A DNA stretch of 64,000 bases from Candidatus Lindowbacteria bacterium RIFCSPLOWO2_12_FULL_62_27 (GTDB lineage Bacteria; Lindowbacteria; 2-12-FULL-62-27). Position numbers and translations under genes: made by a program. Under the pieces are notes generated by a model, which was not told where the DNA came from, searched no databases, and worked only from the letters and a program-made list of their open reading frames with translations. Of this stretch, positions 1 to 64,000 are shown piece by piece. How positions within the stretch are numbered: position 1 is the stretch's first letter; each line of letters opens with the position of its first letter. The DNA lies in contig MFPR01000026.1 of the NCBI GenBank assembly GCA_001784175.1, positions 124,001 to 188,000 on the forward strand, in the 5' to 3' direction.

Positions 1-1145
1 TCCCGGCCCGGCGCCTCACAGAGCTTCGAATCTCCGCCGCGAGTCTGAACGAGGATATGAACCGGCCGGAACTGGCCGAACGCGCCTATGAGGAAATCGC
101 CGCATCCGCCGCTGAGCCGGACCTCCGGGAACAGGCGCTCGACCGGCGCGTTCAACTCGCGATCAACAGGGGTGCCGGCGGCCGGAAATTTCTCGAAGGC
201 TTTCTGGCGGACGGACCGCCGGACGCCAAACGGGGACCGATCGTCGCCGAAAAATTGCTGGCCATGGCGATGAACGAAAAACGCCATGCCGACGCCGTTC
301 GAATCGTCGACCTCATGGCCAAAAAACTCGCCGCCGTCCCGGCGTCCGCACGGTACCGCGCCGCGCTCGCCCGGCTGGAGATGTCGGACACCGCGGGCGC
401 GATGAGGGAATTTGAGATCCTGGCCGATCCGGCCCTCGCCGATACGTTTTATGTCGCATGGTCGTCTTTGAAGCTTGCGGAGCGCGCCTATCGCGCATCC
501 TCCAGGAAATCGGCCGAGCCGCATCTGAAGCGCGCATGGGCGAGGCGGGCCAATCTCACGGCGGAGGCGAAATCCGCCGCATACAAAATGCTCGCCGACA
601 TTTATCTGGAGGACGAAAACCGCGAAGGGCTGGCCTTCCTCGCGCCCGAACCGCCGCTTCCCGGTGCGGACGACGAGCACAATCTTGTGCGGGGACTCTG
701 GGCGTTTTACTCCGGCGATTACGTGTCCGCCGCGAGGCACCTGAAATCCGTGATGTCGAAGGAGTCGCGCGCCAAACGCCTGTACGCCGAGTCCCTCGTC
801 TCGACCGCCGACACGCCCGCCGCCATGGGGGTCCTCGACGAACTCGCCGCCACGCGCGGAACCGTGGCGGCCGCGGCCCAGATGCGCATCGCCGACCTCT
901 TTTTCGCCGCCGGCTCGACGAAGGACGCCCTGATCAATTATTACAAGGTCATTGACCAATACGAGCCCGACGAGAACAAGACCCTCGCGCCCGCGGCCCT
1001 GCTCGGCATTGTCCGGATCCACGCGAAAAACAGGGAACTTGCAAAGGCGCGGGAAATATTGGAAGAATTGAAAGAGAAGCATGGATCAAGCCGGGAGGCG
1101 GGGGAGGCGGAAAAAATTGTGAAAAGCCTGGGAAAGAAACGATGA
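1..1145 (+). CDS. TPR-like repeat protein, 5' end outside window
   Basis: The frame is open from base 3 with no stop, so the ATG at 57 is probably internal and the gene begins before the window. About 380 residues are visible. They are Ala/Leu/Glu/Arg-rich helical repeats of tetratricopeptide type (for example ADLFFAAGSTKDALINYY, then a helix ending AREILEELKEKHG), as in scaffold proteins that pair with envelope energy-transduction systems. The stop overlaps the next ATG (ATGA at 1142-1145), so it is translationally coupled to a small secreted protein and, beyond that, a TonB-like protein. A role as a periplasmic or outer-membrane partner of that system is inferred. No catalytic motif is visible. 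Confidence 0.75.
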   Translation, partial: PARRLTELRISAASLNEDMNRPELAERAYEEIAASAAEPDLREQALDRRVQLAINRGAGGRKFLEGFLADGPPDAKRGPIVAEKLLAMAMNEKRHADAVRIVDLMAKKLAAVPASARYRAALARLEMSDTAGAMREFEILADPALADTFYVAWSSLKLAERAYRASSRKSAEPHLKRAWARRANLTAEAKSAAYKMLADIYLEDENREGLAFLAPEPPLPGADDEHNLVRGLWAFYSGDYVSAARHLKSVMSKESRAKRLYAESLVSTADTPAAMGVLDELAATRGTVAAAAQMRIADLFFAAGSTKDALINYYKVIDQYEPDENKTLAPAALLGIVRIHAKNRELAKAREILEELKEKHGSSREAGEAEKIVKSLGKKR

Positions 1146-1501
1146 AGCTCACGGCATGGGCCGCCTGGACGATGGTCGCGTTTGCGCCGGCGACCGGCAC
1201 GGCATGGGCCGAGGAAGGTGTGGACGAGGTCACGGTCTTCGGGCAGGACCGCTCGCAGATCTCCGGGTCCGCGCTCATGGACACGGTGTCGGCCCGGACG
1301 TCGTCCAAACTCGATACGACGGAACTCCAGGCGGGTCTTGAAACCAAGGAGTCCGACATCAACCGGGAGGCAAGCAAGGCGGACAAACCGAAGATCGAGG
1401 AGGCCAAACGCGACAAGCCTGACGTCACGCCGCAGATCTCCTACCAGATGGAATGGAAATTGATCCTTCTCATCGGTCTTCTCGAATCGTCCAAGAAGTA
1501 A
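1142..1501 (+). CDS. Small secreted protein of unknown function
   Basis: 119 residues starting with a clear signal peptide (MKLTAWAAWTMVAFAPATG, cleavage probably after AWA near residue 23). The rest is polar and charged, with a Lys/Glu/Asp-rich middle and a hydrophobic patch near the C-terminus (WKLILLIGLLESSKK) that could anchor it to a membrane or partner. No family is recognised. It overlaps the upstream TPR gene by 4 bases, and its stop shares a base with the start of the TonB-like gene (TAATG), so the three are probably made together for one envelope function. Confidence 0.7.
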   Translation: MKLTAWAAWTMVAFAPATGTAWAEEGVDEVTVFGQDRSQISGSALMDTVSARTSSKLDTTELQAGLETKESDINREASKADKPKIEEAKRDKPDVTPQISYQMEWKLILLIGLLESSKK

Positions 1502-3276
1502 TGTCTGATCCCTGCGCGCGCCTCGATGCCGAACGCCGCCGCCGCGATCTCACCTCGGCCATCGCCGCATGCACGACGTTCTATTTCTTTCCGTTCTTTT
1601 TGAGTTTCATGATCGATGTGTCAAGGACCGCCGAGCCTGCTGTGCCGCCGGAGGTCCGGATCAAGATCATTTCCGAGTCCGAACTTCAGATCATGTTTCC
1701 GGAACCGGCCAAATCCACGATCATGGCCGGCGCGCAAAGACCGATTCCTAAAGTCGGGGCGCAAATGGAAACACTGGAACGTAGAGAAACGCTGGTCGGC
1801 AGGTCCGCGCCTGACCCGCTCACATCCGAGCTGCCCGCGCCGGCGGAACTTGAACGCCGCAGGTCGGACCCGGCAAGCTGGGAGGCGGATCGGACGGAGA
1901 TGGCCGAAAAAACGGCGTCGGCGCATGGTGCGGTGGACCTGCCAAAGCCTGTCCAGGAAGAAGTAAAATCCGTCGCGGATCGGAAACCCGAGCCCATCCA
2001 GCGCGACATGGCCGTGGTCGAGCAAAAAGAGGGCCTCAATAAAACGTCCGCCGATTTTCCGGCCGCTCGCGCCCAGTTGGTGAAAAGCGAAGGGCTGGCG
2101 AGAGACGTCGACGCGCCCGGCGACGTGGTGCGGGAGAAACTGCCGGCCATGCCCGAAATTCCGGCGGACCGCGACCGGCGCGCGCCGGACGCGATCGAAG
2201 GCGTTCAGGAACAGCGCATGGCGAAAAAAACGCTGATGAAAACGGATGTGCCCGCCGCGCAGGTCGCATCTGCCTACACTCCCGCGCCAAACGACATGCC
2301 GGAATTCGTCTCGGCGGCGCCCGCAACTTGGGATGGATCACGCTCGCAGGCCGTGTCGGAACACCATCGGGTACGAGCGGCCAGTGTAGCCCTGCCGGTC
2401 GTGTCCAGCGACCGGCCCGGGCATTCGGTAGATTTGTCCGGGAAAATTACTCCGTTGGAGGCGCAGGTCGCGGACGTTCAGCCCCGCGTCGAACTTCGGC
2501 GTGTCGTCGCGGCGGGTCCGGCTGGAATCGCCAAACCGGCGGCATCGACGCAGACGGTGGTGGTGAATTCCATCGACGCGCCGGTCGAATTGACGAATCA
2601 GGCCGTCCGAATGGACGGGCCATCCGCTTCGGCTCCGAAGGTCGTCGGACTTCAAGCCGCTGTGACCCGGCCGGTCCGGCAGGGGATCGCGGACAAGGAC
2701 CGGCCGGAAGAGTTGAATCAACCGTCTAAAGACGAACCGGCGCCGGCGGTTGCTCCTTCCGCACCGGCCACCGCGCCGGACAAGTGGACAGACGCGCCGG
2801 GCGCATCCGACCGGCGGGTTCTGGCCGAAAAGGCGTCCATCGACGCCGGTGTTGTGTCGCTGCCGACGGACGTTCAGGAAAAAACAGAGTCTCTCGTGTC
2901 GCCGCGGCCGGACGATCTCAGCGGAAAAACGGAAGCAGTGTCGTCCAAGTTTGAGTTCCTGACGCTGTCCGAACAGCCGGCGCCGGGAGCCTCCGAAGCC
3001 GAAGACGCCGGGGGCGGTTCAGGCGATCGCAAGCTGCTCCTTTCCCCCCATCCGGAGATTCCGGAGTGGTATGAGCTGAGGGGCATCGATTCGGTCGGCG
3101 CGTTTCGCATTCGCATCTCCCCGGACGGCAACGTCGAGTCGGTCGACGTCGAAACGACGACGGGATCCAAGGACATCGATGCGAACTGGATGTCCGCCAT
3201 CATGAACTGGAAATACGACAAGGGCGACGGCGCCGCCACGCGCCTCGTCAAAGTTCGAATCCAACTCCGGAAGTAG
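1501..3276 (+). CDS. TonB-like energy transducer with long proline-rich linker
   Basis: The start is taken at ATG 1501, which overlaps the upstream stop, rather than at 1453, which would lie inside the upstream gene. The 591-residue product has a basic N-terminus (DAERRRRD), one membrane helix at about residues 14-36, a periplasmic linker of more than 400 residues rich in Pro, Ala, Val, Asp and Arg, and a C-terminal TonB-type domain of about 80 residues with the usual pattern (GAFRIRISPDGNVESVDV, then an alanine-poor helix and a final beta strand KVRIQL). This is the architecture of TonB/TolA proteins, which carry proton-motive energy across the periplasm. ExbB/ExbD partners are not in the window. 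The linker is long for the family. Confidence 0.75.
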   Translation: MSDPCARLDAERRRRDLTSAIAACTTFYFFPFFLSFMIDVSRTAEPAVPPEVRIKIISESELQIMFPEPAKSTIMAGAQRPIPKVGAQMETLERRETLVGRSAPDPLTSELPAPAELERRRSDPASWEADRTEMAEKTASAHGAVDLPKPVQEEVKSVADRKPEPIQRDMAVVEQKEGLNKTSADFPAARAQLVKSEGLARDVDAPGDVVREKLPAMPEIPADRDRRAPDAIEGVQEQRMAKKTLMKTDVPAAQVASAYTPAPNDMPEFVSAAPATWDGSRSQAVSEHHRVRAASVALPVVSSDRPGHSVDLSGKITPLEAQVADVQPRVELRRVVAAGPAGIAKPAASTQTVVVNSIDAPVELTNQAVRMDGPSASAPKVVGLQAAVTRPVRQGIADKDRPEELNQPSKDEPAPAVAPSAPATAPDKWTDAPGASDRRVLAEKASIDAGVVSLPTDVQEKTESLVSPRPDDLSGKTEAVSSKFEFLTLSEQPAPGASEAEDAGGGSGDRKLLLSPHPEIPEWYELRGIDSVGAFRIRISPDGNVESVDVETTTGSKDIDANWMSAIMNWKYDKGDGAATRLVKVRIQLRK

Positions 3277-3280
3277 GACG

Positions 3281-3895
3281 ATGAACGCCGTCCGCCTCTG
3301 GGCCTGCTTCGCCATCGCTCTTTTTGGGGCTTGCGCGCCGGCCTCGGACACGCAACGTCTCTCGCCCGTCATCGCGCCCGGAGGGCCGGTGGAGCTTGTG
3401 GACGCGCGTGGATATCCCATCGCCGTCTCCCGACTGCAGGCCTCCGACGTGGCGATCTTCGCGATCGCCCACGGCAAGTACATCATCCTGTGGGTACGGT
3501 GTGAAAACTTTTCCAATGAGGCGGTCGTTCTGTCGCCCGCGCTGATCACAGCCGAGGCGGTCGGGAAAAAGAACCGCAGGAAAAACATGAAACTCTTTTT
3601 GCCCGGATCAAAAGGTTCGGAATTCAAAACGCTCCACCGGGATCTGGCCGGGGTCTATCAGCTCCTGAGCGGCGCCGCAGCGCAAGGCGAATCGAAACTC
3701 GCCGGGCTGAAGGAGGAATGGAAGGAACACGGCGGCGACTATCAGTCCATTGAGCATATCCTCCTCGGCGCATCCACCCTCGGCGTCCATCATGCGGCGG
3801 AAGGCTACGTCATCCTTCAACGCGTCCCGGCCGAAAAATATGTCCTCACCCTCCCCCTCGCGGGAGACCTCCACCGCTTCGAACTGATTCCGTAG
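3281..3895 (+). CDS. Putative lipoprotein of unknown function
   Basis: 204 residues with a lipoprotein signal: a hydrophobic stretch followed by the lipobox LFGAC, so Cys18 is the likely acylation site. The mature part has no recognisable family. Its first half looks like a small beta domain (VELVDARGYPIAVSRLQ), followed by a basic patch (KKNRRKN) and a mixed C-terminal region. The gene starts 4 bases after the TonB-like gene and closes this envelope operon. A candidate promoter for the ATP synthase genes follows within 20 bases, so transcription units probably change here. Confidence 0.65.
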   Translation: MNAVRLWACFAIALFGACAPASDTQRLSPVIAPGGPVELVDARGYPIAVSRLQASDVAIFAIAHGKYIILWVRCENFSNEAVVLSPALITAEAVGKKNRRKNMKLFLPGSKGSEFKTLHRDLAGVYQLLSGAAAQGESKLAGLKEEWKEHGGDYQSIEHILLGASTLGVHHAAEGYVILQRVPAEKYVLTLPLAGDLHRFELIP

Positions 3896-3911
3896 GATTT
3901 CGCCCCGACGG

Positions 3912-3940
3912 TTGACAGAGAAATCATACAGTGATTGAAT
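3912..3940 (+). promoter_or_regulatory. Candidate sigma-70 promoter of the atp genes
   Basis: A perfect -35 hexamer TTGACA at 3912-3917 is followed after 17 bases by TTGAAT at 3935-3940, which matches four of six -10 consensus positions. It sits between the lipoprotein stop and the first atp gene. The predicted start point falls almost on the TTG codon at 3948, so the first gene would be nearly leaderless unless it starts further downstream. Confidence 0.5.
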
Positions 3941-3947
3941 CGGCGGT

Positions 3948-4166
3948 TTGAATTCGCCCAAGGATTCAGGACCGCGAAGTCAGAACTGGCTGACCGCCCT
4001 CTCCATTCCGATGGTGCTCCTGGTCCTGCCGGCCGCCGGCGCGTACCTCGGCCTTCTGGCCGACCGGCGGTTCGGAAGTCAGCCGGCCGGGGCCGCCGTG
4101 GGACTTCTGGCGGGTTTGGCGGCGGCCGGGTTCAGAGTCCGGGCGATTCTTCGAAACTTGAAGTAA
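3948..4166 (+). CDS. atpZ: AtpZ/AtpI-family ATP synthase accessory membrane protein
   Basis: 72 residues with two closely spaced membrane helices (SIPMVLLVLPAAGAYLGLL and AAVGLLAGLAAAGFRV) joined by the short polar loop ADRRFGSQP. This is the AtpZ/AtpI hairpin found at the head of F0F1 operons, with suggested roles in c-ring assembly and cation handling. The start is uncertain. TTG 3948 is used because it places a short polar N-terminus before the first helix. The next gene begins 19 bases downstream. The call rests on size, topology and operon position as well as sequence. Confidence 0.65.
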   Translation: MNSPKDSGPRSQNWLTALSIPMVLLVLPAAGAYLGLLADRRFGSQPAGAAVGLLAGLAAAGFRVRAILRNLK

Positions 4167-4185
4167 GTCGGGAGGAGTTTGAGGC

Positions 4186-4563
4186 ATGAGAAAAATGATC
4201 TGGACATCCAGCGTTTGCGCGTTTATTCCCGTCCTCGCGGGGTTGGCCATCCTGCCGTTCGGGATCGGCGTTGGCTGGTGGAGTCTTGCGGCTGGATGCG
4301 CGTTTGCGGCGCTGGCCTTCGGCGCGTTTCTTGAATTGGCCCAGAACGTCACGTCCTGGAAAGGGCTGAAGGGATTTCTGCCCGTTGCGATTCCCGCGGC
4401 GGCGCTCATCTCCATCGGCGCCATGGGTGCCTTCTGCCTCGACATGCTGAACCGCCATCTTCTCAGGCCCGAAACGTTCGTGGCCGGCATTCTGGCCGGG
4501 ACGCTCTTCAGCCAGGTCGCGCTGATCCGATCGTCGTTCCGGCTCTCCTCCCTGCGAGATTAA
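4186..4563 (+). CDS. atpI: Four-helix membrane protein, AtpI-like
   Basis: 125 residues with about four hydrophobic segments (near residues 7-27, 30-50, 64-86 and 95-113) and a final Arg/Ser tail. It lies between the AtpZ-like gene and atpB, where many bacteria encode the poorly conserved AtpI protein involved in rotor-ring assembly. An AGGAG-like ribosome site precedes ATG 4186. Sequence alone gives no diagnostic motif, so the name rests on position, length and topology. Confidence 0.55.
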   Translation: MRKMIWTSSVCAFIPVLAGLAILPFGIGVGWWSLAAGCAFAALAFGAFLELAQNVTSWKGLKGFLPVAIPAAALISIGAMGAFCLDMLNRHLLRPETFVAGILAGTLFSQVALIRSSFRLSSLRD

Positions 4564-4567
4564 TGCG

Positions 4568-5407
4568 GTGATCGGATCGGCCCATCCCATTTTCCGGGTT
4601 TCCGGAGGCCACGGCGGGCTTGAGCCGCCCAACCTCATTTCGCTCCTGCACGGGGTTTTCTCGGATGTGCCGCTGGTCGGCCTCCTGTTCAAATACGAAA
4701 ACATTTTCTTCGCCGTCGCCGCCGGTCTCATCCTGTCCGTCGTCTTTGCCGTCGGTACCCGCCGCCTGACGCTCGTGCCGGGCCGGGTGCAGAATGTTCT
4801 GGAAACCATCGTGGAAACGTTGCAGGACTTTTTTGGCGGAATCCTCGGCCATTACGGCAAGGCCTTCGTTCCTTTCGTCGGCACGCTCTTCCTCTATATC
4901 TTTTGCATGAACATGATGGGCCTCGTGCCCTTTCTGAAATCTTCGACGACCGACCTCAACACCACGCTGGCCCTGGCCGCCTGCGTGTTCGTGTGCGTGC
5001 AGTTCACCGCGCTCACCAAACTCGGGCCGCTGACGTACCTCGACCATCTCGCGGGACAGCCGCGTGGTTTCGGAATGTTTCTGCTGTCGGTCGTGTTGCT
5101 GTTCCCGCTCTTCGTTATCCTGGACGTGATCGTCCCGCCCATCACGCTGTCGCTGCGGCTCTTCGGGAACATCACGGGCGGTGACACGCTCCTGGCCGCC
5201 TTTCAGAGCATGGCGGCGCAAAATCTGTTGGGCCCGACGAGTCTGCTTTCGTTCGTCGGCGGGCTCCTTGCGTTCGTGACGGTGATCGTGATTAGTTTTC
5301 TGCTCGTCCTTCTGGACACCATTCAGGCGCTGGTGTTCAGTGTTCTGGCGACGATTTACATATTGCTGGTTCTTCCACATGAAGAACATCCGGAGCATGC
5401 GCATTAA
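4568..5407 (+). CDS. atpB: F0F1 ATP synthase subunit a
   Basis: 279 residues, start GTG 4568 (the ATG overlapping the upstream stop hits TGA after two codons). It has the multi-helix fold of subunit a, which forms the stator proton channel against the c-ring. Diagnostic features are the helix with FCMNMMGLVPF, the polar turn with STTDLNTT, and the ion-channel helix LSLRLFGNITGGD, where Arg197 is the essential arginine. The C-terminal hydrophobic pair and the His/Glu-rich end (LPHEEHPEHAH) are normal for the family. It is followed 21 bases later by subunit c. Confidence 0.95.
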   Translation: MIGSAHPIFRVSGGHGGLEPPNLISLLHGVFSDVPLVGLLFKYENIFFAVAAGLILSVVFAVGTRRLTLVPGRVQNVLETIVETLQDFFGGILGHYGKAFVPFVGTLFLYIFCMNMMGLVPFLKSSTTDLNTTLALAACVFVCVQFTALTKLGPLTYLDHLAGQPRGFGMFLLSVVLLFPLFVILDVIVPPITLSLRLFGNITGGDTLLAAFQSMAAQNLLGPTSLLSFVGGLLAFVTVIVISFLLVLLDTIQALVFSVLATIYILLVLPHEEHPEHAH

Positions 5408-5428
5408 CATTTCAAGGAGGTTAAGAAC

Positions 5429-5728
5429 ATGGATTATCTGACAGGCTTGGCGCTGGCGCTTCCCATCGGGGTTGGGCTGGCGGGTATGGGTTGCGGGATT
5501 GGGCTTGGAAATGGCGTACGCGGCGCGATGGAAGCCATCGGCCGGCAGCCGGAGGCGGATGCGAAAATCCGGTTGACCATGATCATCGGCGCCGCCTTCA
5601 TCGAAGCGCTGACCATTTACGCGCTGGTGACGGTATTTTTATTCATGGCCACGATCACGGATAAGGCGAAAATGGATTTGGAGAAGGCTCAATCCGCCCC
5701 CGTGACGTCTTCCGCTCACGGTCAGTAA
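5429..5728 (+). CDS. atpE: F0F1 ATP synthase subunit c
   Basis: 99 residues forming the two-helix rotor subunit. The loop GRQPEA and the second helix [11 protein letters not shown] are diagnostic, and Glu59 is the proton-carrying carboxylate. The residue after it is Ala60, and the position equivalent to the Na+-binding Gln of the first helix is Leu26. Both argue for proton rather than sodium coupling. The gene has a strong AAGGAGG site (5414-5420) 8 bases before the ATG, unlike its neighbours, which fits the need for many copies per complex. A charged tail of about 20 residues after the second helix is slightly long. Confidence 0.95.
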
Positions 5729-5733
5729 CCGGC

Positions 5734-6258
5734 GTGGATACGCTGGCAGGGATTTTCCACGCACTCCACGTCGAGGGAATCAAGCTCCTCGCCAACATCA
5801 TCGCGTTCCTGATCTTCTTCGGGATTCTCTACAAGTTCGCCTGGAAGAAGATCGGGGATGCGTTGGAGCACCGCCGGTCCCTCATCCGGAACGGCCTCGA
5901 GGAGATCGAGCAGGGAAGGAAGGAAATCGAGCGGCTGAAGGAGGAGTACGCGGGCAAGATCCGCGCGATCGAGGCCGAGGCCCAGCTTCGGTTCGGGCGC
6001 ATCGAGGCCGAGGCCCGCGACCAGGCGGCCGTGATTCTCGCGGAGGCTTCCGGAAAGGCGCATAAATATATGGAAGGCGCCCGGAAGGAAATTGAGCAGG
6101 AAGTCGCCCAGGCCCGAAGGGTCCTCATGTCTGAAATCTCGTCGATCGCCCGCGGGGCGGCAGAGAAAATTCTCGAACGGCAGATCAACGAGGCTGACAG
6201 CCGGGCACTCGTCGAGTCGTTTCTGTCCGATCTGGAGCGCGCCAAAACGGCGGTCTGA
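5734..6258 (+). CDS. atpF: F0F1 ATP synthase subunit b
   Basis: 174 residues starting at GTG 5734, six bases after atpE. One N-terminal membrane helix (LANIIAFLIFFGILYKFAW) is followed by a long, highly charged Ala/Glu/Arg-rich coiled coil, the peripheral stalk that holds F1 against F0. Usually the delta, alpha, gamma, beta and epsilon genes follow. Here the next gene is lepB, so the F1 part must be encoded elsewhere. Confidence 0.93.
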   Translation: MDTLAGIFHALHVEGIKLLANIIAFLIFFGILYKFAWKKIGDALEHRRSLIRNGLEEIEQGRKEIERLKEEYAGKIRAIEAEAQLRFGRIEAEARDQAAVILAEASGKAHKYMEGARKEIEQEVAQARRVLMSEISSIARGAAEKILERQINEADSRALVESFLSDLERAKTAV

Positions 6259-6884
6259 CAGGCTCCAATCTGAATCCTAAACCTGAAGCCCCTCCTTCGA
6301 GGCTCAGACAGATCGCCGGGACCGTCTGGTTTCATCTCAAGTCGCTCTTCATCGACTACCCCGGAAAACCGGCTTGGCGCCAGGTCGTCGACACGCTCGC
6401 GTCGGCCTTCCTTCTGGCCCTCCTCATCCGCTGGCTTTTCCTGCAGGCCTTCTTCATCCCCTCCGGATCGATGGAGGACACGCTCCTCAAGGACGACCGG
6501 ATCCTGGTGTCGAAGGTCCAGTACTATTTTCGCGAGCCCATGCGCAGCGAAATCATCGTCTTCTGGTTCGAGGAGGACAAGAAACATTTCATCAAACGCG
6601 TGATCGGCGCCCCCGGCGATCGCATCGAAATGGTCCGGAAGAAACTCTATGTCAACAACGTCCCCCAGGTCGAGGCCTATGCCGTCCACAAGGATCCGCA
6701 GTACGAGCCGTCCCGGGATGATATGCGCCCCCTGATTGTGCCTAGGGACCGCTTTTTTGTGATGGGCGACAACCGTGATTTCTCCAAGGACAGCCGGTTC
6801 TGGGGATTCGTCAAGAAGAAGGACGTCGTCGGCGTCGCGTTTTTCATCTACTGGCCCTTCACGCGCCTGGGCGCCATCAAATGA
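6255..6884 (+). CDS. lepB: Signal peptidase I, start codon unclear
   Basis: Type I leader peptidase, a Ser/Lys protease that removes signal peptides of exported proteins. Box B is FFIPSGSM with the nucleophile serine codon at 6468-6470, the catalytic lysine lies in FIKRVIGAPGD (codon near 6594), and box E is GDNRDFSKDSR. The first ATG in frame (6471) comes after the catalytic serine, so it cannot be the start. The frame stays open upstream and encodes a basic stretch and a membrane helix (LASAFLLALLIRWLFLQ), as expected. No ATG, GTG or TTG occurs in frame between the atpF stop and 6471. CTG 6255 (overlapping the atpF stop) or CTG 6270 are the candidates, and the start given is a guess. The stop overlaps surA (ATGA). 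Confidence 0.88.
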   Translation: MTGSNLNPKPEAPPSRLRQIAGTVWFHLKSLFIDYPGKPAWRQVVDTLASAFLLALLIRWLFLQAFFIPSGSMEDTLLKDDRILVSKVQYYFREPMRSEIIVFWFEEDKKHFIKRVIGAPGDRIEMVRKKLYVNNVPQVEAYAVHKDPQYEPSRDDMRPLIVPRDRFFVMGDNRDFSKDSRFWGFVKKKDVVGVAFFIYWPFTRLGAIK

Positions 6885-7786
6885 TGTCGCGGCGGATTCT
6901 CAGTATGATTTTTATTCTCTGCCTCCTGCCTCTCCGGCCATCCCACGCCGAAATCGTGGACCGCATCGTGGCCATCGTGAACGACGAGATCATCACGCAG
7001 CGCGAGCTGGAGGAAAAGGCCTATCCGATTCTCCTGTCGATGCCGGGCGATCCGTCCGAGGAGGAAATCTCTCAGATCAAGAAAAACGTGTCGATCGAGC
7101 TGGTCAAAAACAAGCTCGTCATTCAGGCGGCCAAACAGAAAAAAATTCTCCTCGACCGAGAGGAGGTCGAGGCCTTCGTCCGGGCAAGAACGCAGGCCTT
7201 GGAAAAACAGTACGGGGAGGACCTCGACAACGTCCTCGCCGAGCAGGGGTACACGGTCGGCGACTTCGAGGAACTCATGCGCCGGGAGGCCAAGCAGGAG
7301 ATTCTCAAGTCCCGGTTGATCGCCCAGGCCGTCGAAGGCGCCGTGGTCGTCACCGACGACGATATCCGCACCGAGTACTCCGCACGCATGCTCGTGGCCC
7401 GGTCGCCCGATCTCGCGTTTCAGGCGCTCCTCAATCTCAAATCGGGCAAACTCACGTTCGCCAACGCTGTCCGGCAATATTCGGCGGGCGCGGGCGCGGA
7501 GGAAAACGGCGACATGGGGAGCTTTCTGATCGGCAAGTGGTCGGAGGAGATCGAGGCGGAGATCATCAAACTGAAATCGGTCGGTGATTTGAGCGGCGTC
7601 ATCCAGACGGCGGCCGGATTCGTGGTCGTCCAACTGGTCGACCGCCGGAGGGTGGCGATCGATACGGTGTCGGCCGAAAACCGGAAAAAAATACGCGAGC
7701 GCCTCGTGCGGCTCAAATCCGCCTCCGAATCCGGCGCTTATGTCTCCTCCCTCTGGGACCGCGCATACGTCAAGTTCATCGACTGA
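6881..7786 (+). CDS. surA: SurA/PpiC-type periplasmic peptidyl-prolyl isomerase
   Basis: 301 residues with an N-terminal signal peptide (ILSMIFILCLLPLRPSHA), then the SurA N-domain signature VDRIVAIVNDEIITQREL, a helical chaperone region and a parvulin-like region at about residues 165-260 (QYSAGAGAEENGDMG, then GVIQTAAGFVVVQLVDRR). SurA proteins fold outer-membrane proteins. The gene overlaps lepB by 4 bases, and its 3' end overlaps pdxA. The order surA-pdxA-rsmA is the one known from proteobacteria, which supports the name. The isomerase domain is somewhat shortened, so chaperone activity may be the main role. Confidence 0.85.
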   Translation: MMSRRILSMIFILCLLPLRPSHAEIVDRIVAIVNDEIITQRELEEKAYPILLSMPGDPSEEEISQIKKNVSIELVKNKLVIQAAKQKKILLDREEVEAFVRARTQALEKQYGEDLDNVLAEQGYTVGDFEELMRREAKQEILKSRLIAQAVEGAVVVTDDDIRTEYSARMLVARSPDLAFQALLNLKSGKLTFANAVRQYSAGAGAEENGDMGSFLIGKWSEEIEAEIIKLKSVGDLSGVIQTAAGFVVVQLVDRRRVAIDTVSAENRKKIRERLVRLKSASESGAYVSSLWDRAYVKFID

Positions 7787-8807
7787 CCGGCCTGTCCTCC
7801 TCGTGACGCTGGGGGACCCGAACGGGATCGGCCCCGAAGTCGTCGCGAAATCGGTCCGGCCGTTTGCGGCCCGCTGCGCGGTCATCCTCATTGGCCCGCC
7901 GGCGGCGCTCCGGCGGTGGCGCCGCTTTCTTGGCGCGCCGCCCGTTCCGCTCACGGCTCGTGAGGCCCGGACACGCCGCGGCCGGTTGCACAAAGGTCTT
8001 TACCTGATCGATCCCGGTACGGGGATCGACGTTCGTCCGGGCCGGATGACGCGGGACGCCGCGCGCGCGGCCATCCGGTCGTTTGAGATCGCCATTGAGT
8101 TGTTGAAAGCCGGTCCTCGGAAGTTCGCGCTGGTGACGGCGCCGGTCTCCAAAGAGGCCTGCCTCAGGGCCGGCTTTCCCTTTACCGGACATACGGGCGA
8201 TCTGGGCCGTGCGTTTCGCCAAAGGCCTCTCATGCTTCTCATGGCTGGCCGCCTTCGAGTCGCGCTGGTCACCGAACATATTCCACTGCATCAAGTGCCT
8301 TCCAGCATTACGGCCGCCGGTGTGCTCGTGTGTCTTCGGATTCTGGCGCATGGCCTGTTTCAGATGGGCGGGGTCCCTCGCCCGCACATCGCCGTGCTGG
8401 GCTTGAACCCCCATGCGGGCGAGGGCGGCAGGATCGGCACGGAGGACCGGAGGATCGCCGCGGCCGTCCGGGCGTTCAACCGTAGCGGCCCCGGCCGCGC
8501 GGAAGGCCCGATCCCGGCCGACGCCGCCTTCGCCCCTCATCCGGGACGGGGAACACCCGACGCATATCTGGCGATGTATCACGACCAGGGCCTGATCGCA
8601 GTCAAGCGCGAAGGCGTTCATCGCGCCGTCAATCTCACGCTGGGCCTCCCGGCCGTCCGCACCTCGCCGGCGCACGGCACCGCCTTCGACATCGCCGGCA
8701 AGGACCGCGCCGACCCCCGCAGCCTGCGCCTCGCGCTCCGCTGGGCCCTCCGCCTCGCCGAGCGCCGCATCCACCGCCCATCGGCAGGTGATATCATGAT
8801 ATCATGA
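7740..8807 (+). CDS. pdxA: 4-hydroxythreonine-4-phosphate dehydrogenase
   Basis: 355 residues, vitamin B6 pathway enzyme oxidising 4-phosphohydroxy-L-threonine. The N-terminal VTLGDPNGIGPEV, the TAPVSKEA and FTGHTGDL segments, GLNPHAGEGG and the metal/substrate site MYHDQGLIAVK are all family motifs. The start ATG 7740 overlaps surA by 47 bases. The first ~16 residues are Ser/Pro-rich, so a start near 7803 cannot be excluded. The last residues (GDIMIS) and the stop are encoded by a TGATATCA repeat array that continues into the spacer before rsmA. Confidence 0.92.
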   Translation: MSPPSGTAHTSSSSTDRPVLLVTLGDPNGIGPEVVAKSVRPFAARCAVILIGPPAALRRWRRFLGAPPVPLTAREARTRRGRLHKGLYLIDPGTGIDVRPGRMTRDAARAAIRSFEIAIELLKAGPRKFALVTAPVSKEACLRAGFPFTGHTGDLGRAFRQRPLMLLMAGRLRVALVTEHIPLHQVPSSITAAGVLVCLRILAHGLFQMGGVPRPHIAVLGLNPHAGEGGRIGTEDRRIAAAVRAFNRSGPGRAEGPIPADAAFAPHPGRGTPDAYLAMYHDQGLIAVKREGVHRAVNLTLGLPAVRTSPAHGTAFDIAGKDRADPRSLRLALRWALRLAERRIHRPSAGDIMIS

Positions 8808-8840
8808 TATCATGATAGCTATCATGATATCATGATATCA
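8789..8840. repeat. TGATATCA tandem array with a perfect inverted repeat
   Basis: The 8-mer TGATATCA, itself a palindrome, is repeated in tandem. At 8797-8840 the array forms a perfect inverted repeat with 22-base arms meeting between 8818 and 8819. It is AT-rich in an otherwise GC-rich region, contains several GATATC sites, provides the final codons and stop of pdxA, and ends 7 bases before rsmA. It could form a cruciform, bind a dimeric regulator, or be a mobile palindromic repeat. Confidence 0.9.
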
Positions 8841-8847
8841 CTTCGGC

Positions 8848-9708
8848 ATGGCGCGCATCCCGGGAGATGGGGCGGTGCGGCCCTGGGTGTCCCTCCCGGC
8901 GGTCCGCCGCGCGCTGGACGATCGGGGGGTCCGGCCTTCGAAGGGCCGGGGACAGAATTTCCTGGTTCATCCCGAAACCGCCCGGCGGATCGCGGCGGCC
9001 GGCGGCCCCGCGCGCGCAGCGGTTGAAATCGGCCCGGGTCTTGGCGCGCTGACCGAATCGCTGCTCGACCGGTACGGCCGCGTGTCGGCCGTCGAGATTG
9101 ACGGGCGGCTCTGCGAGCATCTCCGAACGCGGTTTCGAGCCGGACCGGGATTCGAGCTTGTGGAGTCGGACGCGCTCCGCCTGGATTGGGCCCGGTGGCT
9201 TTCGGACATTCCCGCGCCGCGGGCGCTCTTCGGAAACCTGCCTTACTCGATTTCGGCAGCCCTCATCGAAAAAATTTTCCAGCACGTCTCCTGTTTTTCC
9301 GAAGCGATCCTCTGCCTCCAGCTTGAAGTGGCGGAACGGATCGTATCGGCCGGCGGCCGATCCATGGGGCCGATCACGCTCCTTGCGCACAGGTTCTGCG
9401 AGCGCCGGGAACTGTTGTTCCGAGTCGGGCCGGGCGCGTTTTATCCGCGGCCGGAGGTGTCGTCGGCCATCGTCCGTTTCGTCTTTCGGTCCGGCCCGGT
9501 CTGGACAGAGTCGGACCGGCGGATCCCGCGCCGCCTCTTTCAGCATCGCCGCAAGAAACTCTCGTCGGTCCTTCCGCGCGAAGTCCTCCGTGACCTCGCC
9601 GACGCGGAAGGCCGTCCCTTCGCCGATCTCAGAATCGACCAGTTGCCGGTGTCCGCCGCCGCGCTTCTGTACGGCAGGCTCCTGCAAAATTTGGATCATT
9701 CAACTTGA
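8848..9708 (+). CDS. rsmA: 16S rRNA dimethyladenosine transferase
   Basis: 286 residues of the KsgA/RsmA family, which dimethylates two adjacent adenines near the 3' end of 16S rRNA. The entry motif KGRGQNFLVH, SAM-binding VEIGPGLGALTESL, acidic residue in AVEIDGRL and catalytic GNLPYSISAALI are in order, and the C-terminal domain holds FYPRPEVSSAIV and the basic LFQHRRKKL. The N-terminus before KGRGQNF has about 30 extra residues. A later start is possible, but no better ribosome site is obvious. Its stop overlaps a possible TTG of the scpA frame. Confidence 0.93.
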   Translation: MARIPGDGAVRPWVSLPAVRRALDDRGVRPSKGRGQNFLVHPETARRIAAAGGPARAAVEIGPGLGALTESLLDRYGRVSAVEIDGRLCEHLRTRFRAGPGFELVESDALRLDWARWLSDIPAPRALFGNLPYSISAALIEKIFQHVSCFSEAILCLQLEVAERIVSAGGRSMGPITLLAHRFCERRELLFRVGPGAFYPRPEVSSAIVRFVFRSGPVWTESDRRIPRRLFQHRRKKLSSVLPREVLRDLADAEGRPFADLRIDQLPVSAAALLYGRLLQNLDHST

Positions 9709-9743
9709 GAATTGGACGCGCCTTATGTACGGTTTGCCGTGGA

Positions 9744-10604
9744 ATGGATGAGCCGCAGGGGACAGAGGCGGAGGGGGGAAACGTGGGTGCCCCGGAAACG
9801 GATCCGGATACGTTTACGGTCACACTGGATCAGTTCACGGGACCGCTCGATTTGCTCCTGTTTCTGATCAAGAAAAACCAGATGGACATCCGGAACCTCG
9901 CGGTGGCGCCGATCACCGACCAGTACCGCCGGTTCATCGACGAGATGGAGGACCTGAACCTCGAGGTGGCCGGCGGATATCAGGCGATGGCGTCGGAGCT
10001 GCTCCAGCTCAAGAGCCGGATGATCCTGCCCCGTCCGCCCGAGGTCGGGTCGGATGAGGCCGACCCGCGAAAAACGCTCGTGGACCGGCTCCTCTTGTAC
10101 CGGCGGTACCAGTCGGCGGGCGGCGTTCTGAAGGATCGGGCGGTCGAGGCGGCCCGGCGATTTTACCGCGGGACCGTCGACCTGTCCGCGCCGTACCGGA
10201 AGGGCGTCATTCTTCTTCAGGAAGCGACATTGTTCTCCCTTCTGGCCGAATACCGGATCGTGCTGGACGCCTCGCGTGGCCGTCGTCGGCCACCGCAGGA
10301 GATCGCGCTGGATTCGTCGCGGGTCGAGGACCGCGCCCGGGACATCCTGGGTCGGCTCGCGGATCGGGAAGAACTCGTGTTCGATGAAGTTTTCTTTGTG
10401 GCCGCGCCGCGCGTGGATCTTCTGGTCCTTCTCTTGTCGCTCCTCGAACTCAGCCGCCTGCATCTCATCCGCGTCCGGCAGGAGGCGCCGTTCGGCGCCG
10501 TCCGCGTGTCAACCGGCGAGCGATACCGGCCGGGCGTCGCGCCGGAGGCGCAAATGACCTCCGAACAAATATTCGAAGTGGAGGAAGAGCCGGCCCATGC
10601 CTGA
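9744..10604 (+). CDS. scpA: Segregation and condensation protein A
   Basis: About 286 residues from ATG 9744. The frame also allows TTG 9705, but the family match starts later at FTGPLDLLLFLIKK. ScpA is the kleisin that bridges SMC heads in the bacterial condensin complex. The N-terminal SMC-binding helices (with MDIRNLAVAPITDQY and ASELLQLKSRMILP) and the C-terminal winged helix (LLLSLLELSRLHLIRV) are present. It overlaps scpB by 8 bases, the usual arrangement. A short Glu-rich tail ends the protein. Confidence 0.92.
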   Translation: MDEPQGTEAEGGNVGAPETDPDTFTVTLDQFTGPLDLLLFLIKKNQMDIRNLAVAPITDQYRRFIDEMEDLNLEVAGGYQAMASELLQLKSRMILPRPPEVGSDEADPRKTLVDRLLLYRRYQSAGGVLKDRAVEAARRFYRGTVDLSAPYRKGVILLQEATLFSLLAEYRIVLDASRGRRRPPQEIALDSSRVEDRARDILGRLADREELVFDEVFFVAAPRVDLLVLLLSLLELSRLHLIRVRQEAPFGAVRVSTGERYRPGVAPEAQMTSEQIFEVEEEPAHA

Positions 10605-11322
10605 GTCCGTTGAATTGTCTTTGCCGTCCCTGATCGAATCCTGCCTGTTCGTTTCCGATACCCCCGTCACCGACCGGCGGATGGCCGAAGTTCTGTCGAG
10701 ACCCGTGTCGGAAGTGCGCGCCGGCATCCAGGAACTCCGCACCCTCTACGCCGCCCGCGGCAGCGCGCTCGAAGTCGTCGAGATCGCCGAAGGCTACCGG
10801 CTGGCCACGCGGCCGGAGTTGGAGCAGACGCTCGCGAAGCTTTTCGGCATCCGCCGGATCCAGCGCCTGTCCCGGGCCGCGCTCGAAGTATTGTCGATCA
10901 TCGCGTACCGGCACCGCGCGAAGGATCCGGCGACGGCGCAGGACGTCGAGCATATCCGCGGCGTCGACAGTTACGCCGTGTTGAAGGGACTGATGGAGCA
11001 GGATTTCATCCGCATCGCGGGCCGAAAGGAGGTGCCGGGCGCGCCGCACCTCTATGTCACCACGACCCGCTTTCAGGAGTATTTCGGTTTGAAGGACCTG
11101 ACCGACATGCCCGACGAGACGGAGCTGGACGCGCTCTTCAAAGAATCGGTCCAACCCGTGATCGAAACGGCGCCGGCCGGGTCAGCGCCTCGGATCAGCG
11201 CCTCCGGCGCCTCAAGTGTCGGAGTCTCCGACTCCGACCCGGCGCCGCAAGTGCCGGCGTCTCCGACGCCGGCCCCGCCGGAGCCGCCGTCGCATGAGCC
11301 TTCGCCGGCCCCCGGCTCATGA
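10597..11322 (+). CDS. scpB: Segregation and condensation protein B
   Basis: 241 residues. The first ~180 form the two winged-helix domains of ScpB (LIESCLFVSDTPVT, then SRAALEVLSIIAYRH and the VLKGLMEQDFIRIAGRK segment), which dimerise and bind the kleisin ScpA. After residue ~185 comes a Ser/Pro/Ala tail not normally present. Most of it is encoded by two copies of a palindromic DNA repeat (11218-11238 and 11253-11273), so the tail looks acquired. The stop overlaps the pheA start. Confidence 0.9.
   Translation: MPESVELSLPSLIESCLFVSDTPVTDRRMAEVLSRPVSEVRAGIQELRTLYAARGSALEVVEIAEGYRLATRPELEQTLAKLFGIRRIQRLSRAALEVLSIIAYRHRAKDPATAQDVEHIRGVDSYAVLKGLMEQDFIRIAGRKEVPGAPHLYVTTTRFQEYFGLKDLTDMPDETELDALFKESVQPVIETAPAGSAPRISASGASSVGVSDSDPAPQVPASPTPAPPEPPSHEPSPAPGS
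11216..11273. repeat. Two tandem palindromic repeats inside scpB
   Basis: Copy 1 at 11218-11238 has arms GTCGGAGTC and GACTCCGAC around TCC. Copy 2 at 11253-11273 has arms GCCGGCGTC and GACGCCGGC around TCC. The copies have the same design and spacer but differ at two arm positions, each change matched in the opposite arm, so pairing is kept. Both lie in the non-conserved tail of scpB and are read through as coding sequence. Confidence 0.85.
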
Positions 11323-12443
11323 GTCTCTCCGCGCTCGTTCCGTTGCGCCGAAAAATCGACCGCGTCGACATGCAGATCCTGTCGCTTCTGAACGACCGGC
11401 TTCGCATGGTCCGCGAGATCGCGAAACTCAAAGGCCGGCATGCGCTGCCGTTTTACGATCCGACGCGCGAAAAAAAGATATTCGAGCGTCTCCGGCGAAA
11501 AAACCACGGCCCGCTCACGGACGAGGCGCTCCGCCGCATTTTCAGCGAACTCGTGTCCGCCTCCCGCAATCTCGCCCGGCCCCTCCGCATCGCCTATCTG
11601 GGTCCGCGCTGGACGTTCACCGAGCAGGCGGCGCGCGCGCATTTCGGGTCCTCGACGGTCTTCGTGCCGATGTCGACCATCTCCGCGATTTTTTCGGAGG
11701 TGGAAGACGGCCGCGTTGATTACGGCGTTACGCCTGTGGAAAATTCGAACGAGGGGGTCGTCACGCATACCCTGGACGCGCTGCTCACCTCCAACCTCTA
11801 CATCGTCGCGGAGGAATCCCTGCGCGTGCGTCTCGCGGTCCTCTCCAAATCCTCCCGGCTCGGCCGGATCCGCGATGTCTACTCGCACGCGCACGGCCTC
11901 GCCCAGGCCAAACTCTGGATCGCACGGCATCTTCCCCACGCCCGGCCGCATGAGGTCGCGTCGACCGGCGTCGCCGCCAAGCTGGCGAGCCGCCGGCCGC
12001 GCGGCGCCGCGATCGCCTCGGAACTGGCGGCGGCCGCCTACAATCTGAAAGTTCTCGCGACGGGCGTCGAATCCTCGCGGCAGAACCTCACCCGGTTTCT
12101 CGTGATCGGCAAATCGATTTCGCCGAAGAGCGGCAAGGACAAAACGTCCATCGCGTTTTATCTGAAGGACCGCGTTGGCGCCCTCAACCATGTCCTCCGG
12201 TGTTTCGCGCGCCATCGGATCAATCTCACCCGCATCGAGTCGCGCCCGGCCCGGCTCGGGCGTGACGGCGCGGCTTCATCGGCGGGGCGGCTTCGGAGCC
12301 GCAGCCCCTTCGATTACATTTTTTTTGTCGATTTCATGGGACACTTGGATGACCCGGCGGCTCGTAAGGCCATTGTCGAAGTCCGCTCCCAGTGCGAGGA
12401 ACTCCGCATTTTCGGCTCGTTCCCCTGTCATTCCCCTTCGTAA
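11319..12443 (+). CDS. pheA: Bifunctional chorismate mutase/prephenate dehydratase (P-protein)
   Basis: 374 residues with three parts: an AroQ chorismate mutase at about 1-90 (LRRKIDRVDMQILSLLNDR), a prephenate dehydratase at about 92-270 (YLGPRWTFTEQAA, GVTPVENSNEGVV, and the TRFLVIG motif) and a C-terminal ACT domain that senses phenylalanine (KDRVGALNHVLRCFARH, ESRPAR). It commits chorismate to phenylalanine. The ACT domain is split between ESRPAR and FDYIFFVDF by about 16 Gly/Ala/Arg/Ser residues encoded by a GC-rich palindromic stretch (about 12249-12306). This may alter feedback control. hisC starts 3 bases after the stop. Confidence 0.92.
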   Translation: MSLSALVPLRRKIDRVDMQILSLLNDRLRMVREIAKLKGRHALPFYDPTREKKIFERLRRKNHGPLTDEALRRIFSELVSASRNLARPLRIAYLGPRWTFTEQAARAHFGSSTVFVPMSTISAIFSEVEDGRVDYGVTPVENSNEGVVTHTLDALLTSNLYIVAEESLRVRLAVLSKSSRLGRIRDVYSHAHGLAQAKLWIARHLPHARPHEVASTGVAAKLASRRPRGAAIASELAAAAYNLKVLATGVESSRQNLTRFLVIGKSISPKSGKDKTSIAFYLKDRVGALNHVLRCFARHRINLTRIESRPARLGRDGAASSAGRLRSRSPFDYIFFVDFMGHLDDPAARKAIVEVRSQCEELRIFGSFPCHSPS

Positions 12444-12446
12444 CGC

Positions 12447-13556
12447 ATGTCTGCGCTTCGATCCGCCGGACGGTTGCGTCCTGTCGCCCGACCGCAGCTG
12501 CGGGACGTGCCGGTGTACGAACCCGGCCGCGCGGCGCCGCCGGGCGCGATCAAGCTCGCATCGAACGAAAATTCATATGGCCCGTCGCCCGCGGTCCTGC
12601 GGGCCATCCGGTCTTTTCGCGGGATTGAACGCTATCCGGACGGCGGCGCTTCGATTCTTCGCGAGGCGCTGGCTCGGGCGCTCCGTATTTCCGCAGACTG
12701 GATTCTCATGGGCGCTGGAAGCGACGAGATCGGTGACTTTCTCGCACGCGCCTATCTTCGGCCGGGGGACTCGGTCGTCTATCCAAAATACACCTTTGTG
12801 CGGTACGGCATGTGCGCGCAGGTCTCCGGCGCGCGCCGAATCGCCACGAAGGTCCGGCCCGATCTTTCTCCCGATCTGCCCGCGCTTCTCAGGGCCATCC
12901 GGCGCCACCGCACGCGGATGGTCTGTCTGGCCAATCCCAACAACCCGACGGGCGCGTATCTGTCTCGATCCGCGATCCGGGAAATTTTCCGGTGCGCCCG
13001 CCCGGAAACGCTGGTGGTGCTCGACGAAGCATACTTCGAATACGCCCAAGGCGAGCCCGGCTACCCGGACGGACTCGAGTTTGTGAAATCGCGGCCGAAC
13101 GCGGTTGTGCTCCGCACATTTTCCAAAATTCACGGCCTCGCGGCGCTTCGGGTCGGATTCGCCGTCGCTCGCCCCGCCGTCATCGCCGAGCTTCACAAAG
13201 TTCGCCCGCCGTTCAATGTCAGCGCAATCGGACAGGCTGCCGCGCTGGCAGCCTTGTCTCATCCATCCCGCGTCCGGTGCTGCGCCCAATTAAACGCGCG
13301 AGAACGCGCGCGGCTGTCCGTCGAGCTGGCGGAACTCGGCTTTCGCGTTTATCCGAGCGCTGCGAATTTTCTCCTCATCGGTCTGCCGACGGGCGATGGC
13401 AGGGTATGGTTCGACCAACTCTCCAAGGCCGGCGTCATCGTCCGGTCGCTCGGTCCTTACGGCCTCGACCGTCATCTGCGGATCACGGTGGGGACGCGCC
13501 GGGAAAACCACCGCTTGATTCGCGCCGTCCGGCGGGTCCTTCGGAGCCTCGCATGA
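12447..13556 (+). CDS. hisC: Histidinol-phosphate/aromatic aminotransferase
   Basis: 369 residues, class I/II PLP aminotransferase of HisC type. SNENSYGPSP near the N-terminus, LANPNNPTGAYL, VLDEAYFEYA and the PLP-lysine segment TFSKIHGLAALRVGF are present, and the C-terminal arginine motif is HLRITVGTRREN. It lies between pheA and aroA, not with histidine genes, so a role in transaminating prephenate, phenylpyruvate or arogenate is plausible. HisC-type enzymes in aromatic clusters are known to do this. Sequence alone cannot fix the substrate. The stop overlaps aroA (ATGA at 13553). Confidence 0.88.
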   Translation: MSALRSAGRLRPVARPQLRDVPVYEPGRAAPPGAIKLASNENSYGPSPAVLRAIRSFRGIERYPDGGASILREALARALRISADWILMGAGSDEIGDFLARAYLRPGDSVVYPKYTFVRYGMCAQVSGARRIATKVRPDLSPDLPALLRAIRRHRTRMVCLANPNNPTGAYLSRSAIREIFRCARPETLVVLDEAYFEYAQGEPGYPDGLEFVKSRPNAVVLRTFSKIHGLAALRVGFAVARPAVIAELHKVRPPFNVSAIGQAAALAALSHPSRVRCCAQLNARERARLSVELAELGFRVYPSAANFLLIGLPTGDGRVWFDQLSKAGVIVRSLGPYGLDRHLRITVGTRRENHRLIRAVRRVLRSLA

Positions 13557-14854
13557 TCCGTCTGACCTCTCTGGTTCCCGATAAATCCATTTCGCACCGG
13601 GCCGCGCTCCTCGCGGCCCTCTCGAAGAGCGACAGCCGCATCGATAATTTCTCTCCGGCCGGAGATTGCTTGAAAACCGTCAAGGCCCTGCAGGATCTCG
13701 GGTGTCCCATGCAAATGGACCGGTGCGTCCTCACCGTGGCGGCCCGCACGTCGGAAATATTTGCCGCGCCCTCCTCGCCGATCGACCTCGGCAATTCCGG
13801 CACCGGCATGCGCCTCCTTCTGGGCGTGCTGGCCGGTCAGCCGATCCGGGCGACGCTGACGGGCGACGACAGTTTGAAATCGAGGCCCATGGACCGCGTC
13901 GCCAAACCGCTCGGCGAGATGGGCGCGCGGATCGAGGGAACGGGAGACCGCGTGCTGGCGCCGGTCACCATCACGGGCGCACGTCCACTGAAGCCCATCC
14001 GGTGGCGGCTCGAACCCGCCAGCGCGCAGGTCAAGTCGGCCATCCTCCTCGCCGGCCTGTACGCCGATGGCGAAACCGTCATCGAGGAGCCGGTCGCGAC
14101 GCGCGATCACACCGAGCGGATGCTTACCGCCGCGGGCGTCGGCGTCACGCGCGCGGGCGGCGAGATCCGGCTGAGAGGCGGCGCAAGCGCTCGTCTCCAG
14201 GGACTGCAGATGCGCGTCCCGGACGATTTTTCCGCCGCCGCTTTTTTCATCGCCCTGGGTCTTCTCGCCGACCGCATGGGCGGGATCGAGATGCATCATG
14301 TCGGTTTGAATCCGACCCGAACCGCATTTCTTGACACCGTGCGGCTCATGGGCGGCAACGTCACGGCCCAAGTCACCGGCGAGGAGGCGGGCGAGCCGGT
14401 CGGGATCGTGACTGCGCGGCCCTCCGACCTGCGCGGAATCGAAGTGCCGGTCGAATGGGTCCCGAACCTGATCGACGAAATTCCGATTCTGTCGATCCTC
14501 GCCGCCGCCGCGTCCGGCCGAACCGTCGTCCGCGGCGCCCGGGAGTTGCGCGTGAAGGAAAGCGACCGCATCAAGAGCATCGTCCAGATGGTCGCCGGAT
14601 TTTCGGGGTCCGTCGAGGAAAGGGAGGACGGGTTTGAAATTACCGGCCGGGTCAGCGCCTCCGGCGCCCCTCTGGTTGCCAAATTCGCCCGCTTCCCGAC
14701 CTTCGCCGACCACCGGATCGCCATGAGCGTCCTGATCGCCGCGGAGACCGCCGGCCAGGCCGTGACCGTTGACAACACCGACTGTATCAATACATCCTTT
14801 CCGGGATTCTTCGATTGTCTGGGGGAGATTCATGTCCAATGTGATCGCCATTGA
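13553..14854 (+). CDS. aroA: EPSP synthase, class II-like
   Basis: 433 residues from ATG 13553. The frame continues far upstream in hisC but that part is not coding. The enzyme joins shikimate-3-phosphate and PEP. Motifs seen: DKSISHRA, LGNSGTGMRLLLG, DDSLKSRPM, SAQVKSAILLAGL, TRDHTERML, NPTRTAF, LRVKESDRI and DHRIAMSVL. RDHTE, SAQVK and NPTR are the signatures given for class II (low glyphosate sensitivity) enzymes. The fourth, GDKS, reads PDKS because the usual Gly is missing, and the N-terminus is about 10 residues short. A GC-rich segment (14644-14672) before the DHRIAMS motif shares 18 bases with the scpB tail. Confidence 0.92.
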   Translation: MIRLTSLVPDKSISHRAALLAALSKSDSRIDNFSPAGDCLKTVKALQDLGCPMQMDRCVLTVAARTSEIFAAPSSPIDLGNSGTGMRLLLGVLAGQPIRATLTGDDSLKSRPMDRVAKPLGEMGARIEGTGDRVLAPVTITGARPLKPIRWRLEPASAQVKSAILLAGLYADGETVIEEPVATRDHTERMLTAAGVGVTRAGGEIRLRGGASARLQGLQMRVPDDFSAAAFFIALGLLADRMGGIEMHHVGLNPTRTAFLDTVRLMGGNVTAQVTGEEAGEPVGIVTARPSDLRGIEVPVEWVPNLIDEIPILSILAAAASGRTVVRGARELRVKESDRIKSIVQMVAGFSGSVEEREDGFEITGRVSASGAPLVAKFARFPTFADHRIAMSVLIAAETAGQAVTVDNTDCINTSFPGFFDCLGEIHVQCDRH

Positions 14855-16163
14855 CGGTCCCGCCGGTGCCGGCAAATCGACCGTCGCAAAACTCCTGGCG
14901 GAACAGCTGGGATACACGTACCTCGACTCGGGCGCGCTCTACCGCGCGGTGACGTGGTACCTGCTTCATCAGGACCGGCTCATGATGAACGGCGACCGCA
15001 TCCCGAGTGACGAGACGCTGCAAGAGGCGCTGCGGCCGCTGACGATCCGGGTCGACGGCGGCCGGATCCTGGTCGGCGCAGAGGACGTGACGGACCGGAT
15101 CCGGGACATGGAGGTGTCGAAGCGCGTCTCGATGGTTTCGGAGCGCCGCCCCGTCCGGGAAAAATTGCTGGCGATCCAGAGAGCCTCCGCCGACCGCAAC
15201 ATCGTCGTGGAAGGCCGGGACATCGGCACGGTCGTTTTTCCGGACGCCTTCCTGAAAGTCTATCTGGACGCGGATGTTTCGATCCGATCGGCGCGCCGGC
15301 ACAAGGAGCTGGAGGTCGCGGGTGTCCCGGCGGAGTACGAGGAAGTTTACCAGAATCTCCGCATGCGGGACGACCGCGACTCCCGCCGCGAAATCGCGCC
15401 GCTTACCCGCGCGCCCGACGCCGTCTATCTCGACACGACGCTCCTTTCCACCCAGGAAGTCGTGACCCTCATCCAGAACCTCGCGGCCCGGCGCCGCAAC
15501 TTCTGGTCGGAACTGTGGAAGACCTTCTTTTACCGTATGACATGGACACTCCTGAAAATTCTCACGAAACTCTATCTCTTCCGGCGCGTGGAGGGCGCGG
15601 ACCGCGTGAACGGGCTCAAAGGCGCCGCCATTCTGGCGTCGAACCACATGAGTCATCTCGATCCGCCGCTGGTCGCCGTTTCCGTGGGGAGGCCCATGCA
15701 CTTCTTCGCGAAGCGCGAACTCACCGAAATCCCGGTCTTCGGCCGCGTCATCCGCTGGCTGTCCGCCATCCCCGTCCGGCGCGGCATGCTGGACCGCGAG
15801 GCGCTGGACCAGGTGCGGGCCGCGCTGGCCCACGGAGATCTCCTGCTGATTTTCCCGGAGGGCACCCGCAGCCGCGACGGGATCATTCACGACGGCCGCG
15901 CGGGATTCGGCAAACTCGTCCTCGAAAGCCGCGTCCCGGTCGTGCCGGTCCGGATCGTGGGAAGTTACAAGTCCTTCCCGCCAGGCGCTCTTTTCCCGCG
16001 CCCCGCGCTGGTCCGGATCATTTTCGGAGAGCCCTTCCTGCCGACTGCGGCTTCCGCCACGCCGTCCCAAACCGAACCGACACCGGCCGACCCGCGTGAC
16101 CGCTACGAACACATCACGCGCGAAGTCATGGACCGCATCCGGTTGCTGGCACAGGATTCATGA
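14832..16163 (+). CDS. cmk: CMP kinase fused to 1-acylglycerol-3-phosphate acyltransferase
   Basis: 443 residues from ATG 14832, in frame with the earlier ATG 14769 but placed by the N-terminal match MSNVIAIDGPAGAGKSTVAK. Residues 1-220 form a complete cytidylate kinase (P-loop GPAGAGKST, DSGALYRAV, VVEGRDIGTVVFPDA). Residues ~235-425 form a PlsC-type acyltransferase with NHMSHLDPP (the HX4D catalytic pair) and FPEGTRSRDG. In many bacteria cmk and plsC are separate neighbours upstream of rpsA. Here they are one polypeptide and an S1 protein still follows. A hydrophobic segment near residue 240 (FYRMTWTLLKILTKLYLF) may tether it to the membrane. Confidence 0.9.
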   Translation: MSNVIAIDGPAGAGKSTVAKLLAEQLGYTYLDSGALYRAVTWYLLHQDRLMMNGDRIPSDETLQEALRPLTIRVDGGRILVGAEDVTDRIRDMEVSKRVSMVSERRPVREKLLAIQRASADRNIVVEGRDIGTVVFPDAFLKVYLDADVSIRSARRHKELEVAGVPAEYEEVYQNLRMRDDRDSRREIAPLTRAPDAVYLDTTLLSTQEVVTLIQNLAARRRNFWSELWKTFFYRMTWTLLKILTKLYLFRRVEGADRVNGLKGAAILASNHMSHLDPPLVAVSVGRPMHFFAKRELTEIPVFGRVIRWLSAIPVRRGMLDREALDQVRAALAHGDLLLIFPEGTRSRDGIIHDGRAGFGKLVLESRVPVVPVRIVGSYKSFPPGALFPRPALVRIIFGEPFLPTAASATPSQTEPTPADPRDRYEHITREVMDRIRLLAQDS

Positions 16164-18028
16164 CGAATCGCACTGATCCGCACGCGCCCGAAACGGCGAT
16201 GCGCCGGGACCGGATCCTTTTCGGCGACGGCCGGGCCTTGGAGCCGGACGACGAGTCTCTCGATTCGATCTCCCGGCGGCTGGCCGGACAACCGCCGGAG
16301 GGATCGGACCGTCCGCACGCCGATTCTCCCTTCATCCAGAAATTCCTGCGCCGGTTCGCGCCGGAACTGCGGTCCATGGCCGGGGCAAAACTGATCGAGG
16401 CCGAGGTGGTCGAATGCGTTCATGGCCGGCCGCCGCTTTTCGACCTCTCGTCCGGCCAGGGCGTGCTGGACCCGCGCGAACATCTTCCCACGGACATTCA
16501 GCCGGGCGCCCGCGTCTGGGTGGCGGTGCTTGAGGCGGACACGAACCGCCCGGCCACCGGCGATTCGCGGCCCGTCTGCAGTCTCCATCTGGCCCAGGGC
16601 TGCCGCGGGCTTTCGGTCATCGAGTCGATCTGGTCCGGGGGCCTTCCCCTCGAAGGCACGCCGGTCGAGCGGATGGAAGGCGAAGGCTGGGTGGTGGACG
16701 TCCATGGATTCAAGACTGCCCTTCCCGAAGAGGAGTCGGAGAATCCGGCGGCCGAACCCGTCCGCCTGAATCACCCGATCCGCTGCCTGATTCTGCACTA
16801 CAACCCCGCGAATTTCTGCGTGATTCTTTCGAGAAAAAAATATCTTGAAAAAGACCGCCAGATTCGCCGGCGCCTCGCGATGAGCCGCGTCCGGCCCGGC
16901 GAAATCCTGGAGGGCCGGGTCCAGTCGGTGGGTCCCGCCTACGCGTGGATCGACATCGAGGGCGTTTCCACCGAGTTGTCGGGTGACGACGCCGGATTCG
17001 CTTCGCCGAAAGAGAATCTGGCCGCGCTGCAGGTCGGCCAGAAACTCAGCGTCATGGTTCTCGAATCTTCCGGAGACCGCCTCGCGGTCGGCCGCAAGCA
17101 GCTCCAGCCCGACCCTTGGGTCTTCATCAAGAAATCGATCCAGCCCGGAAGCAAAGTGGAAGTGGTCGTCCGGAGCCTGCAGGCCGACCACGTGAAGGTG
17201 GATTTGAAGGAAGGCTTCGTGGGAGAGATTCCCTGGCGCGAGGCCGGCTGGCAGATCGAGGATCCCTCGGAATTGGAACTCTATTTCCGCCCGCGCGACA
17301 CCATCGAGGCCGTATGTCTTTCGATTCAGCGTGAAACGTCCAAGATCCTTCTCTCGACCAAGGCCCTTCAGACCGATCCGTTGCCGGACATCCAGCGCAA
17401 GTATCCTGTCGGCGCGCACGTGGAGGTCCGGGCGGTGTCCTGTCAGGACGCGCGCGCGAAGGTCCAGACGGACGACGGATATTACGGGTTCATCCTTGCG
17501 GAGGACCTGTCATGGTCGGGCCCCGTGACGCCGCGCCAATTCTTCGGCGTACCGCCCGGTGCGCCGGCCCGGGCCGTCGGCGCCAAACGGGTTAAGGCCG
17601 AAGTCCTGTCGGTCGACCCGGGCGCCCGGCTGATCCGGTTCGGCGTCAAGCAGGTGAAGCCCGATCCCTTCATCCTGCTGTCAAGGGAGATCGAGGTCGG
17701 CAGGATATACGAGGGGCGCGTCGTGAAAGTGATCGCGGTCGGAACGCTGGTCGAAATCCGCAAGGGACTGGTCGGCCTGGTTCGGAAACCGGACCATGCA
17801 GAAACCGAACCGGCGCCCGCGGAGGGCCAGACGATCCGCGTCATGGTCTTGAACATCCAGCCGGACCAGCACCGGATTGCGCTGTCGCGGAAGGCCGCGG
17901 TGGAACAGCAGGAGCGCCTCGAGATGCAGCCTTACCTGACGGCCCCGCAGGAGGACCGGAAGGTCCGGATGAAGGACATGCTCCAGGCGGACATCTTGAA
18001 GAAATTTTTCGAAAAACGTGAACAGTGA
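16160..18028 (+). CDS. rpsA: S1-domain RNA-binding protein, ribosomal protein S1-like
   Basis: 622 residues with several divergent S1 (OB-fold) repeats. The clearest starts RPGEILEGRVQSVGPAYAWID at about residue 243, and others lie near 325-395, 410-480 and 560-600 (EVGRIYEGRVVKVIAVGTL, then HRIALSRKA). The N-terminal ~80 residues are not S1-like. Its place directly after cmk/plsC is that of rpsA in many bacteria. The repeats are weaker and more irregular than typical S1, so it could be a second S1-family protein. Start ATG 16160 overlaps the upstream stop. Confidence 0.75.
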   Translation: MTNRTDPHAPETAMRRDRILFGDGRALEPDDESLDSISRRLAGQPPEGSDRPHADSPFIQKFLRRFAPELRSMAGAKLIEAEVVECVHGRPPLFDLSSGQGVLDPREHLPTDIQPGARVWVAVLEADTNRPATGDSRPVCSLHLAQGCRGLSVIESIWSGGLPLEGTPVERMEGEGWVVDVHGFKTALPEEESENPAAEPVRLNHPIRCLILHYNPANFCVILSRKKYLEKDRQIRRRLAMSRVRPGEILEGRVQSVGPAYAWIDIEGVSTELSGDDAGFASPKENLAALQVGQKLSVMVLESSGDRLAVGRKQLQPDPWVFIKKSIQPGSKVEVVVRSLQADHVKVDLKEGFVGEIPWREAGWQIEDPSELELYFRPRDTIEAVCLSIQRETSKILLSTKALQTDPLPDIQRKYPVGAHVEVRAVSCQDARAKVQTDDGYYGFILAEDLSWSGPVTPRQFFGVPPGAPARAVGAKRVKAEVLSVDPGARLIRFGVKQVKPDPFILLSREIEVGRIYEGRVVKVIAVGTLVEIRKGLVGLVRKPDHAETEPAPAEGQTIRVMVLNIQPDQHRIALSRKAAVEQQERLEMQPYLTAPQEDRKVRMKDMLQADILKKFFEKREQ

Positions 18029-18680
18029 GACCCGGCCGGACCGGTGGTGGCGGTGGCTGTGGATCGGATCGATCCTCGCGCTGGCCCTGCTTTGCCTGCC
18101 GTCGGTCCTCGACCTGTACCGCCTGCGATCGGCGCGGAACGACGGCGATCTTCCGCGCGCGCTCGCCGCGGCGAAGTCTCTTTCGGACGGATTTTTCGGC
18201 CCCCTCTTTTCGTCCTGGCTGGACCGCGTGACGCGCGAGATTCAGGCCGAGATCGTTGAGGGCAATCTCCTCTCGATCCAGCGCCTCGTGCCGGACACCG
18301 AGGAATCGGCCTTCGCGGAACTCGAGCTGGGCCGGCTCGCGCTCAGTCAGGGGAACGCGAAGGAGGCCGCGGTCCATCTGGAGCGCTATCTGCGCAGCGG
18401 CGTCGGCCGGGACGCAAACCGCGCCCGGATGGACCTGTCCGAAGCCTGTCGCGAGATGAAAAAGTATGACGACTCGGCCCGGCTGTTGCAGGAAGTCCTG
18501 AATGGCGCGCCGCCGGCGGAACAGCGGATGGAGGCGGCCTTTCGGCTGGGAGAGCTGTTCCAGTTTTATCTGAGCCGCCCCGCCGACGCGCTGTCACTGT
18601 ATCAGCGCGCGCTGCTGGACACCTCGCCCGGCCGGTGGCGCAACGACATTCTGACCAATCTCTCGTTGCTGAAGGAATAG
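18018..18680 (+). CDS. Membrane-anchored TPR protein
   Basis: 220 residues from GTG 18018, overlapping the S1 gene by 11 bases. A basic/aromatic start (RPDRWWRWLW) precedes a single membrane helix (IGSILALALLCLPSVLDLY), followed by a soluble region of alpha-helical repeats with TPR spacing (ELELGRLALSQGNAKEAAVHL; RLGELFQFYLSRPADALSLYQRAL). The TPR part probably sits outside the cytoplasm and mediates protein contacts. It is followed 5 bases later by the NHL/VWA secreted protein, suggesting a joint role. Confidence 0.7.
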   Translation: MNSETRPDRWWRWLWIGSILALALLCLPSVLDLYRLRSARNDGDLPRALAAAKSLSDGFFGPLFSSWLDRVTREIQAEIVEGNLLSIQRLVPDTEESAFAELELGRLALSQGNAKEAAVHLERYLRSGVGRDANRARMDLSEACREMKKYDDSARLLQEVLNGAPPAEQRMEAAFRLGELFQFYLSRPADALSLYQRALLDTSPGRWRNDILTNLSLLKE

Positions 18681-18685
18681 CCGCC

Positions 18686-20815
18686 ATGCGGATCATTCCT
18701 CTATTATTCATCGCGGCGGCGTTGGCCGGCCCGGTCGCCGCTGAAGACACGCCGGCCTCCCCGCTGGTTACGTTCGACTCCTTCGGACTCCCCTCGTACC
18801 TGACGATCCTCGAGGGAGAAAAGCGGCAGGAGGACTTGGAGGTCAAGCAGACGGTGCGGACATGGATGATCATGGCCTCCCGGATGTATTACGACGGGCA
18901 GTACCCGCAGGCCCGGCAGAAACTCGACGAAGGCATCCTGCGGGGATACTTTGTGCTCCATCAGAAGCGCATTCACTCGCGGGTGGATTTCATGACCGGC
19001 CGGCTCGACTCGTCGATCATGACGGCGGCTGAAATCGCATCCGACACCGACGCGGTGGTCGACGACCAGGACCGGCTCGACTTCCTCAAATCGGTCCGCC
19101 GGTATCTGGACGCGTCTTTGGAAACACAGGGAATGGCCTACAAGCCGGCAGCGGTCGTGAAGGGCGACGAGAAAGACAGGCAACGATTCATCACACCCGT
19201 CGGCGTGGAGGTCGACCGGCTGGGCCGCATTCTCCTGGCCAGTTTCGGAACGGACGAGGTCGTGGTGTTCACGAAGGGGCTTGAATTCCTGATGAAACTG
19301 TCCGACATCCCCTCCCCCTTCGACGTGGCGGTGGACGAGGACGGCAACATCTACGTCTCGTCCTTCAGTTCCGATCGCATCTTCCGATACAAAAGAGACG
19401 GCACGTTCTTGGGCGCATTCGGCCAGAAGGGCCGCGGGCCCGGCGAGTTTTTCGGCCCGGAAGGATTGGCGATCTCGCCGGATCGGTACCTCTACGTTGT
19501 GGATGGCGGCAACCATCGGATCCAGAAGTTCACCCTGGACGGCCGGCATCTCATGTCGTTCGGCTCGCGGGGCGGCCGGCCCGGAGAGTTTCAGTCGCCG
19601 AGGTCGGTCCTGGTTCGCACTACGCCGCGGACCGATACGTATGTCCTGCTGGTCATGTCCCAGGAAGGCAATCTGGTGCAGCGCTTCGACCGCTACGGGA
19701 ATTTTCTGGGCGTCGTGCCGACAGCGGATCTGGCCGAGCCGCGGGATTTTGACTGGACATCCGACCGGGGCCTGCTCTTTTCGACCGCGCATGGGGACCT
19801 TGCGGTCCTGGACGAAAAATCCGACACGCTGATTTTGTTGCAGGACGAATTCGGCAAGACCTATTCGTTCCCCGGCATGAGCGGCGTGGCGATCGACGGC
19901 GAGGCGGGACTGGTCTATGTCGCCGACCAGATCACGCATGAATTGCGGGTCCTTCGGCCCGGCACCATGGCGGAGCGGACGCTGCTGAACGTTTCGGATA
20001 TCGATTTTGAACATTACCCGTTTGTCGGCGTCACCTTCCAGGTCACCAACGGCAGCGGCGATCCGATCACGGGCCTGTCCCGGCGGAACTTCGTGGTACA
20101 GGAGGACAACAACCGCGTGGCTAAGTGGTCCGTCCGGCCCCTCTCGCAGACCGGCCCTCTCAATCTGATTGTCCATCTCGACCCTTCCTCCGCCATGGAC
20201 CGGCGCGCGGTGCTGGTCCGGACCTTTCTCGATAACCTGAGCCGCGCGCTCCCGACGGATTTTTATCTGTCGATCCGGAAGGGCCGCCGGACGCTGCTCA
20301 CGCCCACCGACAACCCGTATCTGATCCGGAAAAGCCTGGACCTGATCGACGAAATGGCCACGTCCACCTTTCCGGGCGATCTCTATGAAACGCTCTCGGC
20401 CTTCAAGGACCTCCGCGGCAGGCGCAACATTCTGCTGGTCACGACGCGCGAGGAGGACATCACGCCCGCGGACTTTTCGTCCCTCTTCCTCGACTTCCTC
20501 AACGAGGGCGTTTCCCTCTTTATCCTTCACCTCACCGACCGCCAATTGCCCGTGCTCAAGACGCTCTGCCGGCGCAGCGGCGGGAGCTACCGGCAGCTCC
20601 AGCAGACGTCGATTTCCGACATCGCCTTTGAACTGGCCTCCTCCAAGACCGCCTCCTATTTCCTCGTCTATGCCAGCCCCTACGGAACGCTTCAGCAGAA
20701 CACCCCGGTCGATGTCACCCTCCGGCTCTACTACCTCACCGACGTGGTCTCCGACAGGCTGAGATACTTCGCGCCGCAGCTCGGCCGTCAGGCTGTGGGG
20801 GAGCACGCAAAATAA
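18686..20815 (+). CDS. Secreted NHL-repeat and VWA-like domain protein
   Basis: 709 residues from ATG 18686, chosen over an upstream in-frame ATG because a signal peptide follows (MRIIPLLFIAAALAGPVAAE). After a helical region, residues ~160-440 hold NHL-type beta-propeller repeats (GVEVDRLGRILLASF; PFDVAVDEDGNIYVSSF; PEGLAISPDRYLYVVDGGNHRIQKF). A short Ig-like strand region with GLSRRNFVVQEDN then leads into a von Willebrand A-like domain (residues ~490-660, starting LNLIVHLDPSSAMDRRAVLV, whose DPSSAM stands where the metal-site DxSxS normally is). This combination suggests an extracytoplasmic adhesion or scaffolding protein. Function unknown. Confidence 0.75.
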   Translation: MRIIPLLFIAAALAGPVAAEDTPASPLVTFDSFGLPSYLTILEGEKRQEDLEVKQTVRTWMIMASRMYYDGQYPQARQKLDEGILRGYFVLHQKRIHSRVDFMTGRLDSSIMTAAEIASDTDAVVDDQDRLDFLKSVRRYLDASLETQGMAYKPAAVVKGDEKDRQRFITPVGVEVDRLGRILLASFGTDEVVVFTKGLEFLMKLSDIPSPFDVAVDEDGNIYVSSFSSDRIFRYKRDGTFLGAFGQKGRGPGEFFGPEGLAISPDRYLYVVDGGNHRIQKFTLDGRHLMSFGSRGGRPGEFQSPRSVLVRTTPRTDTYVLLVMSQEGNLVQRFDRYGNFLGVVPTADLAEPRDFDWTSDRGLLFSTAHGDLAVLDEKSDTLILLQDEFGKTYSFPGMSGVAIDGEAGLVYVADQITHELRVLRPGTMAERTLLNVSDIDFEHYPFVGVTFQVTNGSGDPITGLSRRNFVVQEDNNRVAKWSVRPLSQTGPLNLIVHLDPSSAMDRRAVLVRTFLDNLSRALPTDFYLSIRKGRRTLLTPTDNPYLIRKSLDLIDEMATSTFPGDLYETLSAFKDLRGRRNILLVTTREEDITPADFSSLFLDFLNEGVSLFILHLTDRQLPVLKTLCRRSGGSYRQLQQTSISDIAFELASSKTASYFLVYASPYGTLQQNTPVDVTLRLYYLTDVVSDRLRYFAPQLGRQAVGEHAK

Positions 20816-20850
20816 ATTCGACGGCCAGTTTTCTGGCGGCCCGGATTCTG

Positions 20851-21480
20851 ATGGTCAAGGACCAGTTGCGCCGCCGGGGCATCCGGAACGAGCGGGTCCT
20901 GGAGGCGTTCCGGACGGCGCCGAGGGAAAAGTTTGTGGCGCCGGAGGACCAGGAGCGGGCCCACGACGACGAGCCGCTCAAGATCGGGTACGGCCAGACC
21001 ATTTCTCAGCCGTACATCGTCGCGCTCACCTGCCAGGCCCTCGACCCGGCGCCGTCGGATTGCGTCCTGGAAATCGGCGCCGGGTCCGGATACGAAACGG
21101 CCATCCTCGCGAGCCTCTGCAGAAAGGTCGTGTCGATCGAGCGGGTTCCGGAGTTGTGCGACAGCGCGCGCCGGCGTCTGGGCGAATTGGGAATCACCAA
21201 CGCGCAGGTCCTCCTGTCCGACGGTACCCTCGGCGCTCCGGACTTCGCGCCCTTCGACGCCATCGCCGTAACCGCCGCGGCGCCCGACCTGCCCGTGCCC
21301 TTGGCCGGCCAGCTCCGTGCGAACGGCCGGATGGTGATTCCGATCGGCAACCGTGTCGTGCAGGAGCTGTTCCTCTATCGAAAACCTCCGGATGGTCCGA
21401 TGTCGCGCGAGAAGCTGTGCGACTGCCGGTTCGTATCGCTGATCGGCCGGCACGGGTTCCCGGACCCGGCCGCGTCTTGA
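20851..21480 (+). CDS. pcm: Protein-L-isoaspartate O-methyltransferase
   Basis: 209 residues of the PCMT family, which methylates isoaspartyl residues in damaged proteins using SAM. VKDQLRRRGIRNERVLEAF near the start, GYGQTISQPYIVALTCQ, SAM motif LEIGAGSGYETAILA and the acidic loop after VSIERV are typical. It starts 35 bases after the NHL/VWA gene. In-frame sequence upstream of ATG 20851 has no ATG, GTG or TTG. Confidence 0.92.
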   Translation: MVKDQLRRRGIRNERVLEAFRTAPREKFVAPEDQERAHDDEPLKIGYGQTISQPYIVALTCQALDPAPSDCVLEIGAGSGYETAILASLCRKVVSIERVPELCDSARRRLGELGITNAQVLLSDGTLGAPDFAPFDAIAVTAAAPDLPVPLAGQLRANGRMVIPIGNRVVQELFLYRKPPDGPMSREKLCDCRFVSLIGRHGFPDPAAS

Positions 21481-21560
21481 AAATCGTCGGTTCGTGTGAT
21501 TAGAAGGAGTGAGTCTGCCGGCGTCAGGCTGGCAGGGATTCCCCTCAGGTCTGCAAGGGA

Positions 21561-21634
21561 CGGGGTGTAGCTCAGCTTGGCTAGAGCGCTTGGTTCGGGA
21601 CCAAGAGGCCCCGAGTTCGAATCTCGGCACCCCG
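21561..21634 (+). tRNA. tRNA-Pro (anticodon CGG)
   Basis: 74 bases folding as a cloverleaf: acceptor CGGGGTG with CACCCCG, D-stem GCTC/GAGC, anticodon stem CTTGG/CCAAG around loop TTCGGGA (anticodon CGG, proline), T-arm CCGAG-TTCGAAT-CTCGG. The 3' CCA is not encoded. Confidence 0.95.
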
Positions 21635-21648
21635 ATATCAGGATGATA

Positions 21649-21710
21649 TCGCACCCGGAGGCGGGAATTCTGCGAAGCCTGGATGGCGGAGCAGCCGCCG
21701 GAGGGTGCGA
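21649..21710 (+). other. Stem-loop between tRNA-Pro and acylphosphatase gene
   Basis: TCGCACCC (21649-21656) pairs with GGGTGCGA (21703-21710), and GGCGG (21660-21664) with CCGCC (21695-21699) after a 3-base internal loop. No T-run follows, so it is not an obvious terminator. It could help process the tRNA transcript or affect the start of acyP nine bases later. Confidence 0.5.
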
Positions 21711-21718
21711 ATACATAG

Positions 21719-21991
21719 ATGGTTAGACTTACATTGAAGATCGCAGGCCGCGTCCAGGGCGTGGGATTTCGATGGTTTGTCCTGGATGAGGCGCAGCGCT
21801 TGGGGTTGGTCGGTTACGTGCGCAACCTGAGGAACGGATGCGTTGAAGTTCTTGCGGAGGGGGACGCCGAATCGCTGGCGGAACTTGAACGGATGTGCCG
21901 CCAGGGTCCGCGGTCGGCGCGGGTGGAAGCTGTGGAAAAATCGTCGGCGCCTGTGTCATCTGCGGGCTGCACTAGCTTTGAAATCAGGTAA
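21719..21991 (+). CDS. acyP: Acylphosphatase
   Basis: 90 residues, the normal length. The active-site loop GRVQGVGFRWF contains the phosphate-binding arginine, and GYVRNLRNGCVEV contains the catalytic asparagine. It hydrolyses carboxyl-phosphate bonds such as those of acetyl- or carbamoyl-phosphate. It lies 3 bases before the sigma-factor gene and may share its transcript. Confidence 0.92.
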   Translation: MVRLTLKIAGRVQGVGFRWFVLDEAQRLGLVGYVRNLRNGCVEVLAEGDAESLAELERMCRQGPRSARVEAVEKSSAPVSSAGCTSFEIR

Positions 21992-21994
21992 TCC

Positions 21995-23224
21995 ATGAAG
22001 AAAAAAAAGTTGATGGAGACGATCTTGGAGCGCGCCGGCGGGCGCGGCGGGAAAGTGGCGCTGTCGAAGATCCTCGACACGATCGAGGACCCCGGCCTTC
22101 CCGCCGATGACGCCCACCTGCCCGAGGTCGTCGCAAAGATCTCGAAGCAGGTGGAGATCGTCGACGACCTGGCCGTCGAAGAGACCCCCGCCGCGAAGGA
22201 GCCGCCGACGGTCGGCGAGACCAAGAACACCCTGTCTCTCTACTTCCGCGAGTTGTCCAGAATCCCGCTTCTTCGCCGGGAGGAGGAGGTTCTTCTGGCG
22301 CGGAAAATTGAGGAAAGCCGGACCGGGTTGCCCAAACTGTGCCGCAAGGAAAAAATTCCGACCCGCCTCATGCGCAAGCTCGTCACGCTTCCGACCCGCC
22401 GCCAGCGCCGGATGCTCCTGGCCGCGCACAAAATCCGCGTCGGCCGACGCGAGCGCGTCCTCGCCGAGATGGACCGGCTGGAACGGCTCTACGCTCGGGC
22501 AAAGGAAAAAATGGTGCTGTCGAATTTGCGGCTCGTGGTTTCGGTCGCCAAGCGATATCAGAATCTGGGTACGCCCCTGGCCGACCTCATCAACGAGGGC
22601 AACCTGGGGCTCCTCAAGGCCGTCGACAAGTACAACTACAAATTGGGATTCCGGTTCAGCACCTACGCCACCTGGTACATCCGCCAGGCCATCTCGCGGG
22701 CCCTGACCGACAAGAGCCGCGCCATACGGCTGCCCGCGCACATCGCCGAGAGCATGAGCCGCTTCATCCGCGTCAAGATGCGGCTCTCCCACGAGCTCGG
22801 ACGGGAACCGACCGCACACGAGATCGCCAAGGCGCTCAAGCAGCCGCACAAGCGCGTCATCGAACTCATGCAAGTCTCCCAGGACACCGCCTCCCTCGAC
22901 ATGCCCATCGGCCGGGAAAAAGACACATTGCTGTCAGAAATCCTCGAGGAGGAGGGACCCGATACCTATTTCCGGAAACTGAACATCTCCTTCCTCTATG
23001 ACGAACTCAAAAAAATGCTTGAAACCCTCACGCCGCGCGAGCAGACCATCATCAAACTCCGTTTCGGCATGGACGGCATCCAGCCCAAAACCCTCCATGA
23101 AATCGGCGAGGAACTCGGACTCACACGGGAACGGATACGCCAGATCGAGGAACGGACGCTCGGCAAACTCAAAAACCTCTGCATCCGCAGAAATGTCTAC
23201 GAATTCTTGAGCGACGTCGGATAG
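21995..23224 (+). CDS. rpoD: RNA polymerase sigma-70 factor, RpoD-like
   Basis: 409 residues. A short N-terminal segment resembling region 1.1 (residues 1-60) is followed by region 1.2 (TLSLYFRELSRIPLLRREEEVLLARKIEE), a small non-conserved insert, region 2 (NLRLVVSVAKRYQNLG, LINEGNLGLLKAVDKY, FSTYATWYIRQAISRAL), region 3 and region 4 (LTPREQTIIKLRFGMDG, LTRERIRQIEERTLGKLK). Region 2.4/4.2 residues match housekeeping sigma factors, so it is likely the primary sigma or a close paralogue. dnaG, its usual neighbour, is not here. Confidence 0.88.
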   Translation: MKKKKLMETILERAGGRGGKVALSKILDTIEDPGLPADDAHLPEVVAKISKQVEIVDDLAVEETPAAKEPPTVGETKNTLSLYFRELSRIPLLRREEEVLLARKIEESRTGLPKLCRKEKIPTRLMRKLVTLPTRRQRRMLLAAHKIRVGRRERVLAEMDRLERLYARAKEKMVLSNLRLVVSVAKRYQNLGTPLADLINEGNLGLLKAVDKYNYKLGFRFSTYATWYIRQAISRALTDKSRAIRLPAHIAESMSRFIRVKMRLSHELGREPTAHEIAKALKQPHKRVIELMQVSQDTASLDMPIGREKDTLLSEILEEEGPDTYFRKLNISFLYDELKKMLETLTPREQTIIKLRFGMDGIQPKTLHEIGEELGLTRERIRQIEERTLGKLKNLCIRRNVYEFLSDVG

Positions 23225-23250
23225 AACACGTCGAAAGGAGATTGCTCTTC

Positions 23251-23772
23251 ATGCCCACGACCGACTGGACAAAACTGATTCGCGATATCCCCGATTTCCC
23301 CAAACCCGGCATCCTCTTCAAGGACATCACGCCCATCCTGGCGGACCCTGCGGCCTTCCGGCAGGTCGTCGACCAGTTGGAGGCGGCCGCCCGGCCTTTG
23401 AATGTGCAGAAGATTGTCGCGCCGGAGGCTCGCGGCTTCATTTTCGCCGCCCCGCTCGCGCTCCGCATCGGCGCCGGCATGGCGCCGGTTCGGAAAAAGA
23501 AGAAGCTCCCCTACAAGACCGTGTCGGTTTCCTACGAACTCGAATACGGCACCGACACCATCGAAATGCACGAGGACGCCGTCCGAAAGGGCGAGCGCGT
23601 CCTCATCCTGGACGACCTCCTCGCCACCGGCGGCACATCCGCCGCCATCGCCGAGCTCGTCCGGAAACTGGGCGGCGCCGTCGTCGCTTATCTGTTCTGC
23701 CTGGAACTGACGTTCCTGCCGGGTCGCAAGCGCCTCGAGCCGGTGGAGGTCATCGCGCTCCACAAAATATAG
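23251..23772 (+). CDS. apt: Adenine phosphoribosyltransferase
   Basis: 173 residues from ATG 23251. An AAGGAG site 10 bases upstream favours this over TTG 23242. It makes AMP from adenine and PRPP. RDIPDFPKPGILFKDITP, the hood residues PEARGFIF and the PRPP loop VLILDDLLATGGTSAA are diagnostic. It stands 26 bases after the sigma-factor gene and is probably the last gene of that unit. Confidence 0.94.
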   Translation: MPTTDWTKLIRDIPDFPKPGILFKDITPILADPAAFRQVVDQLEAAARPLNVQKIVAPEARGFIFAAPLALRIGAGMAPVRKKKKLPYKTVSVSYELEYGTDTIEMHEDAVRKGERVLILDDLLATGGTSAAIAELVRKLGGAVVAYLFCLELTFLPGRKRLEPVEVIALHKI

Positions 23773-23957
23773 CCCGCCGGGACCCCCTATATATATATGG
23801 AGAGGCGCCGGGCCGGAAAGAGGGGTCTATTGTAGATTCAAGATTCTCCGGCGTGGGGTCGAAAATATAAACAGAGGCTCTCCCCGCCGGCCAAAGGGGG
23901 GAGGGGCCCGGCCAGGAGGGCTGGGTGAGGGAAGACCGCAAGGGAGTGTGAGCGATC
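23773..23957. other. 185-bp spacer with TA-tract and hairpin
   Basis: No gene. It holds an alternating TA tract (TATATATATA near 23790), an imperfect GC-rich inverted repeat at 23848-23890 (CCGGCG-T-GGGG against CCCCGCCGG), and a G-rich stretch (23895-23936) of the dispersed-repeat type. A second C/G-rich hairpin of similar composition lies in the rpsM-rpsK spacer. No good sigma-28 (flagellar) promoter is visible before fliD. Confidence 0.5.
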
Positions 23958-25772
23958 ATGCCGATACAGCTGGGCGGGATCATTTCCGGCGTGGACACGG
24001 ACGACGTGATCCAGAAGCTGATGGAAGTGGATGCCCGCAACAAGACAGTGCTGGAAACCCGCAAGACCAATATTGAAAGCATCAAGGACCTCTTCGCGAC
24101 GTTTCAGACCAAGCTCCTGACGCTGAAGGGCGAGTCCGACACGCTCCAGCTTTCGAGCACGTTTCAAAAGCGCAGCACGGCCTCGACAGACACCAGTGTC
24201 GTGACCGCAAGCGCCGCCGACGGCGCCACGCCCGGCACCTACGCCATCCTCGTCGACCGGCTGGCCACGCAGTCGTCGAACCAGAGCACGGCCCAAGTCA
24301 ACACGAACATCTCCAGGCGCAGCACCATCGCCGTTTCGCCGGGGACCTCTCCCGTCGACCTTACGAAATCCTTCGCCGACAACATCTCCGCCGGCCTTCT
24401 GCCGTCTACGCTGGACACCTCGACCACGGTGACGGTAACGACCGATGTCGCCGCCCGCACGACGGCGGCCCTCAGCACTTTTTCCAACGTCCAGGCCTTT
24501 ATCGACGACATCAACAACAATCTCGCCACCGCCAACTTCTACTATGATTCCACCAACGACCGGTTCGTCGTCGAGCGCAAAAATAATGCCGGCGCCGGGA
24601 CCCTGTCACTCGCCAATTCCGCCCCCGGCGCGGGCTTGGTCGGTTTCTGGTCCGCGGCGAACATCGCCACGGGCGCGGCCGCCTCCAATGAGAGCGGCCT
24701 CAACTCGTCGGCCACCCTTGCCGCCCTCAACACCGATACCGCCATCACCTCCGGCACAGGGTCCTTCAAGATCAACGGCACCAGTATCACCTACGACACC
24801 GCCAGCGACACCCTCCAGAACCTGATCGACCGCATCAACAACAGTTCCGCCACCACCGGCGTCGCCGCTTTTTACGACCAGTCGCTTGACAGGGTCGTCC
24901 TTCAGCGCACGGCGGAGGGACCGCACTCGATCACGATCGATACGTCGGGCGGTATCGACGCCCGGGGCGTCATCAGTTCCCTCAAACTGACCGGTGCGAC
25001 CACGACCGGTGTCCAGTCCATCTTCAGCATCAACGGCAACACCATCACCGCCGACACCAATTCCTATACCTTCAACGGCATCACGCTCAGCTTGAAAAAA
25101 CAGGGCGACGCCGATGGCACCGTGGAGTCGACCGACGCCTCCGCCAGCGTCTCCATCACGCAGGACTCGGCCAGCGTCTCCACTGCCATCAAGGATTTCG
25201 TCACCGCCTATAACGACATTGTCCAGTTCTACGTCGACAACGCCGGCTACGACGCCGCCACCCGGACGGCCGGCAAACTCTTTGGCGACAGCCTTGTCAA
25301 CAACATCGATTCGCGCCTCAGGCGCCTCCTCTTCCAGTCCCAGCCGGCCCTCACCGACACGCACGAGCTTCTCGCACAGCTCGGGATTGAACTCGGAGAC
25401 TTCAACTCGCCGGACGAAAACAAGCTCATCGTGGACGACAGCAAACTCTCCAGCGCCATCGCTTCCAACCCCACGGCCGTCGAACAGCTCTTCGGTCGGT
25501 CCACCACCGGCGGCACGATCAAAACGGCCGGCATCGCGGTCGACATCACCAACTACATCGACGATCTGACCAAGTCCGGTGGGATCGTCGATCTCAAGGA
25601 AGAAGTTCTCACCGACCGCATCGACGACATCGACGTGCGCATCGCCCGGGAGGACGATCGGCTCGCGCGCATGGAGGCGAGCCTGCGCCGCCAGTTCAAC
25701 GACATGGAAACGGCACTCGCCACGCTCAACGCCGAAGGCTCCTCCATCGTCGCGCAGTTGTCGCGCTTGTAG
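23958..25772 (+). CDS. fliD: Flagellar filament cap protein FliD
   Basis: 604 residues. The N-terminus ([23 protein letters not shown]) and C-terminus ([19 protein letters not shown], then a heptad helix ending AQLSRL) carry the coiled-coil regions of FliD/HAP2, which caps the filament and helps flagellin assemble. The middle is Ser/Thr/Ala/Asp-rich, as in surface-exposed D2/D3 domains. Its partner fliS and other flagellar genes are absent here, so it stands alone between apt and the ribosomal operon. Confidence 0.92.
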
Positions 25773-25807
25773 GCCTCCCCAGCCCCGAAAAAATCCGTCC
25801 GGGAAAC

Positions 25808-25836
25808 TTGACAGCCCCTCCGTCCGAAACTACACT
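25808..25836 (+). promoter_or_regulatory. Strong sigma-70 promoter of the ribosomal superoperon
   Basis: TTGACA at 25808-25813, 17 bases, then TACACT at 25831-25836 (four of six -10 consensus positions). It lies 31 bases before rpsL ATG 25868 and is the only obvious promoter in front of the str-S10-spc-alpha genes. The TTG of the -35 box also opens the rpsL frame, which makes the upstream TTG start an artefact. Confidence 0.7.
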
Positions 25837-25867
25837 CGGCGATTATTCGAGTGGCAAAGGAGTGAGT

Positions 25868-26245
25868 ATGCCCACGATCCAGCAACTGGTGCGGCATGGC
25901 CGGCAGATCAAGGTGGGAAAGGACAAAACACCTGCTCTGCGCGGGTCGCCCCAGCGTCGCGGCGTCTGCACGCGTGTGTATGTGACGACGCCCAAAAAAC
26001 CGAACTCGGCCCTGCGCAAAGTCGCGCGAGTGCGCCTCACGTCCGGATTCGAAGTCACCTCTTACATTCCGGGCGAGGGGCATAATCTGCAGGAGCACTC
26101 CGTCGTGATGATTCGCGGGGGCCGCGTGAAAGACTTGCCGGGGGTGCGATATCACATCATCCGCGGAAGTCTCGATTGCGAGGGTGTGGGCGCTCGGAAA
26201 CAGCAGCGGTCCAAGTACGGCGCCAAACGGCCTAAAAAAGAGTAG
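25868..26245 (+). CDS. rpsL: 30S ribosomal protein S12
   Basis: 125 residues from ATG 25868 with AAAGGAG just upstream. [11 protein letters not shown], the decoding-site loop [16 protein letters not shown] and [12 protein letters not shown] are invariant S12 features. Lys43 is the residue whose change usually gives streptomycin resistance, and it is wild type here. First gene of the str operon. Confidence 0.97.
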
Positions 26246-26253
26246 GCCGCGCG

Positions 26254-26272
26254 GCGGGTATCGAATACCCGC
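26254..26272 (+). other. Hairpin in the rpsL-rpsG spacer
   Basis: GCGGGTAT (26254-26261) and ATACCCGC (26265-26272) form a perfect 8-bp stem with a 3-base loop, 8 bases after the rpsL stop. It lies upstream of a larger terminator-like structure in the same 154-base spacer. Confidence 0.6.
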
Positions 26273-26297
26273 GCTTCGCATTTCTTCGCGAAGTCCT

Positions 26298-26345
26298 ATC
26301 CGCTCGATACAGTTTGGCCCATGGGTTCCCCGGAGCGGATTTTTT
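26298..26345 (+). terminator. Terminator/attenuator-like structure between rpsL and rpsG
   Basis: ATCCGCTC (26298-26305) pairs perfectly with GAGCGGAT (26333-26340). The 27-base loop contains the palindrome CCCATGGG, and the stem is followed at once by a run of six T (26340-26345). It has the form of an intrinsic terminator with a long loop, placed inside an operon. It may tune expression of rpsG-fusA-tuf or be an S7-binding control site. Confidence 0.5.
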
Positions 26346-26399
26346 GTGCCTGACCGCGCCGGATGTGATGTGGGATACAGGCCAGGAGGTTGTTGAGTC

Positions 26400-26873
26400 A
26401 TGCCGAGAAGGAAAAGGATTCTCAAGCGCCGGATGCCGGCGCCGGACGCCAAGTTCGGAAATGTCATTGCGTCCCGGTTCATCAACTCGTTGCTCTACGA
26501 CGGCAAGAAGTCCGTTGCCGAGCGGATCTTCTACCGCGCCTTGGACCAGGCGCAGTCGAAGGCCGGCAAGCCCGGTCTGCAGGTGCTTCTGACGGCGATG
26601 GACAACGTCAAGCCCGAGGTGGAGGTCAAGTCCCGTCGTGTGGGCGGCGCGACCTATCAGGTGCCGGTGGAGGTCCTGCCGGCGCGCCGCGAGTCTCTGG
26701 CCATCCGCTGGATGATTTTCGCGGCCCGGGAGCGCAACAACCATGGCATGGTGGACGCGCTGTCGGGCGAGATCCTGGATGCATACAACCGCGCGGGTGG
26801 CGCATTCAAAAAGAAGGAGGACGTGCACAAAATGGCCGAAGCCAACAAGGCCTTTGCGCACTATCGGTGGTAA
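26400..26873 (+). CDS. rpsG: 30S ribosomal protein S7
   Basis: 157 residues. [41 protein letters not shown] and the C-terminal AFAHYRW are S7 signatures. It nucleates folding of the 16S rRNA head. A GGAGG site precedes ATG 26400. fusA begins 2 bases after its stop. Confidence 0.97.
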
Positions 26874-26875
26874 AG

Positions 26876-28981
26876 ATGGCGCAGGCAACCCTCCCACAGA
26901 TCAACGTCCCCCTCGATCGGGTCCGCAACATCGGCATTGTGGCCCACATCGACGCCGGAAAAACCACGACGACCGAACGCATCCTCTTCTACACCGGCCG
27001 GACCCACAAGATCGGCGAGGTCCACGACGGCAACACCGAGATGGACTGGATGGCGCAGGAGCGCGAGCGCGGCATCACCATCACCGCCGCCGCCACCACC
27101 TGCTTCTGGCATGACCACCGTTTCAACATCATCGACACGCCCGGCCACGTCGATTTCACCATGGAGGTCGAGCGCTCCCTCCGGGTTCTGGACGGCGCCG
27201 TCATCGTCTTCTGCGGCGTCGGAGGCGTCGAGCCTCAGAGCGAGACCGTCTGGCGGCAGGCGACGCGCTACAACGTCCCGCGCATCTGTTTCGTCAACAA
27301 GCTCGACCGGCCCGGGTCCGATTATTACGAGGTCGTTAAACAGATATACGAAAAACTCGGCCATACGCCCCTGGCCGTGCAAATGCCGGTCGGCGCCGAG
27401 GACCAGTTCACCGGCGTGATCGATCTGGTCGAAATGAAATACATCAAGTGGCTCGAGGAAACGCTCGGCGCCAAATTCGAAATCATCGACGTCCCGCCAG
27501 AACTTCTCGACAAGGCTAAAGCGGCGCGCGAAAAAATGTTGGAAAAAATCGTCGAACTGGACGATGCGGCGATGGAGCTGTTCCTTGACGGCAAGCCCAT
27601 TGCGCCGCAGACCGTCCGCGAACTCATCCGCAAGGGTACCCTGGCCGGTAAATTCGTCCCGGTCCTCGGCGGCAGTTCCTTCAAAAACAAGGGCGTTCAG
27701 CCCCTCCTCGATAGCGTGGTCCAGTACCTTCCCTCGCCGGTCGACATCCCGCCCGTCAAGGGCATCAATCCCGACACGGACCAGCCGGACACCCGCCGGG
27801 CCGACCCCGCCGAGCCGCTCTCGGCGCTCGCCTTCAAAATCGCCACCGACCCATTTGTCGGCAAGCTCACGTTCATTCGAATCTATTCGGGCACGCTGGA
27901 CGCCGGCAGTTATGTCGTCAACACGCGCAACGGCCGCAAGGAACGCGTGGGCCGGGTCCTGCTCATGCATGCGAACAAGCGGGAGGAGCGGGATGCCCTG
28001 AGCGCCGGCGAGATCGGCGCCGTCGTCGGCCTTCAGGCCACCAAAACCGGCGACACGCTCTGCGGCCTCACCAAACACATCGTACTCGAATCGATGCGGA
28101 TTCCCGAGCCGGTCATCTCGATGGCGATCGAGCCGAAGACACGCGTCGACCAGGACAAGATGTCCGAGTCCTTGAACAAGCTGGCCGACGAGGATCCGAC
28201 GTTCCGGATCAGCGTCAACCATGAGACCGGCCAGACTCTGATTTCCGGCATGGGCGAACTGCATCTTGAAATTCTGATGGACCGGCTCAAGCGGGAATTC
28301 AATGTGGAAGCCAACGCCGGAAAACCCCAGGTCGCCTACAAGGAAACGATCCGCAAGAGTGCTGAGTCCGAAGGCAAATACATCCGGCAGACCGGCGGGC
28401 GCGGCCAGTACGGCCACGTGTGGCTGACCGTCGAGCCGATGGAGCGGGGCGGCGCGCAGAAATTCGAGTTCGTCAACAAGATCGTCGGCGGCGCGATCCC
28501 CAAGGAATACATACCGGCGGTGGAGAAGGGTGTGAAGGAGGCGATTCAGACCGGCGTATATGCCGGCTATCCGGTGATCGGCGTCCGCGTCACACTCTTC
28601 GACGGCTCCTTTCACGAGGTCGACTCCTCCGAAATCGCTTTCCACATCGCGGCCTCCAAGGCCTTCAAGGACGGCATCATGTCGGCCGACCCGGTCCTGC
28701 TGGAGCCGATCATGGACGTGGAGGTCACGACGCCGGAGGCCCAGATGGGCGACGTCATCGGCGATCTCTCGTCTCGCCGCGGACAGATCGTCACCAGCGA
28801 CCAGCGCGGCAACGTCCGCGTCATCCGCACCCTCGTCCCGCTCTCCGAAATGTTTGGTTACGCCACCACCATCCGGTCCCTCACGCAGGGTCGCGGCACG
28901 TTTGTCATGGAATTCAAGGAATACCAGGAAGTCCCCACGAACATCGCCAAGGAAATCGTGGGACTTCGAAAGAGCGCATAG
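26876..28981 (+). CDS. fusA: Elongation factor G
   Basis: 701 residues from ATG 26876. The frame is open upstream through rpsG, but that part is not EF-G. GTPase motifs: [31 protein letters not shown] and NKLDRPGSD. Domain II starts around [17 protein letters not shown], and domain IV holds [10 protein letters not shown]. It drives translocation after each peptide bond. Normal length with all five domains. Confidence 0.96.
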
Positions 28982-29033
28982 ATCATGAATACGGAGATTC
29001 AATTACCCTATCGAACGAGGAGGGAAATCCACC

Positions 29034-30224
29034 ATGTCCAAACAGAAATTTGACCGCACCAAACCCCACGTGAACATCGGGACCATCGGCCACGTCGACC
29101 ACGGCAAGACCACCCTGACTGCCGCCATCACACACGTGCTGGCCAGCAAGGGCCTGGCACAAGCCAAAAAGTATGACGAGATCGACAATGCGCCGGAGGA
29201 GAAGGAGCGCGGCGTCACCATCAACGCGCATCACGCCGAATATCAGACGGAAAACCGCCATTATGCCCATGTCGACTGCCCGGGACACGCGGACTACATC
29301 AAGAACATGATCACCGGCGCGGCACAGATGGACGGCGCTATTTTGGTCGTCTCCGCGGCGGACGGCCCCATGCCCCAGACACGCGAGCACATCCTTCTTG
29401 CGCGCCAGGTCGGCGTGCCGACCATGGTGGTCTTCCTCAACAAGTGCGACGCCGTGGACGATGCGGAGCTTCTCGACCTTGTGGAGGTCGAAGTCCGCGA
29501 CCTTCTGAAGAAGTACGGGTTTGACGGCGATAAGATTCCCGTCATCAAGGGCAGCGCCCTCGAGGCCCTCAACAATCCGACCAGTGCCGACAAGGTCAAG
29601 TGCATCACGGATCTCATGGCCGCCGTCGACAGCCACATCCCACTGCCGGTCCGGGACATCGACAAGCCCTTTTTGATGTCCGTCGAGGACGTCTTTTCCA
29701 TCTCCGGACGCGGCACTGTCGCGACCGGCCGCGTTGAGCGTGGGAAGCTCAAGGTCGGCGAGGAAGTGGAGATTGTCGGCATCAAGGCCACCACGAAGAC
29801 GGTCGTGACCGGCCTTGAGATGTTTCGCAAGACGCTTGATTACACCGAGGCCGGAGACAACGTCGGGGCGCTGCTTCGCGGTATTGAAAAAGAGGGCGTC
29901 GAGCGCGGCCAGGTCTTGGCCAGGCCCGGCACCATCAATCCGCACAAAAAGTACAAGGCCGAGGTCTATGTCCTGACCAAGGACGAAGGCGGACGGCACA
30001 CGCCGTTCTTCCCGGGGTATCGCCCGCAGTTCTATTTCCGGACGACCGACGTCACTGGATCGGTCATTCTACCGGCTGACGTCAAAATGGTCATGCCCGG
30101 CGACAACATCAACACGGACATCGAACTCATCACGCCCATCGCCATGGAAAAGGAGCAGCGGTTCGCCATCCGTGAGGGTGGCCGCACCGTCGGCGCCGGG
30201 GTCGTGACGGAGATCGTCGAGTAG
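29034..30224 (+). CDS. tuf: Elongation factor Tu
   Basis: 396 residues, typical for bacterial EF-Tu. [27 protein letters not shown] and NKCDAVDD are the nucleotide-binding motifs. The C-terminus ([15 protein letters not shown]) is canonical. A GAGGAGGG site precedes the ATG. It delivers aminoacyl-tRNA to the ribosome. Confidence 0.97.
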
Positions 30225-30245
30225 AGAGCGCGGAGGACAGCAAAG

Positions 30246-30557
30246 ATGGCGCAGATTCGGATCCGGATCAAACTGAAATCGTTTGATCACCGGTTGATCG
30301 ACAAGTCGACCCAGGAGATCGTCATGGCCGCCAAAAAAACTGGCGCGACCATCGTCGGCCCCATCCCTCTGCCCACACGCCACGAGCTCTTTACCGTTCT
30401 GCGGTCGCCTCACGTCAACAAGAAGTCGCGCGAACAGTTTGAGCTCCGGACCCACAAGCGTCTCATGGATATCGTCAATCCCAACCAGGAGACCATGCAG
30501 TCCCTCCTCGACTTGGGTCTTCCCTCAGGCGTTGAAGTCGAGGTGAAGGAAGCATGA
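30246..30557 (+). CDS. rpsJ: 30S ribosomal protein S10
   Basis: 103 residues with [36 protein letters not shown] and [10 protein letters not shown], all conserved. First gene of the S10 operon and also the NusE transcription factor. It overlaps rplC by 4 bases. Confidence 0.97.
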
Positions 30558-31210
30558 AGGCGATTCTGGGCCGGAAGGTCGGGATGACCGAACTGTTCGA
30601 CGAGAAGACCGGCGCGGCGGTCCCCGTCACCGTAATCGTTGCCGGGCCCTGCCTGGTCCTCCGGACCAAAACGGCCGACTCGGACGGCTACGAGGCCGTC
30701 GTGGTTGGCTACGGCGCCGAGCGCCGCTATCCGACGCTTCCGCATGTCGGCGAATTCAAAAAACGGAATCTCGAACCACGACGCATCATCAAGGAGTTCC
30801 GGGGGCCGGCGCCGGAAGGAACTGCGCCGGGCGCTGAAATACGCGTTTCGATTTTCAAGGCCGGTGAATGGGTCGACGTCACCGGCAGAACCAAGGGACG
30901 GGGCACGACCGGGACGATGAAACGATGGAATTTCCACGGCGCGCCGGCGTCCCACGGAACTGAAAAACGACATCGCACGCCGGGTTCCATCGGCTCCAAC
31001 ACGGACCCCGGTCGGACTTGGCCCGGCAAGAAACTCGCCGGGCGCTACGGGGACGAGCAGGTTACGATTCAGAACCTCCGCGTGATTCAGGTGGACGAAG
31101 AAAACAATCTCCTCGCCATTTCGGGCGCCGTCCCCGGCGCCGCTTCGGGTCTCCTTTTCATCCGCCAGGCAAAACGCGCGCCGGTGTCGAAGGCGCCGCC
31201 GAAAGGATGA
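30554..31210 (+). CDS. rplC: 50S ribosomal protein L3
   Basis: 218 residues. [14 protein letters not shown] at the start and the loop [15 protein letters not shown], which reaches the peptidyl-transferase centre, are typical. The stop overlaps the first ATG of rplD. Confidence 0.95.
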
Positions 31211-31857
31211 TGGACATGCCGACGGCGGACATCCTGAATCTCGACGGGGAGAAAACAGCGACCCGGGATCTTCCTGCCGACGTGTTCGACGTGACCGCAC
31301 GGCCGATCGTCCTGGCTCAGGCCGTCCGCTATTACCGTAATCGTCGGCGTGCCGGCACCGCATCGACGAAAGACCGCTCGCAGGTGCGGGGTTCGGGTCG
31401 CAAGCTCTATGCGCAAAAACATACGGGGCGCGCGCGTCACGCCGACGCGCAGGCACCGCAGTTCCGCGGCGGCGGCCGCGCACACGGCTCCAAGCCCCAT
31501 CGCGCGTCAATCCATCTTCCCCACCGCGTCCGCCGCTTGGCGCTCCGGGCCGCACTCTCGGATAAACTGCGGGACGGCCGGCTGAAGCTGCTGGCCCTGC
31601 CGTCAATCGAGCAGCCGAGCACAAAGCTCTTTCGCGCTTTCCCGCAGCGATCGGGCTTGAGCGTCGGCCGGATTCTGTTCGTCTTCGATCCTGACGCCAG
31701 CATGGCCTATCAGTCGGTCATCAACATCCCCAATACGCGTGCGTGCCGCGCCATGTCTCTCACGGCCTATGATGTGATGGCTTCACGCCATCTCGTGCTG
31801 ACGGAAAAATCGGCGGACCTTCTCGCGGGGCGGCTCTCGGAGGCGGCTCGTGGCTGA
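31207..31857 (+). CDS. rplD: 50S ribosomal protein L4
   Basis: About 216 residues. ATG 31207 overlaps the rplC stop, and ATG 31210 or 31216 are equally possible starts. GSGRKLYAQKHTGRARHADAQAPQFRGGG is the exit-tunnel loop (quoted region spans roughly residues 60-90), and LALRAALSDKLRDG follows. The C-terminus ends just after the rplW GTG, so the genes overlap by 8 bases. In some bacteria L4 represses its own operon. Confidence 0.93.
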   Translation: MMDMPTADILNLDGEKTATRDLPADVFDVTARPIVLAQAVRYYRNRRRAGTASTKDRSQVRGSGRKLYAQKHTGRARHADAQAPQFRGGGRAHGSKPHRASIHLPHRVRRLALRAALSDKLRDGRLKLLALPSIEQPSTKLFRAFPQRSGLSVGRILFVFDPDASMAYQSVINIPNTRACRAMSLTAYDVMASRHLVLTEKSADLLAGRLSEAARG

Positions 31858-32173
31858 TCCCAAATCCGGCGCACCCGTCGCCACCATCGCAGACAACCGG
31901 CTCATCGTCCGGCCGATCATTACCGAAAAAACGACCAGGTCGCGCGAGACGATGGGAAAATATGCGTTTGAAGTTGCCGAAGCCGCCACCAAGCATGCGG
32001 TTGGGCGGGCGATCGAGCGGATGTTCGGCGTGAAGGTTCGGAAGGTCAACTTGGTCCGGCGCCACGGCAAGATGCGCCGGGTGCGATCCAAGCCTGGCTG
32101 GACCAGCGACACCAAACGCGCGATCGTCACGGTCGAGGCCGGACAGAAAATCGTGTTCTTCGAGGGAATCTGA
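31850..32173 (+). CDS. rplW: 50S ribosomal protein L23
   Basis: 107 residues from GTG 31850. [14 protein letters not shown] and [26 protein letters not shown] are L23 signatures. It sits at the exit tunnel and docks SRP and trigger factor. The first ~15 residues before RPIITEK are extra. Its stop overlaps rplB (TGATG). Confidence 0.94.
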
Positions 32174-32997
32174 TGCCGGTCAAAACCTACGCGCCCACTA
32201 CGCCCGCACGGCGATATCTCACTACTCTCTCCACTGCGGACCTCGCCCGAATCCGGCCTGTCCGCAGCCTGACCGAGCGGCTCTACAAAACGGGCGGCCG
32301 AAACAACACGGGCCGCATCACCACCCGGCATATCGGTGGCGGACACAGGCAGATGTACCGGAAGGTCGACTTCAAGCGGGACAAAGACGGCGTCAAGGCG
32401 AAAATCCTGGCCTTCGAGTACGATCCCAACCGCGGCGCGCGTCTGGCGCGGGTCCAGTACGAGGACGGCGAGCTGCGCTACATCCTCGCGCCGCAGGGTC
32501 TCGCCGTGGGCGCGGTGGTGGAGAGCGGCGAGAAGGCCGAGATCAGCGTCGGCAATGCTCTCCCGCTTCGGCTCATTCCCCCTGGAACATTCGTCCATAA
32601 TGTGGAACTGAAACCAGGCCGAGGCGGACAGCTCGTCCGGGGCGCGGGGGTCGGCGCGCAGGTCATGGCGCGGGAAGGCGATTATGCGTTCGTCAAGCTC
32701 CCGTCCAGTGAGATTCGTCTGGTGCATTCCAATTGCCGGGCGACCATCGGCATGGTCGGCAATGCCGACCGGAGCAATCTCGTGGTGGGTTCGGCGGGCC
32801 GTTCCCGGCGTTTGGGCATCCGGCCAACCGTCCGGGGTGTGGTGATGAACCCGGTGGATCATCCGATGGGCGGCGGCGAGGGCAAAAGCAAGGGCGGCAA
32901 CCACCCGCAGAGCCCGTGGGGTCTGAAATCGAAGGGCAAAAAAACCAGAAGGCCCAAACAGTCCGACCGGTGGATCGTTCAACGGAGGAAGAAGTAA
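32173..32997 (+). CDS. rplB: 50S ribosomal protein L2
   Basis: 274 residues. [31 protein letters not shown] and the C-terminal [17 protein letters not shown], whose histidine is needed for peptidyl transfer, are present. Full length. Confidence 0.97.
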
Positions 32998-33001
32998 TCA
33001 G

Positions 33002-33292
33002 ATGAGTAGATCGCTGAAAAAAGGCCCATACGTCGATGAGGGGCTCCTGCGCAAGGTCAAGGCGATGCGCGCGAGCGGCCAGCGGAGGGCCATCAAAACA
33101 TGGGCGCGCCGCGCGACCATCGTGCCCGAAATGGTTGGTCAGAGCTTCTCGGTCCACAATGGCAACAAATTCTTGAACGTCTTCGTTTCAGAAAACATGG
33201 TCGGGCACAAACTCGGCGAATTCGCCCTCACGCGCACCTTCCGCGGTCACCGCGAACCCCGAGGCGGCGAGGAAGCGAAGGCGACCGCATAG
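33002..33292 (+). CDS. rpsS: 30S ribosomal protein S19
   Basis: 96 residues, normal size. [32 protein letters not shown] and the C-terminal [13 protein letters not shown] are conserved. Part of the 30S head near the decoding site. Confidence 0.96.
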
Positions 33293-33294
33293 CC

Positions 33295-33663
33295 ATGCTG
33301 TCTGTCGCGCGCGCCCGGTTCCTTCGCATCACGCCGAGAAAACTGCGCGTCGTCGCTGATCTCGTGCGCGGCCGGACGGTGGCCCAGGCGATCGTGATTC
33401 TCGACCACACGCCCAAACACGGATCGGCCGTGTTGAAAAAAATTCTCAAAAGCGCGCAGACCTCCGCTCAGATCAAGGACCCGGCCGCCAAACCCGAAGA
33501 ACTGCGAATCGCGACCCTGACGGTCGACGGCGGCCCCGTTCTCAAACGATGGATGCCCCGGGCGCACGGCCGCGCCACGCCCATCATCAAGCGCACCGCG
33601 CATGCCGTCGTCGAACTCGAAAAAGAGTCCGCACCGGAACCGAAAGCGAGGATTGCGAAGTAG
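33295..33663 (+). CDS. rplV: 50S ribosomal protein L22
   Basis: 122 residues from ATG 33295, two bases after rpsS. SVARARFLRITPRKLRVVADLVRG and the tunnel hairpin GPVLKRWMPRAHGRATPIIKR (about residues 80-100) are diagnostic. The Glu/Pro/Lys tail is slightly long. Confidence 0.95.
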   Translation: MLSVARARFLRITPRKLRVVADLVRGRTVAQAIVILDHTPKHGSAVLKKILKSAQTSAQIKDPAAKPEELRIATLTVDGGPVLKRWMPRAHGRATPIIKRTAHAVVELEKESAPEPKARIAK

Positions 33664-33664
33664 T

Positions 33665-34300
33665 ATGGGACAGAAAGTCAATCCGATCGCGTTCCGGCTC
33701 GGCATCAATCGCAACTGGGACGCGCGCTGGTATGCCCGCAAGGATTTTGCCAAAAAGCTTGCTGGCGATCTGAAAATCCGCAAGTTCATCAAATCCCGCC
33801 TCTACCATGCAGGCATCGCAAGCATCCTCATCGAGCGCTTCACCAAGCGCGTCCGCGTCACGATCGAGGCGGCGCGCGCGGGTCTCGTGATCGGCAAAAA
33901 AGGTTCGAACATCGACAAGCTTGCGGGAGACATCGTCCAGCTTACGGGATTGCCCAAGGAGGACGTGGAGGTCAACATCGAGGAGGTCAAAGTGCCGGAT
34001 CTCTGCGCGATCCTCGTGGCCGAGGAGATTGCCCGCAAGATTGAGCGGCGCGTGGCCTTCCGGCGCGCGATGAAACAGGCGGTCTACAACTCCCGCGCGC
34101 GCGGTGGCGTCGGCGTTAAGGTCATGTGCAGCGGCCGGCTGGCGGGCACGGAAATTGCGCGGCGTGAGTGGTACATCGAGGGCCGGCTCCCGCTGCAGAC
34201 CATCCGCACTCAGATCGACTTCGGCACCGCCGAGGCCAAAACAAAATACGGAATCATCGGCGTCAAGGTCTGGATATGCAAAGGGGAAACCCCACGATGA
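33665..34300 (+). CDS. rpsC: 30S ribosomal protein S3
   Basis: 211 residues from ATG 33665. MGQKVNPIAFRLGI, the KH-domain GLVIGKKGSNIDKL and the C-terminal YGIIGVKVWICKGE are typical. The earlier in-frame TTG 33602 would sit inside rplV and is not used. Confidence 0.96.
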   Translation: MGQKVNPIAFRLGINRNWDARWYARKDFAKKLAGDLKIRKFIKSRLYHAGIASILIERFTKRVRVTIEAARAGLVIGKKGSNIDKLAGDIVQLTGLPKEDVEVNIEEVKVPDLCAILVAEEIARKIERRVAFRRAMKQAVYNSRARGGVGVKVMCSGRLAGTEIARREWYIEGRLPLQTIRTQIDFGTAEAKTKYGIIGVKVWICKGETPR

Positions 34301-34331
34301 GAGTGAAATTTTGGATTGGGGATGATGCGTC

Positions 34332-34748
34332 ATGCTGATGCCGGCACAGCAGAAATTCCGTAAGCAGAGCCGCGGTCGCATGAGGGGCATGGCCTCACGC
34401 TGCAACACCGTCGCGTTCGGCGAATTCGGGCTTAAGGCCCTCGACCGGTCCTGGGTGACCAGCCGGCAGATCGAGGCCGTCCGCATCGCGCTCAGCCGGT
34501 ACATGAAACGCAAGGGCAAAGTCTGGATTAGAATATTCCCCGACAAGCCCGTCACCATGCGTCCGGCGGAAACCCGCATGGGCACCGGCAAGGGCAACCC
34601 CGAATTCTGGGTCGCCGTCGTCCGGCCCGGGCAGGTGTGTTTCGAGGTCGGCGGCCTGACCGAAGCCGAGGCCGCCAAATGCATCCGGCTGGCGGGCGCC
34701 AAACTGCCCATGAAATCAATGTGCGTGCGTCGACGGAGTGGGCTATGA
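34332..34748 (+). CDS. rplP: 50S ribosomal protein L16
   Basis: 138 residues. The N-terminus is [17 protein letters not shown], followed by [33 protein letters not shown] and [10 protein letters not shown]. It contacts the A-site tRNA elbow. The stop overlaps the rpmC start by 4 bases. Confidence 0.96.
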
Positions 34749-34963
34749 AATGGAGTGAAATGCGAAACATGACCGACGCGTCCCTCAAGGACGAACTCGC
34801 CCGGACGGTCGAGGAGATCCGCAACCTGAGGTTTCAGGCCGGCGTCGGGCCCTTGGAGAACCCCTTGCTCCTCCGGCATGCGCGTCGTAAGGTTGCGCGA
34901 ATCCAGACACTCCTCGGCGAGCGCAGCCGGGCGGAAGCGCCGGCGGCACAGGAGCAGCCATGA
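34745..34963 (+). CDS. rpmC: 50S ribosomal protein L29
   Basis: 72 residues from ATG 34745. A two-helix protein with [23 protein letters not shown] and the arginine motif [13 protein letters not shown]. An Ala/Pro/Gln tail follows. The frame is open upstream in rplP but that part is not coding. Confidence 0.92.
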
Positions 34964-35202
34964 AGAAGACGCTCCAGGGACGCGTGGTGTCGACACAGAT
35001 GCAGAAGACGATTCGCGTGCAGGTCGCCCGGCGGTTCCTGCACCCGATTTATAAGAAAACGGTCATGCGTTCCAAGGACTATCTGACACACGATGAAGAG
35101 GCCAAAGCCGGCGTGGGTGACTTGGTGGAAATTGTGGAAACGCGGCCGCTGTCGAAATGCAAGCGCTGGCGGCTTATGAGGATTCTCGAAAAGGCGCGGT
35201 GA
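34960..35202 (+). CDS. rpsQ: 30S ribosomal protein S17
   Basis: 80 residues. LQGRVVSTQMQKTIRVQV, HPIYKKTVMRSKDYLTHD and ETRPLSKCKRWRL are S17 motifs. It overlaps rpmC by 4 bases. Confidence 0.95.
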   Translation: MKKTLQGRVVSTQMQKTIRVQVARRFLHPIYKKTVMRSKDYLTHDEEAKAGVGDLVEIVETRPLSKCKRWRLMRILEKAR

Positions 35203-35220
35203 GCCGAAAGGAATCATGTC

Positions 35221-35589
35221 ATGATTCAGCAGGAAACGTATGTGAACGTTGCGGACAATTCGGGGGCACGGGTGATTGACTGTATCCGTGTCCTGCGTGG
35301 CAGCAAGCACCGCTATGCCTTTCTGGGCGACGTCATCGTCGCGGCCGTCAAGGACTCTCAGCCGGACGGAGTCGTCAAGAAGGGCCAGATGGTCAAGGCC
35401 GTCATTGTCCGGCAGCGGCACACGCACCGCCGCGTCGACGGGTCCCGAATCCGTTTCGACGACAACGCGGCCGTCATTATCAACGAGCAGCTCGAACCCG
35501 TCGGCACGCGCATTTTCGGCCCCGTCGCGCGCGAACTGCGCGATCGCCAGTTCATGAAAATCATTTCGCTCGCCCCGGAGGTCGTCTGA
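35221..35589 (+). CDS. rplN: 50S ribosomal protein L14
   Basis: 122 residues, standard length. [18 protein letters not shown] and the C-terminal [19 protein letters not shown] are canonical. The stop overlaps the rplX ATG by one base. Confidence 0.97.
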
Positions 35590-35912
35590 TGGCGCTGCAG
35601 CGGCTCTACATTCGCAAGGGCGACCGCGTCGCGGTATTGAGCGGCAACGAGCGTGGCGCGGTCGGCAAGGTCCTGAGCGTCGATCGCAACAAGTACCGCG
35701 CCGTGGTCGAGGGTGTCGCGCTCCGGAAAAAACACGTCCGGCGCACACAGCAGAATCCCAAGGGCGGCGTCATCGAAAAAGAGGCGGCACTTCACGTCTC
35801 CAACCTCATGGTCATCTGCCCCAAATGCAACAAGCCCTCCCGCCTCGCCCGCCGGGTTGTCGACGGCCGGTCGCTGCGCGTCTGCAAAAAATGTGACGAG
35901 ACCCTGGCATGA
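35589..35912 (+). CDS. rplX: 50S ribosomal protein L24
   Basis: 107 residues. KOW segment IRKGDRVAVLSGNERGAVGKVL, followed by GVALRKKHVRRTQQNPKGG. The C-terminal half has CPKCNKPSR and CKKCDE, a zinc-type pair seen in many L24 proteins. It overlaps rplE by 4 bases. Confidence 0.95.
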   Translation: MALQRLYIRKGDRVAVLSGNERGAVGKVLSVDRNKYRAVVEGVALRKKHVRRTQQNPKGGVIEKEAALHVSNLMVICPKCNKPSRLARRVVDGRSLRVCKKCDETLA

Positions 35913-36601
35913 AACAGGCAAAAGAATCCGCGCCGCCGCGCGAAAAAAAGGAAAAGGCCCCTGCGCCTGACCGCAAGCCGTCCCGTGAGGACCGCGCGGT
36001 TGCCGTCGAAGAGCCGGGGGATCAGATCCGCCAGGTTCATCGCGGCCCGGCCCCCACGCCCAGGCTGAAGGAACTGTACGTGAAAGAACTTCGACCCAAA
36101 CTCTTGACGCAGCTTCAGCTCGATAACATCCACTGCGTTCCTCGCCTCGTCAAAATCGTCATTAACTCCGGGCTCGGGGAGGGCATCAAGGATTTCAAGG
36201 TCATCGAAGAAATGTCACGCGACCTTTCTGCCATCGCCGGACAGAAACCCATTCTCCGGCGCGCCTACAAGGACGTGTCGGCCTTCGGCGTCCGCGCCGG
36301 TAATCCGATCGGGCTCATGATGACGTTGCGCAGCAAGCGCATGTACGAGTTTCTCGATCGATTCATCAGCGTGACCCTCCCACGGGTCCGCGATTTCCGC
36401 GGGGTTTCTCCCGGAAATTTCGATGGACGCGGCAACCTGACCATGGGCATCCGCGAGCACACGGTGTTTCCGGAAGTCGACATCGACAAGGTCCGGCGCA
36501 CCAAGGGCATGAACGTCACGTTCGTCACGACGGCCGCCTCCGACGCCCACGCAAAGGCGCTCCTCCAGGGGTTCGGCATGCCGTTCGCGGAGAAGGGGTG
36601 A
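35909..36601 (+). CDS. rplE: 50S ribosomal protein L5 with charged N-terminal extension
   Basis: 230 residues, against about 180 usually. The first ~50 residues are a Lys/Arg/Glu/Pro-rich extension ([19 protein letters not shown]). Canonical L5 begins at [15 protein letters not shown] and includes [30 protein letters not shown] and [12 protein letters not shown] 35909 overlaps the rplX stop, so the extension is probably real. Its role is unknown. Confidence 0.93.
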
Positions 36602-36608
36602 GGGACAG

Positions 36609-36794
36609 ATGGCAAAGAAATGCTGGGTCATCAAATGGAGCCGCAAGCGCAAGTTCCCCGTCCGCCAGCACAACCGTTGCTCGGTCTGCGGCCGGTCCCG
36701 CGGATACATGAACCGGTTCGAACTTTGCCGGCTCTGTTTCCGCAAACTCGCCTGTAAGGGCGAAATCCCGGGCGTGGTAAAAGCGTCATGGTAA
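36609..36794 (+). CDS. rpsN: 30S ribosomal protein S14, zinc type
   Basis: 61 residues with [20 protein letters not shown], the four-cysteine zinc ribbon of short (type Z) S14. The C-terminal [12 protein letters not shown] is typical. It overlaps rpsH by 7 bases. Confidence 0.95.
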
Positions 36795-37186
36795 CCGACG
36801 TCATCTCCGATCTCCTCCTGCGCATGCGCAACGGCTGCATGACGCGCAAAAAAACCGTGGATGTCCCCGCGTCGAGGCTCAAAGTATCCATCATACGGAT
36901 CATGAAGGACGAGGGATACATCAAAAACTACCGCATCTTGAAGGACAACAAGCAGGGCATTCTCCGGGTCTATTTGAAGTATTCGAAAGACGGTAAATCA
37001 GGCGTCATTCAGAGCCTTCAGAGAATCTCGACGCCCGGCCGGCGTGTTTACTCGCCCGTCAATCGCCTCCCCCGGCCCGCCGGGGGACTCGGCATCGCCA
37101 TTGTCTCCACGCCCAGGGGTCTGCTCACGGATCGCGAATGCCGCAAGGAACATATCGGCGGCGAAGTCCTGCTGGAGGTCCGGTAG
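36788..37186 (+). CDS. rpsH: 30S ribosomal protein S8
   Basis: 132 residues. [33 protein letters not shown] and the C-terminal [19 protein letters not shown] match S8, except that the usual second alanine or glycine loop varies. In E. coli S8 represses the spc operon. rplF starts one base after its stop. Confidence 0.95.
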
Positions 37187-37187
37187 G

Positions 37188-37760
37188 ATGTCGAGGGTTG
37201 GCAAGGCGCCTGTGGCGATCCCCAAGGGCGCGACCGTACAGCTTCGGAATGGCGTCGTCGCGCTCAAGGGGCCCAAGGGCGAGATGACCATCCCGATGCC
37301 GCCGGACATTACAGTCGCGCAGGAATCCGACCGGCTGGTCCTCAAGCGCGCCAACGATTTGGACGCCACACGCGCCAAACACGGCTTGGCACAGCGGCTT
37401 CTGAGAAACGCAGTCCTTGGCGTCACACAGGGGTTCACCCGAGAACTCGAAATCGTCGGCGTCGGTTTTCGCGCCGCTAAGTCCGCCGACAAGCTGGTTC
37501 TCTCCGTTGGCTATACCCGCCCCGTCGATGTCCGCATCCCCAAAGGCGTGGACGTCGCCGTCGAGTCCAACACCAAGATCGTCCTGAAGGGCGCCGACAA
37601 GCACGTGCTGGGACAGCTTGCCGCCGACATCCGCGCCGTCCGCCCGCCCTCCGTCTACAGCGACAACAAGGGCATCCGGTACTCTGGCGAGCGCGTCCGC
37701 AAGAAGGCCGGCAAGACAGCCGGCGCCGGTGCAACGGGTGCCGCCGGCGGCGCGAAGTAG
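37188..37760 (+). CDS. rplF: 50S ribosomal protein L6
   Basis: 190 residues from ATG 37188. SRVGKAPVAIPKGATV, VTQGFTRELEIVGVGFRA and the C-terminal SVYSDNKGIRYSGERVRKKAGK are conserved. An Ala/Gly/Lys tail of about 12 residues is added. Confidence 0.95.
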   Translation: MSRVGKAPVAIPKGATVQLRNGVVALKGPKGEMTIPMPPDITVAQESDRLVLKRANDLDATRAKHGLAQRLLRNAVLGVTQGFTRELEIVGVGFRAAKSADKLVLSVGYTRPVDVRIPKGVDVAVESNTKIVLKGADKHVLGQLAADIRAVRPPSVYSDNKGIRYSGERVRKKAGKTAGAGATGAAGGAK

Positions 37761-37769
37761 GAGAAGACC

Positions 37770-38135
37770 ATGGGCGACAAACGGCACGGCGAGGTCACGG
37801 CCTACAAGTCCATCCGGAGTCGCAAGCGGGTCATCGGCACATCGGATCGACCGCGGCTTTGCGTCTTCAAGAGCCGAAAACACATCGCGGCGCAGGTCGT
37901 CGACGATCTTTCCGGCCTTGTCCTCCTCGGCGCATCCACACGCACGCCGGAAGTACGGGACGTCGTGAAGGGCAAAAAAAATAAGGAAGCCTGCAAGGCG
38001 GTGGGCAAACTCATTGCCGAGCGTTGCGCCGCCAAAGGCATCCGGACTGTCCGATTTGACCGGTCCGGATACATCTATCACGGAAAAATTGCCGCGCTGG
38101 CGGACAGCGCGCGTGAAGGAGGATTGCAGTTTTGA
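37770..38135 (+). CDS. rplR: 50S ribosomal protein L18
   Basis: 121 residues. [20 protein letters not shown] and the C-terminal [24 protein letters not shown] are typical. It binds 5S rRNA together with L5. Its stop lies inside the rpsE start region. Confidence 0.95.
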
Positions 38136-39073
38136 ATACGCCCCAAACCCCGGCGCCGCAAGCGCCTCGTCCGCCCAGGACCGATGGACGCGGCGATGGA
38201 CGGCAGCGTTCCGATTCGCGCCGGAGGTTTCAGAGACCCCAGCCCGGGCATGCCCCCGGAGAGCCGGCGCTCATCGAACGGGTCGTCCAGATCAACCATG
38301 TCGCGAAGGTCGTCAAGGGCGGCCGGCGATTCGGATTCTCGACCATCGTCGTCGTCGGCGACGGCAACGGCAAGGTCGGCGTGTCGATCGGCAAGGCCAA
38401 GGAGGTCCCGGAATCGATCACCAAGGGCCGGTCACATGCGACGAAAACCATGACCAAAATAAAAATCGTCGAAGGAACCATCCCCCACGAAATCGTTGGT
38501 CGGTGTGGCGCCACGCGTGTCCTCCTTCGGCCTGCTGTGCCCGGCACCGGGATCATCGCAGGCAAATCTGTGCGCGCTATTTTGGAGGCCGCCGGCATTC
38601 GGGACGTCCTCTCCAAGACCATCGGATCTTCCAACGCCGTCAACGCTGTCAAGGCCGTCATGGACGGACTGCTCCGGCTGAGACTGCCGGAGGACGTCGC
38701 GGAAATGCGCGGTAAGACCGTCGGCGAAATGTTCATCGCCAAGCGTGTCCGGCGGCTGACCAAATTTGAGGATGAAATGGGCGAGCGCATGGAGGGCGGT
38801 GAAGCCGAGCAGTTGTCACCGGAGGCCGCTCAGGCGCGCCGTCGTGAGCAAAGACCCTCCGGTTCCATGCCGCCGCGCCACAGGACCGAATCGCAACAGG
38901 GCAGAACGCACGACAGGGGTGGGCCGGACCGGTCGCGAGGTCGCAGACCCGACCGCGATCGTGATCGCAGACCCCGGCCGGATCGCAGGCCTCCCAGACC
39001 GGCAGGGCCCCCATCTTCGTCGGCGGAGCCCGGTCCGCTCCCGCCGCAAACACCGTCGGAGCCATCGGCATGA
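38132..39073 (+). CDS. rpsE: 30S ribosomal protein S5 with long N- and C-terminal extensions
   Basis: 313 residues, nearly twice the usual ~165. Start TTG 38132 follows AAGGAGG by 9 bases. Residues ~48-205 are canonical S5 ([70 protein letters not shown]). The N-terminal 45 residues and the last ~105 are low-complexity, rich in Arg, Pro, Asp and Gly ([19 protein letters not shown]). Such tails suggest RNA or membrane-surface binding. No rpmD (L30) follows, and rplO overlaps its stop. Confidence 0.94.
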
Positions 39074-39504
39074 GCCTCGAGCTTTCCGCTCTGCCCAAAA
39101 TCGTCGGGCGCCGGCAGCGGCTCGGCCGCGGCGAGGGCAGCGGCCGCGGCAAGACCAGCGGCCGTGGGCACAAGGGCCAGAAGGCGCGCAGCAAGGTCCG
39201 GCGGGGCTTTGAGGGCGGCCAGATGCCCCTCTTCCGGCGGTTGCCCAAGGGCGGGTTCAAGCGGTCTTGGCGGGTAGTGGCGTCGATTGTCAATCTTGAA
39301 GCGCTCAACCGGTTTGCGGACGGCGATGAGGTTACGGTCGAAAAATTGAAGGAAAGCGGGCTCGTGCGTTCCAAAGCCGCCCTCATCAAAGTCCTTGCCG
39401 GGGGCAAGCTCACCCGGAAATTGAAGGTAGTCGCACACCGGTTTTCGGCCGGCGCGCGGTCGGCCATCGAGTCGGCCGGCGGGTCCGTTCAGATCGCTCA
39501 ATAG
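39070..39504 (+). CDS. rplO: 50S ribosomal protein L15
   Basis: 144 residues. [26 protein letters not shown] is the glycine-rich signature (about residues 16-41), with [19 protein letters not shown] next. It directly follows rpsE, where L30 usually intervenes. Confidence 0.95.
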
Positions 39505-39570
39505 CGGCGTCCGGAATTTTATGCTGATCGCTCCCGGTTTCGTGCGGCGCGCGCGCCGAATCGCCTGATC

Positions 39571-40904
<1,334 letters not shown>

Positions 40905-40908
<4 letters not shown>

Positions 40909-41585
40909 TGGCAGGGAACACGTCAGGAATGCGGATTGTGCTTCTCGGGCCACCGGGCGCGGGCAAGGGCACCCAGGCGAAAAAATTGGTCGATGCCTTG
41001 GGGATTCCACATGTGTCGACCGGCGACATGTTCCGCCGGATGGTGGCGCTGGGCGGGGACTTGGGTGTGCGGATCCAGGCGATCATCGGGTCGGGCCACC
41101 TCGTGCCGGACGCCGAAACCTGCGAGGTCGTTGAAACATTCTTGACTCGCGAGTCCCTCTGGGACAGGTTCATGCTCGACGGATTCCCGAGGACCGTCCC
41201 TCAGGCCGAAACGTTCGACAGTATGCTCTCGAAGCGTGGCAAGCGGCTGGACGCGGTCGTCGCGATTGATCTTTCAGAACAGAATGTCCTCGCCCGGCTG
41301 GGCGGTCGTAAGAGCTGCCCGAAATGCGGCTCGGTCTATCACGACGTTTCTCTGCCCCCGAAAATGGCGGGACTCTGCGACCGCGATGGCGCCCGGCTGA
41401 CCGTCCGCGAAGACGATCAGCCCGAAAAAATATTGGAACGGCTCCGCGTCTATGTCCGCCAGACCCAGCCGCTCCTCGACTATTACGAGCGGGCCGGATC
41501 GGTCCGCCGGGTCGACGGCACGGCCGACGCCGGCGAGGTCTCCGCGCGCATCTTGGCCGCTCTGCGAGATGGTCAGAATGATTGA
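40905..41585 (+). CDS. adk: Adenylate kinase, zinc-lid type
   Basis: 226 residues, interconverting AMP, ADP and ATP. P-loop LGPPGAGKGTQAKKL, STGDMFRRM and LDGFPRTVPQAE. The lid contains CPKCGSVYH and later CDRDG, giving a Cys-Cys-Cys-Asp metal site like those of Gram-positive enzymes. ATG 40905 gives about 8 residues before the family start at MRIVLLG. It overlaps map. Confidence 0.95.
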
Positions 41586-42321
41586 GATTAAATCGCCGGA
41601 TGAGATTGATAAAATGGTGGAGTGCGGCCGCATCACCCGCCGGGTCCTGGACGAACTCGGCGCTGCGGTCCGGCCGGGACTGAGCACGCTGGAACTGGAC
41701 GAGATGGCCGAGTCCATCATCCGGGCTGAGGGCGCCGAGCCGGCCTTCAAGGGATACTTCGGCTACCCCGCGACCATCTGCGCTTCGATCAATTGCGAGG
41801 TGGTCCACGGCATCCCGCGTCGCGACAAGATCCTTCGCGAGGGCGACATCCTCTCGATCGACGTGGGGGTCCGCAAACTCGGCTTTCACGGCGACGCGGC
41901 CCGCACGTTTCCCATCGGCCGGATCAGCCCGGAGGCCAGGCGCCTGATGGACGCCTGCCGGGCATCGCTCGAAGCTGGCGTTGCGCAGGCGGTGGCCAAC
42001 AACCGGGTCGAGGATATTTCGCGCGCGATCCAGTCGGTGGCCGAAAAGGCCGGATTCTCCGTCGTCCGCGAATGGGTGGGACACGGCGTTGGTCGCAACC
42101 TTCACGAGGATCCGCAGATCCCGAACTTCGTGACGGGCAAGAAAGGTCCCGTGCTTGAGCCGGGCATGACGCTTGCGATTGAGCCGATGGTGAACGAGGG
42201 CACATACAAGACGGAAATCCTCGAAGACCGCTGGACCGTCGTGACCGTCGACCGGAAATTGAGCGCACACTTTGAGGATTCGATATTGGTTACGAAAAAC
42301 GGACCGAAGGTGTTGACCTAG
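41578..42321 (+). CDS. map: Methionine aminopeptidase, type I
   Basis: About 247 residues from ATG 41578 ([13 protein letters not shown] matches the family start; ATG 41569 is also in frame). It removes initiator methionine. Substrate and metal residues lie in [49 protein letters not shown] and AIEPMVNEG. It overlaps the adk stop by 8 bases. Confidence 0.95.
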
Positions 42322-42322
42322 A

Positions 42323-42568
42323 ATGGCGACGAGAAAAGAGTTTGTTCACAAAGTCAAAGAAGACAAGATCACGGTGGATGCCAAGGTCCTTGAGGCGCTC
42401 CCCAACACCATGTTCCGCGTGGAGCTGCCCAACCAGCACGTGATCCTGGCGCACATCTCCGGTAAAATGCGCATGCACTACATCCGCATCCTGCCCGGGG
42501 ATACCGTCACGGTCGAAATTTCGCCCTACGATTTATCGCGGGGACGTATTGTTTTTCGGAAAAAATAG
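42323..42568 (+). CDS. infA: Translation initiation factor IF-1
   Basis: 81 residues, a single S1-like OB fold: [37 protein letters not shown] and [15 protein letters not shown]. About 8 residues longer than usual at the N-terminus ([11 protein letters not shown]). It starts 1 base after map. Confidence 0.96.
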
Positions 42569-42587
42569 ATACAATGGTGGGATTATC

Positions 42588-42701
42588 ATGAAGGTCAGGC
42601 CAAGTGTGAAACGGATTTGCAAAAAGTGCAAGGTCATTCGGCGCAAGGGCGTCGTTCGGGTCATTTGCGAAAACCCGAAACACAAACAGCGCCAGGGATA
42701 G
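42588..42701 (+). CDS. rpmJ: 50S ribosomal protein L36
   Basis: 37 codons plus stop. [21 protein letters not shown] begins the protein (first 20 residues shown in part) and [11 protein letters not shown] ends it. The Cys-X2-Cys, Cys and His positions form the zinc site of the C+ form. It is in the standard place between infA and rpsM. Confidence 0.95.
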
Positions 42702-42714
42702 GAGGTTCGGTCGG

Positions 42715-43098
42715 GTGGCTCGAATCGCGGGCATCGATTTGCCCAAGGCAAAAAATGTCGACATCGCGCTGACGTATATCTACGGCATTGGCCGGTCCTC
42801 CGCTCGCAGCATCTGCGGGCAGGCGAGGGTCAACCTCTTCACCAAGGTGAAGGACCTCGCGGAGGACGAGATCGGCCGGCTTCGCAGCATTATTGAGAAA
42901 AACTACAAGGTCGAAGGCGAGCGGAAATCCAGCGTGTCGCAGGACATTAAACGGTTGATCGATATCGGTTCCTATCGAGGCAGCCGGCACAAATCGGGTC
43001 TGCCGGTACGCGGTCAGCGCACGCGTTGCAACGCACGCACACGCAAGGGCCCCCGCAAGACGGTGGCCGGCAAGAAGAAGGCGGCCGACAAGACGTAG
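42715..43098 (+). CDS. rpsM: 30S ribosomal protein S13
   Basis: 127 residues from GTG 42715 with GGAGG at 42701-42705. [20 protein letters not shown], the helix-two-turn-helix core and the C-terminal [19 protein letters not shown] are conserved. It forms head-to-50S bridges. Confidence 0.96.
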
Positions 43099-43105
43099 TA
43101 TGACC

Positions 43106-43128
43106 CCTTCCCCCCTTGTGGGGGAAGG
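43106..43128. other. C/G-rich hairpin between rpsM and rpsK
   Basis: CCTTCCCCC (43106-43114) pairs with GGGGGAAGG (43120-43128) over a 5-base loop in a 66-base spacer. No T-run follows. The composition resembles the G-rich stretch before fliD, so it may be a dispersed repeat rather than a control site. Confidence 0.5.
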
Positions 43129-43164
43129 CTGGGATGGGGGGTAACGAAGGAGAAGGGATTCATC

Positions 43165-43569
43165 ATGGCAGAAGAGAAAAAACCGGCCGCTCGGACGGCC
43201 GGCGTTAAGAAGAAACTAAAAAATATCGCGGAAGGGGTCGTTCACATCCGGTCCACCTTCAACAACACCGTGGTGACCATCACCGACAAGGCCGGGAACA
43301 CCATCTGCTGGGCCAGTCCGGGCAAGCTCGGATTCAAGGGTACTCGCAAGGGCACGCCCTACGCCGCGCAGGTCGCCGCCGAGGCCGTGGCGAAGGTCGC
43401 GATCGAAAACGGTATCCGGCGGGTCGATTGCCGCGTCAAGGGGCCCGGCCAGGGACGAGAGACAGCCATCCGCACCATCCAGGCCGCTGGAATCGAGATC
43501 TGCGACATCATCGACGTGACGCCTGCACCGCACAACGGGTGCCGGCCGCGCAAGAGGAGGCGGGTCTGA
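43165..43569 (+). CDS. rpsK: 30S ribosomal protein S11
   Basis: 134 residues. [39 protein letters not shown] and [18 protein letters not shown] are canonical. The stop overlaps rpsD by one base. Confidence 0.96.
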
Positions 43570-44195
43570 TGGGTCGCCACATCACGTCCGTCTGCGTGCT
43601 CTGCCGGCGCGAGCGTGTCAAGTTGTATCTCAAAGGCAACCGCTGTCTGACCTCCAAGTGCGCCATTGAGCAGAAGCGCCTCGGACCCGGTCAGCATGGC
43701 GCTGAGTTCAAAAAAGTGTCGGACTACGGCATGCAGCTTCGGGAAAAACAAAAATTGCGGCGATATTATCTCATGATGGAACGGCCCTTCCTCCGCCAGT
43801 TCATGCGCGCGGTGCGCACGAAGGGCAAGACCGGCGAGGTCTTTCTCCGTAACCTTGAATTGCGCCTCGATAGCGTTGTGTTCCGCCTCGGTCTCGCGCC
43901 CTCCCGGCGCGCCGCTCGGCAGATCATTTCCCATGGGCACGTCGCCATCAACAACCGCAAGGTCGACGTCCCTTCGGCCCAGCTTAGGGTGGGGGACGTC
44001 GTCAAGATTCGGGAGGGACACAACTTGCAGACGGTGAAGGGCAGCGTCGAGGCCGCCAAGCAGCGCAAGAGCGTGCCGGAATGGCTGGACCTCGCGCCGG
44101 AAAAATTGTCCGGCAAGGTTATTCGCCTGCCAGAGCGCACGGAAATCCCGGTGCCGGTCCAGGAACAGCAGATTGTCGAATTCTATTCTAAATAA
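43569..44195 (+). CDS. rpsD: 30S ribosomal protein S4, zinc type
   Basis: 208 residues from ATG 43569. Cys9, Cys12, Cys26 and Cys31 form the zinc site of C+ S4 (SVCVLCRRE, NRCLTSKC). LGPGQHG, the S4 RNA-binding domain (LDSVVFRLGLAPSRRAARQIISHGH, about residues 98-122) and DVPSAQLRVGDVV follow. In E. coli S4 represses the alpha operon. Confidence 0.96.
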   Translation: MGRHITSVCVLCRRERVKLYLKGNRCLTSKCAIEQKRLGPGQHGAEFKKVSDYGMQLREKQKLRRYYLMMERPFLRQFMRAVRTKGKTGEVFLRNLELRLDSVVFRLGLAPSRRAARQIISHGHVAINNRKVDVPSAQLRVGDVVKIREGHNLQTVKGSVEAAKQRKSVPEWLDLAPEKLSGKVIRLPERTEIPVPVQEQQIVEFYSK

Positions 44196-44216
44196 AAATT
44201 AAGGAGGAGTTCAGGA

Positions 44217-45248
44217 ATGGCAAGTCCCAAATTTTTGTTGCGCGATATGGAAATGCCCAGGGGTGTGCGGGTGGTTCGGGAAGAGGCCGGCGACTTTGGT
44301 CGCTATGAAATTCAGCCGCTTGAGCGCGGTTTCGGCACGACGTTCGGAAACAGCATCCGCAGGGTGTTGCTCTCGTCCATCGTCGGCGCCGCGCCCTTCG
44401 CGGTCAAAATCTCGACCAAGAGCGGCGCCGCACTGCACGAGTTTGCAACCCTCAAAGGCGTCGTCACGGATACGCTCGACATTCTCTTCAATCTGAAATC
44501 TCTGCGGCTCCGAATGGACCAGGACGGCGTCGTGGTACTGAAGGCCGAAAAGTCGGGACCGGCGAAAATTCTCGGCAAGGACCTCGTGCCGGAGGACCGG
44601 TCCGTCGAAATTCTAAACGAGGATATGTTGATCGCCGAGGTCTCCGAGGGCGGACAGCTCAAGATCGAAATACAGACGCAACTCGGTCGCGGCTATGTGC
44701 CGGCCGAAAATCTCGACCGCAAGCTCGAGCCGGGATGGATCGCCATCGACAGCATCTACAGCCCGGTCGACCGCGTCAACTTCGAGGTCGAAAATACTCG
44801 CGTCGGGCAGATCACCGATTACGACAAGCTCATCATGGAAATCTGGACCGACGGCAGCATCACCCCCCGCGACGCGCTCGCGCACGCCGCCAAGGTCATC
44901 AAGGAGCACATGCAGCCGTTCATCAATTTCGAGGAGGAGGAGAAGATCCTCGATGAGGAAATCGAGCTGACGCCGGAGGAGAAGCAGCTTCAGAAAATTC
45001 TCTCCGTCAGCATCGAGGAACTTGAGCTGTCGGTCCGGTCCTACAACTGCTTGAAGAGCGCCAACATCCACGCGCTCGGAGAGCTTGCGACCAAAACCGA
45101 GGCCGAACTGCTGAAAACTAGAAACTTCGGACGCAAGTCCCTCATGGAAATCAAGGACAAGCTCCAGCAATACAACTTGGAACTCGGCATGAAGGGTGTC
45201 TCGCACCTCCTCGTCAAATCCCAGACGGCGGAAACGGTCGAAGCATGA
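44217..45248 (+). CDS. rpoA: RNA polymerase alpha subunit
   Basis: 343 residues with the N-terminal assembly domain ([28 protein letters not shown], about residues 27-54; PWYAV-type strands vary), a linker rich in Glu, and the C-terminal domain ([41 protein letters not shown]) that contacts promoters and activators. AAGGAGGAG precedes the ATG. It overlaps rplQ by 4 bases. Confidence 0.97.
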
Positions 45249-45595
45249 AGCATGGCAGGAAACTCGCCAAACTCGGCCGGCCGCGGGCGCTGCGCAAGGC
45301 GCTCCTCCGGGGCCTTGCCACCTCGCTCTTCAAGCACGGCCGCATCACGACCACACTGCCCAAGGCCAAGGGCCTCCGCCCGTACGCCGAACGGCTCCTG
45401 ACCCACGCGCGGCGCGGTACACTCCACGCGCGCCGCCTCGTCCGACGCGCGATTTCGGACCGCATTGTCCTCGCCAAACTCTTTAATGAGATCGCACCGA
45501 AATACAAGGAACGAAACGGCGGCTACACCCGCATCCTCCGCATCCAAAATCGCCTCGGAGACAACGCCACACAAGCCATCATAGAACTCGTTTAG
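45245..45595 (+). CDS. rplQ: 50S ribosomal protein L17
   Basis: 116 residues. [39 protein letters not shown] and the C-terminal [17 protein letters not shown] match L17. Last gene of the ribosomal superoperon. The mobile element starts 62 bases after it, beyond the tRNA-Leu gene. Confidence 0.95.
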
Positions 45596-45614
45596 ATTTG
45601 TAAGTCTCTAGAAC

Positions 45615-45699
45615 TGCCGGGAGGGAGATTTGAACTCCCACGAGGTTGCCCCCGCCAGCCCCTCAAGCTGGTGCGTCTGCCAAATTCCGCCATCCCGGC
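45615..45699 (-). tRNA. tRNA-Leu (anticodon GAG), rebuilt by the mobile element
   Basis: 85 bases on the minus strand: acceptor GCCGGGA/TCCCGGC, discriminator A, anticodon stem CCAGC/GCTGG around TTGAGGG (anticodon GAG), a long variable arm as in leucine tRNAs, and T-arm GGGAG-TTCAAAT-CTCCC. No encoded CCA. Positions 1-42 (from the 5' end through the anticodon loop) are within the 44-bp repeat shared with the right end of the element. Positions 43-85 are chromosomal. The promoter now upstream belongs to the element. Confidence 0.93.
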
Positions 45700-45701
45700 G
45701 C
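45658..45701. repeat. Left attachment repeat (att)
   Basis: 44 bp identical to 59320-59363. It covers the 5' half of tRNA-Leu including the anticodon loop plus two bases upstream of the tRNA. Identity stops at 45657 inside the anticodon stem, placing the crossover at or near the anticodon loop. Confidence 0.93.
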
Positions 45702-45717
45702 GGTAGAAACTCAAAGC

Positions 45718-45745
45718 ATTATACACGGTCTACGTCTTTTCACAA
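45718..45745 (-). promoter_or_regulatory. Element-borne promoter driving tRNA-Leu
   Basis: On the minus strand TTGTGA (45745-45740), 16 bases, then a perfect TATAAT (45723-45718), about 18 bases before the tRNA 5' end. It lies inside the element. Its -35 box includes the stop codon of the integrase gene. Confidence 0.7.
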
Positions 45746-46942
45746 ACCGGCTTGATGCAAATTTGATGGAAGTTTCTGCGCCCGCAATCTATCCAAGTAG
45801 TCATCAAATTTCACCATGTCCTCCTTCATCGTCGTATCATGAATCACGTAATAGCGGCTGGTAACGTCTTTCTTTCTTCGTCCATGTCCGAGGATGGAAC
45901 GTAGAACCAGCTCCCGACCACCAGCGTTAGCGAAGCACGTTGCAAACGTGTGGCGGAAATCGTGCGTTCGGTAATTGAACTCCTCCGGGTTCATCGCCGC
46001 CCTGATGATTGCAGGCTCGAAAATATGCCGCCCCTTTTTCAGCATCTCGTGATAACGATAGTCGAACGTATCATAACTCCCGTAGTTCTGTCCTCGGTCG
46101 TTCGTGACTACGAATTCGGACATACTGATTACCTTACCCGACAGATAGGGTTCAAGATGGCGTGAAATCGGGACAATCCGATTGCTTCCCCATTTCGGCT
46201 GTCTTGTGCTGGTGTTGTGTGGGTCGCCCCGCTTGTTCATCCACTGCCCTGCGATTCGAAGACAATTGTTCTTCCTATCGACGTACCTCCATTTCAGACC
46301 GAATGATTCACCCAGTCTCAGTCCCGCGAAACAACCAAGCGCAATGACCAACTTCGTAGGTAGTGGAGGCAAATCCAAATCGAGCAGTGCGAACAATTCG
46401 CTGGGCAGTAGCGCAACGTCGACGTAATCGTTCGTCTGCAAGCGTCCGTGCAATGTCACAGGATTGACCCGTGCCGCGTTTTCTCGGATTGCAAGTTTGA
46501 AAGCTAAACCGAGAGCCGTGAGATAGCCGTTGATCGTTGATGGCATCCTCCCTTTTTTCAAAAGAGACTCGACAAATCGTGCCACGTGCTCTTTTGTATC
46601 AATGACTGCCACTGGTTCGTTCCTCCCGAAAAACTCGGCGGCCTCGCTCAAGCTATGAATGTTGCTCTGCGCCACCACCGGATGAAGTTTTCCAGCGGCA
46701 ACCCTTCCGTCCCTCTCCTCCTTGAAAGGCTTCATCAGTTCCGACCACGTCATCCGACGAAAAGGTTCAGACCCGTGCAATTCAATGGTGCGAAGTCGGA
46801 CAAGAAAGTCCTGAAGATATCGTTCCGCCTGCCGTCGGTCGGCGCATCCCGTCGAATGATACGACCAGCGACCTCGTAATGGATGTCGATAGTAAATATG
46901 GTATGTCCCGCCTTTTCCACGCTTGCAAAGTTTCGCCCTCAT
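45740..46942 (-). CDS. int: Tyrosine-family integrase (left end)
   Basis: 400 residues. An N-terminal arm/core-binding region (residues ~1-175) precedes the catalytic domain with Arg209 (AGLRLGES), His327-X2-Arg330 (THDFRHTFAT), His353 (LGHGRRKKD) and the nucleophile Tyr364 or Tyr365. The gene ends next to the att core, the classical place for the integrase that acts on it. It starts one base after the excisionase-like gene. Its last codons overlap a repeat (45752-45776) that recurs at the right end and may be an arm-type binding site. Confidence 0.93.
   Translation of the reverse strand: MRAKLCKRGKGGTYHIYYRHPLRGRWSYHSTGCADRRQAERYLQDFLVRLRTIELHGSEPFRRMTWSELMKPFKEERDGRVAAGKLHPVVAQSNIHSLSEAAEFFGRNEPVAVIDTKEHVARFVESLLKKGRMPSTINGYLTALGLAFKLAIRENAARVNPVTLHGRLQTNDYVDVALLPSELFALLDLDLPPLPTKLVIALGCFAGLRLGESFGLKWRYVDRKNNCLRIAGQWMNKRGDPHNTSTRQPKWGSNRIVPISRHLEPYLSGKVISMSEFVVTNDRGQNYGSYDTFDYRYHEMLKKGRHIFEPAIIRAAMNPEEFNYRTHDFRHTFATCFANAGGRELVLRSILGHGRRKKDVTSRYYVIHDTTMKEDMVKFDDYLDRLRAQKLPSNLHQAGL
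45752..45776. repeat. Candidate integrase arm site, left
   Basis: 25 bases starting TTGATGCAAA and containing TTGATG twice. It matches 22 of 25 bases at 59169-59193 in the same orientation. Both copies are inside the element, near its ends. Confidence 0.55.
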
Positions 46943-46943
46943 C

Positions 46944-47429
46944 TCACGCCGCCTCTCTGAGCGTCGGTCGAAGGGTTCGGCGGCCCTTTGTCATCAAGCC
47001 ATCAATCCAACTGTTGATATCGGTCAGCCGAAAGCGGACAAAATTGCCGATGTGGAAATTCGGGATATAGTTCTTGGATACCCATCCCTGAATAGTTCGG
47101 GGAGATACATTAAAGAATTTGGCAACTGTTTCCGTGTCCATGATGTCGGTGTCCACGTCGACCGAGTACCGCATTTGCTCGGCAGAAGCAAATCGACCAA
47201 CTGGATGTCTCTGATACCAACCGTTATCCGAAAGCGTTCGCACAACGCCTTTGAATTGAACGTCGTCGAGCGTATCACCCTGCACGCCCAGACGCCGCCA
47301 CGCATCGTCAACGTCCGCTTCGAATAAAAGAGCCGCCCTCGAATCCAATTTCTTGAACTCAAAAAACTCTTCGACATCGCGGCGGCTGTGTTCTACCGAA
47401 TTCTTTTCTTTCTCTTTTTTCTGAGACAT
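46944..47429 (-). CDS. Excisionase-like HTH protein
   Basis: 161 residues from ATG 47429 (AAGGTGGG upstream; GTG 47444 is also possible). The N-terminal half is charged and unrecognised. The C-terminal ~65 residues (TETVAKFFNVSPRTIQGWVSKNYIPNFHIGNFVRF, about residues 98-132) form a MerR-like winged helix typical of excisionases and small phage regulators. Its place immediately upstream of the integrase in the same transcript supports an excisionase (Xis) role. Confidence 0.75.
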   Translation of the reverse strand: MSQKKEKEKNSVEHSRRDVEEFFEFKKLDSRAALLFEADVDDAWRRLGVQGDTLDDVQFKGVVRTLSDNGWYQRHPVGRFASAEQMRYSVDVDTDIMDTETVAKFFNVSPRTIQGWVSKNYIPNFHIGNFVRFRLTDINSWIDGLMTKGRRTLRPTLREAA

Positions 47430-47580
47430 GCTCCCACCTTCCACCCCACGTATGTGGGTGTCGGTTGGAGATCGTCACTGCGAATAAAATTTATCGGCTC
47501 GCCCCGGCGTAACCGGGTTTCAAGCGCAGACCTCTTCGTTCCCGGCCACGCCGGGATTAAAATCTATTCCCTATTTCCCC
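47430..47580. other. Spacer with three hairpins upstream of the excisionase-like gene
   Basis: Three small inverted repeats: CCCAC/GTGGG near 47443-47456, CCCGG/CCGGG near 47503-47516, and a perfect TCCCGGC/GCCGGGA at 47540-47556. Spacing is irregular (about 59 and 38 bases). They could be operators or leader-RNA structures controlling xis and int. Confidence 0.5.
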
Positions 47581-48057
47581 CTACCCCACTCCCCTCGCCC
47601 GACCAAACGGCGTGAGCCATACCTCTCCGCTCTCCACGCACGTCGGTTTTGGCGTGGACGGCTGGATACTCTGGCATACCGTCTGCTCGCTTTCTTTCTG
47701 CGTTGTCGATGGCGGTATTTCCTTCCCCCACCGTTTTAGTGCTTTCATGCGATTCTGCTCTCGCCGTGCGTCTAGCTTCGCCTCCGCCTCCCGACACCGT
47801 TCGCCGAGATACCACTCCATTCCAGAGACGAGGATTCGCACCTGACCGCCTTGATGGTGGACGGGCAACGACTTCTCTCTATGCCATTTCTTCAAGCACG
47901 AAATACTCAGGCGGCAATACGTGGCGATTGCAATCCATCCGACCAACTCAGGCGGGCGGACATACCGCGTCTTGGGCACTGGCGGTTCTGGCCGCCTGAG
48001 TTTTCGGATGTCTCGTTTAATCTCCCGTAGTTCTTCGCGGGGCATTTTCTCAGTCAT
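47581..48057 (-). CDS. HTH DNA-binding protein
   Basis: 158 residues from ATG 48057. A charged N-terminus (MPREELREIKRDIRKLRRPEPP) precedes a winged-helix segment (ELVGWIAIATYCRLSISCLKKWHREKSLPVHHQGGQVRI, about residues 38-77) that resembles excisionase/small-terminase type HTH domains. A coiled, basic helix follows (EAEAKLDARREQNRMKALKRW) and a Ser/Thr/Pro tail. It could be a regulator or a replication accessory protein. No terminase large subunit is present, so a packaging role is unlikely. Confidence 0.65.
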   Translation of the reverse strand: MTEKMPREELREIKRDIRKLRRPEPPVPKTRYVRPPELVGWIAIATYCRLSISCLKKWHREKSLPVHHQGGQVRILVSGMEWYLGERCREAEAKLDARREQNRMKALKRWGKEIPPSTTQKESEQTVCQSIQPSTPKPTCVESGEVWLTPFGRARGVG

Positions 48058-48170
48058 TCTTGCCGCCACAAAATGAAGTCGAGCCTGAAGTCGACTTCCG
48101 TTCGGCGTGGGCGGGTGAAGTCGGCTTCGGCTCGGTCGGCGAGAGATGGAAGCGGGCGGGCATGTTCAAT

Positions 48171-49970
48171 CTACCAGCGACGTTTGTTGGTCTGTGCATT
48201 CCGAAGAGCATCCTTCTCGTCGTCGGTCAATTCTCGAAATTTCGCCTTGTCGCCTTCGAAATACAACTTCGTCTGACCGCCGGGATTGTTTCGAGACAGC
48301 ACCACACGCACGAGCGTCACAGGCGAGAGAATCTCCTGCGTGTCTTGATATTCGTTCTGATCGTCGTTGACCGTGATCCGACGGTGGAGAATAACGGCGG
48401 TGTCACAGTCTGTCGCCAGACTCGACGAGTCCCTCATGTCCTCAGCTTCGATGATTTTGTCGGCGTCGGTCTTTCGAGTCTGGACGATCACCATGATTGG
48501 TATGCCCAGTTCCATCGCCAAGAGTTTGAAATCCTTGCTTACCGCCCCCGTCTCCTGCGTGACATAGCGTGGATCACGGACGAGAAATTGAAGATTGTCG
48601 AAAACGACAAATTCTATTCCGTACCGTTTGACTGCGGCGCGAATTGTATTCATGACACCTTCGCGTGTTACTCCCAGCGTGTTGAATCCAAAATACAGCG
48701 GCACATCCACAAGCTCGGCTAAACATTGCGATGCTCGACGGTGGTCGATTTCGGATTCTGTGATCCCATATTCCATTTGAAGCGTGCGCTTCACCAAAGC
48801 CACGGGCGGCATTTCAAGACAGTAGACGAGAACGGGAACAGGCGGGTCTCTACGAACAAGATTCCACGCAATGTTGATGGTCATGGTTGTCTTGCCGACC
48901 TTTGGTTTCGCCGATACCATAATCACATCGCCAGCTTTCATTTTGCCCATGATGCGATTCACATTTTCCCACGGAGTTTCAAGACCAATGCCGTCACCAA
49001 CAATTGTGTTCTCCAGAACCTGCTCCATCGCTTGAGTGTGACTCACAATATTCTGGACTTCGGGTTGCTTGGCAGAGTCCAACAAATCGGACAGTTTGAT
49101 TCCCTTTTGCAGAGCCTCATTTGCATCGTTGATCCCGTCTGGGAAATTCACGATGAAGCATCGGGAGATGTCAAGACGGTCGGCGAGTTTCCCGACGGCC
49201 TTTCGACCCGGCGCATCGTTGTCATATGCGAGATAAATCTTTTTCATATCCTTGAGTTGATCGAGCCACTCTGCGGCGAATCCTTCGCACCCTGTCGTCG
49301 ACGACACAACACTTTTTACTCCGTTCTGCCACCATGACATCGCACAAAATTCGCCCTCCGCGATCACCACTGACTCACAATCTTCTTTCAGGGCTACATC
49401 GGCATGGAAAAGAATACTCTTGCATCCAGTGATTCGTCGAAAACGTGCCTCGGCGTCGGTAGCGATAATCCTCCGATATTTCACGTTGACCAATTTCTCG
49501 TCCTCAAAGTGTGGGATGGCGATCCACTCGTCGCCTTTGACATCTACCTCCAAGCCCAGCGCAAAATACGATATTGTTTCGTCGTTCAGCCCACGACTAT
49601 GAAGATAATCCATCCCTCGGCGAGAACTTGCCAATCTCTTCTGCGCCTCAGTGACATCAAACTTCGGCGTTACATACTTTACCCTGCCCGCGACATTCCC
49701 TACCGAAGCCACCTGTCCGTTTCTCCGGAATCTCTGTCCAAGCGTAATGAGGTTTCCCTTTTCGCCGCACACTTTGCAATCCCACTGTCCGTTTAAGCGA
49801 TTCATATACATTTTCCAGTTGGTATTTCCGCAAAACGGACACGTCTGGATCACGAATTGATCGCCTGTCCCACCTTTGTAATTGACCCCGTGCGTCCGAA
49901 GAAAATTTTCTGGTGTCTCGTTCACAACATTGTGCCGCAAATCTCTTGGCGCAGTTACCTCATTGCTCAT
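48171..49970 (-). CDS. Primase-helicase of phage T7 gp4/Twinkle type
   Basis: 599 residues combining three modules. A zinc ribbon (Cys44, Cys47, Cys65, Cys68) recognises primer sites. A TOPRIM primase core has Glu205 (VVIAEGEFCA) and the acidic DND at 250-252 (AYDNDAPGRKA). A RecA-type replicative helicase has Walker A AKPKVGKTT (Lys360) and Walker B VVFDNLQFL, followed by VIVQTRKTD. It would prime and unwind the element's own DNA, so the element can probably replicate after excision. It lies just downstream of the replication-initiation-like gene, with a 1-base gap. Confidence 0.92.
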   Translation of the reverse strand: MSNEVTAPRDLRHNVVNETPENFLRTHGVNYKGGTGDQFVIQTCPFCGNTNWKMYMNRLNGQWDCKVCGEKGNLITLGQRFRRNGQVASVGNVAGRVKYVTPKFDVTEAQKRLASSRRGMDYLHSRGLNDETISYFALGLEVDVKGDEWIAIPHFEDEKLVNVKYRRIIATDAEARFRRITGCKSILFHADVALKEDCESVVIAEGEFCAMSWWQNGVKSVVSSTTGCEGFAAEWLDQLKDMKKIYLAYDNDAPGRKAVGKLADRLDISRCFIVNFPDGINDANEALQKGIKLSDLLDSAKQPEVQNIVSHTQAMEQVLENTIVGDGIGLETPWENVNRIMGKMKAGDVIMVSAKPKVGKTTMTINIAWNLVRRDPPVPVLVYCLEMPPVALVKRTLQMEYGITESEIDHRRASQCLAELVDVPLYFGFNTLGVTREGVMNTIRAAVKRYGIEFVVFDNLQFLVRDPRYVTQETGAVSKDFKLLAMELGIPIMVIVQTRKTDADKIIEAEDMRDSSSLATDCDTAVILHRRITVNDDQNEYQDTQEILSPVTLVRVVLSRNNPGGQTKLYFEGDKAKFRELTDDEKDALRNAQTNKRRW

Positions 49971-49971
49971 A

Positions 49972-50925
49972 CTACCGCCCCCTCGCCGCCTCTTGGCGAT
50001 CTTTGTGAAGTTTTTTCAGTGCCAGTGCCTCAGCATCTGGCATTCTCGGCGGCCTTGAATTGCCGCCCACATATTTCTTTCCGGGGTCCCACCGATTGTT
50101 GTCCAGCCCACAGAGATGGTCTGGGTCAGATAAAAACCATTCCAATGATGTCTTGGGTTCTTTATTCAGAATGAAATCATTTGTCGCCATTCTAACGAAT
50201 AGTTCCCGCCATTCGGCAAGTGTGAGTCTCGCTATCCGCGCCGTGTCCAGACACTGTTTTCGTTTCGTTCGACCGATTCCAAATCGCGATGCCATCTTGG
50301 GCATGATTTCGTTCCATAAATCCTGCAAAATCCCCAAATCCGTTACGGGTCGCTTACCATCGTCCACGAAGTCGACTTCGCCAACCGGCGGCACACCTTG
50401 GGGTAGGTCGATTTTTATCTTTTCTCCAGAAGAGGGGGGTTCCAAAAAGTCGCCGTCCGACCGACGGTCATTCTCTTCTATACTATTCTCTTCTATTCTA
50501 TAGGGGGCTGACATCATGCTGACATCATGTATGACGCTGTCGTTGCCTTTGTTCTTTTTCCGATATTTTTTACTGGCTTCCCGCCAGTGTTGTCTCGTCG
50601 TTTTCCGACTTTCCAAGAAATCGTGATAAAAATCCCATTCCTCCCTCGGTAACCGAAAACGGTCACCATCTTTCTCCAAGAAGCCGACCTTGCCCATGTC
50701 TTCGAATATGCCCTGTAAGTCCATGGCAAATATTTCTCTCGCAAGAACTTCGAGGGACAATTCAGGCAAATATCCGGCATCGCTATTTTCGTTGAGCCAG
50801 TCGTGCAGAATGTGAACGAGCGCAAGTGATTCGAGCTTACTGATGCTACGAATCGTGGCAAGTTTCACTGTGCGGAGGTCATGGTCGAGTCCGTATCTGG
50901 ACGGACGCCAGTCATCGCGCTTCAT
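49972..50925 (-). CDS. Replication-initiation/replisome organiser-like protein
   Basis: 317 residues from ATG 50925, preceded by GGAGG at 5 bases. An N-terminal winged-helix-like region (residues ~10-110, with LALVHILHDWLNENSDAG and EFDMGKVGFLEKDGDRFRLP-like layout) is joined by a polar linker (residues ~130-195) to a C-terminal region with RFGIGRTKRKQCLDTARIARLT and TSLEWFLSDP. This layout and its position before the helicase resemble phage replisome organisers (DnaD/O type) that recruit helicase to an origin. The family assignment is by architecture and context only. Confidence 0.65.
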   Translation of the reverse strand: MKRDDWRPSRYGLDHDLRTVKLATIRSISKLESLALVHILHDWLNENSDAGYLPELSLEVLAREIFAMDLQGIFEDMGKVGFLEKDGDRFRLPREEWDFYHDFLESRKTTRQHWREASKKYRKKNKGNDSVIHDVSMMSAPYRIEENSIEENDRRSDGDFLEPPSSGEKIKIDLPQGVPPVGEVDFVDDGKRPVTDLGILQDLWNEIMPKMASRFGIGRTKRKQCLDTARIARLTLAEWRELFVRMATNDFILNKEPKTSLEWFLSDPDHLCGLDNNRWDPGKKYVGGNSRPPRMPDAEALALKKLHKDRQEAARGR

Positions 50926-51019
50926 ATTGACCTCCGTTACTTGCAGAGGGGACTCCACGACTCAGGTGGGTTGGTGCACTGAAAAATTCTACGAGATAAG
51001 GGGACACGTACCGCCGCAT
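50912..51019 (-). CDS. Short upstream ORF coupled to the replication gene
   Basis: 35 codons from ATG 51019 (AGGAG 10 bases upstream) to a TGA inside the first codons of the replication-initiation-like gene. It starts MRRYVSPYLVEFFSAPT. The 14-base overlap with the downstream start would couple translation. It is small and unrecognised, so it may be a leader ORF or chance. Confidence 0.35.
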   Translation of the reverse strand: MRRYVSPYLVEFFSAPTHLSRGVPSASNGGQYEAR

Positions 51020-51082
51020 GTAAATCACGCTCCTAAACCATATTGGTCGACTCCTTCTCCGATTTTTTGCTTCTTATCCCAC

Positions 51083-51133
51083 AAAAAACCCGGCTGTCTT
51101 GGGTGCTCACGACAAGGCGTGAGACAGCTCGGG
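51083..51133 (-). terminator. Attenuator-like terminator in the replication operon leader
   Basis: On the minus strand CCCGAGCTGTC (from 51133) pairs with GACAGCCGGG (to 51089) with one bulged base. An inner stem CTCACG/CGTGAG (51105-51110 and 51118-51123) sits in the loop, and six T follow (51088-51083). It lies between the candidate promoter and the first replication gene, so most transcripts would stop here unless antitermination occurs. Confidence 0.65.
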
Positions 51134-51194
51134 GTCAAGCATGAATTCTGAATTTGATCTTCGTGAACACCCTGTTTCTTTTGCTACGATCAGA

Positions 51195-51222
51195 GTGTTA
51201 CAAATCGAAGCGCGGTTGTCAA
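51195..51222 (-). promoter_or_regulatory. Candidate promoter of the replication/integration operon
   Basis: Minus strand TTGACA (51222-51217), 16 bases, then TAACAC (51200-51195). The -10 box is weak, so an activator may be needed. Next feature downstream is the attenuator-like hairpin. Confidence 0.45.
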
Positions 51223-51335
51223 TACAAATCAAAAAATATATTTTTGTAACCCCATGATATAGAATGACTTGACATTTTGAAAACGACTCCCTCGCCCTCG
51301 CCGCTCCCGCTCCCGCCTCGACCTCCTCCGCCGAG

Positions 51336-51369
51336 AAAAAAACAAGCGGGTCGTGTGAACCCGCTTGTT
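51336..51369 (-). terminator. Rho-independent terminator of the secreted-protein operon
   Basis: AACAAGCGGGT (51369-51359 on the minus strand) pairs perfectly with ACCCGCTTGTT (51351-51341) around a 7-base loop, and the stem runs into seven T (51342-51336). It lies 39 bases after the small zinc-motif ORF, ending the leftward transcript that comes from the cargo genes. Confidence 0.85.
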
Positions 51370-51407
51370 CCCATGCGCTGACAGGCGTTCGTTCCAATAT
51401 CTTACTA

Positions 51408-51506
51408 TCAAATTTTGTCAGCGAATAAAACCTCCGCAATCTGTGCCGTTCGCCGCCGCTTTTTTGTTTCGGCGCAGAACGGACATGTCTTCGTGTCGTC
51501 GCTCAT
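51408..51506 (-). CDS. Possible 32-residue zinc-motif peptide
   Basis: ATG 51506 overlaps the stop of the large secreted-protein gene (ATGA). The product begins MSDDTKTCPFCAETKKRRR and has one Cys-X2-Cys pair followed by a basic stretch. It looks like the first half of a zinc ribbon. Coupling and position before the terminator support it, but the size makes it uncertain. Confidence 0.4.
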   Translation of the reverse strand: MSDDTKTCPFCAETKKRRRTAQIAEVLFADKI

Positions 51507-54286
51507 CTCACGACCGCCAATTTTTCGACGAGCGTGTTCCCGCCGCTCTCCAGCTTGTAAATGTAGACACCAGAGCCTACCTTCTGCCCATTCTTGTCCG
51601 TCGTGTCCCATGTCAGATTATTTGTTCCCGCCGATCCTGACGCACTCAACTCTCGCACCAGCCGACCGCCAACGTCGAAGATTTTGATCGAAACGTCTGC
51701 GGCGGCGGGGAGGTTGAATTTAAACGTCACGATGTCAGTAGCCGGGTTGGGAAACGCAAACGACAGATCTCTTGAGAGTGGCGACGCCAGAAACGGAGCC
51801 AAGTATTCCGGAAGTCCGACCGCCAACGTCAATGCTGTTGCCGATGAGACCAGAGCCGAAGACGCCGTCCGCAAATTCACAGCCCCGCCCGACGTGCCCA
51901 GCAGGTACGCCTCATACTGCGTCGGCAGGTTCTGGACGTTGTCCCACGTCAGCGTCGTGACTCCCATATCCGAAGCGACCAGCACGTCCCACGTCTTGCC
52001 CGCCGTAATCGGTTCGGCATAGGACGCCGCCATCCATTCTTGTGTTCCTTGTGGTCGCACGGCGGTGGACACGTAGCCAGCGGCGACCGGCGGTGCTTCC
52101 AATGCTGACGCCGCCCGGCGTTCGCCCGGAGTCGACTTCACCCCAATATAATTTTGCCAGTCACTTAATCCGGCGGACGTGGCTATAAGTTGAACCGCCC
52201 ATTCGTTGTCCAGCGGCTGACCATATCCGGCGGACAAATATGCCGGAGCCTGATTGAGTATCTCCGTCGCATACGTCTCCGGACTCGTCGGATTTGGCAG
52301 GATGAACATCGTGCAGGATTGATTCGCCTTCACCCAGAATCCCACCATGGGCTTGAGTCCCATCGTGACCAACGACGGCGTCTCACTCGCCGGAGCGTAA
52401 ATGTAATTTGAGCCAGTATACCAGTAGACCTTATTCTGAATGGCATTCGATGCGCCCGCCTGCGCCGGTGTCAGCCTTTGGCTTTGCGGAAGCGCAGTAT
52501 CGTTAACGCCGGACGTGTCGAAGGTAACACCGGAGTCCCAGCTCACGTAGAAGTATTGTCCCGACGCCACCTGGTTCCACCCGACCCGTAAACGCACTTG
52601 CACCGTATCGGATGTGGCGAATCCATCCGAAGGGACGAACACACGCCCACCTGTTCCGTCCTTGACCCAGTAAGCACGACCACGGACTGCGTCGCCGCCG
52701 GGGACGGCATATTTTGTGCCGTTCAGACTCGAATTGTCCGCCGCATTGGCGTCCCACTCGTAAACCGTGGCGTTTGGTAAGCCGCCGGTCGTGCTTTTGA
52801 GATTCCATCCGGCCGGATTTTTATTTGCTCCAACCATGCGCCAGCCCAATCCCAATGTGTTCCCGCCTGCTGGCACGTCCCTACCGTCCGCATATACCGT
52901 AAACACGACCGACTTCGCCGGAGTCACGCTATCGTTTCTGGCTTCGACCCTATAGACTCCCGCCGCCGTGCCCAGTGTGAGCGTGTCCGTCGCATAGCCG
53001 GAGGCGTCCGTGTAGACCGTAGGAGACGAAAGACTCCCGGAGCCGTGCGTGACGGTGAACGTGACCCTTGCTCCCATCACACCGTTGCTCCCTCCGGTGT
53101 CGACCACACGGACGGTCAACGGCAATGCCGCCGACGGTGCGCCCAAGGCGTGATTACCGCTCACAATCACAATCGTGTCAGGCGGTGACGGAAGAACGAT
53201 GGGATTGATTCGGAACACATCGTCTGACGTGTCCGCCGTCGCCGCGTCCGTCGCGCTCACGATCCGAACTTTTGCTTGCGTCGTGTTCAGGTTCGGCACA
53301 GACCACACATACGATCCGGTATTCGTGGTGGACGCAACAATGCTCGACCAAGTCATGCCAGAATCGCTTGAATATTCCAGCCGCACCGTTGATATCGTCC
53401 CTGTATTTGACCACGTCACCGTCTCCGTCGTGCCCGCCTGAAACGAATCGCCGCTATTTGGTCGTGTGAGCGTGAACCCGCCACGAATGGCAAAATTCGC
53501 ATCAGACGTGTCGAACCCTACACCATCCGACACACGGGCACGAATGCCGGTAGCTATTGAATCCGGCACTGTCCACGCATAGCTCCCAGAGTTCGCCGTC
53601 GACGCTGTGATGACGTTCGGGAATGTGAATCCGCTATCGGTTGAATAGTCCAGACGGACGGAGGATATTGTTCCCGTCGATGTCCAAGTAACCGTCCGAG
53701 CATCACCGACCGTCCATATCTCCCCACCGTTCGGGGATGTGAGGCTGAATCCTCCGGCAATCCTGAAATTTGCATCCGACACATCAAGCACGTTGGCGTT
53801 CGCCGAATCCGATACACGGACACGAACGTATTGGCTGATTGAATCAGGGATGTTCCACGCAAAATTTCCGCTATTGGCGGTGTAGGAAATCAGATTCGGG
53901 AACGTCGAACCGCTATCCGTGCTGAATTCTATTTTCACGTTCCCGATACCGGACACCGTCGTCCACAATATATTTTTCGCCGTGCCAACGGCGAGAGTCT
54001 CCCCGCCGTTCGGTGATGCTATGGCAATCGTATCGTCGCCGAACCGTAGGTTATAGATGAAACCATTTTTGGAGACGAACGATGTGCTGGTCATCGTGTC
54101 TATTGCCGGTTGCCCAGCGGAGCCTAACAACCGAAAACTTAGTGATGAAATGCTGTCGCCGCCGTTATCATTGACGGAGACACGAATCTTGAAATTTGAT
54201 GAGGTCATCGACGAATATGACGAACTCGCCTGCACCAACAGAATGCAGATGATTAATGCCCTCTTGCATAAGTCCTGGAAGAACAA
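51503..54286 (-). CDS. Large secreted multi-domain beta-sandwich protein
   Basis: 927 residues with an N-terminal signal sequence (ALIICILLVQASSSYS). Three homologous ~88-residue Ig-like repeats lie at about 91-176, 184-267 and 275-360, each starting with a SPNGGE/RPNSGD-type motif and ending DTSDANFAI or similar. A bacterial Ig-like (Big) domain follows at about 370-465, then a large unrecognised region with GLGWRMVGANKNP and VGWNQV. The last ~80 residues (FAFPNPATDIVTFKFNLP, IKIFDVGGRLVREL, SGVYIYKLESGG) are an FlgD-like/type IX-sorting-like C-terminal domain. It is probably exported and attached to the surface or released. Such a protein is unexpected on a small replicating element. Co-transcribed with the gene upstream. 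Confidence 0.8.
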   Translation of the reverse strand: MFFQDLCKRALIICILLVQASSSYSSMTSSNFKIRVSVNDNGGDSISSLSFRLLGSAGQPAIDTMTSTSFVSKNGFIYNLRFGDDTIAIASPNGGETLAVGTAKNILWTTVSGIGNVKIEFSTDSGSTFPNLISYTANSGNFAWNIPDSISQYVRVRVSDSANANVLDVSDANFRIAGGFSLTSPNGGEIWTVGDARTVTWTSTGTISSVRLDYSTDSGFTFPNVITASTANSGSYAWTVPDSIATGIRARVSDGVGFDTSDANFAIRGGFTLTRPNSGDSFQAGTTETVTWSNTGTISTVRLEYSSDSGMTWSSIVASTTNTGSYVWSVPNLNTTQAKVRIVSATDAATADTSDDVFRINPIVLPSPPDTIVIVSGNHALGAPSAALPLTVRVVDTGGSNGVMGARVTFTVTHGSGSLSSPTVYTDASGYATDTLTLGTAAGVYRVEARNDSVTPAKSVVFTVYADGRDVPAGGNTLGLGWRMVGANKNPAGWNLKSTTGGLPNATVYEWDANAADNSSLNGTKYAVPGGDAVRGRAYWVKDGTGGRVFVPSDGFATSDTVQVRLRVGWNQVASGQYFYVSWDSGVTFDTSGVNDTALPQSQRLTPAQAGASNAIQNKVYWYTGSNYIYAPASETPSLVTMGLKPMVGFWVKANQSCTMFILPNPTSPETYATEILNQAPAYLSAGYGQPLDNEWAVQLIATSAGLSDWQNYIGVKSTPGERRAASALEAPPVAAGYVSTAVRPQGTQEWMAASYAEPITAGKTWDVLVASDMGVTTLTWDNVQNLPTQYEAYLLGTSGGAVNLRTASSALVSSATALTLAVGLPEYLAPFLASPLSRDLSFAFPNPATDIVTFKFNLPAAADVSIKIFDVGGRLVRELSASGSAGTNNLTWDTTDKNGQKVGSGVYIYKLESGGNTLVEKLAVVR

Positions 54287-54310
54287 TTTAGTGTGTATGG
54301 ACAGCCTCTA

Positions 54311-55441
54311 TTATTTGGATATCCAACATCGAAATGAGAATAAAGCAGTCCTAGGAGTGGCTGTGGCATCAGCGAATATATAATCCAATGAATTGGTCTG
54401 AGTCGTAGCGACAGTGAAGGTCTGCCTATCCATCCCGAAGTCGGATAGCCACTCTCTGTCATCAAGTTTATTCAACAGCGAATAATTATTCATTGACACG
54501 TACCACTCTGCGGCGGTTGGCAGTCTTCCCCCATACTTAACAAAACACGTATTCGTTGCGTTAAACCATGAATCTGTGCCCTCTTCGTCGGTCTGCATAC
54601 AACCTAACTGATAGCCAGCAGATTTTATGCTCGTAAAATTTACCGGACATATAATCTCCAGCAATGCTGTCGGATTTGTGACGCCGATCCCTACATAGGC
54701 TGAATCAGATGAAATCACAAAAGTGCCCGTTTGATTGGTAGCAGTAACATTGAACAATCCGATAGGATTTGATGTGCCCAATGTCATATTACCACTTGTA
54801 CTAACGAATGCCGTTGCCGTTACTGTGCCGCTCACGTCTAATGCAGTAGCCGGATTAAGCTTCCCAATGCCGACATTGCCGCTCTCTTTCACAGTCAATG
54901 CTGTGTCCTGCACGGTAAATGTGTCCCGGACTCTGACGTTGCCTGCCACATCCAGTTTCGCCCCCGGATTGGACGTGCCTATACCGACCTTGCCGCTCAA
55001 TGTCGCTGTCTCCGCCACCGTGAACGCACCGGATGCTTGTGCGGAGCCAGCCAAAAATGCGGCGGTGTCCGCATAAAGAGCATACGGCGAGGACATCAGT
55101 CTCCGGCGTGGTGTCATTTCCGCATCACCGGCGACGGTAATGCCAAGCCAATACTGGGTATCAAACGGCAACGACAACGCCGTCACACTTCCAAGCTCCA
55201 CGTCGAAGACGCCGCTTGTGACGGACACCGATGACTGCGCTTCGGTCCACAACGCCGACCCGCCGGACGGGACGTTATACAACTTGAAAGTCATCGCATA
55301 CGTTCCTGTCAGGCGTGCGCCGACGGAATCAGTAAGCTGACCCTGAAATGAAATCAGGCGTGGTGCGGATGCGGTTGCAGATATAGCAAGCGACATCGTC
55401 AGGAATAAAAAAATTGAACCGATTCTGCTGGTTTTAGTCAT
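54311..55441 (-). CDS. Secreted fibre-like protein with C-type-lectin-like end
   Basis: 376 residues with a signal peptide (IFLFLTMSLAISATASA). Residues ~27-125 form a beta domain (LISFQGQLTDSVGARLTGTY). Residues ~150-262 contain repeats of the VGIGTSNPGAKLDVAG type (near 152, 190 and 250) known from beta-helical tail fibres and secreted proteins of Bacteroidetes-like bacteria. The C-terminal ~110 residues have paired cysteines (265, 281, 299, 373), GGRLPTAAEWYVSM and a final FRC, which fits a C-type-lectin/formylglycine-enzyme-like fold used for ligand binding. GGAGGT precedes the ATG. Probably an adhesin or receptor-binding protein. Confidence 0.75.
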   Translation of the reverse strand: MTKTSRIGSIFLFLTMSLAISATASAPRLISFQGQLTDSVGARLTGTYAMTFKLYNVPSGGSALWTEAQSSVSVTSGVFDVELGSVTALSLPFDTQYWLGITVAGDAEMTPRRRLMSSPYALYADTAAFLAGSAQASGAFTVAETATLSGKVGIGTSNPGAKLDVAGNVRVRDTFTVQDTALTVKESGNVGIGKLNPATALDVSGTVTATAFVSTSGNMTLGTSNPIGLFNVTATNQTGTFVISSDSAYVGIGVTNPTALLEIICPVNFTSIKSAGYQLGCMQTDEEGTDSWFNATNTCFVKYGGRLPTAAEWYVSMNNYSLLNKLDDREWLSDFGMDRQTFTVATTQTNSLDYIFADATATPRTALFSFRCWISK

Positions 55442-55487
55442 GTCTGATACCTCCGAGTTTTAATTTTTGTTGCGTGGCGTCACGCCC

Positions 55488-56030
55488 CTATCTATTTGAA
55501 TAAAAATAGATGTCAGCGTTTGTATGCAACCCAATGCACTTCCGCAAGGATTCGGCAGGTGCAGAACGGCTCCCTTGCCCTCCGCGAAAGACTCCTCTTA
55601 TTCCCCACTCCACTTTTTTCCTGCCTTTGATATTTTTCAGTTCGGGATTGACCAATAAGGATTGTCGGATTAGAAATTTCTCAAGCTTTCTTATATGTGT
55701 CTCATTTATTCGTCCTTGCTTTTTCGGGGATGTCAAAATGAAAAGTACGGGGGTTCCCTTACGTTCGGCAATTATCGGAGCGATAAAACGAACTATATTA
55801 CGGTCATTCAACGCTTCGTCTTTAAAAGTTCTCAGAGTCATTCCCACGTAATACGGCGTCAGTCCTTTTGTTCGAATGGCGAAAACATAACAGCCTTTTC
55901 TCCCTGCGATATCCTTACGACCTGCCCAAAAAAGTTCCCTTGTCGTATCGGTCATTCCCCGCGTCTTCTTATCTAAGGGAATCTCAAAGGGTCCATGAAC
56001 ATCGAACATTGTTATGCGGGTGTTTGACAT
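55488..56030 (-). CDS. GIY-YIG nuclease-like protein
   Basis: 180 residues from ATG 56030, the first start that leads directly to family-like sequence (the frame is open to 56204 but that part is non-conserved and overlaps structured DNA). GCYVFAIR at 46-53 and YYVGMT at 60-65 correspond to the GIY...YIG strands, Arg67 to the conserved catalytic arginine, and Glu117 (RKLEKFLIRQ) to the metal-binding glutamate. Such domains occur in homing endonucleases, restriction enzymes and repair nucleases. Here it could protect the element or act on competitor DNA. Confidence 0.7.
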   Translation of the reverse strand: MSNTRITMFDVHGPFEIPLDKKTRGMTDTTRELFWAGRKDIAGRKGCYVFAIRTKGLTPYYVGMTLRTFKDEALNDRNIVRFIAPIIAERKGTPVLFILTSPKKQGRINETHIRKLEKFLIRQSLLVNPELKNIKGRKKVEWGIRGVFRGGQGSRSAPAESLRKCIGLHTNADIYFYSNR

Positions 56031-56419
56031 TTTTCTCAGGTGGGTCTGCGACAAATCCCGGCTTGTTTCCATGCCCTGCCTCCGACAAAAAAGGGACGAG
56101 GATGCCGTCCAGTTTTGTGTCACCAGCGAGGTTGCACAGACAGGACTCCCTTTCGGGATGTTGGCATCTCCGCCCCACACATAGTCGATGTGGAGACAGA
56201 GCATTCCTGTCCGTGCATAAAAACATTATGGTCGCTGGTGACACCTCTGCGGCACAAAGCCGCAACGCCCACATCTTCGCACACCTCGCCCTGTGCGGCA
56301 AGGTCGGATTTTCGTCGGGGGCGGGAGAGGACACTATGTGCGGGCGGCGCGGATCGCCGTCGACCCCCGCCACGGCGTGGAAAACGCCATCCACGGAGGC
56401 GGCTGGGGCTGGCGAACAG
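56031..56419. other. Non-coding, highly structured stretch upstream of the GIY-YIG gene
   Basis: No convincing gene on either strand. Nested inverted repeats dominate: GTGTCACCAGCGA (56117-56129) with its complement at 56232-56244, inside it TGCACAGACAGGA against TCCTGTCCGTGCA (12 of 13 pairs, the odd pair becoming G-U in minus-strand RNA), and inner CCACA/TGTGG. Beside these are TGCGGC/GCCGCA around 56247-56263 and GGCGT/ACGCC near 56375-56389. This suggests a folded RNA of 130 bases or more, or a replication origin. Confidence 0.55.
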
Positions 56420-56689
56420 TCAGAGAATCAAAAAACTGTTGTGCTCTATGTCGAGCCGATGTACATCATGTTTGGATAGTGTGTTCCCCTGCGAGATGTA
56501 TAGACGGTCACCGCACTGTGGGTTGCCCTTTTCAGGCGAGCGGGGTTGTTTTGACCCGCTCGATTTTTTTCCCCACTCGCCGCCGTAGTCGACCTTCATC
56601 GAGCGCAAGACCGCCACGTCTTTCGGCGTTTCGGGCGTGAGGATTTTGAATTCCCTCCCATCCTCCGCGATGATTATTGTTTCTCTCAT
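56420..56689 (-). CDS. Hypothetical small protein
   Basis: About 89 residues from ATG 56689. It starts MRETIIIAEDGREFKILTPE, a plausible small beta domain, while the second half is rich in Ser/Gly/Lys and overlaps a plus-strand terminator-like hairpin, so the true C-terminus may be shorter or frameshifted. No family recognised. It follows the upstream small gene with a short overlap region. Confidence 0.45.
   Translation of the reverse strand: MRETIIIAEDGREFKILTPETPKDVAVLRSMKVDYGGEWGKKSSGSKQPRSPEKGNPQCGDRLYISQGNTLSKHDVHRLDIEHNSFLIL
56537..56570 (+). terminator. Plus-strand terminator-like hairpin inside the element
   Basis: CGAGCGGG (56537-56544) pairs with CCCGCTCG (56555-56562) and is followed by ATTTTTTT (seven T, 56564-56570) on the plus strand. 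All recognised element genes run the other way, so it would end an antisense or non-coding transcript coming from the structured region at 56.1-56.4 kb. Confidence 0.6.
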
Positions 56690-56694
56690 GGCTC

Positions 56695-57012
56695 TCACCA
56701 CTTCGGCGATTCGCCACGCTCCTCCATTTGCTTCCCCACCAATTCATACTCGTCCCATTCTTTCGACCAAGTTGCTTTGATCTTCCCAAGTTCGACCAAG
56801 TCCGCACAGGACGCAAGCTCAGCCAAACGTCTGACAAAGCCGCCCCCATACTTATGCATGGCGGCGATTGTCCATCGGCGGCGTTCGAATTCTTCATCGC
56901 GTTCTTTCATTTTACGTCGCCTCATCCGTGCAACAATCCGAAGCCAATTCTTGTTGACAGGGTCGGCGTCGATGTTGATGATTTTCTCGTCGTCGCTCGC
57001 ATCGTCGCTCAA
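56695..57012 (-). CDS. Hypothetical charged helical protein
   Basis: 105 residues from TTG 57012, which overlaps the stop of the upstream gene (TTGA). The protein is acidic at first (SDDASDDEKIINIDAD) and then strongly basic and helical (RIVARMRRRKMKERDEEFERRRW). No family recognised. The length and overlap suggest a translated gene of the accessory block. Confidence 0.55.
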   Translation of the reverse strand: MSDDASDDEKIINIDADPVNKNWLRIVARMRRRKMKERDEEFERRRWTIAAMHKYGGGFVRRLAELASCADLVELGKIKATWSKEWDEYELVGKQMEERGESPKW

Positions 57013-57428
57013 TCGGCTTCGTCCGCCTTGAAAATGGTTATCACGGGTTCGAGATTGTCCCCACCGTGGCACTGCGCCCGAAGCAGAACCGGGACCGGCG
57101 GCTTGTTCGGCGTCATTACGAAGAGCGGTGCGATCCTCACAATGTCCGTCGATCCCGACGCCGATTTGATTGCGTATCGCAAAATCGTCAGCATGTCCCA
57201 GCATCGTCCGACCGTGTCAGTTTCTGGGATATCATTTCGTTCGAGGACATCGTGCCACACGGCTGATGTCACGCAGAGCGAAAATTTTATCCCGACCTCA
57301 CGCGCCAACTCGGATATGTCGAGAAGTGTTCCATCCCGGATCGCGTCCGCCCGCGTGAAGGCATAGATGAGGTCCGACTCGTTGAATATTGACTCGGAGC
57401 GGACTGCTATCGTTTCTGTGTTAATCAA
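57009..57428 (-). CDS. DUF6573-like protein of mobile elements
   Basis: 139 residues from TTG 57428, with GGAGG 8 bases upstream. The core DLIYAFTRADAIRDGTLLDISELAREVGIKF and VTSAVWHDVLE resembles a small family often seen on plasmids and integrative elements (residues ~17-65). Function is unknown in the family. The assignment is from recognition of the pattern and should be verified. Confidence 0.6.
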   Translation of the reverse strand: MINTETIAVRSESIFNESDLIYAFTRADAIRDGTLLDISELAREVGIKFSLCVTSAVWHDVLERNDIPETDTVGRCWDMLTILRYAIKSASGSTDIVRIAPLFVMTPNKPPVPVLLRAQCHGGDNLEPVITIFKADEAD

Positions 57429-57444
57429 TCTGACCACCTCCAGT

Positions 57445-57762
57445 TTATTTCTCGTAGTTCCACGCTTGTGCCCGCCGCATGATGTCCCATACGGCGTGAT
57501 ATACCGCCGCTCGTTTTCCGTCGACGATGCTCGCCTTGAAGTTCCCATAGTCAATCGCTCTGATTCGTCTGGCGATTCCATCGGCTACCACGTCCTCATC
57601 GATGGACGCACGGAATGGATAATCAAATTTTGGAGTCTGCCTGACTCTGGCGGTTGGAAATATTCGACCGATGTCGCGGGGGAAGCGGCTTCTTACCAGC
57701 AAATTCTTTTTATTCGATTCATCTCGCACGATACTCAAAAAACTGTCCGCAAATATCCACAT
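57445..57762 (-). CDS. Hypothetical protein
   Basis: 105 residues, no family recognised. The C-terminal third (DGKRAAVYHAVWDIMRRAQAWNYEK) is helical with aromatic and basic residues. It lies between the RHH gene and the DUF6573-like gene, all facing left, in the element's accessory block. Confidence 0.5.
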   Translation of the reverse strand: MWIFADSFLSIVRDESNKKNLLVRSRFPRDIGRIFPTARVRQTPKFDYPFRASIDEDVVADGIARRIRAIDYGNFKASIVDGKRAAVYHAVWDIMRRAQAWNYEK

Positions 57763-57775
57763 GGCGTTTCTCCTG

Positions 57776-58006
57776 TCACTTCATTGGTCGCCCCACCTTT
57801 AACTCTCCCGTGCGTTTCTGGAATTTGCCACGTCGTTTCTTTTCCAAGCTGTCCACCGCCTCCGTAAGCGCACACTCTGTAAGTTCGGACAGCGTCAGCC
57901 CCGGCGTCCAGAACACGGCGTTCTTCACGCGGTCGATGATGTCGGTCGATACGTGGATCGTCAGGCGTTCTTTTTTCGGCTTCTCAGTCTTCGCGTTGGG
58001 CTTCAT
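57776..58006 (-). CDS. Ribbon-helix-helix regulator-like protein
   Basis: 76 residues. ERLTIHVSTDIIDRVKNAV forms a beta strand and helix, and LTLSELTECALTEAVDSLEKKR the second helix, as in ribbon-helix-helix DNA-binding dimers. The motif AVFWTPGLTLSEL and the end GELKVGRPMK resemble small plasmid and phage proteins, some linked to partition. It probably regulates the accessory genes or acts in segregation. Confidence 0.65.
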   Translation of the reverse strand: MKPNAKTEKPKKERLTIHVSTDIIDRVKNAVFWTPGLTLSELTECALTEAVDSLEKKRRGKFQKRTGELKVGRPMK

Positions 58007-58055
58007 GTCTTCTCCGTTATTTTCCTTACGATAATGCGTGTTTTGTTAAAGATAG

Positions 58056-59045
58056 TCATACGCTCGCCGCCACAAGACTGGCTACATCCCCAGCCAAGTC
58101 CGTGCGGTTATCGTCGTAGGCATATAGTGTCCGAACATCCTTATGCCGCGAAAATCTTTGTACAGCCCTGACATTCCCGTTCGTCAAATCCAGCGCGGTC
58201 GTAATAGCTTCGTGCCTGACGCCGTGTGGTCGGACTCGCACACCTGCTTTATCTCCCAACTCTCGTATAACCAGATACAGCCCCGTTCCTGTTATACGAT
58301 TGCCCTTTCCCGTTCCACCATGAATTAAATTGGTGAACAGTGCCCCCGGCTCTGGACCACGGACATCAAGCCACGCTTGAACAGCCAACTTGGTTTTGTC
58401 AGGTAGTGTCAGATTCAATTTTTGTGTCTGTCCTTTTCCGAGCACGGCAATTGTCCCGGCGTTCGTGTCCACGTCGTCCACGTCCAACGACACGATCTCG
58501 CCCCGTCGAAGACCAAGTCCATGCAGGAGTCGCAGAATCGCACGGTCACGAATGCCTTTCCTGTCATTACGGTTCTCCAACTTCAACAAAAGAGACCTCA
58601 CACCTTCCCTGCCGGGGCCACGGGTGTCACGATATTTTTCTGCTTTCAGGTTCTCGACCTCCAGCCGCCACTGGACGATGCCCAGAGTAGACGCCAGCTT
58701 CACCAGAGACCGCAAAGCCGCCAGCCGTCGATTGATGGTCGTCGCTTGGAGACCCTTCTGGATCAGGTCGGATTTGTATGCAAGAGCCAGACCGTTCGCC
58801 TCGCCGTTCCCACGTGACAATAGAAGCCGTGCGGCATCGTCCAGCGTTCCCGAACCGACAAACGACCGGAAGCCTTCAAGGTCTTGGCGGTATGCTCGGA
58901 TCGTCCGCTCGTTTCTGCCCGACAAGAAGGCGGAGACCAGAGCGGCGGCGTCTGTGCGGCGGGTTGCTATAAAGGTGAAGTTGGCTTCCTGTGGGGTGAT
59001 GGTGGTTGGTTCTGATTTAACGAGCGTTGCGGTAACCATGACCAT
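58056..59045 (-). CDS. Second tyrosine recombinase (XerC/D-like)
   Basis: 329 residues with an N-terminal SAM-like core-binding domain (NERTIRAYRQDLEGFRSFVG, INRRLAALRSLVKLA) and a catalytic domain carrying Arg180 (LGLRRGEI), His274-X2-Arg277 (RPHGVRHEA), His301 (SRHKDVRTLYAY) and nucleophile Tyr310. It differs clearly from the integrase at the left end. It may resolve dimers, invert or move part of the element, or be left from a second insertion. Confidence 0.9.
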   Translation of the reverse strand: MVMVTATLVKSEPTTITPQEANFTFIATRRTDAAALVSAFLSGRNERTIRAYRQDLEGFRSFVGSGTLDDAARLLLSRGNGEANGLALAYKSDLIQKGLQATTINRRLAALRSLVKLASTLGIVQWRLEVENLKAEKYRDTRGPGREGVRSLLLKLENRNDRKGIRDRAILRLLHGLGLRRGEIVSLDVDDVDTNAGTIAVLGKGQTQKLNLTLPDKTKLAVQAWLDVRGPEPGALFTNLIHGGTGKGNRITGTGLYLVIRELGDKAGVRVRPHGVRHEAITTALDLTNGNVRAVQRFSRHKDVRTLYAYDDNRTDLAGDVASLVAASV

Positions 59046-59319
59046 CTATATAGTAACAAAAGGGAACGTTTATGTCAAAAGGGGGTGCTTTCAGGGCTGT
59101 TTGAGAGTCAAGGCGTTAGAATATTTGTTTCCCATGCACTCGGTAGACGCCTACAAGCCCTCGAAAATTTGATGCAAAGTTGATGGAGATTTCGGACGAA
59201 ACGGACGGTAGACAGGTGCGGATAGAAGGTATGCGGTTGCGGATTGACCTGATTGACAGTCAGGCGGTTAGGTTGGGATGCCTGTGCAAATTAAGGAGTA
59301 ATGAAAAATGCCGTTCTTC
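59046..59319. other. Right-end non-coding arm of the element
   Basis: 274 bases between the second recombinase and the right att repeat with no gene that can be supported. It holds the arm-site candidate at 59169-59193. Its minus strand there reads PSTLHQ in the frame matching the left integrase C-terminus (PSNLHQ), so it might be a relic of an integrase 3' end. Confidence 0.55.
59169..59193. repeat. Candidate integrase arm site, right
   Basis: Matches 22 of 25 bases with 45752-45776 in the same orientation, 127 bases inside the right att repeat. The left copy is 51 bases inside its repeat. Confidence 0.55.
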
Positions 59320-59363
59320 GCCCCTCAAGCTGGTGCGTCTGCCAAATTCCGCCATCCCGGCGC
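59320..59363. repeat. Right attachment repeat with orphan 5' half of tRNA-Leu
   Basis: 44 bp identical to 45658-45701. Read on the minus strand it is the tRNA-Leu 5' half from the acceptor to just past the anticodon loop, then diverges into element sequence, so no complete tRNA can be made from it. Confidence 0.93.
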
Positions 59364-59392
59364 CATGGGCGGCGCGCCAATTCGATACTCCA

Positions 59393-59420
59393 TATATAAG
59401 GACATCACGCCCAAAGTCAA
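59393..59420 (-). promoter_or_regulatory. Ancestral tRNA-Leu promoter, now orphaned
   Basis: Minus strand TTGACT (59420-59415), 16 bases, then TATATA (59398-59393), about 30 bases upstream of the tRNA 5' half. It is chromosomal sequence just outside the right att repeat and would now transcribe only a half tRNA into the element. Confidence 0.55.
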
Positions 59421-59430
59421 TGGGTGGGGC

Positions 59431-59459
59431 TTGACAACGAGATCCAAATTTGTTGTATT
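59431..59459 (+). promoter_or_regulatory. Candidate promoter of the porin/metal-efflux cluster
   Basis: TTGACA (59431-59436), 17 bases, then TGTATT (59454-59459). It is 47 bases before the porin ATG and directly followed by a palindrome. Confidence 0.5.
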
Positions 59460-59474
59460 TGCAATTCAATTGCA
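59460..59474. promoter_or_regulatory. Palindromic operator candidate
   Basis: Perfect palindrome TGCAATT-C-AATTGCA directly after the -10 box, where a repressor would block the transcription start. Likely bound by a dimeric regulator, possibly metal-responsive given the downstream genes. Confidence 0.55.
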
Positions 59475-59505
59475 TTTCAAAGCCTATTGCAAAGGAGGAC
59501 GGGAG

Positions 59506-60975
59506 ATGAACATCCGAACAAATTTTTGGGCCCTCATCACGACTGCGGCTGCCATTGCGGCACTCGCCGCGCCTGTCGCGCGGGCCGAGGACGACATGGC
59601 GGCGCGCGTCGCAATGCTGGAGAAACGCGTGAAAGAACTCGAAGCGCAGACGGTGCTGTCGCTGCCGGAGCTGATCGTCCGGGAACGAAAGGTCTACGTC
59701 TGCGAGAAGGGGCATAGTTTTACAAAGGAGACGGCGGACGGACGGTGCCCGCACGACGGGACGAAGCTGACCGCACAGAAGACGTATCAGAAGGAAAAGT
59801 ACTACCGCCGCAAGACGATCGAGGAGAAGATCGAGGAGTCGCTGGCAAGCATTCAGCCCGTCACCCTCGGCCTTTCTGTGACCGGGATGGTCTTCCAGAC
59901 CGCCGGGACCGGGCGCGACCATCCCAACTTGAATCGGAGCCAGAACAAGAAGGACCTCTACGGCTCGGGATCGTTTGATCTGCAGCTTTCGGCGAGGCCG
60001 GCGTATCAGACAACCCTCTTCGCCGATTTGGAGGCGATGGCCGACACCGGCGCCCGGACTCGTATACCGGCGCTCACATCGCTCAACAGCGACGCGAACC
60101 GCCATTCCTCTCAGAGCGCCGACAACAACGTGGAAAACGAGGAGATCAACCTCCGGGAGGCCTGGATATCGACCGTCCTCGGCCGCTCCCAGGAATGGAC
60201 GCTTGTCAGCGGCAGCATGGATCTGGCCGGGGTGGTCGACCAGAACAATATTGCCAACGACGAGACACTGCAATTCGTTTCGGACGCGTTCGTCAACAGC
60301 CCGTTTCTCGGCAAGCCGGAAAACGGCGCGGCCTTCGCGGCGATCTACGACCCGAAGGGGCCCTACGCGCTCAAGCTCGCCGTTCAGCGCATCAATGTGA
60401 GCGCCGGCCGGCAGGCGTCCAAAATCGCCGGCAGGCTTTACAGCGTCGGCGAGCTTGTAGTGCGCACACGGCTCTGGAAAGGCCTGCAGAACGGCAATTA
60501 CCGGTTCTGGGTACGGTCGGCGGGCGAGGTGGACAGGCGCGAGAACATCGGCTACGGCGTGAGCTTTGACCAGGCCATCAGCCGGACCATGAATTTTTTC
60601 GGCCGGTACGGGAGCCAGCGCACGCTTCAGCCCGGCACCGCCGCCAACTCGACGCGGGTGGTTTCGCAACGCGACGACCTGCATGCCAGCGCAGGGATTG
60701 AAGTACGCGGGCCGGAATGGACCTTCTTCCCGCGGGACGTGTGGGCGGTCGCCCTCAGCCGGACGGAGATCCGCAGTCTCCAAGGTCAGCAGTTTGAGTT
60801 GGTCGGCAACGGCGGCGGCGAGAATGAGAGCTTGGTGGAGGGGTACTATCGATTTTTCATCACGGAGCATCTGCACATGACGCCGTTCGTTCAGTGGCTG
60901 GCCGATTCGACCCGCGCCGAACTCGTTGCGGCGGACGACTTGGCCGTGGGTCTTCGGACCCAGGTCGACTTTTAG
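59506..60975 (+). CDS. Outer-membrane porin-like protein with N-terminal zinc-ribbon motif
   Basis: 489 residues from ATG 59506, preceded by AAAGGAGG; the frame opens earlier in the att repeat but that part is not coding. A signal peptide (ALITTAAAIAALAAPVARA) is followed by a short coiled coil (AARVAMLEKRVKELEAQT), a rubredoxin-like segment (CEKGHSF and CPHDGTKL, residues ~66-86) and then a long region of alternating beta strands ending in Phe (GLRTQVDF), the pattern of a beta-barrel outer-membrane porin. It opens the efflux cluster. It may provide an outer-membrane route, but it does not resemble CusC/TolC. Confidence 0.7.
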   Translation: MNIRTNFWALITTAAAIAALAAPVARAEDDMAARVAMLEKRVKELEAQTVLSLPELIVRERKVYVCEKGHSFTKETADGRCPHDGTKLTAQKTYQKEKYYRRKTIEEKIEESLASIQPVTLGLSVTGMVFQTAGTGRDHPNLNRSQNKKDLYGSGSFDLQLSARPAYQTTLFADLEAMADTGARTRIPALTSLNSDANRHSSQSADNNVENEEINLREAWISTVLGRSQEWTLVSGSMDLAGVVDQNNIANDETLQFVSDAFVNSPFLGKPENGAAFAAIYDPKGPYALKLAVQRINVSAGRQASKIAGRLYSVGELVVRTRLWKGLQNGNYRFWVRSAGEVDRRENIGYGVSFDQAISRTMNFFGRYGSQRTLQPGTAANSTRVVSQRDDLHASAGIEVRGPEWTFFPRDVWAVALSRTEIRSLQGQQFELVGNGGGENESLVEGYYRFFITEHLHMTPFVQWLADSTRAELVAADDLAVGLRTQVDF

Positions 60976-60988
60976 GAGGCGAACGATC

Positions 60989-62155
60989 ATGAAATTTCTC
61001 AGATTCCTTGCCTGTATCACCGTTTTTGTCGCCTTGCCCGTGCGGGCGGCAGACGTTCCGGACGCGCGGGAGGTGATCCTGGTCGTCAACCGGGATTCCA
61101 ACGACATTTCGTTCGTTTCCTCACAAACTCGGGAGGTCGTCGGAAAAGTGCATCTCGCCGACTGGGCCAACCCGCACATGGCGATGTTTACCATGGACGG
61201 ACGTAAAATTGTCGCGTCTGGGACGCGGGCCAACAAGATTTTTATCATCGACTACGACAGCCAGAAGGTGACCTCGGTTATCGACGCCGACTTCGCTCCG
61301 GAGCACATGGACATTTCCCATGATAACCGCTTCGCGTACGTGGGGAACATCGAGGCCGGCACGGTGTCCGTAATCGATCTGGCGACCGAAAAAGAAGTCC
61401 GGCGCATTGAGGGCTTTGTCGAGCCGCACAACATCACCTTCACGCCGGACGGCACGAAGGCTTACGTGGCCAACCTCGGCGCGCACTGGGTGGGTGTGAT
61501 CGACGCCAAGCGGCACGAGCTGGTGAAACGTGTTAACATCCCGCTCAATCTGCCGGTGACGCCGAACTCCGAGGAGCTTCTCGGTGAGATCGAGGGGATC
61601 ATCAACGTGACGCTGACACGGGACGGGAAGTTCGGCTACGCCGCGGACATTTCGCTCGACGCCGTCGCCATCATCGACGCGCGGACGGATGAGCTCGTCA
61701 AGGTGATCCAGCTCCAGAACGGCGCCAAACCTTGGCGCGCATGGGCTAGCCACGACGGCAGGACGATGTGGGTCCCGAACAACGGCGACGAGACTGTATC
61801 GGTCTTCGACGCCGCCAAGCACGACGTCATCGCGACGCTTGAGGCGGGGCCCGACATGACCGGCGTGAATTTCGGGAACGGCAAGGCCTATGTCATTTCG
61901 AGTTCGTCCGGGTTTGTCTATGTGTACGATCTCAAATCGCTCCTGCCCAAGGGAAGAATTTTCATCGGGAAAAACGTGCAGCTCGAAACGGCTACGACCG
62001 ATCCTTCCGGGCAGAAGCTCTACCTGTGCGAGTCGAGAAATCACTCGCTCTACGAGATCAACACCAGGACCGACAAAGCCGTGCAGATACCCGACGTCGG
62101 ATTTTTTCCATGGGGCTCCCACATGCTCAACAGCCCCGATAACTATTGCCATTGA
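60989..62155 (+). CDS. Periplasmic YVTN-type beta-propeller protein
   Basis: 388 residues from ATG 60989 with AGGAGG upstream. Signal peptide FLRFLACITVFVALPVRAA, then seven-bladed propeller-like repeats (KIVASGTRANKIFIIDYDS, NRFAYVGNIEAGTVSVIDLA, GTKAYVANLGAHWVGVIDA, GRTMWVPNNGDETVSVFDA). Related to the heme-free propeller parts of NirS/NirN-type proteins. Binding or chaperoning of a metal or cofactor is possible. Function unknown. Confidence 0.75.
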   Translation: MKFLRFLACITVFVALPVRAADVPDAREVILVVNRDSNDISFVSSQTREVVGKVHLADWANPHMAMFTMDGRKIVASGTRANKIFIIDYDSQKVTSVIDADFAPEHMDISHDNRFAYVGNIEAGTVSVIDLATEKEVRRIEGFVEPHNITFTPDGTKAYVANLGAHWVGVIDAKRHELVKRVNIPLNLPVTPNSEELLGEIEGIINVTLTRDGKFGYAADISLDAVAIIDARTDELVKVIQLQNGAKPWRAWASHDGRTMWVPNNGDETVSVFDAAKHDVIATLEAGPDMTGVNFGNGKAYVISSSSGFVYVYDLKSLLPKGRIFIGKNVQLETATTDPSGQKLYLCESRNHSLYEINTRTDKAVQIPDVGFFPWGSHMLNSPDNYCH

Positions 62156-62260
62156 ACAGGCGCTCCTCCGCGTCCCCGTTCCGCGGTGTTGCCCCCCTTT
62201 GCGCGCGGGATGTCGGGGTCGATTGGTTTCGGAGGGCGCACGAGGTAGGCTGACCGGCCG

Positions 62261-63211
62261 ATGGACAAGCCTTGGAAGGGAGGGACATGGCCAGCCATGT
62301 CCCTCCTGTTTTTTTCAGTGTTGCTCTTGATGCATGCGGCTGCTCCACCGACGGCTTCGGCTGGGCTTTCCGCGTTCGAGGTTCGTAGAATCCGAAAGGC
62401 GCTGCGCTCGGCGGAGAGTGACAGCCGGGCCGTGGCGCCGGCGCAGAGTGAGGCGCCGCCTCCCGTATCGGTTCCGGGGGAGTCCGGCCTGGAATTCTAC
62501 GTTTGTCCCATGCACGCTGATTTTCAAAGACGCGCGCCCGCGGTCTGCGCTGTCTGCGGCATGGTCCTCCAGCGCGGCCGGCACGCATGGACCGGCGCGG
62601 AGGCCGGCGCCGCCGCGTCCGTCGAAATCACATTGTCGCTCCTCCAGGCGGACCTGTTGACCCTGCGGTTCGCGGAGATCAGGCCTTTGAGAATCGAACG
62701 GTGGATCCGAACGTCCGCCGCGCGAGCAGGCGGTGGGCAGCTCGCAGGGACGCTGACAGGTCCGGACCGGGCGGCCCTTCGGCCCGGACTGCTCGTCCGG
62801 GCGTTTCCGATGAGGAGCCGCACGAGAGTTTTTTCCGGCCGGATCGAGACCGTTCAGCCTGCGGCTGCCGCCACCCGCTTTGCAATACGTCTGGCGGACG
62901 ATTCCGACGACGCCGAAGTTTACGTGACCGAGATCATCGTGAGTGAGGGGACGAAGCTTGCGATCCCGTCCGATGCGATCCTCTTCACCACGGACGGTTT
63001 GTTCGCGTTCAAGCGCGTCCGGGGCGACTCGGAAGCGATCACGATCTCGCAGGCGCCGGTGCGGATCGGCAGTCGTGGCGAGGTGTATTACGAAGTCCTC
63101 GACGGCCTGGAGGAGGGCGACGCGGTCGCCGTGTCCGGACTCTTCTTTCTGGACGCCGCGGTCAAATACGGGCGCGCGGGCGCCGCTTCGGCGGGACGGC
63201 TGGCCCGATGA
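62261..63211 (+). CDS. cusB: CusB-like efflux adaptor with heavy-metal-binding domain
   Basis: 316 residues from ATG 62261. It begins with a signal-like region (MDKPWKGGTWPAMSLLFFSVLLL) and then a heavy-metal-binding motif YVCPMHADFQRRAPAVCAVCGM (residues ~87-108, shown here in two halves: YVCPMHADFQ and CAVCGMVL), the YHS/CusF-like segment seen in CusB proteins. The C-terminal part is the beta-barrel and membrane-proximal region (EIIVSEGTKLAIPSDAILF, GLEEGDAVAVSGLFFLD). The usual central hairpin is much reduced, so the protein is short for the family. The signal-peptide codons overlap a terminator-like hairpin. The stop overlaps the pump gene. Confidence 0.75.
   Translation: MDKPWKGGTWPAMSLLFFSVLLLMHAAAPPTASAGLSAFEVRRIRKALRSAESDSRAVAPAQSEAPPPVSVPGESGLEFYVCPMHADFQRRAPAVCAVCGMVLQRGRHAWTGAEAGAAASVEITLSLLQADLLTLRFAEIRPLRIERWIRTSAARAGGGQLAGTLTGPDRAALRPGLLVRAFPMRSRTRVFSGRIETVQPAAAATRFAIRLADDSDDAEVYVTEIIVSEGTKLAIPSDAILFTTDGLFAFKRVRGDSEAITISQAPVRIGSRGEVYYEVLDGLEEGDAVAVSGLFFLDAAVKYGRAGAASAGRLAR
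62279..62315 (+). terminator. Terminator-like hairpin inside the cusB signal peptide codons
   Basis: GGAGGGACATGGC (62279-62291) and GCCATGTCCCTCC (62294-62306) form a perfect 13-bp stem with a 2-base gap, followed by T, G and seven T (62309-62315). It would end transcripts from the beta-propeller gene, or act as an attenuator controlling the pump genes. Confidence 0.7.
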
Positions 63212-64000
63212 TCGAACGAATCATCGTTCTTTCGGTGCGATTTCCCTTCCGCGTGATTTCCACTGTTCTGCTCCTGTGCGTCCTCACGGCGCTTGGTTTG
63301 AAGGATATGTCGTTCGACGCCCTGCCGGAGGTGACGGACCCGCAGGTGATCGTTGAAGTTGTCTGGGAGGCGCCGACGGAACGGCTGGATCGGGAGGCGG
63401 CCGGGCCGGTTTCCCGGGCGATCCAGTCGATCACCGGTGTACGGACGGTTCGAACGTCTTCCGAAATGGGATACGCGTTTGTCTACGCCGTGCTGTCGGA
63501 TGGCGCGGACCCCCGAGCCGTGCGCAGGGAGATCGAGCGGCGCCTGCCGGACATACGGGCCGGCATTCCGGCCGGCGCTCGGGTCCGGATCGGCCCGGAC
63601 GCGTCGAGCGTCGGATGGATTTATCAGTACGCGCTTGTCGACCGAAGTTTCCGTCGGGATCTCAAGCAACTCTACGAACTGCAGACACGCCGCATCGCTC
63701 CCATCCTCGCGGCCGCACCCGGAGTGGCGGAGATCGCGGCCGTCGGTGGGCTGAAACGGCAGATACAAATTCATGTCTACCCGCCGCTCCTTGCACATTA
63801 CCGTCTGTCGCTGTCGGCGGTGATTGATGGCATCCGCGCCGCGCTCGAAGATGCCGGTGGGCGGATGGTCGAAGTCTCAGGCCGTGACTTCCAGATCCGC
63901 GCGGTCACGCCTATGATGAGTCTCGATCAGCTCGAGATTGCGGTGATCGGGCGAAGTCCGGAGGGCAATCCGGTCCGGATTCAGGACATCGGTTTCATCC
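63208..64000 (+). CDS. cusA: CusA/CzcA-type RND metal efflux pump, 3' end outside window
   Basis: 264 codons visible from ATG 63208, which overlaps the cusB stop; the frame runs off the window. The start MIERIIVLSVRFPFRVI and first membrane helix are followed by the periplasmic porter region of heavy-metal RND pumps (DALPEVTDPQVIVEVVWEAP, TGVRTVRTSSEMGYAFVYA, PGVAEIAAVGGLKRQIQIHV). These trimers export Cu+/Ag+ or Zn2+/Co2+ with an adaptor such as the upstream gene. Metal specificity cannot be read from this part. Confidence 0.9.
   Translation, partial: MIERIIVLSVRFPFRVISTVLLLCVLTALGLKDMSFDALPEVTDPQVIVEVVWEAPTERLDREAAGPVSRAIQSITGVRTVRTSSEMGYAFVYAVLSDGADPRAVRREIERRLPDIRAGIPAGARVRIGPDASSVGWIYQYALVDRSFRRDLKQLYELQTRRIAPILAAAPGVAEIAAVGGLKRQIQIHVYPPLLAHYRLSLSAVIDGIRAALEDAGGRMVEVSGRDFQIRAVTPMMSLDQLEIAVIGRSPEGNPVRIQDIGFI

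Follow-up and report, generated by a model that had tools for sequence, protein, structure and literature searches.

What transcribes a host tRNA gene once a mobile element has entered it from the 5' side? When an element integrates at the 3' side, the host promoter keeps control of the gene; one that integrates at the 5' side has to supply the transcription of the tRNA itself. The question is raised by tRNA-Leu(GAG) in the window, the whole 64,000-nt stretch of Lindowbacteria DNA analysed here, which is part of a 190,535-bp contig in a 4.39-Mb genome. An initial annotation had placed an element on the 5' side of this gene and claimed that it had replaced the tRNA promoter. Comparison within the phylum covered three genomes, the window's own (G000) and the relatives G001 and G002.

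An element on the 5' side of tRNA-Leu(GAG)

The left end of the element is the intact tRNA-Leu(GAG) identified by ARAGORN (45615-45699, minus strand) and the right end is an orphan 5' half in the same orientation. They share an exact 44-bp direct repeat made up of tRNA nucleotides 1-42 and 2 nt upstream, which forms the attL core (45658-45701) and the attR core (59320-59363), both on the minus strand and spaced 13,662 bp apart. The attR copy is the sole additional copy of this core genome-wide. The 7-nt anticodon loop TTGAGGG lies inside the repeat and identity ends two bases into the 3' stem; the initial annotation had given the repeat as the 5' half of the tRNA up to the anticodon loop. The element (about 13.7 kb) is thus located upstream of the gene, and what has been displaced is the 5' end of the tRNA; the presence of a 5'-side element in tRNA-Leu(GAG) is confirmed. 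ARAGORN finds no other tRNA gene within 45702-59363.

A feature absent from the initial annotation marks both ends. The 19-bp motif TTGATGCAAAKTTGATGGA occurs in the 64-kb window only at 45752-45770 and 59169-59187 (plus strand; 0.01 matches expected), about 50 bp from the left core and about 130 bp from the right one. It looks like an integrase arm-type site, one for each end of the element.

The tyrosine integrase gene int (45740-46942, minus; 400 aa; Pfam PF00589; phrog_1, 1.3e-43) is an intact reading frame whose stop lies 40 nt before tRNA-Leu(GAG) on the same strand. It is followed, all on the minus strand, by an HTH_17 or excisionase (Xis)-like protein (46944-47444, profile matches), a second HTH protein (47581-48069, weak excisionase or regulator match), a primase-helicase with Toprim and DnaB domains (48171-49970), a possible replication initiator (49972-50958, weak PHROG match), a large secreted cargo protein with a C-terminal sorting domain (51503-54286; Por_Secre_tail, Big_1), a tail-fibre-like or adhesive fibre-like protein (54311-55441, profile matches) and a second, Xer-like tyrosine recombinase adjoining attR (58056-59045, profile matches). 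An integrase beside att, a part of the tRNA repeated at both ends and an intact tRNA at one of them are the marks of a tRNA-targeting tyrosine-integrase element. The 13.7-kb segment would accordingly be an integrative element, with int as the putative enzyme of excision and integration. No close relatives of int were found among the genome contigs or viral contigs searched; its matches in phages, plasmids and other phyla are weak and partial (about 22-31% identity), and the attP core was not found in viral contigs.

To the right of 59363 lies a porin-YVTN-efflux cluster, beginning with a porin-like gene (59506-60975, plus). Since this cluster is collinear with a G001 contig at 66-79% nucleotide identity, the right flank is chromosomal, and, provided that the repeats are att sites, the sequence from 59364 onward is what lay upstream of the tRNA before integration. 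In G001 the cluster is likewise chromosomal, yet it has no tRNA beside it. Similarity of the attR flank to the DNA preceding the G001 porin stayed within the range of shuffled sequences, and no homology is claimed there. Taken at the sequence level, the repeat, the arm-type sites and the chromosomal right flank support the earlier view that the DNA upstream of the rebuilt tRNA is element-derived; the tRNA would then combine an element 5' half with a chromosomal 3' half.

Candidate old and new tRNA promoters

A -35/-10 weight matrix, with 43 other tRNA genes of the same genome as its training set, was used to score candidate promoters; p values are against shuffles. The element-borne candidate (45718-45745, minus) consists of TTGTGA (45745-45740), 16 nt and a perfect TATAAT (45723-45718), and lies 18 nt before the tRNA. 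The last three bases of its -35 hexamer are the int stop codon. These positions are as the initial annotation had them, and the site ranks 5th of 44 (p 0.0055). A second candidate, which that annotation lacked, faces the orphan half from the displaced flank: the putative native promoter (59393-59420, minus), with TTGACT (59420-59415), 16 nt and TATATA (59398-59393), is 31 nt before the orphan 5' half and ranks 9th of 44 (p 0.003). By this matrix, both outscore most host tRNA promoters. The displaced native promoter now aims into the element, within 59045-59420, toward the second recombinase (58056-59045), which has a TTGACA-17-TACTAT site of its own just upstream of its start. Judged from sequence, one tRNA promoter has taken the place of another, and the intact tRNA-Leu is now probably read from the element-carried promoter.

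The same arrangement is seen at an unrelated element in tRNA-Thr. On contig C27 of the window's genome an integrase gene ends 36 nt before tRNA-Thr(CGT), with TTGCCG-15-TATAAT between them (p 0.0015); integrase end, promoter and tRNA all recur in G002. Aligned without gaps, the two are 96-97% identical up to the tRNA and 100% within it, and over the three stretches that follow identity drops to 33%, 30% and 21%. These genomes belong to different genera, and a conserved operon is only about 75% identical between them. Because identity is 96-97% up to tRNA-Thr and the sequences are unrelated just after it, the upstream DNA, promoter and 5' half included, travels with the element, the downstream DNA being host-specific. 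In G001 a related integrase and TTGCCG-15-TGTTAT precede tRNA-Thr(GGT). C27 also carries, near the tRNA-Thr 5'-side integrase, an array of 28 tRNA genes that covers most isotypes and has a divergent Leu-GAG among them (G000:C27, L115, 1563-5297). The block surrounding this array, at about 1071-7629 and with an SPFH-like and an HNH gene, is missing from an otherwise 93% identical G002 stretch.

We propose, with a probability of about 0.82, that an integrative element carrying the tRNA 5' half in its attP recombined at tRNA-Leu(GAG), rebuilt the tRNA, displaced the native promoter and supplies its own. The tyrosine integrase would have recombined attP with the chromosomal gene, the crossover presumably falling in the anticodon-loop region. 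As attP would carry an exact copy of the 5' half, integration would rebuild the tRNA from an element 5' half and a host 3' half, and would displace the 5' half of the host gene, native promoter included, to the far end of the element. The sigma70-type promoter over the int stop would most likely transcribe the rebuilt tRNA without int expression.

A close precedent is pTN3 of Thermococcus, which has 41 bp in common with tRNA-Leu and parts the rebuilt tRNA from its original promoter (PMC5495485). The pTN3/TKV4-type elements of Thermococcales likewise carry about 41 bp of the tRNA-Leu 5' half, rebuild an intact tRNA and leave it cut off from the original promoter (PMC5495485, PMC8371274). They differ in being archaeal and in splitting the integrase gene on integration, whereas the window element has a bacterial host, an intact int of 400 aa and a separate promoter over the int stop.

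These archaeal elements bear on the alternative that survives best, in which 5'-side insertion is correct but most of the tRNA comes from read-through of the integrase operon, with a TATAAT that is minor or inactive. In pTN3-like elements the integrase promoter is said to drive the tRNA (PMC8371274); here int is directly upstream on the shared strand, with no terminator-like site found to separate it from tRNA-Leu(GAG). Against this, the element promoter is among the best-scoring tRNA promoters of the genome, and the Thr element, which is unrelated, keeps a promoter-like site in the same place in three genomes. We regard predominant read-through as unlikely.

Whichever transcript dominates, the initial annotation went further and made expression of the host tRNA dependent on the element. 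Its claims of 5'-side entry and promoter replacement are well supported in sequence by the repeat, the arm-type sites, the flank, the two promoter-like sites and the Thr junction; dependence of tRNA-Leu expression on the element is inferred. The genome has another, divergent tRNA-Leu(GAG), the one in the C27 array. Excision, if precise, would bring the native promoter back, and the tRNA would be left without a promoter only through imprecise loss of the element, so the element would not be strictly addictive. In the tRNA-dependent lysogeny of actinobacteriophages the host likewise relies on the element for a tRNA after integration, but the common core is short, no host tRNA is rebuilt and the phage brings a complete cognate tRNA of its own (PMC10865867). 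The window element instead rebuilds the tRNA through its 44-bp core and supplies only the 5' half and the promoter.

The tRNA-Leu locus in two relatives

The window tRNA-Leu(GAG) is identical to that of G001 (87 nt) and 99% identical to that of G002. It lies near rplQ in all three genomes, convergent with it in the window, co-directional and adjoining in G002, and co-directional about 7 kb off in G001 (regions: window 45245-45699; L024 5566-6101; L025 8360-15758). The comparison with an empty site that the initial annotation had called for found no true empty site among the three phylum genomes; the neighbours of tRNA-Leu differ in each. The G002 tRNA comes after rplQ on the shared strand, and its upstream DNA contains no related sequence.

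In G001, tRNA-Leu adjoins nuoA and no int gene is present beside it. Its upstream DNA nevertheless matches the element side of the window with a score of 56, the best of 9,670 windows and higher than any of 20,000 shuffles (maximum 47), and scores 19, no match, against the displaced side. The match is in frame with the final int codons and stop (LP-SNLHQAGL* versus IPYRNFHQASL*) and ends there; the distance from stop to tRNA is nearly kept (40 nt in the window, 38 nt in G001). The G001 promoter-like site is weaker by the matrix (p 0.06). No relative of the window integrase was found in G001, nor was a 5'-half tRNA fragment found between rplQ and the tRNA.

This locus provides the support for a different history, in which the tRNA promoter region upstream of 45701 is ancestral to the host, and a partial duplication, or another recombination that joined the right flank, produced the 44-bp repeat. 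The initial annotation had named a relative without the element, with chromosomal sequence to the right of 45701, as the case that would count against it, and on its face G001 goes part of the way, with homologous upstream DNA and int absent. However, ancestral upstream DNA leaves four features unaccounted for: (i) the exact 5'-half repeat; (ii) the arm-type repeat at both ends; (iii) an integrase 40 nt from the tRNA; (iv) the promoter-like site on the displaced flank. The G001 match itself behaves as expected of a relic: it keeps the reading frame of int through the final codons and the stop, and goes no further. We consider an ancestral promoter improbable. The G001 stretch is most likely either a relic of a related, lost element or the source of a captured promoter. 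We read it as a relic, in which case a related element was once there and its promoter end stayed; alternatively, a Lindowbacterial tRNA promoter may have been captured into attP. Under either, a promoter end would be common to an element and an element-free tRNA.

That a short repeat joined unrelated contig parts during assembly is barely credible: both relatives are metagenome-assembled, but the window junctions are internal to a 190-kb contig, flanked on either side by chromosomal genes, and each has an arm-type site next to it.

Side of entry in Lindowbacteria and elsewhere

Entry from the 5' side is a known kind of integration and a rare one, with pTN3 and the Islander database as precedents. 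Islander lists a 5' tDNA fragment in 159 of 3919 islands (PMC4383910), and in these, as here, the tRNA 5' end is displaced and the island is on the 5' side. That paper has no discussion of promoters (PMC4383910); no member with the window integrase was found in the present analysis. The SIT layout, in which the integrase gene precedes the tRNA on a shared strand, matches the gene order and orientation in the window; SIT and OD layouts together make up under 8% of 1273 pairs, in a study of integrase regulation rather than of the source of the tRNA promoter (PMC2951348).

In this phylum, 14 integrase-family matches crossed with 75 tRNA matches gave six tRNA-adjacent integrases. Four of the six precede the tRNA (Leu, Thr, Tyr, Val) and two face its 3' end (Arg, Pro); the tRNA-Arg(CCT) element is a regular 3'-side one with a 101-bp repeat (G000:C9, L168, 9093-9193 and 17130-17205). 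Set against the 8% background, 4/6 has a binomial probability near 5e-4, or near 4e-3 if the Thr/Arg pair is counted once and unfavourably (3/5). Insertion at the 5' side is shown only for Leu, by the repeat, and for Thr, by comparison; for Tyr and Val it is read from gene order. Displaced fragments of the Tyr, Val, Thr and Pro integrases were absent from the sequence examined, and the Tyr promoter-like site is weak by the matrix (p 0.2). tRNA-Val(CAC) exists as two identical copies (G000:C27:77048-77121 and G000:C37:123106-123179), one with the integrase just upstream; a half-tRNA fragment of it was not found. In other phyla, 12 more distant integrases lie no more than 200 nt from a tRNA or tmRNA gene, and one of them is on the 5' side (G214, tRNA-Ser). 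There (G214:C127, L074, 2988-3079) the integrase, a relative of the window integrase at 26% identity, has a reading frame that extends into the 5' half of tRNA-Ser(GCT), with its stop inside the tRNA gene. Rare elsewhere, 5'-side entry looks common in Lindowbacteria.

A single clade of 5'-entry integrases is not supported by the tree (5 label changes, compared with 6.1 when shuffled). The sister of the Thr 5'-side group is, with full support, the Arg 3'-side integrase, so the side of entry switches within one clade. Entry side therefore seems to be set by which half of the tRNA attP carries, rather than by enzyme family. This would fit a crossover within the near-palindromic anticodon stem-loop.

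It is possible, at a little under even odds, that 5'-side entry into tRNA genes is the habit of Lindowbacteria elements, which then seize tRNA transcription with a compact promoter over the int stop, that this promoter can outlive the element, as at the G001 tRNA-Leu, and that tRNA promoters are replaced in this way over time. A separate promoter over the int stop, with old and new promoters both visible and the arrangement recurring in one phylum, was not found described in the searched literature. The case suggests how an element meets the need for tRNA transcription without int being kept on, and points to a phylum where a rare side of entry appears common. It is now testable whether integrated elements rewrite the regulation of host tRNAs, and whether selection acts against their loss through random deletion, in contrast to precise excision.

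Follow-up and report, generated by a model that had tools for sequence, protein, structure and literature searches.

A phage-satellite-like element in a Lindowbacteria tRNA-Leu gene carries a gene for a putative, distantly MAT-like fibre beside one for an Ig-repeat protein with a type IX sorting signal at its C-terminus

Mosaic adhesive trimeric (MAT) fibres have been described as chromosomally encoded prey-recognition adhesins of the predator Bdellovibrio, which uses them to grip prey; the published proteins comprise a signal peptide, a conserved β domain of ~130 aa, a trimeric repeat shaft and an S74 or swapped tip, and one of them, Bd2740, has a C-type-lectin tip (PMC10769870). The phage satellite SaPIbov2 carries the large adhesin Bap, a Gram-positive biofilm protein, together with an ABC transporter (PMC7785521), and Charybdis elements, ~4.6-kb marine circles with integrated copies in archaea, encode fibres proposed to be virion parts (PMC12324425). 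Precedents are thus known both for adhesin cargo on satellites and for fibres on elements without capsid hallmarks. Here, we analysed a 64,000-nucleotide stretch of the genome of Candidatus Lindowbacteria bacterium RIFCSPLOWO2_12_FULL_62_27 (contig MFPR01000026.1, positions 124,001 to 188,000; hereafter the window) and, within it, a pair of genes termed P1 and P2. We consider it probable that a phage-satellite-like element inserted in tRNA-Leu(GAG) carries these genes as a two-gene surface-conversion cassette, consisting of an adhesive fibre with a swappable tip (P2) and an exported partner (P1).

The limits and gene content of the element are listed in Table 1. The two copies of the bounding repeat (45658-45701 and 59320-59363) are 100% identical, every assigned gene lies on the minus strand, and GC and GC3 are lower than those of the host genes checked. 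The primase-helicase has matches in 1048 phage records. No capsid, portal, terminase, baseplate or tail-assembly gene was recognised among the assigned ORFs between the repeats, in agreement with the first-pass annotation, which had described the element as capsid-less. Thus, an integrase with a tRNA attachment site and a replication module of its own are present while a full virion gene set is not, as expected of a phage satellite. Searches of the main ORFs against PHROGs, Pfam and PADLOC recognised no helper-phage packaging or interference gene and, because no helper-dependence gene was found, we call the element satellite-like rather than a satellite. On its gene content, the description as capsid-less and phage-satellite-like appears a fair one.

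Table 1 Features of the integrated element (window positions; residue numbers refer to the protein named)
Feature	Coordinates	Strand	Basis or remark
Integrated element	45658..59363	.	Bounded by perfect 44-bp direct repeats; ~13.66 kb
tRNA-Leu(GAG), intact, integration target	45615..45699	-	44-bp duplication covers its 5' half and 2 bp more
int1, tyrosine recombinase	45740..46942	-	PF00589 8e-10; phrog_1 1.3e-43
Excisionase-like HTH_17 protein	46944..47444	-	Family profile matches
HTH protein	47581..48069	-	Weak excisionase/regulator match
Phage-type primase-helicase	48171..49970	-	phrog_239 7.6e-75; DnaB_C and Toprim_2
Replication-initiation/DnaD-like protein	49972..50958	-	phrog_2509 1.1e-4
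P1 (927 aa), predicted secreted protein with Ig repeats and a type IX sorting tail	51503..54286	-	ORF, domain matches
P1 T9SS type A/FlgD-like C-terminal tail, residues 845-925	51512..51754	-	Family profiles, PorU tail
P1 Big_1 domain, residues 386-462	52901..53131	-	Family profile match
P1 Kre9/KNH-like Ig repeats, residues 89-365	53192..54022	-	PNGGE-type motifs at 91, 184, 275
P1 N-terminal domain, residues 27-88	54023..54208	-	Common to proteins adjoining P2-like genes elsewhere
P1 predicted signal peptide, residues 1-26, TTG start	54209..54286	-	Hydropathy heuristic
P2, putative MAT-like secreted fibre, 376 aa	54311..55441	-	ORF, MAT_N and PDB profile matches
P2 C-terminal tip, residues 263-376, Cys 265, 281, 299, 372	54311..54655	-	Homologous tips elsewhere
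P2 GIG-repeat shaft, residues 131-262	54656..55051	-	Repeat and profile matches
P2 conserved N-terminal β domain, residues 25-130	55052..55369	-	NF053851 (match 16-89)
P2 predicted signal peptide, residues 1-24	55370..55441	-	ATA|SAPR boundary predicted from homologues
Unknown ORF, immediately upstream of P2	55488..56204	-	No significant family match
DUF6573 protein	57009..57581	-	PF20213 5.1e-14
int2, second tyrosine recombinase, beside other repeat copy	58056..59045	-	PF00589 7.2e-22

P1 and P2 are long, intact ORFs located exactly where the first-pass annotation had placed them. They are transcribed in the order P2 to P1 and lie in the same frame, separated by TAA TAG and 24 nt. P2 begins with ATG, with a good ribosome site (GGAGG) 8 nt upstream; P1 begins with TTG without a well-placed ribosome site and may therefore be weakly made. 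Compared with their relatives, both show dN values of 0.15-0.26 while dS is high or saturated, and they are hence real coding sequences under purifying selection rather than chance ORFs.

In each N-terminus, a hydrophobic 10-mer comes after a short run of basic residues; the Kyte-Doolittle means of the two 10-mers are 2.99 and 2.37, and the values of five other element proteins do not exceed 1.7. The call of a signal peptide is one of this hydropathy heuristic, not of SignalP, and the layout is kept in homologues; on that basis, the export signals previously proposed for both proteins are predicted here too. The Ig repeats and FlgD/type IX-sorting-like C-terminus previously described for P1 are also recovered: the tail exceeds the cut-offs of Por_Secre_tail (PF18962; 45.6 bits, cut-off 27), FlgD_ig (39.8 bits, cut-off 27) and TIGR04183 (43 bits, curated cut-off 23), and matches the solved PorU tail 6ZA2 with an E-value of 1.3e-5. 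In the host, PorV-family proteins are abundant, scoring above the cut-off at several loci, and a partial homologue of the SprA translocon is present (69.9 bits over part of the profile, cut-off 200). Type IX export in this host is plausible for these two reasons, with a complete type IX secretion system (T9SS) still unproved.

For P2, Pfam provides no name. The NCBIfam profile Bdello_MAT_N (NF053851) matches the whole protein with an E-value of 2.4e-9 (37 bits) and the N-terminal part alone with 2.1e-10 (41 bits), covering positions 4-78 of 162, both scores being below the curated cut-off of 60; P2 relatives of the element lineage yield 7.8e-11 to 8.9e-7, again all below it. A profile of 11 P2-family sequences retrieves from the PDB the MAT structures 8OND (9.4e-11), 8OML (4.9e-6) and 8OJN (8.7e-5) and, besides 8OND, four other MAT chains with E-values of no more than 0.03, scores that are weaker than they appear because they derive partly from a shared GIGT-P-L-V repeat; P2 alone matches 8OND with an E-value of 0.5. 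The GIG-type fibre repeats that had been read from the sequence are indeed found, with weak matches to phage tail-fibre PHROGs. A structural model of the P2 monomer reaches pLDDT values of 81-92 over residues 31-110 and is unreliable beyond residue 117; the N-domain, its sole confident part, has no significant PDB match. Together, these matches suggest that P2 is distantly related to Bdellovibrio MAT fibres, at scores below the curated cut-off.

The first-pass annotation had also given P2 a C-type-lectin-like end. The tip matches nothing in Pfam and, modelled alone with AlphaFold2, reaches a pLDDT of only 34, so that structure prediction, the check then proposed, provided the N-domain with confidence but not the fold of the tip. 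A three-sequence tip profile places mannose receptor and FGE/SUMF1 proteins, which have the C-type-lectin fold, at the top with non-significant E-values of 0.09-1. Motif and profile matches thus leave a C-type-lectin/FGE fold plausible, though unproved. In other genomes, two fibre ORFs with YadA heads end in tips of the same type. Within the P2 family, a common N-domain is joined to differing tips: an S74 domain, absent from P2, in the host paralogue at locus C4; a collagen-like tip with a short cysteine end at host locus C28 and at C188 of the related genome G001 (Candidatus Lindowbacteria nzgw232); another sequence at host contig C30; and the cysteine-containing tip of the element's P2. A tip diversified by a diversity-generating retroelement was considered and rejected, the element having no template/variable repeat and no reverse transcriptase being recognised in searches that were not specific for that enzyme.

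The pairing itself had been described as new, which it is not. P1-like and P2-like genes adjoin each other at two host chromosomal loci (C28 and C4) and in two sister genera of the host's family, represented by G001 (C83 and C188) and the groundwater MAG NC_groundwater_1274 (G002; C48); in an unrelated genome (L120), a gene with the P1 N-domain adjoins one for a MAT_N protein. Assuming that ~1% of random neighbours are P1-like, which is our own estimate, the chance of two P1-like neighbours at six host loci is ~0.0015. The pairing thus recurs in chromosomes and did not originate as a novelty of the element, and Bap on SaPIbov2 was already known (PMC7785521). MAT_N matches with E-values of 1e-4 or better occur in 40 of the 386 genomes sampled. 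A MAT-like fibre as mobile-element cargo does look new; in the open-access literature, we found no integrative element described as encoding MAT-like fibres in combination with a T9SS-tailed protein.

In phylogenetic trees, the element's P1 groups with G001 and G002 proteins (100/100). Its P2 groups with two P2-type genes of host contig C30 and with G001 C89, apart from the host pairs at C28 and C4, in a tree that is short and has many long outgroup branches. These groupings place both proteins in subfamilies other than those of the host pairs and led us to reject the possibility that the element's pair is a recent copy of one of them. The G001 C89 gene lies near an ORF6N gene.

A search for the pair on other elements, also suggested by the first-pass annotation, succeeded in part. 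The gene types of the element and their order, P2 before P1, recur on contig C30 in a second tRNA-Leu-associated island: two P2-type genes precede a giant gene that encodes the P1 N-domain, and an integrase and a transposase are present too. The integrase is followed directly by 40 bp of tRNA-Leu(CAA) sequence from the 5' half of the gene, with 95% identity to its intact copy on contig C14. We claim as an island boundary this end of C30 alone. The idea that a single second element extends from C14 to C30 was rejected, since the tRNA copies would be mutually inverted if the contigs join through the giant gene.

How might the cassette work? P2 would be exported via its signal peptide, trimerize and build a MAT-like fibre, its conserved N-domain lying close to the surface of the cell and being followed by a β-repeat shaft and, at the C-terminus, a binding tip that can be exchanged. 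P1 would likewise be exported, its type IX sorting tail leading it to the outer surface, where it may stand as an Ig-repeat rod beside P2 and act jointly with it. The element would thereby alter what the host cell sticks to, adhesion being the presumed benefit. Since gene pairs of this type also occur in ordinary chromosomes, the element most likely adds an extra adhesive surface fibre to its host. Altered attachment, blocking of phage receptors and marking of element-bearing cells had all been envisaged earlier; our guess is that MAT-type adhesion has the better support among these. What counts against this adhesive-cassette reading are the MAT_N scores and the match of P2 alone to 8OND, the tip fold, which prediction did not yield, the monomer model, which is unreliable beyond residue 117, the TTG start of P1 with its lack of a good ribosome site, and the partial SprA match.

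Other explanations can be weighed against the same data. P1 and P2 could be passengers that the element acquired when it recombined with the host's abundant families of surface genes, and from which it has no benefit. P1-like matches occur at ~20 host loci and P2-like ones at several, and P1-family remnants are decaying, as a 189-aa remnant on C28 and in-frame stops in G001 C319 demonstrate. However, the two ORFs on the element are intact and the constraint on both proteins argues against mere passengers, as do their separate subfamilies and the recurrence of the arrangement on C30; we regard this explanation as unlikely. Somewhat less likely still is superinfection exclusion, in which the fibre or the Ig protein would mask or shed phage receptors. 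Surface proteins of prophage-like elements often serve such roles, and the replication genes here are phage-like, but PADLOC has no match for the pair, both families consist of surface genes that are widespread in chromosomes and nothing ties them to phage receptors. An anti-phage system was rejected on the same PADLOC result.

Finally, P2 might belong to a virus-like element that has gone unrecognised and serve as a fibre on its particles or vesicles, comparable to the fibres of Charybdis (PMC12324425). Its GIG repeats match tail-fibre PHROGs, the replication module is phage-like and trimeric fibres have been proposed on elements without capsid hallmarks. Against this, both proteins have predicted signal peptides, virion genes are missing from the assigned ORFs, and the relatives are cellular surface proteins encoded in chromosomes or on non-viral islands. 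Virion homologues were sought in 50,697 phage records, where P1 has no match and P2 a single one (22%, repeats only), and in IMG/VR, where no relative of P1 or P2 was found. A virion-fibre identity for P2 was rejected on these grounds, in line with the first-pass annotation, which had argued against one, and we consider the particle-fibre explanation very improbable.

Distant MAT relatives are thus widespread, recurrently beside a T9SS-tailed or P1-N-domain protein, and occur as cargo on tRNA-linked islands. This suggests a route for the exchange of fibre tips between bacteria and names a concrete partner gene. More tentatively, and with the balance tilting against it, small tRNA-Leu-targeting elements might disseminate MAT-like fibres with swappable tips among Lindowbacteria, an exported Ig-repeat partner accompanying each of them, in which case specificity of cell recognition would be traded horizontally within this group.

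Charybdis elements resemble the element described here in being mobile, in lacking capsid hallmarks and in encoding trimeric fibre-like proteins, and some adjoin tRNA genes, but they have no replication module comparable to that of the Lindowbacteria element. Like SaPIbov2 with Bap, the latter is a small integrative element whose cargo includes a large secreted surface protein of several domains; no sequence relation is claimed, and the cargo here is a fibre and Ig-protein pair. P1 resembles T9SS type A cargo (TIGR04183/PF18962) in its tail, its predicted signal peptide and the PorV family of its host, but this host is not a member of the Bacteroidota, its SprA match is partial and P1 resides on an integrative element. 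From the MAT fibres, P2 differs in scoring below the NCBIfam cut-off, in its length (376 aa versus ~626-1,151 aa in PMC10769870) and in its setting, on a mobile element, paired with a T9SS-tailed Ig protein, in a host not known as a predator. What P2 appears to share with them is a predicted signal peptide, a related N-terminal β domain, a GIG-type shaft related at the level of the family profile, and paralogues, several per genome, with variable tips of S74 or other folds.

P2-type fibre genes recur in a second tRNA-Leu-associated island of the host genome, an island that also contains a 40-bp 5' fragment of tRNA-Leu(CAA), and a further Lindowbacteria contig that carries such a gene possibly represents another mobile context for it. 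In the unrelated genome G065, the order of two adjacent genes matches that of P2 and P1 in the element. Separately, a cysteine-containing tip of the P2 type was also observed as the end of YadA-head-repeat fibre ORFs at two loci, L112 and L113 (1,101 and 2,617 aa).

Features of the element and related loci (unprefixed coordinates, window; G000, host genome; C, contig; L, extracted locus)
Feature	Position	Content or context
tRNA-Leu with one att copy, and the other att copy	45615-45701 and 59320-59363	
ORF directly upstream of P2	55488-56204	GCYVFAIR...PYYVGMT stretch, reminiscent of GIY-YIG nucleases
Second tyrosine recombinase	58056-59045	Element end opposite recombinase int1
Host island	L019 1-19128 (G000 C30)	Two P2-type genes, giant P1-N-domain gene, NYN proteins, Mutator transposase, integrase
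Lindowbacteria contig	L053 15-3288	P2-type fibre gene, ORF6N protein, very weakly Cas4-like protein
G065 gene pair	L120 1-2007	MAT_N-type gene, then directly P1-N-domain gene
P1-tail match	G000 C2:43827-44054	

Family searches with the ORF upstream of P2 gave no significant match.

The tabulated P1-tail match lies within an open frame with a reported length of 22,286 aa, and other host frames with this sorting tail span 7,200-9,114 aa; judged by these frame lengths, giant surface proteins thus appear to be common in this genome. Matches to the T9SS-related PorV family were found at ~18 places over many of its contigs, several of them adjoining genes with a P1-type sorting tail (e.g. on C44, C31, C6, C21 and C30).

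The duplicated att sequence corresponds to the 5' half of tRNA-Leu, indicating that the 5' half of the intact tRNA gene and its upstream region come from the element side. At tRNA att sites, it is usually the 3' half that is duplicated.
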